The translations under genes and the position numbers were made by a program. DNA of 64,000 nt from contig NZ_AP018165.1 of assembly GCF_002356335.1 (NCBI RefSeq), forward strand, positions 2,604,001-2,668,000. Reading direction: 5' to 3'. The notes under the pieces are model-generated. The model had not been told where the DNA came from. It searched no databases and saw nothing but the letters and a program-made list of their open reading frames with translations. This DNA is from [Mycobacterium] stephanolepidis (lineage in GTDB: Bacteria; Actinomycetota; Actinomycetes; Mycobacteriales; Mycobacteriaceae). Each line of letters begins with the position of its first letter. The first letter of the stretch is position 1. Shown here one piece after another: positions 1 through 64,000 of the stretch.

Positions 1-53
1 GACGAGAGCCGTCAGGAACTATAGACGGGCCCCTGTCCTGCAGTGTTGCCGGG

Positions 54-70
54 TTGCTAATCTTTGCAAG
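54..70 (+). promoter_or_regulatory. possible ArsR operator upstream of the ArsR gene
   Basis: A short imperfect dyad, TTGC then eight bases then GCAA, lies about 30 bases before the ArsR start codon. ArsR-family repressors commonly bind dyads in their own promoters. The arms are only four bases, so this is a weak candidate. Confidence 0.2.
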
Positions 71-96
71 TTGTTGTGTGGTGAGGTGGACTGGAT

Positions 97-498
97 ATGG
101 ATGCGCGTCAACCGCTGTATCGGATGAAGGCGGATTTCTTCAAGACATTGGGCCATCCGGTGCGGATTCGGGTGCTCGAGCTGCTCAGCGAGCGCGATCA
201 AGCCGTGTCGGAAATGCTGCCCGAAGTGGGTATCGAGGCGGCCAACCTGTCGCAGCAGCTGGCCGTACTGCGGCGTGCCGGCCTGGTGACCGCCCGCCGC
301 GAAGGACTGTCCGTGCTGTACACACTGACTTCACCGCGCGTAGCCGAGTTACTGGCGACCGCACGCAAGATCTTGACCGGTGTGGTGGCCGATCAAGCCG
401 AATGGCTCGACTCCGCCGATCCCGTCGTGCCCGAGCTGGCCGATGCCGCAGCGACCCGACTCGCAGACTCAGCCGCCCAGGCAGCCCGGCCCGAGTAG
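97..498 (+). CDS. ArsR/SmtB-family transcriptional regulator
   Basis: A 133-residue winged-helix repressor. The N-terminal half has the ArsR pattern: [17 protein letters not shown], then a recognition helix around [20 protein letters not shown], then the wing GLSVLYTL. No clear paired-cysteine metal site (CxC) is visible, so the inducer is unknown. The ATG gives the natural ArsR N-terminus. The 3' end overlaps the convergent end of dnaE1 by about 30 bases. Such genes often regulate a neighbouring transporter, but its target would lie outside the window. The family call is firm; the ligand is unknown. Confidence 0.85.
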
Positions 499-3400
499 CG
501 CCTTGAGGTCACCCATCAGAGCCGATGATGGCGTCACCCGAAGCGACTGATCGAGTTCGAGCGTGGTGACACGCTCTCCGCTGATCAAACGCAGATGAAC
601 CTGGTTGGTCCCGGGATGCCGCGCCAACACCTGCTTGAGTGCGGTCACCTTGTCGATGGTGCACTGACGTGTCGGCAGCGTGACCGCAACCGGACGATCG
701 TCGGAGGCCTGCGAAAAGTCTGGCACCACAAGGTCGTTGGCAATCAGCGAAATCCGGTCATCACGGATCGCCACCTTCGCGTTCACCAGAACGACGGCGT
801 CATCGGCGATCTCGGCGCCGTACACCGAATAGGCCTGCGGGAAGAAGAGCACCTCGATGCCACCGGTGAGGTCCTCGAGTTGCGCGGAAGCCCAAGGCAT
901 TCCGTTCTTATTAACCCGACGGTTGACCGAGGCGAGGATCCCGCCCACGCGCACCTGAGTGTCGTTGGCGATGTCGCCTTCGAGGATCGTTGGGATCTGG
1001 GTGTCGGTCTGGCGACCCAGCAGGTGCGCCACTCCGTTGAGCGGGTGCCCGGATACGTACAGCCCCAGCATCTCTCGCTCGAGCGCGAGTTTATGTTTCT
1101 CTTCCCATTCCTCGTCGGGCACCTTGATGGCGAACACACTGGATGCGTCGGCATCGTCGTCCCCCGCGCCGCCGAAGAGGTCGAACTGCCCCATCGCTTC
1201 GGCCTTCTTGGTGCCCAACACCGAGTCGACGGCATCGGATTGGACGAGAAAAAGCCCCTTGCGGGAATGCCCCAGCGAGTCGAAGGCACCGGCCTTCACC
1301 AGCGATTCCGTGACCTTCTTATTGCAGGCCGCGATGTCGATCTTGTGCAGATAGTCGGAGAAATCGGTGAAGGCGCCCTTCGATTCCCGGGTCGCTATCA
1401 GCGACTGGACCACGTTGGCGCCGACATTTCGCACGCCGCCGAGCCCGTAGCGGATGTCTTCCCCCACCGAGGCGAAGTTGTGGACCGACTCGTTGACGTC
1501 TGGCGGTAGCACCGTGATGCCCAGCCGACGGCAATCGGCGAGGTAGATGGCCGCCTTGTCCTTGTCGTCACCCACGGAGGTAAGCAGCCCGGCCATGTAC
1601 TCGCCGGGGTAGTTGGCCTTGAGGTAGGCAGTCCAGAACGACACCAATCCGTAGCCGGCGGCGTGCGACTTGTTGAACGCGTATCCGGCGAACGGAAGAA
1701 TGGTGTCCCACAGCGCCTTCACGGCCTTCTCGGAGAAGCCGTTGTTGGTCATGCCCTCATAGAAGCCCTTGTACTCGGCTTCCAGCACTTCAAGCTTCTT
1801 CTTGCCCATGGCCTTGCGGAGCGCATCGGCCTTACCCATGGAGTACGAGGCAACCTTCTGGGCGATGAACATGATCTGCTCTTGGTAGACGATCAGACCG
1901 TAGGTCTCCGAGAGGATGTCCCTGAGCGGCTCCTCCAGTTCGGGGTGAATGGGCTTGATCGGCTGACGACCGTTCTTGCGGTCGGCGTAGTCGTTGTGTG
2001 CGTTCATGCCCATCGGGCCGGGGCGGTACAGCGCCAGCACGGCGACGATGTCGTTGAATCCGGTGGGCTGCATGCGGCGCAGCAGATCCCGCATGGGGCC
2101 GCCGTCGAGCTGAAACACGCCGAGAGTGTCACCGCGGGAGAGCAATTCGTACGTGGCCGGATCTTCCAGTGGCAGATGATCGAGGTCCAGATCTATGCCC
2201 CTGTTGGCCTTGATGTTGTCCAGCGCATCACCGATGACGGTCAGGTTGCGCAAACCCAGGAAGTCCATCTTCAGCAGGCCGATGGCCTCACACGACGGAT
2301 AGTCCCAGCCGGTGATGATGGCGCCGTCTTGCGCGCGCCGCCACAGCGGAATGGCGTCGGTGAGCGGCTCCGAGCTCATGATGACGGCACATGCGTGCAC
2401 ACCGGCGTTGCGGATCAGGCCTTCCAGACCGCGGGCGGTCTGATAGATGGTCCGCACATCGGGATCGGTGTCGATCAGGGTGCGAACCTCGGCGGCCTCT
2501 TTGTACCGCTCGTGCTCGGGGTCGGTGATACCCGAAAGTGGGATGTCCTTGGCCATGATGGGCGGTGGCAGCGCCTTGGTGATCCGGTCCGCGATGGCGA
2601 ATCCGGGCTGTCCGTAGTGGATACGCGCCGAGTCCTTCAGCGCCGCTTTGGTCTTAATGGTGCCGAAGGTGATGACCTGTGCGACCCGGTCACTGCCCCA
2701 CTTGTCCGTGGCGTACCGGACCATCTCTCCGCGGCGACGATCGTCGAAGTCGATATCGATATCGGGTGCCGACGGTCGTTCCGGATTCAGGAAGCGCTCG
2801 AACAGCAGCCCGTGCGGGATGGGGTCGATGTTGGTGATGCCGAGCGCGTAGGCGACCAGCGATCCGGCCGCCGATCCACGACCCGGGCCCACCCTGATAC
2901 CGACTTCCTTGGCATGCGTGACCAGGTCACCAACGACCAAGAAGTATGCGGGGAAACCCTTTTGCTTGATGACGTCGAGCTCATAGTGCGCACGGGTGAA
3001 GTACTCGTCGGGCACTCCGCCGGGGACGCCGTGGAAACGATGCTCCAGTCCACGGTCCACCTCCTTGCGCAGCCAGGAGTCCTGGTCTTCGCCCTCGGGC
3101 ACCGGGAACACCGGCATACGGTCCTTGAAGCTCCAGACGTCTTCGTACGACTGCACCCGCTCGGCGATGAGCAAGGTGTTGTCACATGCGCCGGGGACGG
3201 AGTCATCCCAGAGGTCACGCATCTCGGACGCCGGCTTCAGGAAGTAGCCGTCGCCGTCGAACTTGAAGCGCGTGGGGTCCGACATGGTCTTGCCGGTCTG
3301 CACACATAGCAGTGCTTCGTGGTTGTGCGAGTGATCCTTGGTGACGTAGTGACAGTCGTTGGTGGCCAGCGGAGGTATGCCGAGCTTCTTGCCCAACTCC

Positions 3401-4026
3401 AGCAGTCCCTCACGCACCCGGCGTTCGATGGACAGCCCGTGGTCCATCAGCTCCAGGAAGAAGTTCTCCTTGCCAAAGATCTGCTGCCATTTGGCGGCGG
3501 CTTCGAGTGCTTCTGCCTCCTGACCGAGACGAAGCCGGGTCTGCACCTCACCGGAAGGACATCCGGTGGTGGCGATGATGCCGCTCGAGTGCTCGGCGAT
3601 GAGCTCGGCGTCCATGCGCGCCCATTTGCCCAGCTGGCCCTCGAACGAGGCCATCGAGGACAGCTTGAACAGGTTGCGCAGGCCTGTCGCGTTCTCAGCG
3701 ACCATCGTCATGTGGGTGTACGAACCCGAGCCGGACACGTCATCGGACTTCTGACCAGGATCGCCCCAGAAGACACGCTTGGTGTCGAACCGAGAGGCGG
3801 GCGCGATGTAGGCCTCGATGCCGATGATGGGCTTGACCCCGGTGGCGCTGGCGACGTTGTAGAACTCGCTGGCGCCGTACATGTTGCCGTGGTCGGTCAT
3901 GCCGACTGCCGTCATGCCGAGGCGCTCAACCTCGGCAAGCATCGGCTTGATCTTCGCGGCACCATCGAGCATCGAGTACTCGGTGTGGTTGTGCAGGTGC
4001 ACGAACGAAGAATTCGAGGAGCTCAC
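469..4026 (-). CDS. dnaE1: DNA polymerase III alpha subunit, replicative type
   Basis: This 1185-residue protein is the catalytic subunit of the replicative polymerase. The N-terminal PHP domain begins [17 protein letters not shown] and contains MTDHGNMYG; in mycobacterial DnaE1 this domain provides 3'-5' proofreading. The C-family palm carries the catalytic aspartates in PDIDIDFDD (about residue 430). The helix-hairpin-helix region and OB fold follow ([16 protein letters not shown] near residue 1040). Length matches actinobacterial DnaE1. The start is a GTG at 4026 giving [14 protein letters not shown]. DnaE2 (ImuC) is shorter and lacks this form of PHP motif, so DnaE1 is the better call. 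Confidence 0.97.
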
Positions 4027-4131
4027 ACGTGCCTTTCGTACCGACCCACGATTGGGGCGTCAATCGCTAGAGGGGTCAGTTTATGGCGAGGGTCCGACAG
4101 TCCCGGGCGTGTCGGGGGTGTGTCGCCCGGC

Positions 4132-4517
4132 TCATCCAGCTACCCGAATCACAGCGGTCACAAAAGCCCCGTCAGCAACGATCAAGACCTGTTTCGCCGA
4201 CGAGTCCTCGCACGGGTGGCGGCTGACGACGCAGGTGTCTCCAAAAGTCTCGAAGTACCGTGGCCGGGCTCCAACAGCCGCGACCCGGTTGGGCTCAGAA
4301 ATGCCCCGCTGCAGTGGTGGATGCCATGCGCTCGCACCTCGGCGCCAAGTCCCAGCTCGTCGAGCGCCCGCATCGCGTTGGGCCAGACACTGATACCGCA
4401 ACCGACCTCGGTGAACCTCTCCCGTTGTTCGAAAAGCGTCACCTCATGGCCCGCCTGCGTCAGGCTGATCGTCGCGGTCAATCCACCGAGGCCGCCACCG
4501 ATGACCGCAATGCGCAC
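4132..4517 (-). pseudogene. remnant of FAD-dependent monooxygenase
   Basis: From a GTG at 4517 the translation reads VRIAVIGGGLGGLTA, a perfect Rossmann FAD-binding start, and continues with EVTLFEQRERFTEVGCGISVWPNAMRALDELGL, typical of salicylate-hydroxylase-like flavoproteins. After about 90 residues the frame is lost. A second frame down to 4132 holds a degraded piece ending IVADGAFVTAVIRVAG, which resembles the GADG motif of the same family. The usual protein is about 390 residues, so most of the gene has been deleted and frameshifted. It cannot make a functional enzyme. Confidence 0.75.
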
Positions 4518-4572
4518 CGCGCGACCGTAACTCTCCGCAGCGCGATGGCGCGCCGACGATGGCGGCTGTGTG

Positions 4573-5487
4573 TCAGGTCGTGGCGGGCTGCACCCGGCGC
4601 GCACTGCGCACCACGTCGACGGTGAAGACCACCAGCGCCGCCCAGATCAGGGCAAAGCCGGCCCAGCGCTCCGGGGGCATCGCCTCGTGCTTGACCAGTA
4701 CACCCCAGAGCATCTGCAGCGACGGCGTCAGGTACTGCAGCAACCCAAGGGTTACCAATGGAATACGTTGTGCCGCAATCCCGAACATCAGCAGTGGCAG
4801 CGCCGTCACCACACCGCTGAACACGATCAGCGCGGTGTGACCGTGGGTGTAACCAAGGAAGTGCTGCTGCCCGGTGAGACCGAGAAACGCCACATAGGCC
4901 AGCGCGAACGGTGCCGCGACGATTCCCTCGGCAGTCAGGCTCACGCGCGGATCGACGGTCACCGTCTTCTTGATGGCTCCATATCCGGCGAACGAGACGG
5001 CCAGTACCAACGTGATGACCGGCAGCTGTCCGTAGTTGATGGTGAGCACGATGACCGCGGTGACTGCCAGCACCAGGGCCAGCAGCTGCCATCTGCTGAG
5101 CGGCTCCCGGAAGATCAGTACGCCCAACAACACCGTCACCAATGGGTTGACGAAGTATCCGAGCGCGGCGTCCAGGACGTGCCCCGAGTTGACGGCATAG
5201 ATGTAGACACCCCAGTTGAGGGCGATAAGCACCGAGGCACCCGCCAGGAGAAGCCAGTTGCGCGGCCCCATCGCGATGAGATCGCGCAATCGCCGAGAGA
5301 TGGCGACGACGGTCAGCATCAACAGCAGCGTCCAGATCATCCGGTGCGCCAGGATCTCCAGCGCACTGGCCGGCTTCAGCAGAGGGAAGAACGCGGGAAA
5401 CAATCCCCACATGAAGTAGGCGGCCGCACCGAACAGGTATCCGGACTTCAGACGACTCTCTTGGGAAGCGGCGATCGCCCCACTCAT
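4573..5487 (-). CDS. rarD: RarD-like EamA-family transporter
   Basis: An integral membrane protein of about 304 residues with roughly ten hydrophobic segments. The opening [35 protein letters not shown] is characteristic of RarD-type EamA/DMT permeases, and [24 protein letters not shown] is another family hallmark. The substrate is unknown (chloramphenicol sensitivity in the founding member, metabolite export in relatives). The ATG at 5487 shares four bases with the stop of the upstream pseudouridine synthase gene, supporting cotranscription and deciding the start over a longer upstream frame. Confidence 0.9.
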
Positions 5488-6401
5488 CGCAGGACGTCGA
5501 GCGCGTGCGCCAGATCGTCCGGATAGTCGCTGGTGATCTCCATCCAGCGGCCATCGCCCGGATGCGTGAATGCCAGCGATTTGGCGTGCAGCCATTGCCG
5601 TTCCAGCCCGAGCTTGGCAGCCAGCGTTGGATCCGCGCCATAGGTCAGATCACCGCAGCAGGGATGTTTGATGGCCGAAAAATGCACCCGGATCTGGTGG
5701 GTGCGACCGGTTTCCAGGTGTATGTCCAACAGGCTGGCCGCCACGAACGCTTCAAGGGTGTCGTAGTGGGTGATCGAATGACGTCCGTCCTCGACGACGG
5801 CGAACTTCCAGTCGTGTCCCCGGTGCCGCCCGATGGGGGCATCGATGGTGCCGCTGGACGGGTCCGGATGTCCTTGCACGAGAGCGTGATAACGCTTCTC
5901 CACGCGCCGGTACTTGAAGGCCCGTTTGAGCTCGGTGTAAGCCTTCTCCGACAACGCGACAACCATCACGCCCGAGGTGCCGACGTCCAGGCGGTGCACG
6001 ATTCCCTTGCGTTCCGGCACACCTGAGGTAGTCATCCGGAACCCGGCGGCGGCGAGCCCGCCGAGCACGGTGGGACCGCTCCAGCCGACAGAGGCGTGGG
6101 CCGCGACGCCCGCTGGTTTGTCGACGGCAACCAGATCGTCATCGGCGTACAGAATTTTCATACCCTCGATGGCCTCGACCCGATTCTCCGGCGGGGCCTT
6201 GGGTTCGGGGAGAGTGACCTCCAGCCAGGTGCCCGCGGTGAGTTTCTCGGACTTGGTGACCACAACACCATCGAGAAGCACCGCGCCCTCTTCGGCGAGA
6301 GTGGCCGCGGCCGTGCGCGACAGCCCGAGCAGGCGTGCCAGCCCGGCGTCGACCCGCATGCCGGACAGGCCGTCGGGCACCGGCAGAGAACGCGAGGTCA
6401 T
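5484..6401 (-). CDS. RluD-type RNA pseudouridine synthase
   Basis: A 305-residue enzyme that isomerises uridines in large-subunit rRNA. An N-terminal S4 RNA-binding domain ([31 protein letters not shown], about residues 14-75) precedes the RluA/RluD catalytic domain, which has [14 protein letters not shown] with the catalytic aspartate. [23 protein letters not shown] is the conserved uridine-pocket motif. The start is the ATG at 6401, which overlaps the lspA stop by four bases (TCAT on the plus strand). A longer frame upstream reads through lspA and is rejected. It corresponds to M. tuberculosis Rv1540. Confidence 0.94.
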
Positions 6402-7033
6402 ATTGGCTTGATCTGGGAAGCCTGCGCGTCGGCGTCGTCCGGCGTCGTCGAGTCGTCGGTGCTCGATGCTTCTCCCGTCGAGCGCTCGTCGGTGCTCGAT
6501 ACTCCTCGCGTCGAGCGCTCGTCGGAGTCGTAGTCGTAGCCGAACAGCGACAGCGCCACCAGCAGGATCGCCCCACCTACCACCGCCGGGTCGGCGACAT
6601 TGAAGACAGGCCACCACCCCACCGAGAGGAAGTCGACCACGTGACCGCGCAGGGGTCCGGGCCCCCGAAAGAACCTGTCGACGAGATTGCCCAGCGCACC
6701 GCCGAGGATCATCCCCAAACCGATCGCCCACCACGTCGAGACCAACCGGCGTCCGATGAGCAGGATTCCCACCACGACCGACATGGCGATGAGGGTCAGA
6801 ACCCAGGTGTATCCGGTGGCGAAGGAGAACGCGGCGCCCGAGTTACGCACCAGCGTCCAGCTGACGGTGTCGCCGATGATGGGCACCGGTTTGCCGGGCT
6901 GCAGCAGTTTGACGGCGAGGACCTTGCTGACGACGTCCACCGCGAGTACCACCGCCGCCACGATGAGCAGCAGTTTTATCCGCCGCTTGGGCTTCGGGGC
7001 GGTTTCGGGCTCGTCACTCACGTCACCCATCAT
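6398..7033 (-). CDS. lspA: lipoprotein signal peptidase (signal peptidase II)
   Basis: LspA cleaves the signal peptide of prolipoproteins after lipid attachment. The 211-residue protein has four predicted membrane helices. The conserved RNSGAAFSF motif and the two catalytic aspartates are present, in GALGNLVDR and [11 protein letters not shown]. It starts with two consecutive ATG codons at 7033. The soluble C-terminal tail of about 40 residues is unusual: it is acidic and Ser/Thr-rich and contains a repeated DERST..SST unit encoded by a short tandem DNA repeat. The gene heads the lspA/rluD-like/rarD overlapping set. Confidence 0.95.
6445..6530. repeat. 33-bp tandem repeat in the lspA 3' end
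   Basis: About two and a half copies of a unit near GTCGAGCGCTCGTCGGTGCT followed by CGATACTCCTCGC. The unit contains the palindrome CGAGCGCTCG and is a multiple of three, so lspA stays in frame and gains an 11-residue repeat. Copies differ at a few positions. Confidence 0.75.
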
Positions 7034-7071
7034 CCCTTACTCGGTGAGGCGCTTTGCGCAGCGTGTCTGCG

Positions 7072-8049
7072 ATGATCGCCGCTGTGCCCGACGCTCTTCG
7101 CCCCAAAGGCTCATCGCCGACCCTTGTGCTGCTGACCACCGGCGGAACCATCGCGACCGAGGTCGGCAGTGACGGCATCGCCCGGCACCGCAGTTCAGGC
7201 GATGAGCTACTCGCGGCGTCAGGGTACGGCGAGGTCGTGGTCGACGATCTGATGACGATCGACAGCTCGGAAATGACCCCGCAGCGCTGGCAGCAGATCG
7301 CCGCGTCAATCCGCGGTCATATCGCCGGCGGCGCCTCCGGAGTCGTCATCGCGCACGGCACGGACACCCTGGAGGAGACCGCACTCTGGCTCGCGCTGAC
7401 CTGCGCAGTGCCGGTGCCCGTGGTGCTCACCGGGGCGCAACGCAGCGGCGACCACCCTGAATCCGACGGTCCGGGAAATCTTCGCGACGCGTTGACGGTG
7501 GCCGCGAGCGGCGAGACTCTGGGCGTGGTGGTGTGCTTCGCCGGGCAGGTGTACGCGGCGCCTGGCCTGCGCAAGATCGACCTGGCGGACCCCGCCGGAT
7601 TCGCCGGTTCCACCACTGTTGGACATGTGCGCGACGGCGTGTTCGTTCGCGGCGGCAATGCCCCCGCACCATTCCTTGGCACCGTGACCCGCGCCGCGTT
7701 ACCCCGCGTCGACATCGTGAGCCTGTACCCGGGCGCCGACGCGGTGGCGCTCGACTCCTACGTGCGAGCCGGCGCCCAGGGACTGGTGCTGGAATCCATG
7801 GGCGCGGGCAATGCCAATGATGTTGTCATCGAGGCGGTTTCGCGTCTCGTGGAGAACGGGATACGGGTGCTGGTGACCACCCGGGTGCCAGGTGGCGCGT
7901 TGGCAGCCGGATATGCGCCGGGCCAGAGATTGATCGATGCCGGCGCGGTGGTGGTGCCCCGGCTACGTTCCGCGCAGGCGCGCGTGCTGTTGATGGCGGC
8001 GCTGGCCACCGGATCAGATCTCCGTGCCGTCATCGACCGGCTCGGCTGA
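7072..8049 (+). CDS. ansA: L-asparaginase
   Basis: Hydrolyses asparagine to aspartate and ammonia. The two catalytic elements are visible: TTGGTIATE near residue 20, with the nucleophilic threonine, and [11 protein letters not shown] near residue 90, with the Thr-Asp pair. LTGAQR and [10 protein letters not shown] are further family motifs. From the ATG at 7072 the protein is 325 residues, normal for bacterial type I/II enzymes. A TTG at 7054 and a GTG at 7084 are alternative starts. No signal peptide is obvious. The gene is divergent from lspA and overlaps the convergent polymerase gene by 36 bases. It corresponds to M. tuberculosis Rv1538c. Confidence 0.93.
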
Positions 8050-9384
8050 CTCCTGCGGCCAGTCCAAACTGGCCACGGGGTCGGCGCGGGTGACACCCGG
8101 ATCATCGACACCGAAGGTGCGCGCGATGCCGGGCCCGCTGCCACGTGTCTCGAATCTCACGGTCATGACGCCATGTCCGGTGCCCTGGATCCAACCGTGT
8201 CCGAACTCGGGATGACTGACGTCGTCACCGACGCCCCAGCTCACCACGCGTGGTTCCGGCGCGGCGACGGCCGATGCGGACTCATCGGTTTCGGCGATTG
8301 ATTCGGTCTGGTCCAGGTCGGGAAACAGTGAGGCCTGCTGGGTATCGGAGAATCCCGAGAATCCCACGCCGACAAGGCGAATGGGACCGATCTCAACAGG
8401 GTCCAGCAGCAGTCGGCGAGCGGCTGACATCAGAACCGCCCGTTCAGTGGTGGCATAGGGCAAAGTCGCCGATCTGGTCAGGATGCTCATGTCCGAGCGG
8501 CGAAGTTTGACGGTGACAGTACGCACGCCGCGACCGTGCTTGATCAACCGTCGATGGGCGTGGGCGCCGATGGGTTCGATCGCCTCCCGCAATTGATCGA
8601 GAGTCGTCAGATCATCGGCAAAGGTGGATTCGGCGCTGATCTGTTTGGTCTCGGCACGTTCGGCGACCGGACGCTCATCGATCCCACGTGCGAGTTGGTG
8701 CAGAGCGGGGCCGATGGTGCCGCCCAGCACCGAGGCCAACTCGCCGGTCTGCAGCGCCGCGAACTGGCCAATAGTGTTGATTCCCAGACGGTTCAGCCGC
8801 TCTTCGGCAACGGGTCCGATCCCCCACAATTTGCGCACTGGCAGATCGTCGAGCAGTGAGCGTTCCTCCGTGGGAGCGATGATCCGCACCCCGTCGGGTT
8901 TGGCCAGTCCCGATGCAATCTTGGCGAGCTGCTTCCCGGACCCCGCCCCGACCGATGCGGTGAGCCCGGTCTCGGCGAGCACCCGGGAACGAAGTTCATC
9001 GATGTACTGGCCTACCGTTTCGGTTGTGGCCCCGGCCAGTTCGGCGGGTTCCCCGAAAGCCTCGTCGAAGGAGAGCTGTTCCAGAACCGGAATCATCGAT
9101 CGCACCGTCGCGAACACCCGTCGGCTCGCGACGCCGTACACCGCCCCGCGAGGCGGCAGCACAACGGCGGAGATGCCCACGAGGCGCCGCGCCTGGTGCA
9201 TGGGCATGGCCGAGCGGGCACCGAAAACCCGGGCCTCATAACTCGCACCGGCCACCACGCCCCGACCTCCCGTGCCGCCGACAAGGACCGGTCGCTCACG
9301 CAGGGTTGGCCGGGTCAGCTGCTCGACCGAGGCGAAGAAGGCGTCCATGTCGAGGTGCAGAACCCATCGACCGGCAGCACACAC
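8014..9384 (-). CDS. dinX: Y-family DNA polymerase (DinX/DinB type)
   Basis: A translesion polymerase of 456 residues. The palm motif [13 protein letters not shown] near the N-terminus and [10 protein letters not shown] near residue 100 carry the metal-binding acids. [17 protein letters not shown] and the helix-hairpin-helix [18 protein letters not shown] are also typical. The C-terminal third has the little-finger domain and an extra region ([28 protein letters not shown]) found in mycobacterial DinX-like proteins. No obvious beta-clamp peptide was identified by eye. The start is a GTG at 9384. Position next to ileS and ansA matches Rv1537 (dinX). Confidence 0.92.
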
Positions 9385-9452
9385 GCGATCATCGTATTGC
9401 GCAGGTCGGACGTGCCCTGTCCGGCGATACGGCCACGCTGAGCACCACGGTC

Positions 9453-9489
9453 GCCATTCGATGGCCGAACTCCGATAAGAAATGGCCGA
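9453..9489. repeat. paired ATGGCCGA repeats upstream of the methyltransferase gene
   Basis: ATGGCCGA occurs at 9461 and again at 9482, 21 bases apart, which is two helical turns. The first copy is also the right arm of the dyad GCCAT-TCG-ATGGC. This could be an operator for the methyltransferase gene that starts at 9532. No protein can be assigned. Confidence 0.3.
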
Positions 9490-9531
9490 ATCACGCTACT
9501 CGGACAGCCGATGCGTCCCTAGCCTGATGTC

Positions 9532-10101
9532 ATGGCAATGAATTTGGTGCACCGGTGGTGTTGTAGCTCGGAGATGTGGGCCCGCAAGACCGAGTCCCAG
9601 CTCCTGCCGTGGGCGCTGCAGGGCGTTGAACTCGGAGCGGACACCTTGGAGATCGGCCCCGGCTATGGCGCGAATCTGCGAGTGCTCACCAAACGCACCC
9701 CCCAGCTGACCGCCGTGGAGATCGACGACACCATGGCCTCGCGGCTCCAGCGGCTCTACAGCCATCAGGCGACCGTCATCCAGGGTGACGGCACCAAGCT
9801 CGGTTTTGACGACGACCGCTTCAGCTCCGTGGTGTGCTTCACCATGCTGCACCACGTCCCGACACCTGATCTGCAGGACCAGCTGTTCGCGCAGGCGCAC
9901 AGGGTGCTGGCCCCCGGCGGTGTCTTCGCCGGCAGCGACGGAGTACATTCCACGTTCTTCCGGCTGCTGCACATCGGTGACACCTACAACCCGGTGCCGA
10001 CGACATCACTGCCGGATCGCTTGCGGGCAGCAGGTTTCACCGATATCGAGCATCACCTCGACGGCGGCAATCAGCGCTGGCGCGCGGTTAAGGCCGCCTA
10101 G
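9532..10101 (+). CDS. class I SAM-dependent methyltransferase
   Basis: A 189-residue single-domain methyltransferase. Motif I is LEIGPGYGANLRVL (about residue 40), followed by an acidic residue in TAVEIDDTMA, GDGTKLGFDDDRFSSVVCFTMLHHV (motifs II and III) and HRVLAPGGVFAGSDG. There is no transmembrane or targeting segment. The substrate cannot be told: UbiE-like, small-molecule and lipid methyltransferases all share this core. It ends eight bases from the convergent end of ileS. Confidence 0.87.
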   Translation: MAMNLVHRWCCSSEMWARKTESQLLPWALQGVELGADTLEIGPGYGANLRVLTKRTPQLTAVEIDDTMASRLQRLYSHQATVIQGDGTKLGFDDDRFSSVVCFTMLHHVPTPDLQDQLFAQAHRVLAPGGVFAGSDGVHSTFFRLLHIGDTYNPVPTTSLPDRLRAAGFTDIEHHLDGGNQRWRAVKAA

Positions 10102-10109
10102 AGCCGGCG

Positions 10110-13100
10110 CTAGCCCGCCGTCTTCTTCAAGGACACCCGGACCCCGTCACCGAGATCGGTGGCGGGCGTTCGCGTATCCTGGCCGGCCTCGCCGATTTCC
10201 AGTGTCGTGGCAAGGATTTCACCGGCAATCAGGTCGCGGTGACGTTCGGCCCAGGCACCGCGCTCGGCGGGAACCTCGAGGGTGACCTCGATACGGTCGG
10301 ACACCTCCAGACCAGACGATTTGCGAAGATCCTGCAGCTCTCGGATGAGATCGCGCGCCCATCCCTCGGCCTCCAGCTCCTCGGTGACGGTGTCATCGAG
10401 GATGACCAATCCCCCGCCCCCGGGAAGGGCGGCCGTGGAATCGGGCTCCGCGGCCACCAGCCGTGAGTCGAACTCACCCTCCTGCAGGGTGATTCCGGCC
10501 GCGACGACAGTTCCGTCGGCCTGCTGCGCCCAGTCGCCGGCTTTGACCGCACGGATGACGGTCTGCACCTCTTTGCCCAGCCGCGGGCCGGCGGCGCGCG
10601 CGTTGACGGTCAACTCGAACTTGCCGTATCCGGCGATATCGTCGGTGAGTTCCACGGATTTCACGTTGAGCTCATCGGCGATCAGTGCCCGGTAGGGCTC
10701 CAACCGCTCGGGGTTCGGTACCGCGACAGTCAACTTCAGCAGCGGCAGGCGCACCCGCAGCTTCTTGGCCTTGCGCAAGGAAGACCCAGTGGAAGCCACC
10801 TTTCGCACCTCGTCCATGGCGGCGACGAGGTCGGGATCGGCGGGCAGCGCCGATTCGGGCACCCAATCGGTCAGGTGCACAGAACGCTCCCCCGTCAATC
10901 CCTTCCAGATCACCTCGGTGGTCAGCGGCAGCAGCGGTGCGGCCAGACGGCAGGTGGTCTCCAGGACGGTGTGCAAGGTGTCGATCGCATCCGCATCTTC
11001 GTCCCAGAATCGCGAACGTGACCGTCGGACATACCAATTGGTCAGCGCATCGGTGAACTGCCGCAGGTGTTCGCATGCGCCCGAGACATCGCAGATATCC
11101 ATGGCCGCGGTGAGGTCGTCACGCAGCTGCGCCAGTTTGGCCAGGATGTACCTGTCCAGTACCTGCGTCGAATCGGTGCGCCATACGCCCGGCTTGGGCG
11201 CGTACAGCTGCAGGAAGCTCCATGCGTTCCACAGCGGCAGGAGCACCTGCCGCACACCCTCGCGGATGCCCTGCTCGGTGACGATCAGATTGCCGCCGCG
11301 CAGGATCGGCGACGCCATCAGGAACCACCGCATCGCGTCGGATCCGTCGCGATCGAAGACCTCGTTGACATCGGGATAGTTACGCAGCGACTTACTCATC
11401 TTCTGGCCGTCGTTGCCCAGCACGATGCCGTGCGACACACAGGTTCTGAACGCGGGCCGATCGAAGATCGCGGTCGCCAGCACGTGCATGACGTAGAACC
11501 AGCCGCGCGTCTGTCCGATGTACTCGACAATGAAGTCTGCCGGGAAATGGTTGTCGAACCACTCGGCGTTCTCGAACGGATAGTGCACCTGCGCGTACGG
11601 CATTGAGCCCGAATCGAACCAGACATCGAAGATGTCCGGGATGCGCCGCATGGTGGACTGGCCGGTCGGATCGTCCGGATTGGGGCGGGTCAGCTCGTCG
11701 ATGTACGGCCGGTGCAGGTTCGTCGGACGAACTCCGAAGTCGCGCTCAAGCTCGTCGAGACTTCCGTATACATCGATGCGCGGATACGCCGGATCGTCAG
11801 ACTTCCACACTGGTATGGGGCTGCCCCAGTACCGATTTCGGGAAACAGACCAGTCGCGCGCGCCCTCCAGCCACTTGCCGAACTGGCCGTGCTTGACGTG
11901 TTCGGGGTACCAGGTGATCTGTTCGTTGAGCTCCACCATTCGATCGCGGAACTCGGCCACCTTGATGAACCACGACGACACCGCGCGATAGATCAACGGG
12001 TTTCGGCAGCGCCAGCAATGCGGGTACGAGTGGTCGTAGGTCTCGTGACGCAGCAGGACGGCGTCGTTGATACCCGCGGAACCGGTGCCGTTCTTGAGGT
12101 CCTTGATGATCTGCGCGTTGGCATCGAATACCTGCTGGCCCTGATAGTCGGGCACAGTGGCGTCGAATCGGCCCTTTGAGTCGACCGGGGTGACGGGGGT
12201 AATCCCGGCCTTGTCGGTCACGTTCTTGTCTTCTTCACCGTAGGCGGGCGCCATATGCACGATGCCGGTGCCGTCGTCGGTCGTTACGTAATCGGCCGAG
12301 AGCACCGTGAAGGCATTCGGCGACGCATCCTGCTGAAAGTATGGGAACGGCGGGAGGTACCGCATGCCCAGCAGCTCGGCCCCGGTGTAGGTGTCCAGCA
12401 CGGTGGGCTCTTCACCCAGCTCGCGCGCGTAGGCTCCAATTCGCTGCTGCGCCAACAGGTAACGCTCCTCTGAGCCCTCGGGTTTCACCACCGCATAGGT
12501 CACCTCTGGGTTGACCGCAACGGCCAGGTTCGAGGGCAGGGTCCAGGGGGTGGTGGTCCAGATCAGCAGGCGTGCACCGTCGAGCACCGCCCACCGGCTG
12601 TCCACGTTGCCCGCGATCCGATATCCCACGGTGACCGCGGGATCCTGGCGACTCTGGTAGACGTCGTCGTCCATACGCAGCTCATGGTTGGACAGCGGTG
12701 TCTCGTCACGCCAGCAGTACGGCAGTACCCGATATCCCTCGTACGCCAGTCCCTTGTCCCACAACTGCTTGAACGCCCAGATGACCGACTCCATGAAGGT
12801 CGGGTCGAGCGTCTTGTAGTCGTTGTCGAAGTCCACCCAGCGCGCCTGCCGGGTGACGTAGTCCTGCCACTCCTTGGTGTAGCGCAGCACCGACTCGCGA
12901 CAGGCGTCATTGAACTCGGCGATACCCATATCGTCGATCTGCGATTTGTCGGTGATGCCGAGTTGGCGTTCCGCTTCCAGCTCGGCGGGCAAACCATGTG
13001 TGTCCCAGCCAAATCGGCGATACACCTGATGGCCACGCATGGTCTGATAGCGCGGCACGATGTCCTTGACGTACCCGGTGAGCAGGTGCCCGTAGTGGGG

Positions 13101-13319
13101 CAGGCCGTTGGCGAACGGCGGACCGTCGTAGAAGACGTATTCCGGCGAGCCGTCCCGGTTGGCGATGCTGGCGCGGAATGTGTCGTCCGCGCCCCAGTAG
13201 CGCAGCACCTGCTCTTCCAATGCAGGAAGATTCGGTGATCCGCTGCGCTGATCGGCGCCAAGATCGGTGCGCGGGTACGCGTCTGTGGATGAGCCGCGTG
13301 CGCGAAGACCATCAGGCAT
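10110..13319 (-). CDS. ileS: isoleucyl-tRNA synthetase
   Basis: Charges tRNA-Ile. This class Ia synthetase of about 1069 residues has the HIGH-like motif in [21 protein letters not shown] (PHYGH), the KMSKS motif as [12 protein letters not shown], the editing domain (CP1, [13 protein letters not shown]), and an anticodon-binding C-terminal domain. A longer reading frame begins at 13424, but it runs into the structured leader. The ATG at 13319 follows an AGGGAG ribosome site and gives a normal N-terminus, so it was chosen. Expression is probably controlled by the T-box immediately upstream. Confidence 0.96.
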
Positions 13320-13334
13320 AGTCGGTACATCTCC

Positions 13335-13531
13335 CTGTGCTCGCCGGCACGGGGACGATGGGACGCCGTCGGCGTACCTCCGCGGTACCACCCCGCTTGC
13401 CCCCACCTGCCCGGGGCCTCTCACGCAGGCTGTGACGGGCCTACCCGTCCGGCTCTACTCGGTGATCCGCGCCGGGCGCGGAGCCTTTCTTCCGGAGACT
13501 CCCCGGTGATGGCCGGATCGATGTCTGTGCC
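13335..13531 (-). ncRNA. T-box riboswitch (ileS leader, translational type)
   Basis: Read on the minus strand, the leader has a short stem I whose loop region is GGCCATCACCGGGG. The ATC (plus-strand 13508-13510) is the isoleucine specifier codon. Downstream is the T-box core GGGGTGGTACCGCGG; its TGGT (plus strand 13387-13390) can pair with the ACCA end of uncharged tRNA-Ile. The final hairpin, 13333-13354, pairs the ileS ribosome site AGGG with an upstream CCC-GTGC arm. This fits a switch acting on translation rather than termination. Ultrashort-stem T-boxes upstream of ileS are established in actinobacteria, including M. tuberculosis. Confidence 0.93.
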
Positions 13532-13538
13532 GGCAATT

Positions 13539-14795
13539 CTATTCGGGTGCGTTGATATGGCCAAACCGGTTTCGGAGCATCATCACCGCGGCCAGTACCA
13601 GGGCAATCGCCAGGAGGGCACCCACGAAGAGCACCGTGAGTGCCCACCCGCCGGCCTGGTATGCCAATCCACCCACAGCGCCTGCCACCGAGCTGCCCAG
13701 GTAGTAACTGAACAGGTACAGCGCGGACGCCTCGGCTCGGTCGCGCTGCGCCACGGCGCCAACCCAGCCGCTCGCGACGGTATGTGCGGCGAAGAATCCG
13801 GCGGTGAACACCCCCACTCCGATGATCACCGTGATGAGCGAGTCCGGGATGGTCAGCGCGAGCCCCACCGCCGTGATGGTCACCGCCGCGATCAGCACCA
13901 GGCCCCGGCCGCGACGGTCCGCCAGCCGCCCGGCCATCGCCGACGACACCGTTCCCGCCAGGTACAGCAGAAACAACAGGCCGGCAATAGCCGTGGGTAA
14001 ATCGAACGGCGGCGCGACCAGGCGATATCCCAGGTAGTTGTATACGGTGACGAACCCGCCCATGAGCACAAATGCCAACCCGAACATGATGAGCAGGACC
14101 GGGTTTCGCAGGTGCGCACCGAGGATTCGCATCGTGGTACCGACCCTGACCCGCTTCGGCGCAAAGAACTGGGACTTCGGCAGCAGCACCGCGAACAACA
14201 CCGTGCACACCAAAGTCATTGCACCACTGCCGAGTAAGGCGATCCGCCAGTTGCTCACATCGAGCACCGAGGACGCCACCAGCCGTCCGGAGAGCCCACC
14301 GACCGTCGTTCCGGCGATGTATCTGCCCATAGCCGAGCCCAGTGAGCCCGGGTGTACTTCTTCGGCAAGAAACGCCATCGCGACAGCCGGAATCCCCGCC
14401 AGTGCTGCACCTTCGGCAGCACGGCCGATCAACAGCACCGCGAAGCTGGGACTGGCCGGGAGCAGTAACCCGATGATCGTCGTCGCGATTGCCGAGACCA
14501 GCATCACCCGGGTGCGCCCGTACCGTTCCGAGAGCGCACTGGCCGGAATGATCGACAGCGCGAGCATTCCGGTGGTCACCGAGACCGTCAGCGCGGCGGC
14601 GGCGGGACTGACCCCGAAATCCGCAGAGAGAGCCGGGAGCACCGCCTGCGTGCCGTAGAGAGCCGCGAAGGTCGCAAGCCCGGCGGCGAAGAGCGCGCCC
14701 GTTAGGCGCCGATATCCGGCGGTACCCGTCTCGTGGGGTACGGGATCGGCGGCGCTGATCGCCAGGGTGTGCTCGGTACTTGGAGCCATCGCCAT
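13539..14795 (-). CDS. MFS transporter
   Basis: A 418-residue permease with about 12 hydrophobic segments arranged in two halves. The loop between helices 2 and 3 contains SERYGRTRV and the matching loop in the second half contains GRLADRRGRG, both major-facilitator signatures. The sequence resembles YnfM-like and arabinose-efflux-like drug exporters, but the substrate cannot be read from sequence. It is divergently transcribed from a LysR gene with 91 bases between them, suggesting that regulator controls it. Confidence 0.9.
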   Translation of the reverse strand: MAMAPSTEHTLAISAADPVPHETGTAGYRRLTGALFAAGLATFAALYGTQAVLPALSADFGVSPAAAALTVSVTTGMLALSIIPASALSERYGRTRVMLVSAIATTIIGLLLPASPSFAVLLIGRAAEGAALAGIPAVAMAFLAEEVHPGSLGSAMGRYIAGTTVGGLSGRLVASSVLDVSNWRIALLGSGAMTLVCTVLFAVLLPKSQFFAPKRVRVGTTMRILGAHLRNPVLLIMFGLAFVLMGGFVTVYNYLGYRLVAPPFDLPTAIAGLLFLLYLAGTVSSAMAGRLADRRGRGLVLIAAVTITAVGLALTIPDSLITVIIGVGVFTAGFFAAHTVASGWVGAVAQRDRAEASALYLFSYYLGSSVAGAVGGLAYQAGGWALTVLFVGALLAIALVLAAVMMLRNRFGHINAPE

Positions 14796-14821
14796 GACGA
14801 GTGATGCTCCTCCCGAGCAGG

Positions 14822-14845
14822 CATATCACGGAAATGAGCGATATG
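14822..14845. promoter_or_regulatory. candidate LysR operator between MFS and LysR genes
   Basis: A perfect dyad CATATC-N12-GATATG lies in the 91-base divergent intergenic region. Its spacing is compatible with the T-N11-A type sites bound by LysR proteins. A GGAGG ribosome site for the LysR gene follows near 14875. Confidence 0.45.
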
Positions 14846-14886
14846 ACGATCTATAATTCACTTTACGCATATATGGAGGTAGCAGC

Positions 14887-15759
14887 GTGGCCGACGGTGA
14901 CTACGAGTGGTACATCACACTCGCCGAACGACAAAACGTCACCGCCGCCGCCGAGCAACTCCAACTCGCCCAGCCCACGCTCACCCGGATGCTGGCCAGG
15001 TTGGAACGACGGCTTGGCGTTCAATTGTTCGACCGGCACGGTAAGCGACTGACGTTGAACCCGTCGGGGCGGATCTTCTACCAGCACGCCCGGCGCGCCC
15101 AGATGGAACTGGACTCTGCCCGCCGAACCATCAACGACCTCGCCAACCCCGCCGAGGGCGAGATCCGGCTCGGATTCCTGCACACCTTTGGACCCACGCT
15201 CGTCGCCCGCCTGATTGCGGGCTTCGCCGCGACGTCGCCACACGTGCGGTTCGTGTTGGAGCAGGGCGCCGCGGGCAGCCTTGATGACCTTGTCGCAAAT
15301 GGCGATCTTGACGTCGCGATCGTGTCGCCACGTCCTCGGCGTGCAAATCTTGCGTGGCGCAACCTTTTCCGGCAGCGGCTGGGGGTTGCCGTACCCACGG
15401 ATCACCGGCTGGCACAAGCCGCGGACGTATCGATGATTGATCTGGCCGATGAGCCCTTCATCGGGATGCATCCCGGGTACGGGATGCGTCGCCTTCTCGA
15501 AGAGCTCTGTGCTGCTGCACAATTCCAGCCGCGCATAGTGCTGGAATCGAGCAATCTGACCACCGTGGCGGGCCTGGTGGCGGCGGGCCTCGGCATCACG
15601 GTGCTCCCCGTCGATGCCACCACCTACCCACCCGACCTCAGGATGTTGCGCCTGGTGGATGCCGATGCGCACCGGGACGTCGGCATCATCTGGAACTCCG
15701 GGCAGCCGCTTTCGCGCCCGGTACGCGATTTCATATCCCACGCCATCGCCTCGACCTAG
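14887..15759 (+). CDS. LysR-family regulator of the adjacent MFS gene
   Basis: A 290-residue protein with an N-terminal winged helix (LAERQNVTAAAEQLQLAQPTLTRMLARLERRLGVQLFDR, residues 10-50) and the LysR effector domain, starting EIRLGFLHTFGPTLV. The start is GTG at 14887, nine or ten bases after GGAGG. The effector half resembles CynR/GltC-like members, but the ligand is unknown. The divergent MFS exporter gene is the probable target. It shares clear similarity with the second LysR protein of this window at 23794-24669. Confidence 0.92.
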   Translation: MADGDYEWYITLAERQNVTAAAEQLQLAQPTLTRMLARLERRLGVQLFDRHGKRLTLNPSGRIFYQHARRAQMELDSARRTINDLANPAEGEIRLGFLHTFGPTLVARLIAGFAATSPHVRFVLEQGAAGSLDDLVANGDLDVAIVSPRPRRANLAWRNLFRQRLGVAVPTDHRLAQAADVSMIDLADEPFIGMHPGYGMRRLLEELCAAAQFQPRIVLESSNLTTVAGLVAAGLGITVLPVDATTYPPDLRMLRLVDADAHRDVGIIWNSGQPLSRPVRDFISHAIAST

Positions 15760-15774
15760 GTAACAATCATCTCC

Positions 15775-16827
15775 ATGTCTGCCGATGTGCCGCCCGAGAA
15801 CGGGATCGCGCTGGCCATAGCGCAGATCGATATCGCCGACGACGAGGCGCAGTTCTGCACAGCCGTGGCGGCCGTCCGGGCGGTGATAGCACGCGAAGTG
15901 CGGGCGCGTACACCGGAAGCGGCGCTGGCCGCCGCCTGGTCGGAAGCGTTGCGGCACAGCATCCACACGTCGGCACGACTCGTCACCAAGGGTGTGAACC
16001 CGGGCTGGGCCTGGTTCGTCTCCGGAAGCGTGGCCCGGGGCGAGGCGGCACCCGGTTCCGATGTAGAGACACTGCTTGTCGTGGACGACGAGATCGACGC
16101 CGAGGGCAAGACATACCTGATGGAGCAGGCGGCTCGCGTCCACGCGATGCTCGAACGTGCGGACATCGGTAGCGACGCCAACGGAGTCCTGGCCAGTCGC
16201 GGCCGATTCTGCCGCCGCAAGGCCAACTGGTTCGAGGGAATCGAACGGTGGTGCATCAACCCGCCCGAAGACCGCGGTGTGGTGATGGCGGGGCTGATGG
16301 CCGACTCTCACGGGATTGACGCGGGAGCGTTGTTATCCGACAACGCACTTCGCAGCGAGAACGTCCGCTGCGCACAGCGGCACTATGCCATCCGGCTTGC
16401 CATGCTTCAGGACGCGGTGGCCGTGCGCGCCGGGTTCCCCTCCCGATTAAGGATATTCGCCACGCAGTCGGATGCTGTCGACCTTAAGGTCGCGGCGATC
16501 GATCCCGTGGTGAAGATCGCCCGCTGGGCGGCGTTGTCCGCCGGATCGGATGCACTCGCGACACCGGATCGCCTCGACGCCGCCTCCGCGGCCAAGATCT
16601 TGGACGCCGATGACGCGTCAACGCTGCGGGATTGCTTCGCGTGGCTGCTGCGATTTCGGTGGCGGTCCCGGGCGGCAGCCTGGCAGGACGGGCAGCAGAT
16701 GTCCGACACCGTGTCACTGGCTGCCCTTGCCCCACAGGAACGTGCGGTGCTGCGTTCTGTGGCACGCGAGATCGCCGGCGTCCGGCGCAAGCTCATCTAC
16801 CTGTCCTCGACATCCTCATTCCGATAA
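15775..16827 (+). CDS. putative DUF294-type nucleotidyltransferase
   Basis: A 350-residue soluble protein. The central motif WFVSGSVARGEAAPGSDVE (about residues 78-96) is a nucleotidyltransferase core like that of GlnD/DUF294 proteins (GS..R.E....SD.D). The last catalytic acid is Glu rather than the more usual Asp. The C-terminal half is alpha-helical, with VDLKVAAIDPVVKIARWAAL resembling the DUF294 C-terminal domain. No CBS or cyclic-nucleotide domain is present. It begins 16 bases after the LysR gene and could be cotranscribed. Protein or small-molecule nucleotidylation is plausible; the target is unknown. Confidence 0.7.
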   Translation: MSADVPPENGIALAIAQIDIADDEAQFCTAVAAVRAVIAREVRARTPEAALAAAWSEALRHSIHTSARLVTKGVNPGWAWFVSGSVARGEAAPGSDVETLLVVDDEIDAEGKTYLMEQAARVHAMLERADIGSDANGVLASRGRFCRRKANWFEGIERWCINPPEDRGVVMAGLMADSHGIDAGALLSDNALRSENVRCAQRHYAIRLAMLQDAVAVRAGFPSRLRIFATQSDAVDLKVAAIDPVVKIARWAALSAGSDALATPDRLDAASAAKILDADDASTLRDCFAWLLRFRWRSRAAAWQDGQQMSDTVSLAALAPQERAVLRSVAREIAGVRRKLIYLSSTSSFR

Positions 16828-16988
16828 TCGGTCGTACCAACGCATGGCCCAACGAGCATCTCCCAGAGTTATCCGTACGTCATCGAGTGTTGTAAAGGAT
16901 GTAAACCACTAAATGTGTGTTGGGGCAATTGATTTGTGGATTGCACTAATAGCCTCGCTGTCAGCGACGAACTCCGGGAGTCAAGCTG

Positions 16989-18089
16989 ATGGATGTTCAG
17001 GCGGTCCGAAGCTCGGCTGACGGCCAGTTGTCTTATGCGGTCCTGGGAGCGGATCTACGTCCGGTTGACGAGATTGATCGGTTTCTGGTCTATCTGACGA
17101 ACATTGGCCGGTCTCCGAACACGATTCGGGCGTACGCGCGTGATGTCGCGGATCTGTTCGAGTGGACGCGGTTGCAACAGCGTGATTGGCGCACTCTGGA
17201 TATCGAGGACATCGCCCATTGGGTGTCGTGGCTGCGTCTGCCGCTTGAAACCCGCACGGCTCCAGTGTCTGTCCTGCCGATGGTGAAACCGGCGGTCACC
17301 GTGCATACGTTGCGTCGGAAACTGGCATCTGTGGACACGTTCTACGTGTTTCATGCTCGCCGCGATGAGACGGTCCGAATGTGCTTGAGCCGCTGGCACC
17401 CGGGCGGCCGTAGGACATATAAGCCTTTCCTGGCGCATCTGCAGTCCGGTCGGCTGCGTAAGGAGATTCAGCTGGGCGCGGCGATTGACCCGTTCCCGCA
17501 GATCGTTGGGCGCGAAGACATGGGCCGACTGGTCGGCGCTTGCAGGCTGGTGCGTGACAGATTTCTGTTGAATCTGCTGTTTGAGACCGGTGCGCGCATT
17601 GGCGAGGCGTTGGGGATGCGACATGAAGACCTCAACATCGCCAAAGGCGAGGTTCAGATCGAGCCGCGGCTCAACGAGAACGGTGCCCGGGTGAAAAGAT
17701 GGAAACCTCGTACTGTTCCGGTGAATACCGAGCTTTTCGCCCTTTACGCAGACTACATGGACCTCGAATACGGTGCGATCGATTCAGACTATCTGTTCGT
17801 GAATCTTGTTCGTGGACAACGTGGCAGCCCGATGACCTACGGTTGTGTGCGGCAACTGGTTCTGCGTCTGCGTGAGGCTACCGGGTTGTCGTCGTTCACT
17901 CCTCATCAATTGCGTCACACGTTCGCCCACGACCTGTTGACTCGGAACACTGATTGGCATGTGGTGCAACTGTTATTGGGTCACTCCAGCGTGCAGACCA
18001 CGCTGAACATTTACGGCCATCTCACGGCCGCAGACACCCGCAAGGCGCTGATTGACGCTGGCTGGCTCGCTCAGGAAGAGGAACAGTGA
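16989..18089 (+). CDS. tnpA: Tn554-type transposase A (tyrosine recombinase)
   Basis: A 366-residue tyrosine recombinase. The N-terminal SAM-like core-binding domain spans about residues 25-130 (FLVYLTNIGRSPNTIRAYARDVADLFEW). The catalytic domain has Arg in TGARIGEALG (about 202), HQLRHTFAHDLL (about 305), GHSSVQTTLNIYGHL (His about 330, Tyr nucleophile about 342). Full-length with all catalytic residues, so probably active. The stop overlaps the tnpB start by four bases (GTGA), indicating coupled translation. Base composition looks less GC-rich than flanking core genes. Confidence 0.92.
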   Translation: MDVQAVRSSADGQLSYAVLGADLRPVDEIDRFLVYLTNIGRSPNTIRAYARDVADLFEWTRLQQRDWRTLDIEDIAHWVSWLRLPLETRTAPVSVLPMVKPAVTVHTLRRKLASVDTFYVFHARRDETVRMCLSRWHPGGRRTYKPFLAHLQSGRLRKEIQLGAAIDPFPQIVGREDMGRLVGACRLVRDRFLLNLLFETGARIGEALGMRHEDLNIAKGEVQIEPRLNENGARVKRWKPRTVPVNTELFALYADYMDLEYGAIDSDYLFVNLVRGQRGSPMTYGCVRQLVLRLREATGLSSFTPHQLRHTFAHDLLTRNTDWHVVQLLLGHSSVQTTLNIYGHLTAADTRKALIDAGWLAQEEEQ

Positions 18090-20371
18090 CCAAAAGAAGA
18101 CTGGCCGTTCGTGGGGATGGCGGTGACCCGCGACTGCTGGCGGCATTGTTTACCGCAGTGCGCCCAGAATGGCGCCACGACGTCATCACCGGCTCGCATC
18201 ATCGGCTGCTTTGCGTCGGCATGTGCCGCATCGAGAGCTGCGATCGCGAGTCCGATTACCAGTGCTTGTTGTGTCACGCGCACCATGCCCGGTGGATTCA
18301 GCAAGGCCGACAAGACATAGACACCTGGGTGCTCACACAGGGCCGGGTTCGTCGGCTGCTTCGCCGCTGCGCAGTCCAAGGGTGTGAATTCGGTGTCTAC
18401 GGACAAGGATTATGCAGCCAGCATCGACATCGCTGGGTGCAATCGGGCCGACCGTCTCCGGTCGATCAATGGGCCGCGACAGTCACCTGGCTACCTGAGG
18501 TTCGGAAAAGATGCGCCGTTGAAGACTGTGATCTGGCCGCTCAGGGGCGACAAGAGCTATGTCGGGGCCACTTCAACCGGTGGCGCGAACGTGCCCGGAT
18601 CGGCGGCCACAACGAATCAGTGGACGAGTTCGTCGTACACGCAGGATTATTCGGCCGGCCAGTTCTGCGGCTGGATGGTTTGCGCCCGCAGATGCGTCTG
18701 GAAATTCAATATGGACTGCAATGCCGGGCCGACGCCGGGCGGATCCGAACGAAACTCGCCGACCTGCAACCCTTGACGAAGTTCCTTACCGCGACAGGGG
18801 CAAATAGCCTGACAGAACGAACGCCTGAGCAGTGGCAGAACGAATTCCTCACCGCTCGTGGCGATTTTGCCGAAGTGAACCGATTCGTACGCACTGTCTC
18901 GGACCAGTTGGACATGCTCGTTAACGGCATCGGGTGGGATGTGGAGTATCCCCGCGATGTGTGGCGGCTGAACCGTCTGGGCTTTGACGCCAAGACCGAG
19001 AGCCTAAAGTTTGACCGCATTTCCCAACTGTGGCTACGTGAGCTGGCCAAGAAATGGCTCCGTAACCGTCTGACAGTCGGCCGATCCAAGCACACCACCC
19101 ACGTCAGCCTGGCTGCGATCGTGAGCCTGAGCGTCTATCTACAAGGCCATGCGTCGCCGCCAACGACACCAGCAGAGCTCACGAGAGACCATCTCGAAGG
19201 GTGGCTTGCCGAACGCAAGTTGGCGATCGAGAACTCCGAGACCCGCCGCGGCTACATCACCAACGTGTCGGTGTTCCTGCGGGACGTTCACCGCAAGGCG
19301 TGGGCTCCCGATCTGCCTGTCACCACCCAGCTGTATCCCGAGGACAACGTCGAGCGACTTCGCGACGCCGCGGCGCGGGCGATCCCTGAATACGTGATGC
19401 GGCAGCTGGAAAGCGACGAAAAACTCGGCCAAATCAGGGATCCCAACGTGCGGGCGATCGTCGAGATCATGCTGAATTGCGGCCTACGCGGTGGCGATGC
19501 CCGCCAACTCGACTTCAGCTGCGTGGTACGCGATGGCGACGACAACCCGTACCTGCGGTTCCTGAACCATAAGATGCGCCGTACCACGTTCGTGCCACTC
19601 GATGACCACACGCTCGGGGTGATCACGGCGCAACAAGGCCGGGTACTGCAGCGCTTCCCCCAGGGCTGCACGCGACTGATCCCGGCCCATCTGGCTAATC
19701 CAGATGGTTCACGGCCGTACGCTCCGGGAACCTTTGGCCACCAAATCCGGAGCTGGCTAGATAGCATTCAGCTCGTCGACGAGCGTCAGATGCCCGTCTA
19801 CGTGACTGCACATCAACTGCGGCACACTTTCGCCACCCGGCTGATTAATCGTGATGTGCCCCAACATATTGTGCAAAAGCTGCTCGATCACGAGAGCCCG
19901 GAGATGACCGCCCACTACGCCAGGCTGTGCGATGACAAACTGCGTGAGGCATGGCTCAAAGCCCGCAAGATCAACTCCGAAGGTCAGGAAGTCGAACTCG
20001 ACGAAGATCATCCGCTCGCCGGGGCAGAGTGGACCCGGGCTGGACTGGACAAGGCGAAGACCACGCTGCCAAACGGTTACTGCGGAATGCCGGCGCACAG
20101 TCCCTGTGAGCATGCTAACCCGTGTTTGACTTGCCCGTTGTTTCTCACCACACCGGATTTTTTGCCGCAGCATCAGGCCCAGCGTTCGGCGACTCTGCAG
20201 CTGATCACCAAGGCCGAAGCCGAAGGCCATCACCGGGTCGTCGAGAAGAACACACAGCTGCTGGGGAACCTCGATCGCATTATCAGCGCCTGCGAAGGGT
20301 GTCACAGCGATCAGATCGTGATCGGCGGGACAGCCCGTGGCGGACAGAGGGCACACGGCGATGCGAGCTGA
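18086..20371 (+). CDS. tnpB: Tn554-type transposase B (tyrosine recombinase with zinc repeats)
   Basis: A 761-residue recombinase, longer than Tn554 TnpB (about 630). Three repeated C-X4-C...C-X2-H modules start near residues 45, 95 and 142 (CRIESC..CLLCHAHHARW; CAVQGC..LCSQHRHRW; CAVEDC..LCRGHFNRW) and look like zinc-binding DNA contacts. The catalytic domain follows: NCGLRGGDAR (about 465), HQLRHTFATRL (about 574), LLDHESPEMTAHYARL (Tyr about 610). A second cysteine cluster (YCGMPAHSPCEHANPCLTC, about 665-683) lies near the C-terminus. GTG start at 18086. It overlaps tnpC by 11 bases. Confidence 0.9.
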   Translation: MTKRRLAVRGDGGDPRLLAALFTAVRPEWRHDVITGSHHRLLCVGMCRIESCDRESDYQCLLCHAHHARWIQQGRQDIDTWVLTQGRVRRLLRRCAVQGCEFGVYGQGLCSQHRHRWVQSGRPSPVDQWAATVTWLPEVRKRCAVEDCDLAAQGRQELCRGHFNRWRERARIGGHNESVDEFVVHAGLFGRPVLRLDGLRPQMRLEIQYGLQCRADAGRIRTKLADLQPLTKFLTATGANSLTERTPEQWQNEFLTARGDFAEVNRFVRTVSDQLDMLVNGIGWDVEYPRDVWRLNRLGFDAKTESLKFDRISQLWLRELAKKWLRNRLTVGRSKHTTHVSLAAIVSLSVYLQGHASPPTTPAELTRDHLEGWLAERKLAIENSETRRGYITNVSVFLRDVHRKAWAPDLPVTTQLYPEDNVERLRDAAARAIPEYVMRQLESDEKLGQIRDPNVRAIVEIMLNCGLRGGDARQLDFSCVVRDGDDNPYLRFLNHKMRRTTFVPLDDHTLGVITAQQGRVLQRFPQGCTRLIPAHLANPDGSRPYAPGTFGHQIRSWLDSIQLVDERQMPVYVTAHQLRHTFATRLINRDVPQHIVQKLLDHESPEMTAHYARLCDDKLREAWLKARKINSEGQEVELDEDHPLAGAEWTRAGLDKAKTTLPNGYCGMPAHSPCEHANPCLTCPLFLTTPDFLPQHQAQRSATLQLITKAEAEGHHRVVEKNTQLLGNLDRIISACEGCHSDQIVIGGTARGGQRAHGDAS

Positions 20372-20750
20372 CAACTCCCGTCACCTGATCGCGGCAGCCA
20401 AGAAGCGCAGCGAGGAATCGGTCGAGCGTGTACATGCCGCGATCCGAGAGCTGTACCGCAGCGGTGAACCCGTCAGTATCTCGAAAGTCGCTCGTCGCGC
20501 AAATGTCTCGCGAACATTCCTGCACTCGCACCCCGACTTGATGACGACTGTTCGCGATTTGCAGGCACGTAATCCCGGTCCTGAACCGATCCCCGCCCGC
20601 CAGCGAGCCAGCGAGCGATCCCTGCTCACTCGCATCGCCGCGTTGACCGACCGAAACAAGAAGCTCCGCCGTGAAAACGAAGCACTGCGCCGCAAAATCG
20701 AAGTGGCGCACGGTGATCTACGAGATCTCAAGCACCGCCCGCCAGCGTGA
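20361..20750 (+). CDS. tnpC: Tn554-type accessory transposition protein TnpC
   Basis: A 129-residue basic protein. The N-terminal half has a helix-turn-helix-like segment (EPVSISKVARRANVSRTFLHSHPDL), and the C-terminal half is a charged coiled coil (ALTDRNKKLRRENEALRRKIEVAHGDLRDL). This matches the small third protein of Tn554-type trios (DUF6262-like), which influences transposition efficiency and orientation. The ATG at 20361 lies inside the 3' end of tnpB, and a longer upstream start is less likely. Role inferred from family and position. Confidence 0.85.
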   Translation: MRADNSRHLIAAAKKRSEESVERVHAAIRELYRSGEPVSISKVARRANVSRTFLHSHPDLMTTVRDLQARNPGPEPIPARQRASERSLLTRIAALTDRNKKLRRENEALRRKIEVAHGDLRDLKHRPPA

Positions 20751-20820
20751 GGATGATGGCCTCAGGCCCGGGCCCGGCAACCAGACACCACCGCCTGACC
20801 TCGGTCTGTTGTCACCGAAG

Positions 20821-20846
20821 GATCTGTCAGATTAACGGTGGATCTG
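20821..20846. repeat. IS256 left terminal inverted repeat
   Basis: The left end contains CTGTC-N5-AACGGTGGATCTG. It pairs with the complement of the right end at 22168-22193, with about five mismatches in 26 bases. Confidence 0.85.
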
Positions 20847-20856
20847 CTTGGCATGG

Positions 20857-22125
20857 TTAGTTATTCGCTGCCGGGGTAATCCGGCCTTCGAACGCGATAG
20901 CGAATGCGTTCAAAGCTGGTTTCCGCCGCATGGCCCATCGTGCCCTACCTTTGCCGGTGGGGTCTAGTGATCGGGTGACCAGATACAGGCACTTGAGAGC
21001 TGCTTGCTCGGTGGGGAAATGACCGCGGGCGCGGATTGCCCGGCGGTAGCGGGCGTTGACCGATTCGATAGCGTTCGTGGAGCAGATGACTCGCCGGATC
21101 TCGGTGTCGTAGTCCAGGAACGGCACGAACTCGCTCCAGGCGTTCTCCCAGAGTCGCATGATCGCCGGATAGCGTTGGCCCCATTTGCCGCTGAACTCGA
21201 CGAAGCGTTCTTTGGCCGCGGCCTCGGTCGCTGCGGTGTAGACCGGCCGCAGATCGCGGGCCATCTCGTCCCAGTATTTGCGGGATGCGTAGCGAAAGGT
21301 ATTGCGGATCAAATGGATAACGCAGGTCTGGATCACAGCAGCGGGCCAGACAGTGTTGATCGACTCGGGTAAGCCTTTGAGTCCGTCACAGACCACGATG
21401 CACACATCGGCGGTGCCACGGTTCTTGATCTCGGTCAAGACAGCAAGCCAGTATTTGGCGCCTTCACCGCCGTCCCCGGCCCACAAGCCCAGGATGTCCC
21501 GTTCACCTGCGGTGGTGACGCCGATGGCGACATAGACCGGCCGGTTGGCGACCTGGCCGTCGCGGATCTTGACGTGGATAGCGTCGATGAACATCACCGG
21601 ATACACCGAATCTAGTGGCCGCCCTGCCCATTCGGCCATTTCTCCGACCACCTTATCGGTGATCTTCGAGATCGTGTCCTTCGAGACGTCAGCACCATAG
21701 ACCTCACCGAAATGAGCGGCGACTTCGCCGGTGGTCAGCCCTTTGGCGGTCAGGGACAAGATGATCTGATCGATCCCGGTCAGCCGGCGCTGGCGTTTCC
21801 GGACGATCTTCGGATCAAAGCGGGCGTCGGTATCGCGGGGCACCTCGATTTGCACCGGCCCGATCTCGGTCAGCACCGTTTTCTCGCGGACCCCGTTGCG
21901 GGAGTTCCCGCCATTACGGCCCGCCACCTGGTGTTTTTCATAGCCCAGGTGTTCATCCATCTCCGCTTGCAGCGCGGACTCCAACACCTGTTTGGTGAGC
22001 GCATTGAGCAACCCGTCCGGGCCGACCAGCTCCACACCCTGCTCGCCGGCTTGGGCCAGCAACTGCGCGGCCACCGCCGCGGTATCAATCTGATTCGCCA
22101 TGTCATCCATGGTTTCGGTCATCAT
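20857..22125 (-). CDS. IS256-family (Mutator-type) transposase
   Basis: A 422-residue DDE transposase. The N-terminal part has the conserved EMDEHLGYEKH...NSRNG and VPRDTDARFDPKIVRKRQRR; the middle has GLTTGEVAAHFGEVYGADVSKDTIS. The catalytic acids are in VMFIDAIHVKIRDG (first Asp), VVCDGLKGLPESI (second Asp) and, near the C-terminus, the Glu of STNAIESVNARYRRAIRARGHFPTE. The ATG at 22125 follows a GGAAGGA ribosome site; a GTG at 22176 lies inside the terminal repeat and is unlikely. The gene looks intact. Confidence 0.95.
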   Translation of the reverse strand: MMTETMDDMANQIDTAAVAAQLLAQAGEQGVELVGPDGLLNALTKQVLESALQAEMDEHLGYEKHQVAGRNGGNSRNGVREKTVLTEIGPVQIEVPRDTDARFDPKIVRKRQRRLTGIDQIILSLTAKGLTTGEVAAHFGEVYGADVSKDTISKITDKVVGEMAEWAGRPLDSVYPVMFIDAIHVKIRDGQVANRPVYVAIGVTTAGERDILGLWAGDGGEGAKYWLAVLTEIKNRGTADVCIVVCDGLKGLPESINTVWPAAVIQTCVIHLIRNTFRYASRKYWDEMARDLRPVYTAATEAAAKERFVEFSGKWGQRYPAIMRLWENAWSEFVPFLDYDTEIRRVICSTNAIESVNARYRRAIRARGHFPTEQAALKCLYLVTRSLDPTGKGRARWAMRRKPALNAFAIAFEGRITPAANN

Positions 22126-22167
22126 CAGTCCTTCCCGCCAAGCAACGCCCGGCGTGTTGAACCAAGT

Positions 22168-22193
22168 CAGATCCACCGTTTTTCAGACAGTCC
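22168..22193. repeat. IS256 right terminal inverted repeat
   Basis: Inverted partner of 20821-20846, beginning CAGATCCACCGTT on the plus strand and ending with GACAG followed by a C run. Confidence 0.85.
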
Positions 22194-22254
22194 CCCCCGA
22201 ACGGCGGGGGCTATCAAGATCAGGTACCCCGGCGTTTATGGGCCGACGCTCCGA

Positions 22255-22400
22255 TCTCGGCCCGGTTTCTCTCCGAGGAGGAGCGAGTCGATGAGATCGT
22301 GTTGTCATGGTATGCCAAGCGTTAACGACCGGGGAGATCGCCGCGCACTTCGACGAACTCTGCGAAGCAAAGATATCTCCGGTGACTTTGACTGCTGATT
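22255..22400 (+). pseudogene. fragment of a second IS256-family transposase
   Basis: Plus-strand translation reads RFLSEEERVDEIVLSWYAK. After a frame slip it continues LTTGEIAAHFDELCEAKIS, then hits a stop. The second piece aligns with GLTTGEVAAHFGEVYGADVS of the intact transposase next door, and the first with the preceding VDEIVLSLYAK segment common in the family. Only about 45 residues survive, in opposite orientation to the intact copy. It is a relic of a different, diverged element. Confidence 0.75.
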
Positions 22401-22496
22401 CGAGAGTCGTTTGATCACAGATTTCGGAGTCGGTGTTGTCACGGTGAAGTCCGTGACTGTGAATTCGGGAGTCACCGGCTGTCCACGTGGTCCGAG

Positions 22497-23160
22497 TTGG
22501 ATGTCGGTGTGCGGCGTTCGGGCTCGAAGGCGGAGCTGTATGCAGCGATCCGCCGGGGCGCCCGCGTTGGCAAGTTGGCGCGGGCGATTCAGCGTGAGTA
22601 CCGGGTCTCGTGGACGACGGTGCACAAGCTCTGGGTTCGGCCTGGCCGAGCGAGCGCAAGCACTACCCCGACCGAGGCAGCAAGATCGACGACTACCGCG
22701 AGGCCATCGACGGCTAGCTGCGCGCGGATCTGACGGCCCGGCGCAAGCAACGCCACACAGCCAAGCGGATCTTCGACCGGCTACGTGATGAGCATCAAGC
22801 CGATGTGTCGTATTCGCGGGTGCGGGCTTATGTGTCGGTGCGTCGCGGGGAGATTCTGGACGAATCCGGTCGTGCCCCAGTCGAGGTGTTTGTGCCGCAG
22901 TCGCACCGCCCCGGTGACGAGGCAGAGGTCGACTTCGGTGACGTGGTGATCGAGCTGCGCGGTCAACCGGTCACGTGCGCGTTGTTCTCGCTGCGCCTGC
23001 GCCTGTCGTTCTCGGGCCGCGCACTGCACCGGGGGTTCTTCTCAGCTGGCCAGGAGGCGTTCCTGGAGGCCCACGTGCACGCTTTCGAGGTTCTTGGTGG
23101 GGTGCCGTTCGGCCGGAATCCGCTACGACAACCTGAAATCGGCGGTCTCAGCGGTGCGCG
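22497..23160 (+). pseudogene. decayed IS21-family transposase (IstA) fragment
   Basis: Pieces in two frames together form the N-terminal half of an IstA protein: SKAELYAAIRRGARVGKLARAIQREY (helix-turn-helix), then KIDDYREAIDG, an in-frame stop, RADLTARRKQRHTAKRIFDRL, SYSRVRAYVSVRRGEI, and the catalytic-domain start PGDEAEVDFGDVVIEL, then QEAFLEAHVHAFEVLGGVP and IRYDNLKSAV. At least one frameshift, one internal stop (near 22715) and a second frame slip near 23105 are present. The catalytic core beyond this point and istB are gone. The sequence switches abruptly to aldo/keto reductase near 23160. Confidence 0.82.
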
Positions 23161-23430
23161 GCTTGTACCACCGGCCGGACCCCCGAGTCCCCTTCGCCGA
23201 AGGAATTGAAGCACTGCGCGACCTGGTCGACTCGGGCGTGGTTCACCTGGCCGGCATCTCGAATGTGAATGTGGACCAGATCCGGCTCGCGCATTCGATC
23301 CTCGGCGATCGCCTTGTGGCCGTGCAGAATCAGTACTCCCCCGCGTTCCGCACCAGCCAGGATGAACTTCGGTACACCACCGAACTCGGATTGTCCTTCC
23401 TTCCGTACAGCCCTTTGGGAGGAATCGCGC
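23160..23430 (+). pseudogene. internal fragment of an aldo/keto reductase
   Basis: The frame continuing from the IS21 relic reads LYHRPDPRVPFAEGIEALRDLVDSGVVHLAGISNVNVDQIRLA, then VAVQNQYSPAFRTSQDELRYTTELGLSFLPYSPLGGIA. This is typical of the middle of an NADP-dependent aldo/keto reductase: HRPD at the strand-5 position, GISN, QNQYSP and the SPLGG loop. Both the N-terminal part with the catalytic Asp/Tyr/Lys/His and the C-terminal nucleotide-binding end are missing. It is a truncated passenger gene cut by the IS21 element. Confidence 0.78.
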
Positions 23431-23793
23431 GGGCCGGCGACGGATGTGGTGGAAAGGATCCAGTCGACCCATCAGCTCAGGGAATTCATCGAGGACCCGA
23501 CGACCGTCGTGGCGAGCCCCCCACAAGGTATGGGGTCCGCAAACCGACGACCTGGTGCCGCAGTTGCGCAAAAGGCTGGTCACCGAAGGGTTCTGCGCGC
23601 CCGTCGTCCGTGATGCCACCGTCGGTCCGCGGCATTCAACCCGCGGCGATGGGGCGGCGGATGTCGACGATGGCGGGTCCCCGGCCACCTGCGTCGCTTG
23701 CGATGACGTTTTACCAAATCTGCTCAACCACACCCATCGTCTATCAACCAGCGGGGACACCGCGCGGTTCTGGCGGGGATACGTGGCGGATGT
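23431..23793. other. degenerate region without recognisable gene
   Basis: About 360 bases between the reductase fragment and the LysR stop. Short open stretches in two plus-strand frames (VVERIQSTHQLREFIEDPTTVV and KVWGPQTDDLVPQLRKRL) look protein-like but change frame and have no start or recognisable family. They are most likely remains of another deleted gene. Confidence 0.5.
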
Positions 23794-24669
23794 CTAGCGG
23801 GTCGACTTGAGAAAGGCCGCGAAGCGCTCAGCGGGCGCTGACATGGCCCGCCGCTGTGGCCAGGCCAACCCGATGGGGCGCTTCGCTTGAGGGTTGGACA
23901 AGGCGACGTACACCGCCATCGGCTCACAGCGATGCGGCGGTGGGACGGGAACAACGGCGATGCCCAGACCGGCGGCGACCAGCCCTTCGACGGTGGCAAT
24001 CTCGGAAGCCTCGAATACGACCGCGGGCCTGATGTCCTCTGCGGCCCACAGAGCATCGGTGATCTGGCGTAACGCGAAATGCTCACCGAGGGCGATGAAG
24101 GATTCATCGCCGGTCTCGGCCAGGTCGACCCGGCGCCGTCTAGCCAAGCGGTGATCCTGGGGCACCACTAAGCACAATCGCTCGGTCAGAAGTTCATGCC
24201 AGCCGAAGTCGTGTCCATTGGGACGCGGGCCGGTGATGGCGAGGTCCACTTGGCCGTTGCCGAGCAGTTCGATGATCTCGTGCCCGGCCGCTTGCTGCAG
24301 CTCGAACCGAACCTGCGCGGCATCAACGCGAAACCGGCGCAGTGCATCGGGGACAAAAGAACTGGCCATCGAGTGCAGGAAAGCGAGGCGGACCGTCCCG
24401 CTGTCGGGGTCACGCAGGGCGGCGATCCGTTCCGCAGCCGCGTGGATCTCCGCCAAGCCGCGGCGCGAATGCTCGAGCATGATGCCGCCGCAATTATTGA
24501 GTCGGAGTCGGTGATTGACCCTGTCGAATAGTGGAGCACCCACCTGGCGTTCTAACCGTTTGAGCGCTCGCGACAGTGTGGGCTGCGCAATGTTGACTCG
24601 CTCGGCGGCGTCGGTCATGTGCTGGGTTTCGGCGAGGACAACAAACCACTGCAGTTCATCGACATTCAT
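23794..24669 (-). CDS. LysR-family regulator of the itaconate-type operon
   Basis: A 291-residue LysR protein. The winged helix reads VLAETQHMTDAAERVNIAQPTLSRALKRLERQVGAPLFDR (residues 10-50), followed by the effector domain starting TVRLAFLHSMASSFVPDALRRF. The ATG at 24669 gives the standard MNVDELQWFVVLAE start; an ATG at 24693 is an alternative. It is divergent from the MaoC-lyase-ACAD-CoA transferase genes. In Pseudomonas and Yersinia the itaconate cluster also has a divergent LysR activator (RipR/ItcR), so the same role is inferred: activation in response to itaconate or its CoA ester. Confidence 0.9.
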   Translation of the reverse strand: MNVDELQWFVVLAETQHMTDAAERVNIAQPTLSRALKRLERQVGAPLFDRVNHRLRLNNCGGIMLEHSRRGLAEIHAAAERIAALRDPDSGTVRLAFLHSMASSFVPDALRRFRVDAAQVRFELQQAAGHEIIELLGNGQVDLAITGPRPNGHDFGWHELLTERLCLVVPQDHRLARRRRVDLAETGDESFIALGEHFALRQITDALWAAEDIRPAVVFEASEIATVEGLVAAGLGIAVVPVPPPHRCEPMAVYVALSNPQAKRPIGLAWPQRRAMSAPAERFAAFLKSTR

Positions 24670-24853
24670 CACTGAATCATGCGCCAAATGCATGGATATT
24701 CCACCACTACGGCGCAAAAGTAATGAGCATTGGACGCTGATCTGCACGCCTCAGCCAACAACGCCGTCCCCGATACCAGTAGGGCTGCGCGTCCGCACCG
24801 AACTGCGGCTTAGGCGCAGGGTGCACGGGCGGGCGCTGGACGAACCGAAGGTA

Positions 24854-24874
24854 TTGATGCACAAATGGCATCAA
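24854..24874. promoter_or_regulatory. candidate LysR operator of the itaconate-type operon
   Basis: A perfect seven-base dyad TTGATGC-N7-GCATCAA stands about 80 bases before the first gene. Size, symmetry and position are those of a LysR recognition site. It is the strongest dyad I saw in the divergent intergenic region. Confidence 0.6.
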
Positions 24875-24880
24875 CTCGAG

Positions 24881-24903
24881 AAAATATTATCATTTTACGC
24901 ATG
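24881..24903 (+). promoter_or_regulatory. AT-rich promoter region with small dyad
   Basis: Immediately after the operator is AAAAT-ATTATC-ATTTT, a five-base dyad in unusually AT-rich DNA for this genome. It contains a TATTAT hexamer that could be a -10 element or LysR activation site. Support is by composition and position only. Confidence 0.35.
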
Positions 24904-24954
24904 GCGATTCTTTTGCTTAACTCAAAACAACTCGCCAACCACCTCAGGGAGCAC

Positions 24955-25539
24955 ATGATGGCCGACGTAGATCAGCGCAGTTCCGCCGAACCTGTCTTGG
25001 GCTGGCAGGGACGGTACTTCGAAGACTTCGTAGTTGGGGACGTGTATCAGCATCCCTTGGGCCGCACGGTCATCCAGACCGACAACATTTGGCTGACACT
25101 GCTGACGCAGAACACCGCGCCGCTGCATTTCGATACTCATTACGCCGCGCAGACCGAGTTCGGTAAACCACTGGTTGATTCCACGTTCACGCTCGCGTTG
25201 GTCACCGGGCAAAGCGTCGTTGATCTGTCTCAGCATGTGATGGCCAACCTCGGCTGGGACCGGGTGCGCATGCCCAATCCGCTGTTCGAGGGCGAGACCG
25301 TGTACTCACAGTCGGAGGTGCTGTCCGCCCGGCCGTCCAAGTCGCGCCCCAGCGTCGGCATCGTGGAGGTGCGGACGGTGGGATACACCGCGGAGGGCAA
25401 GATCGTCATCACATTCGAACGTAGTTTCCTGGTGTATCGCCGCGGACATGGACCGAAATTCGCAGCTGCTCAACCTGTTTGGGATGACCGATCCCGGGCG
25501 GCTGCCAGCGTGCCCGATCAGGGCAGTGAGGTGCGGTGA
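24955..25539 (+). CDS. ich: MaoC-family hydratase, probable itaconyl-CoA hydratase
   Basis: A 194-residue hot-dog-fold hydratase. RYFEDFVVGDVYQHPLGRTV leads into the hydratase motif NTAPLHFDTHYAAQTEFGKPLVDS, with the MaoC catalytic Asp/His pair in F-D-T-H-Y. The ATG at 24955 (followed by a second ATG) has AGGGAG six to eight bases upstream. A longer frame from 24865 begins inside the operator and is rejected. In the itaconate pathway this enzyme hydrates itaconyl-CoA (via mesaconyl-CoA) to citramalyl-CoA. The family is clear; the substrate is inferred from the neighbouring lyase and CoA-transferase genes. Confidence 0.8.
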   Translation: MMADVDQRSSAEPVLGWQGRYFEDFVVGDVYQHPLGRTVIQTDNIWLTLLTQNTAPLHFDTHYAAQTEFGKPLVDSTFTLALVTGQSVVDLSQHVMANLGWDRVRMPNPLFEGETVYSQSEVLSARPSKSRPSVGIVEVRTVGYTAEGKIVITFERSFLVYRRGHGPKFAAAQPVWDDRSRAAASVPDQGSEVR

Positions 25540-26375
25540 TGACGTCAGGTACCGCTCACCGGTCGTGGCTCTACGTCCCCGGCGATCGTGGTGACCGATT
25601 CCCGAAGGCAGCCGGCAGCGGAGCGGACGTGGTCATCTGTGACCTCGAGGACGCGGTGGCTCAGGCTGACAAGAATTCAGCGCGCGATGCAGTGGCCGAG
25701 TGGCTCCGCGACAACCGAGCCGCAGTGCGGGTGAACGGCATCGACACTCCATGGCATGCCGATGACATCGCCGCGGTCACCGACGCGCCGGGGCTGAGGG
25801 CAGTCATCGTCCCCAAGTCTGCGCACCCGGACCAGATCGCCGAAGTATCACACAGCCTTGGCGGCCATATCCCTTTGGTGCCGTTGATCGAAAGCGCTGC
25901 TGGGGTGTCGAACGCCTCAGCGATTGCAGCGAGTTCCAATGTGTCAACTCTCGCCTTTGGGAGCATCGATTTCGCCCTCGATTTGGGTATCGACGGAGTC
26001 GAGGAGGATGAGCAGGCCCTGCTGTACGCACGGTCGGTACTGGTGATCGCCTGCCGACAGACAGATATCGGGGCCCCCATCGACGGGGTGACCGTGACCC
26101 TGACCGACCCGGACGTCGTACGCCACGACGCCGAACGGGCCCGCAGGCTGGGATTCGCCGGCAAGCAGTGCATCCATCCGCGCCAGATCGCCACCGTCAA
26201 CGCGGTGTTCACGCCCTCACTCGAGGCAGTCGCTCGAGCCCGGGACATCGTCGAGGCAGCCCGGAAAGCGCACGGGTCGGCAGTCGAACTCGACGGCCAG
26301 ATGATCGACAAACCGCGCATTGACCAAGCGCACCGCATCCTTGACACCGCCGAGATTCGTGGCGCACTCAACTAA
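25539..26375 (+). CDS. ccl: HpcH/CitE-family lyase, probable citramalyl-CoA lyase
   Basis: A 278-residue TIM-barrel CoA-ester lyase. Motifs in order: SWLYVPGDRGDRFPKAAGSGADVVICDLEDAV at the N-terminus; AVRVNG with the conserved Arg; VPLIESAAG with a metal-ligand Glu; AFGSIDFALDLG with a metal-ligand Asp; GKQCIHPRQI near the C-terminus. The stop of the hydratase gene (25537-25539) overlaps the ATG at 25539 by one base, so translation is coupled; a GTG at 25536 is a second option. By context it would split citramalyl-CoA to acetyl-CoA and pyruvate. Malyl-CoA or hydroxymethylglutaryl-CoA-like substrates are alternatives. Confidence 0.8.
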   Translation: MTSGTAHRSWLYVPGDRGDRFPKAAGSGADVVICDLEDAVAQADKNSARDAVAEWLRDNRAAVRVNGIDTPWHADDIAAVTDAPGLRAVIVPKSAHPDQIAEVSHSLGGHIPLVPLIESAAGVSNASAIAASSNVSTLAFGSIDFALDLGIDGVEEDEQALLYARSVLVIACRQTDIGAPIDGVTVTLTDPDVVRHDAERARRLGFAGKQCIHPRQIATVNAVFTPSLEAVARARDIVEAARKAHGSAVELDGQMIDKPRIDQAHRILDTAEIRGALN

Positions 26376-26396
26376 TCGGATACTAGGAGGACAGTG

Positions 26397-27587
26397 ATGA
26401 CCATCGAGTTGGCGAATTCCGCCGATAGCCCCGAACACGCAAAGTTGCGCCGCGCCGTGCGGAAATTGTGCGACCAATTCGGCGAGGACTACTGGCGAGC
26501 GCGCGACCTGAACCGCGAATATCCCGAGGAATTCGTAGAAACCCTCACCAGGGCCGGCTACCTGGCTGCCCTCATACCGATCGAGTACGGCGGGCTGGGC
26601 CTGGGTATCACCGAGGGCGGGATCATCCTGGAGGAAGTCAACCGCTCGGGCGGCCACTCAGCGGCATGTCATGCGCAGATGTACACGATGGGCGCACTGC
26701 TGCGCCACGGCAGCGATGAGCAGAAGCAACGTTATCTGCCCGAGATCGCCAAAGGAAAACTACGCCTGCAAGCGTTTTCGATCACTGAACCCGAGGCGGG
26801 GTCCAACACGCCGGACATCACCACGTTCGCAGCCAAAGACGGCGACGGCTATGTGGTCACCGGCCACAAGAACTGGACCAGCCGTGTCCTGCAGTCGGAT
26901 TTGCTGATGCTGCTGGCCCGCACCGAAGAGCGGCCGGCGGACCCGGAGAAGCGCGCCCAGGGCATGAGTCTTTTCCTGGTTGATCTGCGCGAGGTCCGCG
27001 CCAACGCCCCGGACACTTTTGTTGTCGAGCCGGTGCGCACCATGTTCAACTACGCCACCAATCAGGTCTGGTACGAGCACATGCGTATTCCTGCCTCCGC
27101 CTTGATCGGAGAAGAGGGGCAGGGATTTCGCTACGTCATCGACGGTTGGAACGCCGAACGAATCCTGCTGGCTTCCGAAGCGATCGGCGATGGTTACTGG
27201 TTTCTTGACACCGCTATCAATTACGCGCGGGAACGTGAGGTGTTCGGCCGGCCGATCGGCGCCAATCAGGGCGTGCAGTTCCCGCTTGCCCGCGCCTACA
27301 CCCAAGTCCTTGCCGCTGACATGATGCGTAACCGGGCCGCTGAACTGTTCGATGCCGGACAGAAGTGCGGCGCGGAAGCCAACACAGCGAAATTCGTCGC
27401 TTCCGAGGCGAGTTGGCAGGCCGCGCAAATCTGCTTGGACACCCACGGCGGCTACGGCTTCGTTGACAAGTACAACGTGGAGCGCAAGTTCCGCGAGACC
27501 CGGGTCTACCAGGTCGCACCCGTCAACAACAACATGATTCTGGCCTTCCTCGGACAGCACGTCCTGGGCTTGCCTCGCTCCTACTGA
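26397..27587 (+). CDS. acyl-CoA dehydrogenase of the itaconate-type operon
   Basis: A flavoprotein dehydrogenase of 396 residues with the normal three-domain ACAD layout: helical N-terminal domain, LQAFSITEPEAGSNTPDITT (FAD-binding, about 122-141), and a C-terminal helical domain with DTHGGYGFVDKYNVERKFRETRVYQVAPVNNN. The usual catalytic glutamate in YEGT is replaced by AP at the aligned position, as in a subgroup of ACADs. AGGAGG lies six bases before the ATG at 26397. A comparable ACAD gene sits in the P. aeruginosa itaconate cluster. Its reaction is unknown; a branched C5-dicarboxyl-CoA substrate is a guess. Confidence 0.85.
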   Translation: MTIELANSADSPEHAKLRRAVRKLCDQFGEDYWRARDLNREYPEEFVETLTRAGYLAALIPIEYGGLGLGITEGGIILEEVNRSGGHSAACHAQMYTMGALLRHGSDEQKQRYLPEIAKGKLRLQAFSITEPEAGSNTPDITTFAAKDGDGYVVTGHKNWTSRVLQSDLLMLLARTEERPADPEKRAQGMSLFLVDLREVRANAPDTFVVEPVRTMFNYATNQVWYEHMRIPASALIGEEGQGFRYVIDGWNAERILLASEAIGDGYWFLDTAINYAREREVFGRPIGANQGVQFPLARAYTQVLAADMMRNRAAELFDAGQKCGAEANTAKFVASEASWQAAQICLDTHGGYGFVDKYNVERKFRETRVYQVAPVNNNMILAFLGQHVLGLPRSY

Positions 27588-27599
27588 CAGGGCTCAACC

Positions 27600-28874
27600 A
27601 TGAACACACCGGCACCGGTGGCGGCCGACGACGTCCTGAAATTCGTTCGCCCGCAAGCCAACATCCTGGTCCCGATCGGGTTCGGTGAACCGCCAACGCT
27701 GATCGACGTGTTGGAGGATCATGCGAGCCATCTCGACGGTGTGTGCATCCACCAGATGGATGCGTTCATCGAACGGCGCTACATCCGTGGGGAATTCGGC
27801 GATCATCTGCGGCACGTCAGCTATTACCTGGGGCCAGGGACTCGAGAGGCTTACTGGGATGGACACGTAGAACTGGTACCCAACCACTTCTCCGAAGTAC
27901 CGCTGCTGCTGCGGCAAACCGTCAAGCCCGATCTGGTCGTCGCGGCCGCCAACGGCCCTGACGAACACGGCTACTTCAGCCTGGGCACCAATGCCGACTA
28001 CGTGGCATCGTTCATCGACGAGGTGCCGTTCTTCCTCGAGGTCACCGACGCTCAGCCTTTCACATACGGCCAGAACCACATTCACATCAGCAAGGTCGCT
28101 GGTTGGACCAAGACCGATGCACCGCTGCCCACGGTCAACCGACGTCACCCCGACCCTCGCGACAGGGCGATCGCGCAGTTCATCGCCGAACGGATACCAA
28201 ACGGTGGTTGTCTGCAGGTTGGTGTCGGCGCGATTCCCGATGCTCTGCTGTCCGAGCTGGTTGACCACACCGACCTCGGCGTACACACCGAGTGCTTTTC
28301 GGATGGTCTGATGAATCTCGTCGAGTGCGGTGCGGTGACCGGAAGCCGAAAGCGCCATCACCGCAACAAGCACGTCGCGACGTTCTCGGTGGGTTCAGCC
28401 GAGCTGATGGGCTGGCTCCACCACAACGCCGCGGTCGAAATGTTGCCCGTCGAATGGACCAACGATCCGCGGGTCGTTGCCCAAGAGCCCAACTTCATCT
28501 CCATCAACGCCACCACCGAGGTCGATCTGATGGGCCAAGCCGCGAGCGAGACCATCGCCGGCCGGTACTGGTCCTCGTCCGGAGGGCAGGCCGACTTCGC
28601 TCGTGGAGCCATGTATTCGTCAGGGGGGCAAGCATTTCTGGTGTTGCACTCGACAACCAGTTCCGGTCTGGGACGGATACGCCTGCATCTGCACAGCGGC
28701 AGCGTGGTGACCACGCTGAAGAACACCATCGACAACGTTGTCACCGAATACGGGATCGCGACGCTGCGCGGTGCGTCACTGAGCGAACGAGCCCGCCGGT
28801 TGATAGCCATCGCCCATCCCAACCACCGCGATCAACTGCTGTTCGATGCCCGCAAGGCCGGTCTGCTGCACTAG
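27600..28874 (+). CDS. ict: acetyl-CoA hydrolase/transferase family, probable itaconate CoA-transferase
   Basis: A 424-residue family I CoA-transferase of the 4-hydroxybutyrate/acetate type, the family of RipA/Ict. The first half has DGVCIHQMDAFIERRYI and the second half the catalytic motif GVHTECFSDGLMNLVECGAV, where the Glu forms the thioester with CoA, followed by INATTEVDLMGQAASE and GGQADFARGA. It starts with ATG at 27600, 12 bases after the dehydrogenase gene, and ends the operon. Acid specificity is inferred from the three-gene set; acetate, propionate or 4-hydroxybutyrate transfer cannot be excluded. Confidence 0.82.
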   Translation: MNTPAPVAADDVLKFVRPQANILVPIGFGEPPTLIDVLEDHASHLDGVCIHQMDAFIERRYIRGEFGDHLRHVSYYLGPGTREAYWDGHVELVPNHFSEVPLLLRQTVKPDLVVAAANGPDEHGYFSLGTNADYVASFIDEVPFFLEVTDAQPFTYGQNHIHISKVAGWTKTDAPLPTVNRRHPDPRDRAIAQFIAERIPNGGCLQVGVGAIPDALLSELVDHTDLGVHTECFSDGLMNLVECGAVTGSRKRHHRNKHVATFSVGSAELMGWLHHNAAVEMLPVEWTNDPRVVAQEPNFISINATTEVDLMGQAASETIAGRYWSSSGGQADFARGAMYSSGGQAFLVLHSTTSSGLGRIRLHLHSGSVVTTLKNTIDNVVTEYGIATLRGASLSERARRLIAIAHPNHRDQLLFDARKAGLLH

Positions 28875-28897
28875 CCGCCCTCGAGTAAGGAGCCACG

Positions 28898-29160
28898 ATG
28901 GCACGCGCCATCGCCGATCAACTCATCGACGTCCTGATCTCCCCGGCGTCCGCCATGAAGAGGCCGCGGCGTTCGCCGTCGCCGATGCCGAATTGCACAA
29001 CCGCCTTGCGGTGTGCGCCGGGTCCTGAAGCCCCGGCAATTTGCACCTTATCAATCAATAGCCTCTGCGACGCCCATCGGTCCGGTGCACCGGTGCTGGC
29101 CATCGCCTCCCACATCCCCAGCACCGGGATCACCTATCGGTGCCCGACGTAGTCATCGCA
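28898..29160 (+). pseudogene. remnant of pyruvate oxidase/acetolactate synthase-like enzyme
   Basis: Starts MARAIADQLIDVLIS, as ThDP-dependent pyruvate dehydrogenases (quinone, PoxB type) do. Then in other frames come HEEAAAFAVADAELHNRLAVCAGS, SPGNLHLIN and AHRSGAPVLAIASHIPSTGIT. These are successive conserved segments of the N-terminal domain, separated by frame changes and a deletion near 28945. About 500 residues of the normal enzyme are missing. It lies 23 bases after the CoA-transferase gene and is clearly non-functional. Confidence 0.8.
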
Positions 29161-29289
29161 CTCTGCGCAGTTCTGGGCCTCAACTGCTGCCAGCAATCCT
29201 CATCTTCGCGAAATGATCGGTCTGGTCGCAGCTCACCCACTTGTGAGATGGTCACGAGATTGCGTTTGCGAAACAGGCTAGGAGAACCA
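29161..29289. other. short non-coding stretch before the carbonic anhydrase gene
   Basis: No gene recognised. The carbonic anhydrase promoter should lie here; the region GATTGCGTTTGCG near 29258 and an AGGAGA ribosome site at 29280-29285 precede the ATG. Confidence 0.3.
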
Positions 29290-30000
29290 ATGGGAGGGCT
29301 GTTGAACCGGCGAGGACTTCTCGTGGGAGGGCTCGCAGCGGTCGTGTCCGTCGCAGCATGTGGGCAGCACGGCTCAACGCCGACTGTCGCCTCGTCCGTA
29401 CCCGGACATAGTGACCCGCTTGAAGAGTTGAAGGCGGGCAATGCCCGCTTCGCCGACGGACAGATGATGCATCCACGTCAGTCGCCGCAGCGGCGAGCCG
29501 AGCTGACCGACAGGCAAGACCCGATGGCAATTGTGTTCAGTTGCATCGATTCTCGGGTTCCTCCGGAGATCGTGTTCGACCAGGGCCTGGGAGATCTGTT
29601 CGTGATACGCACCGGCGCACAGGATTACGACGCTCTCATCGAGGGCAGCATCGAATACGGCGCCATCATGGACCACACGCCGCTGATGGTGGTCCTGGGC
29701 CACCAGCGCTGCGGCGCGGCCACGGCAGCGGTGAAATCCCTCGAACAGCACAAACCTGCGCCTGCTCACTTGGCCGAGGTAGTCGAGGCGCTCAAACCGG
29801 CATATCTGGAAGCCAAGCAAACACCATGGAAATCCCTGGACGACCTCATCGAGGCGACCATCCGCGCTCAGATCCGTGCGACCGTCGCCGCTTTGCGCAC
29901 CGACCCGCCGTTGGCAATGAATTCCAGCAACAACCAGCTGCGGATTGTCGGCGCGCACTATGCGCTCGATACCGGAATCGTCCGCTGGTCGGACCAATAG
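29290..30000 (+). CDS. beta-carbonic anhydrase with exported, probably lipid-anchored N-terminus
   Basis: A 236-residue beta-class enzyme interconverting CO2 and bicarbonate. Zinc ligands are visible: Cys and the Asp-Arg dyad in FSCIDSRVPPE (about residue 87), then His and Cys in GHQRCGAAT (about 140). The N-terminus MGGLLNRRGLLVGGLAAVVSVAACGQ has a twin arginine, hydrophobic core and a lipobox-like VAAC, so export through Tat and lipid attachment are predicted. AGGAGA precedes the ATG; a longer frame from 29140 has no sensible start. Most beta enzymes are cytoplasmic, so the export signal is noteworthy. Confidence 0.88.
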   Translation: MGGLLNRRGLLVGGLAAVVSVAACGQHGSTPTVASSVPGHSDPLEELKAGNARFADGQMMHPRQSPQRRAELTDRQDPMAIVFSCIDSRVPPEIVFDQGLGDLFVIRTGAQDYDALIEGSIEYGAIMDHTPLMVVLGHQRCGAATAAVKSLEQHKPAPAHLAEVVEALKPAYLEAKQTPWKSLDDLIEATIRAQIRATVAALRTDPPLAMNSSNNQLRIVGAHYALDTGIVRWSDQ

Positions 30001-30082
30001 GCGCCAGAACCCCCAAAGGCCCACGGTCGACCAACTCGCAGTCACAATACCTGATCGCGATTTAGTCCCGAAAGTTGGCGGA

Positions 30083-30690
30083 CTATAGCCCGGAGGGTAC
30101 GACCTTGCCATTCACCGTCACGTCGACCTGGTCGGTCTTCGCGTTATACGCGATCTTGCCAGGCTCGAAGATTGACGCCAGCAGATCGCCGACTGCGTTC
30201 TCGTCGCTGGTGCGCAGGCCCAGAGGACCTGCCGAGCCGTTATCGCCGGTAACCGACGGCGTGCCGTCCGGGCCGCGCTGGTTATTCCAGGCGTCCCGGA
30301 TCTTGCCCACGACGATGTATGCAGGTGTGCCGCCTGGTTGTTCTTGGCGATGATTGCACCCCTCTGGAACTCCTGGAACACCGCGCCACTCTCCCGTGTG
30401 CCGGCGTCGCGGTCACCCGCCAGTGCCTTGCCGAGAGCTTTCTTCTGATCCTCGGTTGCCGACGAATACTTAGCGGCGATCGATCCGGTCAGCATCACCT
30501 CGACGTCCCTGTTTCCGATCAGCTTGACCTCAGCGGGCTGCGCCGGTGCCGCAGACCCATCCGGCTCGTGAGACTCAGATCGATGGTCAGCAGTGCTCGT
30601 AAGGGTTGCGTAGCGCTGCACGCTCGTTAGGGCGCGTTCCGAGATCGACCCACCCGCGTTCCAGCGCGTCGAATCTAGCCATGTATGACC
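30083..30690 (-). pseudogene. frameshifted LGFP-repeat-type secreted protein gene
   Basis: Two minus-strand frames join to one protein. The upstream frame gives PAEVKLIGNRDVEVMLTGSIAAKYSSATEDQKKALG, then GAVFQEFQRGAIIAKNNQA. The downstream frame gives GKIRDAWNNQRGPDGTPSVTGDNGSAGPLGLRTSDEN and a beta-rich tail. The alternation of I.A.Y...LG, F..G.I..., I..AW......GPLG..TSDE matches actinobacterial LGFP repeat proteins, thought to act at the cell wall. The frame breaks near 30325, and the expected lipoprotein signal also appears out of frame near 30640. Either a pseudogene or a sequence error. Confidence 0.65.
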
Positions 30691-30835
30691 TGTAACGACA
30701 CGGTTTTCAACATGTCCCGCAGGGGCCGACCAGACACAACAGTCACACCGCAAAACCCTGCCGATTCACCTCTCGTGCCGGACACCTGTTCACGACGCTC
30801 AACGGCTGGTCACGGAAGTAAATATAGCGACAACT

Positions 30836-31345
30836 TCAGATAACCAGGGCCGTGTGCCGCTGGCCGGCGCTGGGCGTTCTGACCCCGAATTGCAGCGACA
30901 GGTTCGAGTAGTCGGCGTCAGGTATCAACCCGCGTTCACGGATCCGGGCCGCCGTCAATGCGACAACATCGACAAGATCGGGATTCCAGGCCGGGCTGCC
31001 CCCATGCGCCAAGAACATTCGAGTCAGACATTCGGCGTCGAATTGAGGTATCACCCCGACGATGGTGGCGCCCGCTGTCCATTCCCCGACAAGCGAAACC
31101 GCTTCAGCGGCACGGAAGACGCGGGGGAACTGCAGCGGGCGCAGACGCACCTGCGGATGACGTTTGTGGAAACCGCTGATCTCAAGACCGGCCGGATCAG
31201 CCGATTCCAGATCCAGATCCTGAACGTCCACGCACAGGTGCAGCTGCCGTTGACCGGCATCGGTCCGGCGAATGATCGCTATTTCCCATGGCTGGCGCTC
31301 ACGGTGGAGCCCGGTGGTCTCGGTATCGAGAAAGACCAGGGCCAT
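30836..31345 (-). CDS. DnaQ-like 3'-5' exonuclease, C-terminally shortened
   Basis: A 169-residue RNase H-fold exonuclease. ExoI is VFLDTETTGL at the N-terminus (Asp and Glu), ExoII is probably GVIPQFDAECLTRMF (Asp), and the ExoIII His is in GQRHTAL. In the family this His is followed about four to five residues later by the last catalytic Asp, but here the protein ends at HTALVI. The final acid and helix are missing, so activity is doubtful. Similar stand-alone exonucleases occur in mycobacteria and their phages. It lies 21 bases downstream of meaB on the same strand. Confidence 0.7.
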   Translation of the reverse strand: MALVFLDTETTGLHRERQPWEIAIIRRTDAGQRQLHLCVDVQDLDLESADPAGLEISGFHKRHPQVRLRPLQFPRVFRAAEAVSLVGEWTAGATIVGVIPQFDAECLTRMFLAHGGSPAWNPDLVDVVALTAARIRERGLIPDADYSNLSLQFGVRTPSAGQRHTALVI

Positions 31346-31366
31346 GGAACATCCTCTCGCGCGCGA

Positions 31367-32326
31367 CTACGAGCTGAGCTTGAGCAGTTGCTCGGCAGCC
31401 AGTGCAGGGGTCAAGGTTCCCTCGCGCACCTGCTGTTCGATATCCGCCCGTGCGGCTTTCACGTCCGGCGCGTTGAGCACCCGATCCAGCACCGCATCAC
31501 GCACCATCGCCCACATCCAGTCGACTTGCTGACGACGGCGTTTGGCCCCGAACTCCCCCGCCTCCGTCAACACCTCGCGGTGCCGCAACACGGTGTCCCA
31601 CATCTCGGACACCCCGCTGTTCTCCAATGCGCTCATGGTGAGAACCGGTGGGCGCCAGAGGGTGTCATGTGGATAGATCAGACGTAGGGCGCCCGACAAC
31701 TCCCGCGCGGCCTTCAGTGCCTCGATGGCATGGGCACCATCGGCCTTGTTCACCACCACGATATCGGCGAGCTCCAGCACGCCCTTTTTGATGCCCTGCA
31801 GCTGATCTCCGGTACGTGCCAGCGTCAGGAACACAAAGGTGTCAACCATGTTCGCGACGGTGACCTCGGACTGCCCGACGCCGACGGTCTCGATGAGGAT
31901 GACATCGAACCCGGCCACCTCCAGCAGCACCACCGTCTCACGGGTCGCCTTCGCCACCCCACCCAGCGTGCCTGAGGTGGGCGAGGGCCGGATGTACGCA
32001 TCGGGATGTACTGAGAGCCGCCCCATCCGGGTCTTGTCGCCGAGGATCGATCCTCCGGTGCGAGTGGACGACGGATCGACCGCCAGCACCGCGACCCGGT
32101 GCCCCTGCTCGATGAGATACATGCCGAGGGCCTCGATGGTGGTCGACTTGCCCACACCGGGCACACCGGTGATGCCAACTCGCAGCGCTTCTCCCGCATC
32201 GGGCGAGATATCCAGCAGTAACTGCTGAGCCTGCGCTCGGTGATCCGGGCGCGTCGACTCCACCAAAGTGATGGCTTTCGCGAGCGCGGAACGATCACCC
32301 GAACGGATCGCGTTGCTCAGGTCCAT
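31367..32326 (-). CDS. meaB: methylmalonyl-CoA mutase-associated GTPase MeaB
   Basis: A 319-residue G3E-family GTPase that protects and reloads adenosylcobalamin-dependent methylmalonyl-CoA mutase. It shows the P-loop GVPGVGKSTTIEALG (about 53-67), GGSILGDKTRM, ETVGVGQSE (switch region), and VNKADG (base recognition). The ATG directly follows the mutB stop with no gap. In M. tuberculosis a mazEF pair separates mutB and meaB; here it is absent. Confidence 0.96.
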   Translation of the reverse strand: MDLSNAIRSGDRSALAKAITLVESTRPDHRAQAQQLLLDISPDAGEALRVGITGVPGVGKSTTIEALGMYLIEQGHRVAVLAVDPSSTRTGGSILGDKTRMGRLSVHPDAYIRPSPTSGTLGGVAKATRETVVLLEVAGFDVILIETVGVGQSEVTVANMVDTFVFLTLARTGDQLQGIKKGVLELADIVVVNKADGAHAIEALKAARELSGALRLIYPHDTLWRPPVLTMSALENSGVSEMWDTVLRHREVLTEAGEFGAKRRRQQVDWMWAMVRDAVLDRVLNAPDVKAARADIEQQVREGTLTPALAAEQLLKLSS

Positions 32327-34606
<2,280 letters not shown>

Positions 34607-34607
34607 G

Positions 34608-36437
34608 TCACGCCCCCAACTTGTTCAGTATGGCCGAAAGCGCTTCGACAGCATTGATTTTCATGGTCAGGTAGCCATCGGGTCGTGATGTCTGCGCGAC
34701 CTCCGCGACGGACTTCTCGGGTCCCGCGAGATACACGTCGGTGATCCCCGCCGCTTTGGCCGCGTCGACAACCGGACCTGCTTCAGCGGCGTATCGGGCA
34801 TCGGTTCCACAGATCACGGCGATGCGCGCTCCCGCATCCGCCACCGCATCGGCAACGGATCCGGCGTCGAGTACGCCGGGATTGACGACCTCGATACCGC
34901 CTGAGGCCAACAGGTTCGAGGCGAATGTGGTGCGCACGTTGTGCTCGGCCAGCGGACCCAGCGGTATCAGTAGTGCGGACGGACGCGCACCCGATGCGGC
35001 CAGCGCTGCATCGGAGCGATCACGCAGGGCCTCGAATTCGGCGGCGTATCGGTAACCCGCCGTCGCATGTGGTGGCAGCGGAGCTTCCGCCAGGTTCGGG
35101 AATTCGTTCACCCCGGTCACCGAGGTACGCCGATGGGCGATGTCGTCGGTACGCTCGGCGCGCGTCGCGGCGATGCGTTCCCGAATCAGTTCGGCGGCCG
35201 CCTGGAATCCTCCCGCACCCTCGATCTCGGTGAACAGCGACCATGCCTGCTGAGCAAGGGTTTCCGTGAGGTCCTCGATGTACCACGAACCGCCGCCGGG
35301 GTCGAGCACCCGGCCGACATGGGACTCCTCGATGAGCAGGAGCTGCGTGTTTCGGGCGATTCGCGCGGAGAACGCCGGGGATACCGAATCCAGTCCACCG
35401 GCAATCGCGTCATCGAATTGACGCACCCGCACACTGTCCGCGCCACCGACTCCGGCGCCGAAGGCGGCCAACGTGGTGCGCAGCATGTTCACCCACGGAT
35501 CACGCTGGGCCATCATCGGCTCCGAGGTCACCGCATGCATGAGAGCTCCCCCGGCCTCGGGCGCGCCGGCGACCTCGGCCACCCGCGCCCAGAGCACTCT
35601 GGCGGCACGGAATTTGGCGATCGACAGGAACTGATCATCGGTCGCGGCGAAACGGAAACTGATCTGCCGCAATGCTTCCGCGATTCCCAGGCCCGCGTTC
35701 TGCAATAGCCTCAGGTAGGCGACCCCGGCCGCTATCGCGACCGCAAGTTCCTGGCTGTCGCTGGCGCCGAGTTCGTGGGCGATCGTGCCGTCTGCGGTGA
35801 TGGCGCGGATCTGCTCGGTCCGCGCGACCGCACGTTCGGCCAACGCCACCGCGTCATCGATCGCTATGCCAGAACGGCCGGTGAAGGCATCCCCGAGCGG
35901 ATCGGCGCCGAGGTCCACGACAACACCGGCGGCATCGCCCTCGTAGGCATCCAGCACCGTGAAGATCGCCTCGGCCACCTCGATCAACCCGGCACCGGCC
36001 TCCACTTGGATCGGAGCCAAATCGAGGTAGACGTCCTGCAGCGCACGCCCCACCGACTCGGGTGCAAGACCGGCTAGGACGATGGCGCTGGTGCCCTGCC
36101 CCAGAGCGTCCAGAATGGCCTCGTTCACGAGGGCCGCATCGGTCCCAGCGGCACCGTCGAAACGCTCGGCGACCTTCCACCCACTGTTCACATCGCGCCG
36201 AGGATCGCCACCACGGACAAACGGCCATTGTCCGGGCAGCGACGGCTCGGGAAGCTCATCCAACGCCGTATACAACGGACGGATCGCGATCCCGTCGTAT
36301 GTCGGCGAGTCGAGCAGTCGCTCGGGGTCGGCGGGCAGATCCTCGACAGCCTTGCGCGTCGACTTAGCCAACACCCCGGCGACGTTCTTCTGCCACCGTG
36401 CGAAGTCATGCCTAATCTCGGGTACCTCAACAGTCAC
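34608..36437 (-). CDS. mutA: methylmalonyl-CoA mutase small (beta) subunit
   Basis: A 609-residue partner of MutB with the same fold but without the DxHxxG cobalamin motif, as expected for the non-catalytic subunit. Conserved barrel segments include [61 protein letters not shown] and a C-terminal Rossmann-like region ([16 protein letters not shown]). The start is a GTG at 36437, seven bases after AGGGAG; a longer frame from 36503 lacks such a site. mutA-mutB-meaB form an operon. Confidence 0.95.
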
Positions 36438-36618
36438 GAAACTGCTCCCTGCTGCTCGTCGTCGAGCGACATATATGGCACTCCATGCCGAAATGCCTAT
36501 CACACTTAGTCATCAGGCTAAATGACGCCATCGACTACTGCCCAGTACGGGGGCACGGCCATCGCGACACCCGTGTCCTGTCCCCTTCGTTCATCCGGGC
36601 TCCGTAGGCTTGACCACC

Positions 36619-37350
36619 ATGGGATTCCGGCAGGTCTGGGGCGCGGGCGTCGCGGCGGCGCGACGGATCCCGCCGCGTCAGCTGCTATGGACCGGTGTGG
36701 CCGTTCTCATCGTGGCCGCGGCCGTGCTGTTTCTTCCACTGCCGACTGCCCTGCAGATGCGGGACTGGGCCGGTGAGCTCGGCCCCTGGTTCCCGCTGGC
36801 CTTCCTCGCCGCGCACACGATCGTGACGGTGTTGCCGTTCCCACGGACCGCCTTCACCCTGGCCGCCGGCTTGCTTTTCGGCACGCAGCTCGGCGTACTA
36901 CTTGCCGTTGTCGCGAGCACCGCGAGCGCGGTCCTGGCGCTGTGGGGTGTGCGGGCGTTGGGTTGGAAGCTCAGCACACTGCATCACCGACCCGGTGTGA
37001 AGAATGTCGACGACCAACTACGCCGTCGCGGCTGGATCGCCGTGATGTCTATGCGGCTCATCCCGGCCGTGCCGTTCTCGGTGCTCAACTACGCGGCCGG
37101 AGCCTCCGCGGTGCGGGTGCTTCCGTACACGCTGGCCACCTTCATCGGCTTGCTTCCGGGCACCCTTGCCGTCGTGGTACTCGGTGACGCACTCACCGGA
37201 CATATCAGTGGCACGCTCTTCATGGTTTCGTTGGCCACCTCGGTGATCGGCGTGCTGGGCATCCTGTACGAGATCCGGCGATACAAGCGCACGCACACCG
37301 AAATCGCCGCTCCCGAGGCCTCGGATGAACCCGAACGGGTCGGCGGCTAG
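36619..37350 (+). CDS. TVP38/TMEM64 (DedA-like) membrane protein
   Basis: A 243-residue protein with about five or six membrane segments. VLPFPRTAFTLAAGLLFGTQLG is the family hallmark and RRRGWIAVMSMRLIPAVPFSVLNYAAG the second re-entrant element. Relatives act in phospholipid handling and membrane-potential homeostasis; the substrate is not known here. It is divergent from mutA and corresponds to M. tuberculosis Rv1491c. A TTG nine bases upstream could also start it. The last four bases overlap the convergent DoxX-like gene. Confidence 0.88.
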   Translation: MGFRQVWGAGVAAARRIPPRQLLWTGVAVLIVAAAVLFLPLPTALQMRDWAGELGPWFPLAFLAAHTIVTVLPFPRTAFTLAAGLLFGTQLGVLLAVVASTASAVLALWGVRALGWKLSTLHHRPGVKNVDDQLRRRGWIAVMSMRLIPAVPFSVLNYAAGASAVRVLPYTLATFIGLLPGTLAVVVLGDALTGHISGTLFMVSLATSVIGVLGILYEIRRYKRTHTEIAAPEASDEPERVGG

Positions 37351-37721
37351 ACCGCGGACTCCCGCCCCTGAAATCCCTTGCCCGCGAGAATCGCGAACCA
37401 CACCAGCAGGCTTGCCGCCGGCAGCGCGCGGAATGCCTGGTCATGCGCGCGGAAGTGCGCGCCCACCGCCAGCGTGAAGTAGACGGTGAGCATGAACGCG
37501 GTCAGCCGACCCAACGCTGTCCATCGGATACCGCCGAGAAGCCCCACGGCCGAGGCCGACTTCACCACCGGTAGAACCCACCAGATCCGTTGTGGCAAAC
37601 CAACTTTCTCCAGCGCATCCTTGATGGGTTTGATCGGCCGGACGCAAGCCGCGGCATCGGCTGCCTGCATGGCCGCCAGCGCGGCCAGTACCGTCGGTGT
37701 CGCCAAACGCCGCTGCGTCAT
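37347..37721 (-). CDS. DoxX-like membrane protein (first of a tandem pair, downstream)
   Basis: A 124-residue protein with four predicted membrane helices. VKSASAVGLLGGIRWTALGRLTAFMLTVYFTLAVGAHFRAHD is the DoxX-like core. It overlaps the upstream paralogue by four bases (TCAT). No catalytic motif is visible and function is unknown; some DoxX proteins help thiol or redox stress responses. A longer frame from 37946 reads through the paralogue and is rejected. Confidence 0.8.
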   Translation of the reverse strand: MTQRRLATPTVLAALAAMQAADAAACVRPIKPIKDALEKVGLPQRIWWVLPVVKSASAVGLLGGIRWTALGRLTAFMLTVYFTLAVGAHFRAHDQAFRALPAASLLVWFAILAGKGFQGRESAV

Positions 37722-38044
37722 GACGATTTCGCCGCCAAGCCCCTGGCCGCCAACACGCCGTAGGTGGCAAACAAGGTCGAGGCGGACATCGCATTCACAC
37801 CGAGATCGCGCACCCGCAGATGTGCGCCCACTGCCAGACCGAAATAGATGGTGAGCATCACCAGCGTCAGCTTGGCAAGCCCCGGGAACCGGATTCCGCC
37901 CAGCAGCCCTATCGCGGATGCGGCCTTGATCGGCGCGAAGATCCAACGGTTCTCCTGCGGATAACGCACGTCATCAAGGCATTTAGCAACGTAGGGAACC
38001 GGCCGGACGCACAGCCCGGAATCAATCCCGTCCAATGAAGACAT
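37718..38044 (-). CDS. DoxX-like membrane protein (second of a tandem pair, upstream)
   Basis: A 108-residue paralogue of the next gene, with IKAASAIGLLGGIRFPGLAKLTLVMLTIYFGLAVGAHLRVRDLG matching it almost residue by residue. The first helix is weaker than in the partner. The ATG at 38044 was preferred over an upstream frame of low-complexity arginine-rich residues. The pair probably arose by tandem duplication and may form a heteromer. Confidence 0.72.
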   Translation of the reverse strand: MSSLDGIDSGLCVRPVPYVAKCLDDVRYPQENRWIFAPIKAASAIGLLGGIRFPGLAKLTLVMLTIYFGLAVGAHLRVRDLGVNAMSASTLFATYGVLAARGLAAKSS

Positions 38045-38145
38045 GAGTATTCGCGCGTTGCGACTTTTCCTGGAGCGCCATCGCGGTCGCGCCCACAGAA
38101 TCCAGCGCGACCGCGTCTTCTCATACGCGTTGCCTGGGCAGACAC

Positions 38146-39867
38146 TCAACTCCCGTGCGCGAGTTGAATTGCCTTCACCACCAACAGGATGGCGCCGACC
38201 ACGAGGTATCCCCGAAGCGCAAGCATGCCCAACTTCGTCGACGGACTCCACGTGACCGGTTCGAGTAAGGCCAACGGGGGCATCCGCCAGGTCCGGGCGT
38301 CCACGCCTTCGAGGGCCTTGGCCATCGCCACCGCCGCCGGATCGACGCTTTGCCTACCCGAGGTCCACCACAGACCAATCCCTATCAGCACCCCGAGAAC
38401 CGCGACACCTGCCGCCAGGTCACCGGCGACCTGCACGAAGTCCAGGTCCGGGAAGAGGGTGGTGGCCATCAAGATGCCGGAAAGAAACAGCAGCACACCG
38501 ACGATGAGCCCCGCCACGATGTTGAGCCACGCCTTGTTGACCCAGGGACCCAGCACCGCCTTGTCATTGCACAACAACAGCAGGAACACGCTCGCGCTGG
38601 GCAGCAGCAGCCCGGCCAATGCCTGCACCGCGGTGGTCATCAGCCCGAGCGGGGCATGCGGAATCAGCACGATGGCCGCCCCCACGCCAACCATCACGGT
38701 GTAGGACAAGTAGAACGGCTTGGCGTCCTTGAAGCTACGGTGCAGCGAGTGCTTGAGCCCGAAGGTGTCACCGAACGCGTAACTGGTCGCCAGGGTGACC
38801 GCCGCTGCGCCGATGATCGACGCATCCAGCAGCACGATGGCAAAGATCTTGCCCAGCAATGGCTGAGCCTCTCCCAACCAGCCGGCGATCAGACCCGCAT
38901 CACCACCGTCACCCCATTTGTCCGGGCCCGAGTTCCCGGTGACGCGGGCTGCGTAGTCGGCCGTCATCAGCAACGCGGCAGCACCTATCACCACCACGAG
39001 AGAGCCGATCACGGTGTCAGCACGTTCGTACCCGATGAACCGAGGAGTGATGCGCTTGTCGACGATGTTCGACTGCTGGAAGAACAGCTGCCATGGCGCC
39101 ACGGTGGTGCCCACCATCGCGATGATCAGCAGTACAGCACCCGAACTGATTCCGCCCTCGATGCCCGGCACCACGAAATCGTGTGCGGCCCTGCCCCACT
39201 GCGGATCCGACATCAAGAACATGGGAATCTGCAGCAGCGTGATCACAATGAACACGAACATGGCGCGCTCCCAACGACGGAAGCTCCCGGTGGCCATGAT
39301 GAGAATCAGCGCGATCGCGGCGACGGGCACCGTGTAGTACTTCGGAACTCCCAGGTACTCGGAAGCCAATGCCACACCGATGAATTCAGTAACGAGGGTC
39401 AGAAAGTTCAGGATGAACAGGTCGCCCACGGAGAACCAGCCCCACCCACGGCCGAACCGTTCGTTGATCAACCGTGCGTGTCCCACCCCGGTGACCGCGC
39501 CAAGCCTAACCACCATCTCCTGGTTGACGATAAGAACCGGAATGAGCAGCAGAAGCACCCACAACAAGCTGTATCCATAACTCTGACCGGCCTGCGCGTA
39601 GGTCGCCACGCCGCCGGCGTCGTTGTCACCGACCATGACGATGATGCCCGGTCCCAGGATCGCGGCCATCGTGGCCATCCGGGTCTTGAAGGTCCGCGCC
39701 TGGCCGGGATCACTCACACTGATCCTGCCGAATGCGCCCTCGATATCGCCGAGATGCGCCGAGTCAAGAACTGCGCTCTTCGGCTGGGCCGTGACGCCTC
39801 CAGGTGCCCCCACAACAAGGTCGTCCGAGTTTCCCAATGGCGCGTCGACCATTCCCATCTCGGTCAT
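38146..39867 (-). CDS. Nramp-related divalent metal transporter, probably Mg (NrmT type)
   Basis: A 573-residue transporter with an Nramp fold (about 11-12 helices) after a soluble N-terminus of about 70 residues. In helix 1 the Nramp DPGN metal motif is GDNDAGGVATYAQAG, keeping the Asp. In helix 6 the MPH motif is replaced by VAPWQ, losing the methionine that selects transition metals. These changes mark the Nramp-related magnesium transporters (NrmT), which in Clostridium are controlled by an M-box. The ATG at 39867 overlaps the stop of the MgtE-like gene by four bases. The M-box further upstream supports Mg transport. Confidence 0.85.
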   Translation of the reverse strand: MTEMGMVDAPLGNSDDLVVGAPGGVTAQPKSAVLDSAHLGDIEGAFGRISVSDPGQARTFKTRMATMAAILGPGIIVMVGDNDAGGVATYAQAGQSYGYSLLWVLLLLIPVLIVNQEMVVRLGAVTGVGHARLINERFGRGWGWFSVGDLFILNFLTLVTEFIGVALASEYLGVPKYYTVPVAAIALILIMATGSFRRWERAMFVFIVITLLQIPMFLMSDPQWGRAAHDFVVPGIEGGISSGAVLLIIAMVGTTVAPWQLFFQQSNIVDKRITPRFIGYERADTVIGSLVVVIGAAALLMTADYAARVTGNSGPDKWGDGGDAGLIAGWLGEAQPLLGKIFAIVLLDASIIGAAAVTLATSYAFGDTFGLKHSLHRSFKDAKPFYLSYTVMVGVGAAIVLIPHAPLGLMTTAVQALAGLLLPSASVFLLLLCNDKAVLGPWVNKAWLNIVAGLIVGVLLFLSGILMATTLFPDLDFVQVAGDLAAGVAVLGVLIGIGLWWTSGRQSVDPAAVAMAKALEGVDARTWRMPPLALLEPVTWSPSTKLGMLALRGYLVVGAILLVVKAIQLAHGS

Positions 39868-41168
39868 GGGCTGACTCCGTCTGGGCTCGAGGCGATCTGG
39901 CGCACCGGACGCGGGGCGGGTTCGCGACGACGCCAATCCTCAGGGATCAACGCGGCCAACACGTCGTCATACGTGACCACGCCAAGAACCTTGTCTCCCC
40001 CATCGACAACGGGAATCAAGGCCAGGTTGTAGTCGGCCATCAGCAGCGCGACATCAGTGAGATCGGCCTCCGGGGAGACCCGCACCGGGTCATCGTCCAT
40101 GATCGATTCCACGGTCACGTCACGAGCGGCCTGCAGGAGCCGGATCACCGACACCACACCCACCAATTCACCGTTATCGGCGATCACGTGCGCTTTCAGA
40201 AGCGCCTCGGGTTGTAGGGATTTCGCCGCAGAGATCGCAGCAAGCGCATCAGCGGCGCTGCTACCGAGCACGCACGAGACGATGTCGACGTTCATCAGAC
40301 CACCGGCCGACTGAGGGCTGAACCCCATCAACGTGACCACCTTGGTACGTTGCGGGCCCGGCATCAGCTCCAAGACGGCCCGTCGACGCGACTGGCGCAG
40401 ATCGAAGATCGCATCCGCCGCATCATCGGCGCGCATCCTGCCAAGCAGAGCAGCGACCTCGGCATCGGGCATGTCCTGGAACAGCTTGCTGGCCTTATCC
40501 GAATCGAGTTCCTCGAATACATCGGCTTCGAGCTCGGGATTGTCGCGGACGCGGTCGAGGATCTCGCCGCCCTCTTCCTTGGCGGCCTCCTCGAGTAGGT
40601 CGGCGATTTCGGCGGGCTTGAGTGTGTTCACTCTCCCCCCGACGCGGCGTGCCAGCAGCGATCCACCATGGCCGATCATCGGCTCGAACGCCTTCCAGTC
40701 CCTACCCGCCTGGCCGGCCCCCGCCTTGATCAGGCCGAAAAACCTTGCCGGACGACGGGTATCGAGTCGAGCGAGAATCCACCCTTCAGGCGACTCCACC
40801 AGCTCGATATCGTAGGCATGCACCAGCTCGGCATTCTCCACATCGATAAACCGGTGATCGAGTACGTCCTCCTCCAGTAGGTATTCCCCATCGCGACGTT
40901 CAAAGCCGCGCAGATCAACTTTGTTCTTGCTCAATTCAATTCGAGCTGGCGCCACGACAGAAACCGCGTCTGAAGATACGAATACCCTGCGTCCACCCAT
41001 GTCGACGAAGTAGCCGGTGACAATCGGGTACTCATCTGCTCCACGGAACCGAACGATGACGTCTTCCAACCGGCCTACTGTGTCACCCGAACGTGCGACA
41101 ACCGGAGCCTTCAATAGATCCGAAAATTGGATTACCCGCGGCACAGCCGCGTTACTCGAAGTAGACAT
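39864..41168 (-). CDS. soluble PRC-barrel/MgtE_N/CBS protein, putative Mg sensor
   Basis: A 434-residue protein without membrane segments. Domains in order: PRC-barrel-like repeats (about 15-160), an MgtE N-terminal superhelical domain (LKPAEIADLLEEAAKEEGGEILDRV ... FEELDSDKASKLFQDMPDAEVAALLGRM ... SRRRAVLELMP), and a paired CBS module (SPQSAGGLMNVDIVSCV ... AHVIADNGELVGVVSV ... VESIMDDDPVRVSPEADLTDVALLMADYNLALIPVVDGGDKVLGVVTYDDVL). In MgtE channels this cytosolic unit senses Mg and closes the pore; here the pore is missing and the next gene encodes an Nramp-type transporter, so it may gate that protein. Confidence 0.88.
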   Translation of the reverse strand: MSTSSNAAVPRVIQFSDLLKAPVVARSGDTVGRLEDVIVRFRGADEYPIVTGYFVDMGGRRVFVSSDAVSVVAPARIELSKNKVDLRGFERRDGEYLLEEDVLDHRFIDVENAELVHAYDIELVESPEGWILARLDTRRPARFFGLIKAGAGQAGRDWKAFEPMIGHGGSLLARRVGGRVNTLKPAEIADLLEEAAKEEGGEILDRVRDNPELEADVFEELDSDKASKLFQDMPDAEVAALLGRMRADDAADAIFDLRQSRRRAVLELMPGPQRTKVVTLMGFSPQSAGGLMNVDIVSCVLGSSAADALAAISAAKSLQPEALLKAHVIADNGELVGVVSVIRLLQAARDVTVESIMDDDPVRVSPEADLTDVALLMADYNLALIPVVDGGDKVLGVVTYDDVLAALIPEDWRRREPAPRPVRQIASSPDGVSP

Positions 41169-41262
41169 GCCGACTCCTCAGCGTATTGGCCTCGAATGAA
41201 TTCCGAATGTCCACGCACTGTGAATCGACTGTGCGTGGATGCGATGGCGATGCCCCTCGCGG

Positions 41263-41400
41263 CTACCGCGGTGGGTGCGCTCCGAGAGATGCCGAGACGA
41301 CCGCCAGCGGCGAGTACGCCAATTGGAGATTGGCGCGCTCTTGCGGGGTCAGCCGGTGCCGTGTCCACAGCCGGCGTACTGCGTGGAATGTGGTGCTCAT
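41263..41400 (-). CDS. small ORF of 45 codons between M-box and MgtE-like gene
   Basis: ATG at 41400 has AAAAGGAG six to eight bases upstream, a strong ribosome site. The peptide starts MSTTFHAVRRLWTRHRLTPQ and ends GAHPPR; it is basic, with an amphipathic first half and no clear membrane helix. No family recognised. It sits between the riboswitch and the transporter genes on the same strand, about 95 bases before the MgtE-like start. It may be a Mg-stress small protein or a regulatory leader. Real translation is not proven. Confidence 0.5.
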   Translation of the reverse strand: MSTTFHAVRRLWTRHRLTPQERANLQLAYSPLAVVSASLGAHPPR

Positions 41401-41420
41401 GATCGGACTCCTTTTGGGAA

Positions 41421-41499
41421 GCCGCATACCTGAACGCAAACGTCAAACACGTTGACTAGAGCGAGGATTCACCCTCGAATGAGCAGCAAGGTATGCGGC
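41421..41499 (-). promoter_or_regulatory. inverted repeat next to the small ORF ribosome site
   Basis: GCCGCATACC at 41421-41430 and GGTATGCGGC at 41490-41499 are perfect ten-base inverted partners. In the RNA the second arm ends two bases before the AAAAGGAG of the small ORF. Pairing could affect ribosome access and so act as an expression platform or processing site. Function is inferred. Confidence 0.5.
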
Positions 41500-41611
41500 A
41501 GCTGTTGTCTATGCGGACTATCGCCGGATATCACGGTTGTGCCTCACCTCCTTGCCGTCGGGGCGCACGAGGGCGCCTGCTGTTCCAGAACAGCGACCAC
41601 AAGAGGAAATC

Positions 41612-41634
41612 ACCGGACACTCACGGCGTCCGGT
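41612..41634 (-). other. stem-loop just downstream of the M-box
   Basis: ACCGGAC and GTCCGGT form a perfect seven-base stem with a nine-base loop, beginning about 15 bases after the aptamer. No U-run follows, so it is not a classical intrinsic terminator. It may be part of the switch or a Rho-related pause structure. Confidence 0.45.
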
Positions 41635-41647
41635 ACGCACCCCTCTC

Positions 41648-41797
41648 GTCAGGGCTTCGGCACTACGTGACGTGTCCGCTCGCGGAAGCCACTTCGGGTC
41701 ATCCCTTAGTCCGGGAAGACCTGTCCTAACCTTGGGCGTCTCTCGACGTCGTCAGATCAGTGGCCTGTATTCACGTAGGAGCCTCACCTAGCAAGGT
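41648..41797 (-). ncRNA. M-box (ykoK) magnesium riboswitch
   Basis: The minus strand begins TGCTAGGTGAGGCTCCTACG, the highly conserved M-box 5' signature (GUUAGGUGAGGCUCCU), followed by the GCCACTGATCTGACGACG region. The 3' side TCACGTAGTGCCGAAGCCCT matches the conserved closing segment (CAGUGCUAAAGCUCU in Bacillus). CTACGTGA near the start pairs with TCACGTAG near the end over eight bases. The aptamer binds Mg and usually lowers expression when Mg is plentiful. Genes downstream are the small ORF, the MgtE-like protein and the Nramp-type transporter. Confidence 0.92.
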
Positions 41798-41863
41798 GCT
41801 GAACCGGTACCCATGATGGGCCGGAGAAATCGGCTTGTCAAGCAGACAACGCCCGCGCCGGCA

Positions 41864-43018
41864 TCACGCCCCGGGCAGACCGTGACGGTTCGCCGGATCG
41901 ATCGCGGGGTCCGATGCCCCGATCTCCTGGGCCGCGGATTGCGCCGCGGCAACCGCCGCAGCGACTTCCGGGGTGGTCTTTGTCTCGAACCATCCGGCAA
42001 CCTCGGTGGCGTCGTCCTCGGGACGCTCGCTCGACTCATCGGCAGGAGACGGCTCGTAGCGGAACACGCCGTCGGTGCCGGGCGCGCCCAGCAACTTGGT
42101 GAACCCCTGCAATGCCGAGCCGAAGTCGCTGGGAATGAGCCATACCTTGTTGGCTTCACCCTGAGCCATCTTCGGCAGTGTCTGTAAATACTGATATGCC
42201 AACAACTCCGGAGTGGGCTTGCCGGATTTCACTGCGGCAAAGACCTTTTCGATGGCTTTGGCCTGACCCTGAGCCTGCAGATACTGAGCGGCGCGCTCAC
42301 CCTCGGCACGCAGGATGCGGGACTGGCGTTCACCTTCGGCGGCCAGAATCGCCGACTGCCGCGAGCCTTCGGCGGCCAGGATCTGGGCCTGCTTTTGCCC
42401 CTCCGCCGACAGGATCGCGGCCTGCCTGGCACCTTCGGCCGATAGGATCATGGCGCGCTTCTCGCGGTCGGCCTTCATCTGCTTTTCCATCGATTCCTGC
42501 ACCGAAGGCGGCGGGTCGATGGATCGCAACTCGACGCGCGCGACGCGTAGGCCCCACCGCCCGGTGGCCTCGTCGAGTACACCACGCAGCTGGCCGTTGA
42601 TCTGATCGCGTGAGGTCAGCGTCTGCTCCAGCGTCATGCCACCGACCACATTGCGCAGCGTGGTGGTGGTGAGCTGTTCCACACCGACGATGTAGTTGCT
42701 GATCTCGTACACCGCAGCCTGCGGATTGGTGACTTGGAAGTAGACGACGGTGTCGATGTTCACCGTCAGGTTGTCCTCGGTGATCACCGGTTGGGGCGGG
42801 AAGGACACCACCCGCTCACGCAGATCAACCTTGGCCCGAATGCGGTCGACGAACGGCACCAGAATGGTCAACTGCCCGCTCACGGTCTTCGAGTACCGCC
42901 CCAGACGCTCGATCACCGCGGCTTCCGCTTGCGGGACGAGTGCCACGGACTTCAGCACGATGGTGACGCCCAGGATGATCAAGACGATCAGCACAAAGGC
43001 TCCGGCAGCTACTCCCAT
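41864..43018 (-). CDS. SPFH/band 7 (stomatin-like) membrane protein
   Basis: A 384-residue scaffold protein. One N-terminal membrane helix (FVLIVLIILGVTIVL, about 8-22) is followed by the SPFH domain (VPQAEAAVIERLGRYSKTV ... VDLRERVVSFPPQPVITEDN ... ELRSIDPPPSVQESMEKQMKADREKRAMIL). Then comes a long coil with repeated AEG.RQ..IL units of 11 residues (about 195-250). The C-terminal tail is acidic. It corresponds to Rv1488 and is paired with the upstream NfeD gene, a classical combination in membrane quality control or microdomains. Confidence 0.93.
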   Translation of the reverse strand: MGVAAGAFVLIVLIILGVTIVLKSVALVPQAEAAVIERLGRYSKTVSGQLTILVPFVDRIRAKVDLRERVVSFPPQPVITEDNLTVNIDTVVYFQVTNPQAAVYEISNYIVGVEQLTTTTLRNVVGGMTLEQTLTSRDQINGQLRGVLDEATGRWGLRVARVELRSIDPPPSVQESMEKQMKADREKRAMILSAEGARQAAILSAEGQKQAQILAAEGSRQSAILAAEGERQSRILRAEGERAAQYLQAQGQAKAIEKVFAAVKSGKPTPELLAYQYLQTLPKMAQGEANKVWLIPSDFGSALQGFTKLLGAPGTDGVFRYEPSPADESSERPEDDATEVAGWFETKTTPEVAAAVAAAQSAAQEIGASDPAIDPANRHGLPGA

Positions 43019-43048
43019 ACCCGTACTCCTGTCACTGAGATTCTTGCG

Positions 43049-43474
43049 CTAGATCTTCTCGACAACCGCCGTCGCGCCGTCGATTTGAACAACCGTCACC
43101 GTCTCACCCTGCTCGAATCGCCCAGACTTCTCCAGGCTGCGGGCGGACCACATCTCGCCGCCGAGTCGAACCAGCCCGTGGACGTCATCGACCGGTTCAA
43201 TCACAATGGCACTCTTGCCCTCCAACGCCTTGGCGTTGGTGTGCAGGATCGGGCCTGCCGTTAGCCGCTTGCGCAGAGCAGGCCGCACGCCGACCAGCAG
43301 AATGACCGCGCTGATGACGAAGACCAGCCCCTCTGCCCACAACGGCATGTCAAACACCCAGCCGGCACCGGCCGTGATCAGGGCCGAACCGCCAAGCATC
43401 AACAGGAACATGTCACCTGTCATCAGTTCGGCGGCCGCAAGCAGGATGCCTGCGACGAGCCACACAATCGGCAT
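43049..43474 (-). CDS. NfeD-family membrane protein
   Basis: A 141-residue protein with two or three membrane helices at residues 4-65 (VWLVAGILLAAAELMTGDMFLLMLGGSALITAGAG), then a C-terminal OB-fold (AKALEGKSAIVIEPVDDVHGLVRLGGEMWSARS) typical of NfeDII. It is the partner of the stomatin-like protein 30 bases downstream and corresponds to Rv1487. The usual job is to form complexes with SPFH proteins. Confidence 0.93.
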   Translation of the reverse strand: MPIVWLVAGILLAAAELMTGDMFLLMLGGSALITAGAGWVFDMPLWAEGLVFVISAVILLVGVRPALRKRLTAGPILHTNAKALEGKSAIVIEPVDDVHGLVRLGGEMWSARSLEKSGRFEQGETVTVVQIDGATAVVEKI

Positions 43475-43539
43475 GCGTCCACATTAGACCGCGTGGGCAA
43501 CTGGTGGGGGCGGATACGGGGCCTTAGACTGCGAGCACT

Positions 43540-44367
43540 ATGGCGAATCCGAGTGTGTCCCTGGCGGTGTGGGCAAGCGCGTGGCTGGCCGGCCGCGCGG
43601 CTCCCGACGACGTCATTGATGCCCTTATCGCCTGGGCGCCACGACATTTGGTCACGGCCTACGACGCCGTCGCGGCCGGTCACACAGGGCTTTCGTGGCC
43701 TGATATGGACGACAACGGCCCCATCGGCCTACTCCAGACGGTCCGTACCGCGACCGGCCAGCCACACGGAGTACCCGATATCCATGTGATCTTGCCCGCT
43801 CCCGGTGACCCCCGCGGCCTGCCCGCCAACACCCAGTTCCAACGTGACGCGATGGAGGCCAGCGAGGCGATTGTGCTCAGCGACCGCCAAAATAACTCCA
43901 CAGCAATAGGATTGGTTCCCGCTGTGGAGTACGACGAGGATCGCGATGAAACCGTTGGCCTGTCCTGGACCGTGTACTCACTCCCCGCCCGAATCCCAGC
44001 ACAAGCCGGACCAGATCTTGGGGATGCCGAATATCAACTACGCCAGGCAGTCCGGACTGCCACAGCGACCCTCAACCGCCTCGATCGGGTCGTGGACACA
44101 GCAGATGCCGACCCCCGCGCCCTGGTCGAAGAGGTACTTTCCACGCTACGCGGGCACCGACTGCCCGACTACGCGCCACACCGGGCAGTCCGCGTGCTGG
44201 ATTCGGCCAACCAGGTCGAGGCCATAGCCACCGCGGCGGCCCAGGTCATGGAGTTACCCGGCGCCCTCGATGACGGTGCGGTCGCCGACGTGCTGCGCCC
44301 CCTCATCATCCTGGTGCGTGAGGCACGGATGGCCGCCGCGGCCGCCATCATCGAAGCCGCGCGTTAG
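43540..44367 (+). CDS. conserved mycobacterial protein (Rv1486c-like), function unknown
   Basis: A 275-residue soluble protein starting [29 protein letters not shown]. The N-terminal half is acidic and mixed alpha/beta; the C-terminal half is helical and rich in alanine. No catalytic motif, signal peptide or membrane helix was recognised. Placement between NfeD and hemH, in the same orientation relative to both, matches Rv1486c. It is divergent from nfeD and its last four bases overlap hemH convergently. Confidence 0.85.
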
Positions 44368-45386
44368 ACCTCCTGGCGACCGCAGCACAGCGGCGAACAC
44401 AGGGCGCCGTTCACGCTGAACCCGTACCCGGGGACCGGGTTCGCTCCGGCCATACGCCGCGGTGCCGTGCCGTCCGCGATCTCTGCGATCAAGTCGAGCG
44501 CCACACGTGCGAATCGCTCGTCCGCACCCGGTGTCGCCGCCCGCGCGAATTCGATGTCGTGTTCGGCCGCGTACTCACGCGCCTCGTTGTCCAAGTCCCA
44601 CACCACTTCGAGATGGTCCGAGACAAACCCGATCGGTGCTACCACAACCGAGCGAATGTCCCGATCTTTCAGTGCCGCAAGATGATCGACAATGTCGGGT
44701 TCTAGCCACGGGACCTGGGGTGGACCAGAGCGGGACTGCCACACCACGTCGTAATCCTGGTAACCGGCCGCGGCCGCAACCAGCTCCGCAAGGTAGCGCA
44801 CCTGTCGGCTGTACAGATCGGGACCGTGCCGTTGGTCGGCGGCGATGGGGATGGAATGTGCGGTGAACACCAGCCGGGGCGCCTCCCGCATCCCCGACAC
44901 CGCGGCGGTCACCGCCTCTGCGTACAGCTGCACCAACGCGGGGTGGTCGAAGTACTGACGAAGCTTGACCAGCTCGGGCGCCCCCTCGCCCACCGCGGCC
45001 CTGGCCCGTGCAATGTCTTCCACGTACTGGGTGCATCCCGAGTAACCGCCCCAGGCAGAGGTCGTGAAGACCGCTGCGCGGCGAACCCCTTTGTCGCGCA
45101 TGTCGGCAACGGTTTCTTCCACCATGGGGTGCCAGTTGCGGTTGCCGAAGAACACCGGCAGCGGGCGTCCGCTCAGTTCCAGCTGGCGCGAGATCTCAGC
45201 GATCAGGGCGCGATTGATGCCGTTGATCGGTGAGACACCGCCAAAATGGAAGTAGTGCTCGGCCACCTCGTCGAGACGTTCCGGCGGAATCCCGCGACCG
45301 CGGGTGACGTTCTCCAGAAACGGCCGAACCTCTTGCGGCCCCTCGGGTCCCCCGAAGGACAGCAGAAGCACCGCGTCAAAAAGCAT
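44364..45386 (-). CDS. hemH: ferrochelatase (coproporphyrin type)
   Basis: Inserts ferrous iron into a porphyrin in haem synthesis; actinobacterial enzymes act on coproporphyrin III. This 340-residue protein has [37 protein letters not shown], and [18 protein letters not shown] (catalytic His) motifs, with [17 protein letters not shown] near residue 265. Cysteines in YSGCTQY and the tail ALCSPLCC match the 2Fe-2S ligands of mycobacterial ferrochelatases. The ATG at 45386 lies eight bases from the inhA stop, so it ends the fabG1-inhA-hemH operon. Confidence 0.95.
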
Positions 45387-45394
45387 GGGAGCCC

Positions 45395-46204
45395 CTAGAG
45401 CAGCTGAGTGTGCGCGCCGCCGTCGGCGAAGATGATGTCGCCGGTGGTGGCGGGCAGCCAGTCCGAGAGCAGGGCGCACACGGTCTTGGCGACGGGTGTC
45501 GGGTCCTTCATGTCCCAACCGATCGGGGCACGCTGGTCCCAACCATCCTCGAGCACGCTCATCTGCTGGCCGGCCTCCTCGCCCAGCGCACCGCCGACGA
45601 TCGCACTCATGGCCAGCGTCCGGATGGGACCGGCCGCCACCAGATTCGAACGAATGCCGGCCGCACCCGCCTCGCGCGCGACGAACCGGTTTACCGATTC
45701 CAGTGCGCTCTTGGCCACGGTCATCCAGTTGTAGAACGGCATCGCGCGGGTCGGGTCGAAGTCCATGCCCACGATGCTGCCGCCCGGGTTCATGATGGGC
45801 AGCACGGCCTTGGCCAGGGACGCATACGAGAACGCCGAGATGTGAAAGCCCTTGGCGACGTCCTCGAAGGGGGCCTCGAAAAACGGGTTCAACCCCATGC
45901 CGGTCTGCGGCATGAAACCGATGGAGTGCACCACGCCGTCAAGCTTGTTGCCCTCGCCGATCACCTCGGTGACACGGTCGGCAAGGCTGTCCAGGTGCTT
46001 CTCGTCCTGCACATTGAGCTCCAGCAGCGGCGCGGGCTCGGGCAGGCGCTGCGTGATGCGCTCGATAAGACGCAACCGGTCGAATCCGGTGAGTACCAGC
46101 TGTGCGCCCTGCTCCTGCGCGACCTTCGCGATGTGGAACGCGATCGACGAATCGGTGATGATGCCCGTCACCAGAATCCGCTTGCCCTCAAGTAGCCCTG
46201 CCAC
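45395..46204 (-). CDS. inhA: enoyl-ACP reductase InhA
   Basis: NADH-dependent reductase of the type II fatty acid synthase that extends mycolate precursors, and the target of activated isoniazid and ethionamide. The 269-residue protein begins with GTG at 46204 ([22 protein letters not shown]), exactly the M. tuberculosis length. NADH site residues Ile21, Ser94 ([14 protein letters not shown]) and catalytic Tyr and Lys ([17 protein letters not shown]) appear unchanged. It lies 72 bases after fabG1; a longer upstream frame to 46252 is rejected. Confidence 0.97.
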
Positions 46205-46276
46205 GATTCTCCTTAGGTAATTGCGGTGGCCACGCGCGTCGCGCCACCACACTGATCGATGTCCGAAAAAGTCCTT

Positions 46277-47044
<768 letters not shown>

Positions 47045-47097
47045 TTAAACTTCTTCCTAAACGACTGGCCCAAACGAGCCGCCATGCGAATGCCGAC

Positions 47098-48108
47098 TCA
47101 GTTGGGCAGACGCCGGTTGATCACCAACCCGACGAAGGCCGCTGCGAGCACCAGCAGAGCACCCAAACGCAACCATCCGACACTGGCGTCGCCGCGGATG
47201 GTCTCGTACCCGATCTGCTGCTGGAGGTTCGCGTACACCTCCTTGAGCTGGCCGAGTGTGGAGGCCGTATAGGTCTCTCCACCCGACAACTTGGCCACCT
47301 TCTCCATCATGTCGGGGGCGTACGGCACGTTCTGACGCTGCCCGTTGATCTCGACATACCCGTCCTTGGTGCCGAACGCGATCGTCGAAATCGGCACCTG
47401 CTGATCCTTGGCGGTGCGGGCCGCCGTGTAGGCGCCCTTGGGGTTGTCCGGGTTCGACGGCACCGTTTCCTTACCGTCGGACATCAACACGATGCGCGCC
47501 GGGGGCGGCTTGTCGCCGCCGCCGATGACCGCACCGACCGTAGCGATGGCCTGCAGCGCCGTGAAGATGCCCTCGCCCGTGGCGGTCCGATCCGCAAGCT
47601 GGAGGTTGTCCAGGGCGTTTACGGTGGCTTCGCGGTTCGTGGTCGGCGAGACCAGCACCGTCGCGGTACCCGCGTACGCGATCAGACCCAGGTTGATGCC
47701 CGGGGTCAGGTTGCGGGCGAACTCCTTACCGGCTTCCTTCGCGGCACCCAGACGGTTGGGGGCGACATCGGTCGATTCCATGGACCGCGAGACGTCGATG
47801 ACGAGCATGACCACGGCACGATTCCGGGGAATCCGCACGTCATGGCTGGGCCCGGCCAGCGCGATGGTCAGCACCATCAGGCCAACCACCAGCAGCGCAG
47901 TGGCTGCGTGACGCCAGGCGCGCGGACGTTTGGGGGCGACAGAATCCAGCAGCTCGGTATTGGCGAATCGCAGCACCCGCTTTTCGCGCAGGTACTGCGC
48001 AAACACGTACAGCCCCACCAACGCGGCCACCAGCAGCAGGACCAGGAAGAACCACGGGTGGGTGAAGCCCGTGAGAGTCATCGGCCCGAAGAACGGCAGA
48101 TCACTCAT
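47098..48108 (-). CDS. BatA-like VWA-domain membrane protein
   Basis: A 336-residue protein with two N-terminal membrane helices ([22 protein letters not shown] and [19 protein letters not shown]), a von Willebrand A domain with the MIDAS motif [16 protein letters not shown] and later [12 protein letters not shown], and a C-terminal helix ([19 protein letters not shown]). Rv1481 homologue. With the MoxR ATPase and the DUF58 gene it forms a Bat-like set that may assemble or activate a metal-dependent or cell-wall complex. It overlaps the DUF58 gene by four bases. Confidence 0.93.
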
Positions 48109-49076
48109 CGAGCCCCCGCTCCTGTCCCGGCGACCGCACCGCGGCGCTGTTGGGAGACAAATCTCACGATGTCGTTGATCCAGTCACGGTCGGTCCGCAG
48201 ACTCAAAAGCGGTGCACCGCAACGACGCAATGTGCGTGCCACCTCTTCATGATGCCTTGCCGCCGCCTGTGCGAAATCCCGGCGCAGATTCTCGTCGATC
48301 CGGTACTCCTTGGTGATGCCGGTCTCGGCGTCCTGCAGGAGCACCTCACCGATATCCGGAAGCTCCATATCGCGCGGATCGAGCACCTCGATGCCCAACA
48401 CCTCGTGCCGGGCGCCGATGGCGCGCAACGGCCGCATCCAGTTGATGGGGCCCAGGAAGTCGCTGATGACGACCGCCATGCCGCGGCGGCGTTCCGGGCG
48501 CCGCAGTGCGTCTATCGCCAGTGACAGATCGCCACGGACACCCTGTGGCGCCTTCGGCATGGTGGCGATGCTGCGCAGAATGTCCTGCTCATGGGCACGT
48601 CCGGACCGCGCCGGTAGACGAACAATCTTGTCCCCGTTGGCAATCAGCGCGCCCAACCGGTTTCCACCACCGCTGTTCAGGAAGATGATGGCGGCTGCTG
48701 CCGCCACCGCGAGATCGCGCTTCTCACAGTTAGTCGTCCCGAAATCCAGGCTTGCCGACATGTCGACCACCAGCCAGGTTTCCAGCTCGCGGTCCGCGAT
48801 CATCTGGCGTACGTGCGGGCTGGTGGTGCGCGCGGTCACCGACCAATCCATCCGACGCACATCGTCACCGGGCTGATACAGCCTGGACTCCCCCGGCTCG
48901 GATCCGGGACCGGGAATCAAGCCGAGGTGGTTGCCGTGCAGCACTCCGTCAAGCTTGCGACGGATCTTCAGTTCCAATGTCCGCAACGCCGCCGAGAGCT
49001 GCGGATCACGGATCTCACCCCGACGCAGGGACGGGATGTCTACCGGCCGGGCACTGCCCGGACTGGGTGTGCTCAC
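48105..49076 (-). CDS. DUF58 protein of the MoxR cluster
   Basis: A 323-residue soluble protein with the DUF58 motif [22 protein letters not shown] (about 80-102), followed by a VWA-like segment ([24 protein letters not shown]) and [12 protein letters not shown]. Rv1480 homologue. Such proteins always accompany MoxR ATPases. It overlaps the VWA gene and the moxR1 gene by four bases each, so the three are translationally linked. Confidence 0.93.
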
Positions 49077-50218
49077 CTGGGCGCGGCGTTATGGGCTGCC
49101 GGGGCCGGACCGTTCGTCCCGACCATCGCCAGCGGCACCGAATGCCCTTGCTGCGGAACGGCATTCACCTGCGGCAGGCCCACCGTCTGCAGAATCCGGT
49201 TGATGGCGGTGTCAGCGGAAACCTCGTCGGCCAGCGCGTCGTAGCTCATCACCAGGCGGTGACGCAGCACATCCGGGATGACCTCGATGACGTCCTGCGG
49301 GATCACATAATCGCGTCCACGAACCAGTGCCAGCGCACGCGCCGACGCGATGATGCCCAGTGAGGCGCGGGGGCTTGCGCCGTAGGAGATCCAGTTGGCG
49401 ACATCGCCCAGCCCGAACTGCGCCGGGTTGCGGGTGGCCGAGATGACCCGGACCACGTAGTCGACCAGGGCGTGGTGCACGAAGTTGTTGGCGGCCAGAT
49501 CCTGCAGGCGCAGCAGTGCTTCGGCGGACAGGATCTGCTTGGGCTCCGGCGGCGTGACACCCATCCGGTAGATGATCTCGCGCTCTTCTTCGACGGTCGG
49601 GTAGTCGACGTTGATCTTGAAGAGGAAGCGGTCGCGCTGCGCTTCCGGCAGCGGGTACACACCCTCGTTCTCGATCGGGTTCTGTGTGGCCATCACCAGG
49701 AACGGCTTGGGCATCGGGTAGGTCTTGCCACCGATGGAGACATGCCGTTCGGCCATGACCTCAAGCAATGCCGACTGCACCTTCGCGGGTGCACGGTTGA
49801 TCTCGTCGGCCAGCAGGAAGTTGGCCACCACCGGGCCGAGCTCGGTATCGAACTCCTCCTTGCCCTGGCGGTAGATGCGGGTACCGATGATGTCGGTAGG
49901 CACCAGGTCCGGGGTGAACTGGACACGCGAGAACGATCCGCCCACCACCTTGGCGAAAGTCTCGACCGCAAGCGTCTTGGCAACACCGGGCACACCTTCG
50001 AGCAACACGTGCCCCTTGGCGAGCAGACCGACCAGAATTCGCTCGACGAGCCTGTCCTGACCCACGATGACGCGCTTGACCTCAAAGATGGCGCGCTCAA
50101 GGTTCTGTACCTCGGCGGCCAGGGCCGGTGATGTCGCACCCTGCGGGGCGTGCGGCGCGAGGCCGGCGCTTCCGCCGGAGTAACCGGCACCTCCCCCTGG
50201 TGACCCTGGTGATGACAT
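49073..50218 (-). CDS. moxR1: MoxR-family AAA+ ATPase
   Basis: A 381-residue AAA+ chaperone-like ATPase. Walker A is GHVLLEGVPGVAKTLAVETFAK, Walker B FLLADEINRAPAK, followed by sensor and VMATQNPIENEGVYPLPEAQRDRFLFK. The N-terminal 45 residues are Gly/Pro/Ala-rich and probably disordered. ATG at 50218 with GGAGGGAAGTT upstream. Rv1479 homologue, following ripAB in the same order; in M. marinum the neighbours RipA and MoxR1 are co-expressed. It likely remodels the DUF58/VWA partners. Confidence 0.94.
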   Translation of the reverse strand: MSSPGSPGGGAGYSGGSAGLAPHAPQGATSPALAAEVQNLERAIFEVKRVIVGQDRLVERILVGLLAKGHVLLEGVPGVAKTLAVETFAKVVGGSFSRVQFTPDLVPTDIIGTRIYRQGKEEFDTELGPVVANFLLADEINRAPAKVQSALLEVMAERHVSIGGKTYPMPKPFLVMATQNPIENEGVYPLPEAQRDRFLFKINVDYPTVEEEREIIYRMGVTPPEPKQILSAEALLRLQDLAANNFVHHALVDYVVRVISATRNPAQFGLGDVANWISYGASPRASLGIIASARALALVRGRDYVIPQDVIEVIPDVLRHRLVMSYDALADEVSADTAINRILQTVGLPQVNAVPQQGHSVPLAMVGTNGPAPAAHNAAPR

Positions 50219-50402
50219 CAACTTCCCTCCGGCTCTGCCTGATGATTCCGTGCTACTTCGGTGGCTTCTTGGTGGCCATGTCCATGTGGGCGGCACCCAA
50301 CCCTGGGCGGCGCCTCCGGTCCACTATTCCAGCATCCCGGGATTTGGTCCACGTACCCGTTCGCTGGCGCGCCGTTCTAGCTCACCTGAGAGATCAGAAG
50401 GG
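50219..50402. other. intergenic stretch between ripB and moxR1
   Basis: 184 bases without a convincing gene. It holds the ribosome site of moxR1 and probably an internal promoter; no strong terminator hairpin with a U-run was recognised. Confidence 0.4.
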
Positions 50403-51170
50403 CTACCACGCGATGATACGAACGGCGTAAGGAGTCATCCCGCCCGTGCGGACCGGCGACACCGTTACCTTTTCGGCGCTGCCGCTGGCTTCCAGCATCT
50501 GACCGTTACCCAGGTAGATCACCACGTGCTGGGAACCGCCCGGTCCGTAGAAGAGGAGATCGCCGCGCTTGGCCTGCGAGACCGGAACCTTCTGGCCCGC
50601 GTTGTACTGGTCACCGGAGTACTTGGGCAGCTTCACGCCCGCGGCCGCATACGAGAACATGGTGAAGCCGGAGCAGTCGTAGCCCACCTTGCCCGCGTCG
50701 TAGTCGACGCCGCCGCTGGGGCCGCGCACGGTGCCGCCACCCCACGAGTACGGAACACCCAGCTGGGTACCGCCTCGCTGAATCACCGCTTCCACCGCCT
50801 GGCGGCCGTACGCGAGGGGACGTCCGGCGCCCGCGGACGCACGATTGCCGCCGATGCCCAATGCACCCAACGCGGTCTGTCCGACCCCCATGACGCCGTT
50901 CATGATCTTCGCCGGGTCCGCGCCCTGACTCGGCCCCGCGAAGGGCAGGGTGTTGTCCCAGTCGCCGCCCGACGGGTTCAGTCCCAGGGCGTTGAGAAAG
51001 GCAGCACCGACATTGGGGCTGATCGGGTTGTCGTCGGCGGTGGCGCGCGGTACACCCATGAACAGCACCAGAGCGATAGCGATTCCCACGGCGAGTGCGG
51101 CACGTAACACGAAGAGGCCCTGCACCTTGAGTAATTTGGTCGTTCTCGCTGCGTTCACCGATTTCACCAC
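50403..51170 (-). CDS. ripB: NlpC/P60 peptidoglycan endopeptidase RipB
   Basis: A secreted 255-residue hydrolase cutting the D-Glu to mDAP bond. A signal peptide (LFVLRAALAVGIAIALVLFMGVPRATA, cleavage near residue 45) precedes a linker and the NlpC/P60 domain: GVPYSWGGG, YDCSGFTMFSYAAAG with the catalytic Cys, and SQHVVIYLGNGQMLEA with the His. It begins with overlapping GTG GTG at 51170/51167, next to the ripA stop, so translation is coupled. It has no coiled-coil N-terminal inhibitory domain, unlike RipA. Confidence 0.95.
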   Translation of the reverse strand: MVKSVNAARTTKLLKVQGLFVLRAALAVGIAIALVLFMGVPRATADDNPISPNVGAAFLNALGLNPSGGDWDNTLPFAGPSQGADPAKIMNGVMGVGQTALGALGIGGNRASAGAGRPLAYGRQAVEAVIQRGGTQLGVPYSWGGGTVRGPSGGVDYDAGKVGYDCSGFTMFSYAAAGVKLPKYSGDQYNAGQKVPVSQAKRGDLLFYGPGGSQHVVIYLGNGQMLEASGSAEKVTVSPVRTGGMTPYAVRIIAW

Positions 51171-52663
51171 TCAATCAGTCTGGTAACAAAGGGCGTCATG
51201 CCACTGGTCCGCACCGGCGACACCTTGACCACGTCGCCTGTGTTGGGCGCTTCGAGCATCTGACCGTTGCCGAGGTAGAGAGCAACGTGCTGACTTGCGT
51301 TGGGGCCGTAGAAAATCATGTCCCCGCGCTTCATCTGCGCGCTGGGCACCTTGCGCCCGGAGTTGTACTGATACCCGGTGTAGTGCCTCAGTCTGATGCC
51401 GACCGCGGCAAAGCCGTACATCATGAGCCCGGAGCAGTCGTATCCAACAGTTCCTGCGCCGGAATCGATTCCGCGGGTCGGGCCGTTGTACGAACCACCG
51501 CCCCACGAGTACGGCGTGCCCATCGCGCTGCCCGCGCGGGCAATCACCCGCTCCACGTTTTCCCGGCCGTAAACCTTGGGGATGTACTCGCCGCCCTCAC
51601 TGGAGGCTGCCGCCGCCGGGGCCGCCTTGGGGCAGAACATGCCGATCACTCCGCACACCGCGGACTGGCCGACGTTGGCGGCGGTGTTGCCGATACCCAA
51701 CACCATGTTGATGGTCTGCGTCGGATCGGTAGGCACGTTGGCGCTGGCGATCATCGGGAGCGTCGTATCCCATTGACTAGCCGATGCAGCCGAGGCCACA
51801 GCCGCCGGAGCCGAAGTCCATTCGTTGCCGTTACCGGCGATGGCGGCGGCCGGATCGATGACACGAGCGCTCGCCGTAGAGGTGGCGAACGCCGGGCCCC
51901 GGGCCGCACTCAGCTGCGCCTCGGCGCTCTTCTTCTTTTCCGCCAGTTCCGAGGCTATGCCGCGCTGGGATTCCAGCTTCTTCTGCACGTCGTGCATCGC
52001 AGCCACCAGATCGTCCTGCTGTTTCTGCGCATCCGCAGTCGCCTGGTCGGCTTTCTCCTGAATGGCCCGCGCCTGTGATTGCTTGTTCACCTGCTCGGTA
52101 CGTGCCCGGCGCAGGTTGTCCATGACGGTTTGCGAGCTCGACTCCACGCTCTTGGTCACCGAGGCAAGGCGCACCACGTCGTCGGGATTGGTCGCTGTCA
52201 GATATGAGCCAGACGGCCCTGCCATATAGGTGGCCACGGCCATCCGGTCGAACTTGCCCTGCGCCTCGGCGATCGCACCGTTGGCGGTGTCGACCGCGCG
52301 CTGACCTTCTTCAACCGCCTGACCTGCCGCGGCGGCGTTATCGCGCGCGTCCTGCAGATCGACCAAGCCTTTGTTGATGGATTCCTGCTGGGTCTGCACA
52401 TCCGCGGTGAGCTGTTCGATCTGCTGGTTGGTGTCGGCCAATTGACTGATCAGCGAGGCCATGTCGTTCGGCTCGGCGGAGGTTACGGGCAGCGTTGTGG
52501 GCCACATCATCAGACTGGCGGTCAACAGCGGCGGCACCAGCGCAACTACCGCGGTTCGTTTGCCACGCACCGCGAAACGGTCCGCGAATTGCTGCGGGAC
52601 TGTCCGTTTCATACGGTCTGCCGTCTCCTCGATCTTCGGCGTGCGGCGAGCCTTCTCGGTCAT
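51164..52663 (-). CDS. ripA: NlpC/P60 peptidoglycan endopeptidase RipA
   Basis: The main cell-separation hydrolase. From the ATG at 52663 it is 499 residues; an ATG at 52612 (MKRTVPQQF) is an alternative start. A signal segment (VALVPPLLTASLMMWPTTLPVTSA) leads to a long coiled coil (about 68-265), the autoinhibitory part in M. tuberculosis RipA. A variable linker precedes the NlpC/P60 domain with YDCSGLMMYGFAAVG (Cys), SQHVALYLGNGQMLEAP (His). It pairs with RipB; in mycobacteria the pair acts with resuscitation-promoting factors at the septum. Confidence 0.95.
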   Translation of the reverse strand: MTEKARRTPKIEETADRMKRTVPQQFADRFAVRGKRTAVVALVPPLLTASLMMWPTTLPVTSAEPNDMASLISQLADTNQQIEQLTADVQTQQESINKGLVDLQDARDNAAAAGQAVEEGQRAVDTANGAIAEAQGKFDRMAVATYMAGPSGSYLTATNPDDVVRLASVTKSVESSSQTVMDNLRRARTEQVNKQSQARAIQEKADQATADAQKQQDDLVAAMHDVQKKLESQRGIASELAEKKKSAEAQLSAARGPAFATSTASARVIDPAAAIAGNGNEWTSAPAAVASAASASQWDTTLPMIASANVPTDPTQTINMVLGIGNTAANVGQSAVCGVIGMFCPKAAPAAAASSEGGEYIPKVYGRENVERVIARAGSAMGTPYSWGGGSYNGPTRGIDSGAGTVGYDCSGLMMYGFAAVGIRLRHYTGYQYNSGRKVPSAQMKRGDMIFYGPNASQHVALYLGNGQMLEAPNTGDVVKVSPVRTSGMTPFVTRLIEW

Positions 52664-52928
52664 AGCGGCCCTTCCCCGACACGCTCCCAGTTGTCACATA
52701 AGACGCACTAACCACTTTGGCGCCACTTGCACCGTACGTCACTTTTGCAACTAATGAAACTTTAGTCACAAATTACAAAGTTGTAATTAATTGGCCCCTG
52801 ACGGGCAATTGGCAACACGTCTTCTGACGGTTAATTGCTTCGAATTGAATACCGGCAGATCATCCCGGTTCCATACTGCGCGCGGCTATTTCATGAAAAA
52901 ACAGGCTGCGCGAATGGTTTGCAAATCG
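52664..52928 (-). promoter_or_regulatory. AT-rich ripA promoter with dyad and GTCAC motifs
   Basis: 265 bases that are strikingly AT-rich for this genome. It has a perfect dyad AATTACAA-AG-TTGTAATT at 52771-52788 and three GTCAC motifs on the plus strand (52693, 52738, 52765). MtrA, which controls ripA in mycobacteria, recognises GTCACA-like half sites, so these are candidate MtrA sites. No conserved riboswitch (for example c-di-AMP ydaO) was recognised. Confidence 0.5.
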
Positions 52929-53486
52929 TTACTTAACCGAGTCATTCGCGAATCGGCCACGCACGAGCGCAATTCCGGCGCAGACCGCCGCGACGAGCAG
53001 GACAAGCACAATGGTCAGCGCCGTCCATGAGAAGTGCTCGCGCCCGATCTCGTTCACGAAGTTGTTCGCAGACAGCACGGGGTTGCCCGTCTTGGCGACG
53101 TCCTGCCCGGCCTCCAGCGTCACCCTGTCGAACGTGGCGCTGTAGGTGCCGGCGTAGGACGGGCTGATGACCAGGACCGTCGAGTCCGGATGGTCCTTAC
53201 CGATCTCAGTGGCGATATCGCGCAGCGGTGTATCGATCCAGGGATTGTTGGGAAGCGCCACGACCTTCAGGTCGATGTTCTTGGCGTGCGCCTTCGCGAT
53301 GACATCCTTCAATCCGCTGACATCCGCCGACGGGGCGGCGACCCCATCCTCGTTGACATCCGCGCGTGCCATCTCCAGACACTTGATCGACCAGCCGAGC
53401 GGATCGGTGCCCGCGGTCTCGACTGACACGCCCACCGCCTGGCACAGCTCGGCGGGGATGAAGGTGGGCAAGTGCTGCGGCGTCAC
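52929..53486 (-). CDS. Rv1476-like membrane protein of unknown function
   Basis: A 185-residue protein with a soluble N-terminal domain (about 1-145) and one C-terminal membrane helix (SWTALTIVLVLLVAAVCAGIALV). The soluble part has LKVVALPNNPWIDTPLRDIATEI and STVLVISPSYAGTYS and looks like an alpha/beta TPM-like fold. It is divergent from acn and upstream of the ripA promoter, corresponding to Rv1476 (DUF6676). A cell-envelope role is likely, but nothing specific can be said. Confidence 0.85.
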   Translation of the reverse strand: MTPQHLPTFIPAELCQAVGVSVETAGTDPLGWSIKCLEMARADVNEDGVAAPSADVSGLKDVIAKAHAKNIDLKVVALPNNPWIDTPLRDIATEIGKDHPDSTVLVISPSYAGTYSATFDRVTLEAGQDVAKTGNPVLSANNFVNEIGREHFSWTALTIVLVLLVAAVCAGIALVRGRFANDSVK

Positions 53487-53624
53487 GCGATCAATCTAAC
53501 CCGCAGCGAGCGCGGCGTTGCGCAGGTCGACCCGCAGCATTTCGCGTGCATAACGACACCCCGGCCGACAGTGGCGGATGCCACGACGGGAATGGCGGGT
53601 GAAATTTGGGCATCCCCCTTATTA

Positions 53625-53640
53625 CGGGACAAGCGTACTG
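53625..53640 (+). promoter_or_regulatory. AcnR operator in the acn promoter
   Basis: CGGGACAAGCGTACTG matches the AcnR consensus CAGNAC-N3-CGTACTG at 11 of its 12 fixed positions; only the second base differs. It lies about 97 bases before the acn start and just before a likely -10 element (TTAGACT). The AcnR gene follows acn, giving a self-contained repressor circuit as in Corynebacterium. Confidence 0.8.
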
Positions 53641-53716
53641 TTAGACTATCGATGGAAGGCAGCCATCTGCGGTGGCGCCTCCGGAACCCCGCCTGGCACA
53701 GCCCGCCGGCGGGTGA

Positions 53717-56545
<2,829 letters not shown>

Positions 56546-56561
56546 AAACGGCTGACCAACA

Positions 56562-57134
56562 GTGCCGCGCGTTAGCGAGGATCACCTCGCGGCTCGTCGC
56601 CGCCAGATCCTTGATGGCGCGCGGCGCTGTTTTGCCGAGTACGGGTATGACGGCGCCACCGTGCGCCGCCTGGAACACACCATCGGTATGTCGCGGGGGG
56701 CGATATTCCACCATTTCCGCGACAAGGACACGCTGTTCTTCGCGCTGGCCCGTGAAGATGCCGAACGGATGGCGAATGTCGCCAGCCGCGAGGGTCTGGT
56801 GCAGGTCATGCGCGACATGCTGGCCGACCCGAATCAGTTCGATTGGTTGGCAACGCGTTTGGAGATTGCCCGCAAGCTGCGAAATGATCCCGAATTCCGG
56901 CGGGGCTGGAATCAGCGATCTGAAGAACTCAACACCGCCACGCTGGCGCGGCTACAACGCCAGAAGAAGGCGGGCCGGTTGCGCGAGGACGTGCCCAGTG
57001 AGGTGATCCTGGGGTATCTGGATCTGGTGCTCGATGGCCTGGTGGCCCGTCTGGCCGCCGGCCAGTCCACCGAAAGCCTCAGCCGCGTCCTGGATCTCGT
57101 CGAGGATTCGGTGCGCCGTGCCGATCACTCCTGA
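56562..57134 (+). CDS. acnR: TetR-family repressor AcnR
   Basis: A 190-residue regulator with an N-terminal helix-turn-helix (RRCFAEYGYDGATVRRLEHTIGMSRGAIFHHFRDKDTLFF, residues 20-60), plus a ligand-binding helical domain. It starts with GTG at 56562, 16 bases after acn and in the same direction. Corynebacterium AcnR in the same position represses acn and binds citrate-type ligands; the operator motif upstream of acn is present. This is the Rv1474c equivalent. Autoregulation follows from cotranscription with acn. Confidence 0.92.
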   Translation: MPRVSEDHLAARRRQILDGARRCFAEYGYDGATVRRLEHTIGMSRGAIFHHFRDKDTLFFALAREDAERMANVASREGLVQVMRDMLADPNQFDWLATRLEIARKLRNDPEFRRGWNQRSEELNTATLARLQRQKKAGRLREDVPSEVILGYLDLVLDGLVARLAAGQSTESLSRVLDLVEDSVRRADHS

Positions 57135-57648
57135 TACCAAGGACTGGACCTGGGTTCTGGATAACCGCTGCGGGGAATGCGGATTTGACCCAGCGACAAC
57201 ATCTTTCACTCAGATACCCGATATCGTGCGGGAAAACCTGGCGGCATGGCAGCCGGTACTGTCCCGGCCAGAGGCGCGGCAACGGCCCGATGAGCAGACC
57301 TGGTCGCCGCTGGAGTACGGCGCGCATGTCCGGGATGTGTTCCGTATCTTCCTGACGAGACTGCAGCTGATGCTCGCCGAGGAGAATCCGCTGTTCGAGA
57401 ACTGGGACCAGGACAAGACGGCCATCGACGACAGGTACGGCGAACAGGACCCGCGGACGGTGGCCAAGGAGCTGGCTACCGCAGGCGAGGCCATCGCCGC
57501 CGCCTTCGCCGAGGTGCCCGCGGGCTCGCTAATGCGCTGCGGAAGGCGAAGTAACGGTTCGGTTTTCACCGTTGAGACGCTGGGTCTGTATTTCGTGCAC
57601 GACCCGGTGCATCACCTTCACGATGTTTCCCCCCTGCCGTCGGACTAG
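57118..57648 (+). CDS. DinB-like metal-dependent protein
   Basis: A 176-residue helical protein. WTWVLDNRCGECGFDPATTS carries two cysteines, and WSPLEYGAHVRDVFRIFLTRLQLML and FVHDPVHHLHDVSPL contain the His residues in the positions of the three-His site of DinB_2 proteins. Such proteins act as thiol- or glutathione/mycothiol-linked enzymes, but the reaction here is unknown. The GTG at 57118 overlaps acnR by 17 bases, so it is likely cotranscribed. Its last four bases overlap the convergent AMIN-like gene. Confidence 0.72.
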   Translation: MPITPDTKDWTWVLDNRCGECGFDPATTSFTQIPDIVRENLAAWQPVLSRPEARQRPDEQTWSPLEYGAHVRDVFRIFLTRLQLMLAEENPLFENWDQDKTAIDDRYGEQDPRTVAKELATAGEAIAAAFAEVPAGSLMRCGRRSNGSVFTVETLGLYFVHDPVHHLHDVSPLPSD

Positions 57649-58187
57649 TGCGGGAAATCGATGACAGCCCGCGCGGGAGTGTCGGCGATGTACGCCACCG
57701 GACATTTCGATGCCTGCGCAGCGACCTTCCACGCCATCACGCCGTTCTTGTCCTTGAAGATGTCCGGGTCCTGCAGCAGGCGCGCTGATCGGACCACCGG
57801 AGCGCCCGCGGGTGCTCCGAGATCGTTCGGCTGCGGAAAGGACTTCAGCTGCTGGTTCTCGGGGCGGTCCCACGTCCCCAACACGGTGTTGTGTGCCGCG
57901 GCGCCGCGGAATGCCACCGCGTACCCGCCGCTCACCGGCGTGACCGAGAACGGTGGTGCCTGCCAGTAGGTGACGGGCCCGGTCGGCGGCGCCAGCTTGT
58001 CGGGCCCGAAGCTGAACGTGACCCTGTCGAGTTCGTCAAGGGTTTCGATGCGGACATCGTGCAGGACGTTGGCATAGTTCTCGGCGCCACCATCGGTCAA
58101 TGTCGGGCACTCCGGCGCGGCTGTGGCCCGCGGGATACCCACGAGCGAGGCGACTACTAGTACAGGCGGTACCAGGTATCGATACAT
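57645..58187 (-). CDS. secreted AMIN-like domain protein (first of a pair)
   Basis: A 180-residue secreted protein. MYRYLVPPVLVVASLVGIPRATA is a signal peptide; the mature part is a beta-rich domain: NYANVLHDVRIETLDELDRVTFSFGPDKLAPP ... YAVAFRGAAAH ... PARAVIDFPH. The same V.F.F....PP and final R.VID.PH pattern occurs in the neighbouring lipoprotein gene and in actinobacterial AMIN-like proteins. Cell-wall binding is a guess. The start ATG at 58187 leaves the shortest sensible signal peptide. Confidence 0.75.
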   Translation of the reverse strand: MYRYLVPPVLVVASLVGIPRATAAPECPTLTDGGAENYANVLHDVRIETLDELDRVTFSFGPDKLAPPTGPVTYWQAPPFSVTPVSGGYAVAFRGAAAHNTVLGTWDRPENQQLKSFPQPNDLGAPAGAPVVRSARLLQDPDIFKDKNGVMAWKVAAQASKCPVAYIADTPARAVIDFPH

Positions 58188-58293
58188 GGTTACGGAATGT
58201 ACGGCCTCGGGCACCGAACCGCTGGCGTTCGAGCGGTGATTGTCCTGGGTTGCTAACCGTGGCGCAGGCGGTGGTGCCCAATCACAAACTCGA

Positions 58294-58926
58294 CTAGTGC
58301 GGGAGATCGATCACGAGACGAGGCGGGTTGGTCAGCGTGCTCACTTGTGGGCAGCGCTGTTTGTTCAGGCCCAATGCCCACCGCACCTTCCCCTCGAAGT
58401 CCTCACCCTGCTCGGCTTCCGCCAGGATCGGGAAGTCCTTCGGCTTGATCTCACTCGGCCCCGGATAGGACCGGACGGGCTTATCGGTCTCGTGCGCGGA
58501 CGCACCGTCGAAGAGCACCCCGAGCAGGGCCGATCCGGCGACGATGACGTTGTCACCCTTGGGGCCCGCGGACACACTGCTGGGGCTGTCCACCGTGTAC
58601 TTGGGCACTACCAACTGATCCAGCGCCACCTTGCTCTTGGCTTCCGGCCCGAATTCGAAGGTGACCCTGTCGTAGTCGTCCTGCTTGCCCACCCGCACAT
58701 CCCGCAGCTGCGTGGCCACATTCTTGCCGCCGCCACCGCTGACCGTCTCACATGCCGTGACGCGGAAGGTTTCCGGAGCGGGTGTCGATGTTTGCGGCAA
58801 CGCCGTCGTGGTGGCCACGGGCGACACCGCCTCATCCACCTGACGCACCTGACCGGCGCAGCCGGATGCCGTCAACGCCGCCAGCGCCAGCACGCCGATG
58901 TTCCGGATACCGCCATGTCCTCGCAT
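58294..58926 (-). CDS. AMIN-like lipoprotein (second of a pair)
   Basis: A 210-residue lipoprotein. The signal MRGHGGIRNIGVLALAALTASGCAG ends in a good lipobox (ASGC). After a Ser/Thr/Pro linker (about 35-55) the domain repeats the order of the neighbour: VATQLRDVRVGKQDDYDRVTFEFGPEAKSKV ... GVLFDGASAHET ... KVRWALGLNKQRCPQ ... RLVIDLPH. The two genes are about 107 bases apart on the same strand and probably tandem duplicates. Function unknown. Confidence 0.77.
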   Translation of the reverse strand: MRGHGGIRNIGVLALAALTASGCAGQVRQVDEAVSPVATTTALPQTSTPAPETFRVTACETVSGGGGKNVATQLRDVRVGKQDDYDRVTFEFGPEAKSKVALDQLVVPKYTVDSPSSVSAGPKGDNVIVAGSALLGVLFDGASAHETDKPVRSYPGPSEIKPKDFPILAEAEQGEDFEGKVRWALGLNKQRCPQVSTLTNPPRLVIDLPH

Positions 58927-58990
58927 CACATAACGGTAGCAACAATTGGCGCCCGAAAGCTCAACGGGCACACTGCGTGTCGAACGCCAG

Positions 58991-59173
58991 TTACACCTTG
59001 CGGCCGCGCCGATTCGGGCCGCCGCGCCCACGCAGCGCCGCACCCGATTCCACGAGGGCACGATGCACGTACCCATACGATCGGCCGGCATCCGCAGCAA
59101 GTGTGCGGATACTCGCACCCTGCTCGTATGCCGCCTTCAGCTCGACACGTTCCTCGTCGCGCGTTTTGGCCAT
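58991..59173 (-). CDS. 60-residue helix-turn-helix protein
   Basis: A small basic protein: MAKTRDEERVELKAAYEQGASIRTLAADAGRSYGYVHRALVESGAALRGRGG, ending PNRRGRKV. The middle is a Homeodomain-like/recombinase-type helix-turn-helix (IRTLAADAGRSYGYVHRAL) and the tail is strongly positive, as in DNA-binding. Similar stand-alone HTH proteins are common in actinobacteria and conserved next to AMIN and ABC-F genes. The ATG at 59173 was chosen over a longer frame of low-complexity residues. Likely a nucleoid-associated or regulatory protein. Confidence 0.65.
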   Translation of the reverse strand: MAKTRDEERVELKAAYEQGASIRTLAADAGRSYGYVHRALVESGAALRGRGGPNRRGRKV

Positions 59174-59291
59174 CGCGACCTCTCTCCCGACTCCATGCCG
59201 CGGCCCCGGTGGACTGCGGCTCGACCCGGTTGCACCATAGCGCAAATGTGATCACGCGTGTGTATGAGACGCTTCGGGCGTACGAGGACGG

Positions 59292-60920
<1,629 letters not shown>

Positions 60921-60957
60921 TACTTACTCCTTGAATGCTGTGTAGCGTCTCGCGCTG

Positions 60958-61767
60958 TCAGCGCTTGTCTCTAAAGGCCGCTTTACGCTGCTCCTTGCGG
61001 GCAGCGGTGGCTTCTTCGAAGTTGTCGGTGAGCAGCCGGACATACAGCTGGCCCAGGCCCTCTTGGTGCATGTGACTTTCCAGGCTAGCGGCGTCCAGCC
61101 CACTCCAAATGGTGCGCTTGGTCAATTCGATCCCTGGACGGGAGAACCCGGCGATGCGCTCTCCAATCGCGTAACACTCTTCCAGCAGCGACTCTGAGGC
61201 CACCTTGCGGGATACCAAACCGATGCGTTCGGCCTCGTCGGCGTCGACGTCGCGGCCGGTCAACATGATGTCCGAAGCGCGGGACGTGCCGATGGCACGC
61301 GGCAGCAGGTAACTCAGGCCCAGCTCACTGGCGGTCAGCCCATTGTTGATACCGGCGGCCCGGAAGTAGGCGGCCTCCGATGCCACCCGGACATCGCAGG
61401 CCAGCGCCAGGCACAGGCCACCACCGATGGCGGCCCCGTTGATGGCCGCGATCACCGGCTGATGCATCCGGCGCAGCGTGAGGATGACCTCGTCGAGGAG
61501 CTCCATCGAGCGCAGCGCGATAGTCGGCTGGGTCAATCCCCCGATATGCGGGATGGGCCCGGCGGATTTCTGATCGGCGCCCGAACAAAACCCCTTACCG
61601 GCCCCGGTGATGATGACGGCGCGCACATCGTTGTCGTGGCTGATGTCGACGAGCATCTGCTTGAAGGGCAGCATCACATCGAACGCCATGGCGTTCATCC
61701 GCTCCGGCCGGTTCAGGGTGACCAGGGCAATATCCGGACGCGGACGGTCGACCAGCACGAAACTCAT
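60958..61767 (-). CDS. echA12: enoyl-CoA hydratase/isomerase family protein
   Basis: A 269-residue crotonase-fold enzyme. The oxyanion-hole motifs are ITGAGKGFCSGADQKSAG (about 57-74) and AAINGAAIGGGLCLALACDV (about 108-127); the conserved helix continues with AYFRAAGINNGLTASELGLSYLLP. The catalytic Glu equivalents are less obvious, so the exact reaction is uncertain. It matches echA12 (Rv1472) by position between ABC-F and thioredoxin genes. The start at 61767 is an ATG; the stop is 37 bases upstream of the ABC-F start. Confidence 0.9.
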   Translation of the reverse strand: MSFVLVDRPRPDIALVTLNRPERMNAMAFDVMLPFKQMLVDISHDNDVRAVIITGAGKGFCSGADQKSAGPIPHIGGLTQPTIALRSMELLDEVILTLRRMHQPVIAAINGAAIGGGLCLALACDVRVASEAAYFRAAGINNGLTASELGLSYLLPRAIGTSRASDIMLTGRDVDADEAERIGLVSRKVASESLLEECYAIGERIAGFSRPGIELTKRTIWSGLDAASLESHMHQEGLGQLYVRLLTDNFEEATAARKEQRKAAFRDKR

Positions 61768-61833
61768 GCGTCCATATAACCGACAGCGGCGGGTTGCACC
61801 AAATCGTTTCCGCGCGGTACCCCGCGGGTCGTG

Positions 61834-62187
61834 TTACGCCTCTTGTTCGCGCAGTGCTGCCTCAACGTCGAGATCGCGGACCTTCTGCACCAGGTCGGCC
61901 AACGATGCCGGGGGCAGCGCACCGGCCTGGTTGAACACCAGCTGGCCCTTCTTGAACACCATCAGCGTGGGAATGGACCGGATGTTCGCCGCCGCCGCCA
62001 ACGCCTGCTCAGCCTCGGTGTCCACCTTGGCGTGGATGACGTCGGGGTTCTCCTCCGAAGACGCCTCGAACACCGGCCCGAACTGGCGGCACGGTCCGCA
62101 CCAGGACGCCCAGAAATCCACGAGCACGATGTCGTTGTCGTGGACCAAGTCGTTGAACGCGTCAGCGGTGATGTCACGTGTTGCCAT
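61834..62187 (-). CDS. trxA: thioredoxin
   Basis: A 117-residue thioredoxin with the active site FWASWCGPCRQFGP (about residues 27-40) and cis-proline in IRSIPTLMVFKKG. A small tail (VRDLDVEAALREQEA) extends the usual 105-110 residues. It reduces protein disulfides in the cytosol with thioredoxin reductase. The ATG at 62187 was chosen; the longer frame to 62295 is arginine-rich noise. Rv1470 is the closest positional relative. Confidence 0.94.
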   Translation of the reverse strand: MATRDITADAFNDLVHDNDIVLVDFWASWCGPCRQFGPVFEASSEENPDVIHAKVDTEAEQALAAAANIRSIPTLMVFKKGQLVFNQAGALPPASLADLVQKVRDLDVEAALREQEA

Positions 62188-62230
62188 GTTGTCCTCAACG
62201 TTGCCGGGGTGCGTGATGTTCCACGGGCGC

Positions 62231-63358
62231 TCAGTACAGCGCGGCCAGGGCCTTGCCGATGTTGAATCCGACGAACTCGTTCTGCCTGCCGGCACGCAGC
62301 TTGTTCACCCAGTCGGGATCCGACAACAGCGCGCGGCCCACAGCGATGACGTCAAACTCGTTGTTGGCAAACTGTCGCAGTACCGCCTCGACAGGTGCGG
62401 GCTCGATATCCCGGACCTCGGTGGGTTTGAACTCCGTCTGCAATCCCACGGAGCCGACGGCGATGGCCGGCAAGCCCGTGACACGTTTTGTCCAGCCGGC
62501 AAGACTCAGCTCTCCATCGGCGCCTGGCAGATCCGCGAAGGCCGGTATGTAGTGGCGACGTGTGGATGGGTGGAAAACGTCCACGCCTGCCTCGACGAGC
62601 GGTGCGAGCAGACGTTCCAACTCTGCCGGACTATCGGCCAGGGTGGCCGTGTAATCAGCCTGCTTCCACTGTGAAAACCGGTACAGGATAGGGAAATCGG
62701 GTCCGACGGCGGCACGTACCGCACGCACCACCTCGACCGGGAAGCGCACTCGATCGACGGCCGAGCCGCCATACCCGTCGGCCCGAACGTTGGTGCGCTC
62801 CCACAGGAACTGGTCGAGTAGGTAGCCATGTGCACCGTGTAGTTCGACGGCGTCGAATCCGGCCGCCTTGGCGTTGCGGGCCGCCGTCGCGTATTGCTCC
62901 GCAAGCGGGGCAAGTTCACCGGTCAGCAGCGCTCGGCCCAACGGGGAAGCATCTCCGGCCAGACCCGACGGGCTCACCGACTCCACCTGCGGATTGAATT
63001 CCGGATCGGCGCCGCGCTCGACGCCCTGGTGCCACAGCTGGGCGGCGATCGCCGCCCCCTCCTCGTGCACGGCATCGGTCACGGCCGTCCATCCCGCCAG
63101 AGCATCGTCGCCGATAAGGCGCGGAACGCTAGCCTGACCGCCCGCGGCGTCGTCGGGAATGAAGACGCCCTCGGTGATGATCAACCCAACACCTCCGGCA
63201 GCACGGCGGCGGTAGTACGCCGCCACGTTCTCGCCCGGGACACCGCCGGGTGACGCCGATCGCGTCATCGGCGCCATCGCGAATCGATTGGGTGCGGTCA
63301 ACGATTTCACGGTGAACGGTTCGAAAAGGGGCGCTACGTCTGGTCTCACGTCGGTCAC
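62231..63358 (-). CDS. NADH:flavin oxidoreductase (old yellow enzyme family)
   Basis: A 375-residue FMN enzyme of the OYE family. The TIM barrel shows NRFAMAPMTRSASPGG near the N-terminus, GVFIPDDAAGG, AAQLWHQGV, the substrate pocket HGAHGYLLDQFLWERTNVRADGYGG, and VGRALLSDPDWVNKL. Such enzymes reduce activated alkenes or nitro compounds using NAD(P)H. The specific substrate is unknown. It lies 43 bases upstream of trxA on the same strand. ATG at 63358. Confidence 0.92.
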   Translation of the reverse strand: MTDVRPDVAPLFEPFTVKSLTAPNRFAMAPMTRSASPGGVPGENVAAYYRRRAAGGVGLIITEGVFIPDDAAGGQASVPRLIGDDALAGWTAVTDAVHEEGAAIAAQLWHQGVERGADPEFNPQVESVSPSGLAGDASPLGRALLTGELAPLAEQYATAARNAKAAGFDAVELHGAHGYLLDQFLWERTNVRADGYGGSAVDRVRFPVEVVRAVRAAVGPDFPILYRFSQWKQADYTATLADSPAELERLLAPLVEAGVDVFHPSTRRHYIPAFADLPGADGELSLAGWTKRVTGLPAIAVGSVGLQTEFKPTEVRDIEPAPVEAVLRQFANNEFDVIAVGRALLSDPDWVNKLRAGRQNEFVGFNIGKALAALY

Positions 63359-63410
63359 GAGGTGTCAAACTACGCCGACGCCTGATCCATTCCGGATAAC
63401 GTGGTCAACC

Positions 63411-64000
63411 ATGTCACCAAATCTCCGGCCACGGCCTACGTTGCTAGTGATCGTCGGAGTCGTGGTGTTCTCCAGCGCGGCATGCGGCGGGTCCGTGGAC
63501 AAACCTGGCCAGCCATCGGCTGCCCCCGCCTCGACCACCGTCATACGGCACGCAGGTGGGCACGACAGAGCCGGCGGATTGATCTCCTCGGTGGCGGGGC
63601 ACACGGTCCAGGTGACCAACCCCGTGGGCAGTGTCGATATCGACTTCAACACCATGACCAAGCTCACCGAGGTGCACCCCGCGGATCTGCCGGATGTGAT
63701 CGTGGGCAGCTGCGTCAGCGTGCAGGCGACGGCCGGTGCAGATGAGTCGGACCAGGCCACGGCGCAACGGGTGCTGATCAGTGCGGCCGAGGACAACAAA
63801 TGTGCGATGGAGACACCGCCCGGCGGCGCACCACCTCCCGGCATACCGCCGGGGCCACCACCGGGCGGCGCGCCCGAGGGTTCACCGCCCCCGTTCGGCG
63901 GCCCCAGCGTCCAGGGTGCGGTCGCGTCGCTCAACGGCAGCACCATCGTGGTGGCGAACACCGATCCCAGCGGGGCGTCGGAGATTCAGACCAACGTCAC
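63411..64000 (+). CDS. putative lipoprotein, 3' end beyond the window
   Basis: From ATG at 63411 the reading frame is open to the last base (at least 196 residues). MSPNLRPRPTLLVIVGVVVFSSAACGG is a lipoprotein signal with lipobox SAAC. Next comes a beta-rich unit (VAGHTVQVTNPVGSVDIDFNTMTKLTEV ... DVIVGSCVSVQATAG), DUF5666-like. A low-complexity Pro/Gly segment (about 133-162) follows, and a second beta-unit begins at the window end (VQGAVASLNGSTIVVANTDPSG). It is divergent from the OYE gene. Function unknown; likely cell-surface. Confidence 0.7.
   Translation, partial: MSPNLRPRPTLLVIVGVVVFSSAACGGSVDKPGQPSAAPASTTVIRHAGGHDRAGGLISSVAGHTVQVTNPVGSVDIDFNTMTKLTEVHPADLPDVIVGSCVSVQATAGADESDQATAQRVLISAAEDNKCAMETPPGGAPPPGIPPGPPPGGAPEGSPPPFGGPSVQGAVASLNGSTIVVANTDPSGASEIQTNV

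What the first reader, a model, noticed from the sequence alone, without database searches (positions are those of the whole stretch)
23794..28874. Itaconate-type degradation operon on a mycobacterial mobile island
LysR (divergent), MaoC hydratase, CitE-like lyase, acyl-CoA dehydrogenase and family I CoA-transferase reproduce the content and divergent-regulator layout of the ict-ich-ccl (ripABC) cluster, including the extra ACAD gene known from P. aeruginosa. Itaconate is made by macrophages and inhibits isocitrate lyase and B12-dependent mutase in mycobacteria. M. tuberculosis degrades it through the separate Rv2498c route, so a dedicated acquired operon would be new for this group. The enzyme families are read directly; the substrate is inferred.
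Basis: partly seen in the sequence, partly recalled or inferred. Interest (0 to 1): 0.82.

Follow-up and report, generated by a model that had tools for sequence, protein, structure and literature searches.

The report
Actinobacterial itaconate/methylsuccinate operon in a mycobacterium
A five-gene set on a mycobacterial chromosome most likely lets the bacterium eat itaconate and its relative methylsuccinate; it belongs to an operon type found in various soil actinobacteria that mixes parts of the two known bacterial versions of this pathway.

Summary
In detail: an intact, tightly spaced MaoC hydratase / CitE-like lyase / acyl-CoA dehydrogenase / family-I CoA-transferase operon with a divergent LysR lies at 23794-28874, on a mycobacterial chromosome between ileS and meaB-mutB-mutA. 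The substrate class (C5-branched dicarboxylates, itaconate included) is well supported. The dehydrogenase falls in a 100/100 clade with the PA0879-type methylsuccinyl-C4-CoA dehydrogenase; the hydratase falls with RipB/Ich; an Embleya cluster with the same regulator, hydratase and lyase types carries a 58% relative of the P. aeruginosa itaconate CoA-transferase; pyruvate oxidase follows 6 of 15 related operons, as expected if pyruvate is the product. It is a hybrid third variant of a known pathway. The CoA-transferase substrate is the untested weak link.

The parts
23794..24669 (-). LysR-type regulator, divergent (ORF open from 24747; start more likely 24669)
   Evidence: PF00126 and PF03466; 47.7% identical to the LysR of the Sciscionella operon, 25% to the LysR of the P. 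aeruginosa cluster in L082
24854..24874 (.). candidate LysR box TTGATGC-N7-GCATCAA (contains T-N11-A) in the divergent intergenic stretch
   Evidence: weak: 73 of 1000 shuffles hold an equally good palindrome, and no perfect 7-nt arms were found in the 53-225 nt examined in 5 relatives
24955..25539 (+). MaoC-family hydratase of RipB/Ich type; predicted itaconyl-CoA isomerase / mesaconyl-C4-CoA hydratase
   Evidence: best NCBIfam model RipB_Ich 202.5 bits, cut-off 340; 57.5% over 153 aa to Paraburkholderia RipB; on the RipB side of a 97/96 branch
25536..26375 (+). CitE-like lyase; predicted (S)-citramalyl-CoA lyase giving acetyl-CoA and pyruvate
   Evidence: best NCBIfam model RipC_Ccl 176 bits, cut-off 375; 39% to the lyase of L082, taken as PA0883; VRVNG, LIESAAG, FGSIDF and DLEDA motifs; placement unresolved
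26394..27587 (+). acyl-CoA dehydrogenase of PA0879 type; predicted methylsuccinyl-C4-CoA dehydrogenase (Mcd)
   Evidence: 55% over 383 aa to the ACAD of L082, taken as PA0879; 100/100 clade of 12; clade signature NAER plus Y[QE][VI]AP
27600..28874 (+). family-I CoA-transferase of a mostly actinobacterial lineage; predicted itaconate / (R)-methylsuccinate CoA-transferase
   Evidence: PF13336 and PF02550; His229 and Glu231 invariant in 23 aligned sequences, window included; lineage apart from the RipA type and from a Cetobacterium AbfT-like enzyme
16989..20750 (+). neighbouring Tn554-like recombinase trio: 16989-18089, 18086-20371, 20337-20750
   Evidence: PF00589 twice and PF19776 DUF6262; that this trio marks Tn554-like elements is recalled
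20824..22190 (-). IS256-family element with 23-nt terminal inverted repeats (87% complementary)
   Evidence: NF033543, 377 bits against cut-off 150; repeats 20824-20846 / 22168-22190
31367..36503 (-). meaB, mutB, mutA (methylmalonyl-CoA mutase and its chaperone), 2.5 kb beyond the operon

Best explanation
It is a LysR-controlled catabolic operon for branched C5-dicarboxylates. The CoA-transferase loads itaconate or (R)-methylsuccinate onto CoA at C4, from succinyl-CoA or acetyl-CoA (inferred). The ACAD oxidises methylsuccinyl-C4-CoA to mesaconyl-C4-CoA (inferred from clade membership with biochemically characterised enzymes). The MaoC enzyme isomerises and hydrates itaconyl-CoA, or hydrates mesaconyl-C4-CoA, to (S)-citramalyl-CoA. 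The CitE-like enzyme splits that into acetyl-CoA and pyruvate. Itaconate needs three of the enzymes; methylsuccinate needs all four. It is a third, hybrid assembly: hydratase of the Yersinia type, dehydrogenase of the Pseudomonas type, and a CoA-transferase of its own lineage.
For: Operon integrity. ACAD in a 100/100 clade of 12 rows with the P. aeruginosa (L082), Burkholderia and Variovorax cluster enzymes; 12 of 12 carry NAER and Y[QE][VI]AP, against 0 of the 11 other rows for Y[QE][VI]AP. PA0879 and its C. necator counterpart are shown (RS)-methylsuccinyl-C4-CoA dehydrogenases (PMC12290011). Hydratase on the RipB side (34 of 44 rows) of a 97/96 branch, the Rv2499c-like rows on the other, 57.5% to a RipB that passes the NCBIfam cut-off at 356 bits. 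Swap: Embleya L075 has the same LysR, hydratase and lyase types beside a CoA-transferase 58% identical to that of L082 (PA0882), where 12 other CaiB proteins give 29-44%. RipB-type hydratase, PA0879-type ACAD and PA0882-type CoA-transferase recur together in Rhodococcus, Thermus and Deinococcus. PoxB in 6 of 15 related operons (3 of 3 tested pass an equivalog cut-off) and in the Paraburkholderia ripB cluster fits pyruvate as product. JGI names 21 of the 120 listed hydratase homologues 'itaconyl-CoA hydratase'.
Against: The CoA-transferase is outside the RipA lineage and unrelated to PA0882. Of 61 loci with it, 46 show no hydratase on the fetched stretch (10 of these begin less than 2 kb before the gene and cannot be judged), operon and solo members alternate on the tree (8 changes), and a 4-hydroxybutyrate CoA-transferase (3eh7, 314 bits) scores above 3qli (237; that 3qli is RipA is recalled). 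RipB_Ich and RipC_Ccl cut-offs are missed; hydratases in non-itaconate-like settings score the same on RipB_Ich (Polaromonas L077 200.8), so that gene alone does not fix the substrate. The lyase is unresolved. No match to a TRAP large permease, MmgE/PrpD or PoxB in the window. No activity or growth data exist here for this host.
Confidence: 0.72

Rival explanations
1. Methylsuccinate/mesaconate/citramalate operon that does not take itaconate: same enzymes, but the CoA-transferase rejects itaconate, so the operon feeds soil-derived methylsuccinate into the lyase.
For: The ACAD type serves methylsuccinate only (PMC12290011); the CoA-transferase lineage is not Ict; P. aeruginosa-type five-gene clusters typify saprophytes. 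Mcd-type ACADs (78%) are listed for Planotetraspora thailandica and P. phitsanulokensis (P0287, P0288), whose operon loci L009 and L007 lack the gene, so the ACAD can be encoded elsewhere in the genome.
Against: 11 of 15 related operons have no such ACAD on the fetched stretch, though at least the two species named have one elsewhere; the Embleya cluster uses a PA0882-type enzyme, and P. aeruginosa Ict accepts both acids.
Confidence: 0.14
2. Other acid: the CoA-transferase is a 4-hydroxybutyrate-, propionate- or acetate-type enzyme and the operon degrades a different acyl-CoA through hydration and retro-aldol cleavage.
For: CoA-transferase closest to a 4-hydroxybutyrate CoA-transferase among solved structures; solo relatives; Polaromonas hydratase in an unrelated setting.
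Against: PA0879-type ACAD and the Embleya swap; PoxB fits pyruvate.
Confidence: 0.08
3. A copy of the mycobacterial Rv2498c-type cluster: (R)-HMG-CoA lyase for leucine breakdown with itaconate as a side line.
For: Same family content (ACAD, MaoC, CitE) as the Rv2500c-Rv2498c-like trio at L068 (the Rv names are inferred from gene order and recall); the lyase tree does not reject a union with the lyases of that type (p-AU 0.068).
Against: Hydratase and ACAD lie apart from that trio; no carboxylase gene in the operon; the lyase scores 154 bits with 9nzb/8khl (acyl-CoA lyase beta chain, taken as PA0883) and 106 bits with 6aq4, which is Rv2498c.
Confidence: 0.04
4. Non-functional remnant carried by neighbouring mobile DNA.
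For: Fragmentary neighbours at 22.4-23.8 kb.
Against: Five open, tightly spaced genes with conserved motifs and coding-type third-position GC.
Confidence: 0.02

Closest known systems
P. aeruginosa / C. necator itaconate-methylsuccinate cluster (ich, mcd, msi, ict, ccl; PA0878-PA0883)
   Same: Mcd of the same type (55%, 100/100 clade); CitE-like lyase 39%; divergent LysR
   Different: Ict is family III (CaiB/BaiF) and Ich a different MaoC protein; no Msi or TRAP large-permease match in the window and no VOC gene inside the operon; LysR only 25% identical
Yersinia-type ict-ich-ccl (ripABC), here represented by Paraburkholderia caribensis L074
   Same: RipB-type hydratase (57.5%); family-I CoA-transferase; CitE-like lyase; in L074 poxB follows, as in several actinobacterial operons
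   Different: CoA-transferase 34.6% and in another lineage; RipB and RipC equivalog cut-offs missed; the Yersinia type has no Mcd (PMC12290011)
M. tuberculosis Rv2498c itaconate/leucine route (PMC6689899)
   Same: CitE-like (S)-citramalyl-CoA lyase logic
   Different: Hydratase and ACAD apart on the trees; single LysR-controlled operon; no carboxylase gene
Actinobacterial LysR-MaoC-CitE-CoAT(-Mcd)(-PoxB) operons (Streptomyces, Sciscionella, Nonomuraea, Amycolatopsis, Planotetraspora, Actinoallomurus)
   Same: Same gene types; hydratase 62-79%, lyase 46-57%, CoA-transferase 61-73%, Mcd 78-80%
   Different: Gene order: the window has Mcd before the CoA-transferase, Nonomuraea after it; several others have PoxB, lack Mcd or show no CitE on the stretch

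Membership tests
Yersinia-type ict-ich-ccl (ripABC) | CoA-transferase of the RipA/Ict lineage | tested here: not met
   L074 RipA type (586 bits to 3qli) lies outside the 66-row clade (SH-aLRT 99, quick method) that holds the window; 34.6% identity
Yersinia-type ict-ich-ccl (ripABC) | RipB/Ich equivalog NF038241 (cut-off 340 bits) | tested here: not met
   202.5 bits; yet on the RipB side of a 97/96 branch. No match in 11 actinobacterial genomes searched passes the cut-off either, so this is a trait of the lineage
Yersinia-type ict-ich-ccl (ripABC) | RipC/Ccl equivalog NF038242 (cut-off 375 bits) | tested here: not met
   176 bits; the lyase of the Paraburkholderia ripB cluster misses it too, at 290.5
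Yersinia-type ict-ich-ccl (ripABC) | three genes, no Mcd | tested here: not met
   Mcd-type ACAD present
P. aeruginosa-type itaconate/methylsuccinate cluster | family-III Ict (PA0882) | tested here: not met
   no CaiB match in the window at E <= 1e-12; CoA-transferase unrelated
P. aeruginosa-type itaconate/methylsuccinate cluster | PA0878-type hydratase | tested here: not met
   no full-length similarity (22.6% over 84 aa); no match to it in the window
P. aeruginosa-type itaconate/methylsuccinate cluster | PA0879-type methylsuccinyl-C4-CoA dehydrogenase | tested here: met
P. aeruginosa-type itaconate/methylsuccinate cluster | MmgE/PrpD methylsuccinate isomerase (PA0881) | tested here: not met
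   none in the window at E <= 1e-12
P. aeruginosa-type itaconate/methylsuccinate cluster | PA0883-type lyase | tested here: inconclusive
   39% identity; union with the L082 and L083 lyases not rejected, p-AU 0.15
Actinobacterial C5-dicarboxylate operon type described here | RipB-type MaoC next to the CoA-transferase of this lineage, usually with CitE (11 of 15) | tested here: met
Any itaconate-degrading system | measured itaconate CoA-transferase, hydratase and lyase activity, or growth on itaconate | not testable with these tools
   needs enzymes or cultures
Rv2498c cluster | Rv2499c-type hydratase and FadE19-type ACAD | tested here: not met
   apart on the trees; which rows are Rv2499c- and FadE19-like is inferred from gene order and recall
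Integrative mobile island | operon enclosed by ends, att repeats or a tRNA site | tested here: not met
   no tRNA in the window; no direct repeat of 18 nt or more enclosing the operon in 13400-31400; recombinases lie on one side only

The most novel reading that the evidence does not exclude
Actinobacteria, some mycobacteria among them, use a third, independently assembled itaconate/methylsuccinate pathway, with a CoA-transferase recruited from a lineage of its own and swappable for a PA0882-type enzyme; in this mycobacterium it removes itaconyl-CoA, the inactivator of the methylmalonyl-CoA mutase encoded 2.5 kb away.
Probability: 0.45. Interest if true: 0.68.

Novelty: new variant of a known kind. 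Interest (0 to 1): 0.5.

Why it matters
The literature read here describes two convergent variants of bacterial itaconate degradation, characterised in proteobacteria (PMC12290011), and one study reports that none of its 5 M. avium complex and 6 M. abscessus complex isolates used itaconate (PMC11086914). A hybrid operon in a mycobacterium and in various soil actinobacteria would add a third variant. It predicts which strains can use itaconate and methylsuccinate, and it suggests the CoA-transferase slot is exchangeable. It also moves the likely setting from the macrophage towards soil and water, where fungi make itaconate and methylsuccinate may form. All of this can be settled with four purified enzymes.

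Tried and rejected
Rejected: membership in ripABC or in the P. aeruginosa cluster as such (see the membership test); an Rv2498c-type cluster (trees of hydratase and ACAD); functional coupling to mutAB by position (0 of 15 related operon loci show a MutB match on the fetched stretch, so the neighbourhood looks local). Led nowhere: lyase phylogeny (window + operon lyases p-AU 0.32, window + L082/L083 0.15, window + Rv2498c-like 0.068); LysR box conservation; a survey of the genus through the genome search (searched one genome and found nothing, which shows nothing). Literature: five of nine searches returned no paper, one search returned two, one already known; brought the papers cited (listings of 19 of 20, 15 of 24 and 10 of 29 papers).

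Rows dropped: one search left out duplicate loci, the partial second MaoC of L001 and hits of 75 bits or less (so L024); one search left out duplicate loci, ACAD hits under 300 aa or at 70 bits or less and lyases under 200 aa or at 70 bits or less; one search left out duplicates and CoA-transferases under 330 aa (L054, L059) and used the quick method; its 8 changes were counted on loci and window only. One search also left out L084, L102 and L111. One search listed CaiB proteins over 250 aa only. Treekit warned of long branches in the trees (ACAD).


Full report
OBSERVATION. Pfam and NCBIfam agree with the families named. The four enzyme genes are spaced at -4, 18 and 12 nt, so one transcript is likely (inference). 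The hydratase more likely starts at 24955: AGGGAG stands just upstream, and the earlier ATG at 24865 lies within a 7-7-7 palindrome of LysR-box form. Palindromes this good occur in 73 of 1000 shuffles and none with perfect 7-nt arms was found in the 53-225 nt examined in five relatives, so the box is a weak suggestion.

SETTING. The window is chromosomal; the homologue searches that returned the window's own proteins give a 4,994,485-base contig. dnaE, ileS, meaB-mutB-mutA, inhA and acnA lie around the operon. MutB matches 6oxc at 1428 bits against 1096 for the next sequence. The operon lies between ileS and meaB. On the ileS side are a tyrosine-recombinase trio with a DUF6262 protein, of Tn554 type (recalled), and an IS256 copy with 23-nt ends. 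Nothing encloses the operon, so mobility is possible but not shown. GC is 62.1% for the operon, 63.9-65.1% for ileS and meaB-mutAB, 60.2% for the recombinase trio.

NAMES. The P. aeruginosa genes were read from a plasmid record (L082). PA numbers are given to them by gene order and product, which fit the description of PA0878-PA0886 in PMC9875883; no PAO1 sequence was compared.

RELATIVES. A genome scan with an alignment of 23 CoA-transferases gave 61 loci. Fifteen also carry the RipB-type hydratase (L024 by a partial match): L001, L002, L005-L010, L012-L014, L016, L019, L024, L059. Of these 15, 11 show CitE, 4 the same ACAD type, 6 PoxB and 6 LysR, five of them divergent. The other 46 show no hydratase (L061 has lyase pieces by tblastn); 10 of the 46 begin less than 2 kb before the CoA-transferase and cannot be judged, L054 among them. 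In the homologue lists (best 120 of 7843, 7827 and 7999), hydratase, ACAD and CoA-transferase relatives at 83-85% share one 18,293-base contig size, which suggests a sister operon (an inference from equal contig lengths and counts). Named mycobacterial homologues: CoA-transferase 82% in M. saskatchewanense and 68% in M. brumae, hydratase 72% in M. wolinskyi; their gene neighbourhoods could not be read.

WHAT THE GENES ARE. ACAD: 55% identical to the L082 enzyme (PA0879) over 383 aa, against 30% for a Variovorax ACAD from another setting (L081), in a 100/100 clade of 12 with the Pseudomonas, Burkholderia, Variovorax, Thermus, Deinococcus, Rubrobacter and Rhodococcus cluster enzymes. All 12 carry NAER and, near the C-terminus, Y[QE][VI]AP; 8 of the 11 other rows have GEGT or YEGT there. 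Of 120 listed homologues 119 have NAER and 99 the second motif in the stricter form searched. That the NAER glutamate corresponds to the helix-G base of isovaleryl-CoA dehydrogenase, whose substrate is also branched at the beta carbon, is recalled and would suit methylsuccinyl-C4-CoA. PA0879 and the C. necator enzyme convert both methylsuccinyl-C4-CoA enantiomers to mesaconyl-C4-CoA (PMC12290011: outline and abstract; the Introduction, the two results sections on the dehydrogenase and the isomerase's distribution, and the first of two parts of the Discussion).

Hydratase: on one side of a 97/96 branch with Paraburkholderia RipB (356 bits, above the NCBIfam cut-off), in a 99/91 group of 23 actinobacterial rows, the Rv2499c-like rows on the other side. 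This group is broader than itaconate clusters: Polaromonas L077 has such a hydratase in another setting. Lyase: motifs intact but placement unresolved. CoA-transferase: family I, with the invariant His229 and Glu231, in a mostly actinobacterial lineage separate from the RipA type and from a Cetobacterium enzyme with 4-hydroxybutyrate genes next to it. Operon and solo members alternate (8 changes), so the lineage does not by itself reveal the substrate.

THE SWAP. The strongest argument for substrate class is exchange. Embleya L075 has the operon-type LysR (283 bits), hydratase (305 bits) and, on the opposite strand, lyase (223 bits) and a family-III CoA-transferase 58.1% identical to that of L082 (PA0882). 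The 19 other CaiB proteins over 250 aa fall into two sets, 50-72% (7: L073, L075, L078-L080, L083, L084) and 29-44% (12). In Rhodococcus, Thermus and Deinococcus the RipB-type hydratase travels with PA0882-type CoA-transferase and PA0879-type ACAD, in Rubrobacter with a PA0881-type isomerase (61.9%) and the ACAD. So hydratase, ACAD and lyase keep the company of two different CoA-transferases, one of which belongs to the known itaconate type. PoxB follows 6 of the 15 actinobacterial operons and the ripB cluster in Paraburkholderia; pyruvate is the expected lyase product.

MECHANISM. Shown: gene content, clades, motifs, gene company. Inferred: CoA loading of itaconate or methylsuccinate; dehydrogenation of methylsuccinyl-C4-CoA; isomerisation and hydration to (S)-citramalyl-CoA; cleavage to acetyl-CoA and pyruvate; LysR control. 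Untested: any activity, uptake, induction. Two facts leave room for a methylsuccinate-only operon: the ACAD type serves methylsuccinate, and some species without the ACAD in the operon have one elsewhere (P0287, P0288).

COMPARISON. Gonner et al. describe two convergent variants: the Yersinia type with three itaconate-only genes and the Pseudomonas type, with five genes in saprophytes (PMC12290011). The words Mycobacteri, Actinobacteri and Actinomycet do not occur in that main text. This operon combines a Yersinia-type hydratase with a Pseudomonas-type dehydrogenase and a CoA-transferase of neither, so it works like both and is a member of neither. De Witt et al. (PMC9875883, passages) showed by gene deletions that PA0879 is needed for methylsuccinate and not for itaconate; one passage names a three-gene operon in M. 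tuberculosis. M. tuberculosis uses Rv2498c (PMC6689899, passages). A 2024 study reports no itaconate use by its M. avium complex and M. abscessus complex isolates (PMC11086914, passages); a 2021 M. [quoted passage not shown] avium (PMC8546851, passages). A review on cobamides describes itaconyl-CoA inactivation of the mutase (PMC12713380, passages). In the listings, and in the passages read, I saw no paper on an actinobacterial operon of this make-up; the listings are capped, only passages were read, and most subscription journals are not held.

VERDICT. Real and probably an itaconate/methylsuccinate operon, but a member of an actinobacterial type found in several families, not shown to be a mycobacterial novelty, and not demonstrably mobile. 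Its lasting interest is the hybrid make-up, the open question of the CoA-transferase and, less firmly, its neighbourhood with the enzyme that itaconyl-CoA inactivates.

Noticed in passing
window 41634-41802 (-): M-box magnesium riboswitch (145.8 bits, gathering score 44) upstream of a CBS-domain MgtE-like ORF (39864-41168) and an NRAMP-like ORF (38146-39936); the two protein names are recalled from the sequence, and NCBIfam gave no match at 1e-30.
   Followed up: partly
window 13539-15759: MFS transporter (-) divergent from a second LysR regulator that resembles the operon's LysR (212 bits, against 65 for the LysR of the P. aeruginosa cluster). A possible uptake pair for the operon's substrate, 9 kb away; untested.
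   Followed up: partly
window 22400-23810: Fragments that look like an IS21-type transposase (by eye; no Pfam match for two ORFs tried) and an aldo/keto reductase fragment between the IS256 copy and the LysR gene. Described only.
   Followed up: no
window 31367-36503: meaB-mutB-mutA lie 2.5 kb from the operon, and itaconyl-CoA is reported to inactivate this mutase (PMC12713380). No MutB match occurs on the fetched stretch of any of the 15 related operon loci, so the closeness may be chance.
   Followed up: partly
L068 from 65 on (L102 is the same place): The genome of a Mycobacterium MAG with a 76% partial CoA-transferase match (L054) also holds an ACAD-MaoC-CitE trio resembling Rv2500c-Rv2498c on another contig, so both routes may coexist in one genome.
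   Followed up: partly
L082 (NZ_CP131792.1): An 847-kb Pseudomonas aeruginosa plasmid record, typed as conjugative, carries an itaconate/methylsuccinate-type cluster with its TRAP transporter genes.
   Followed up: no
P0351 and P0357: ACADs of 68-70% identity are listed for Virgibacillus and Oceanobacillus, so this dehydrogenase type reaches beyond proteobacteria and actinobacteria; their gene neighbours were not read.
   Followed up: no
window 29140-30000: Beta-carbonic anhydrase-family ORF directly downstream of the operon, on the same strand, about 265 nt away; no link to the pathway was seen.
   Followed up: no
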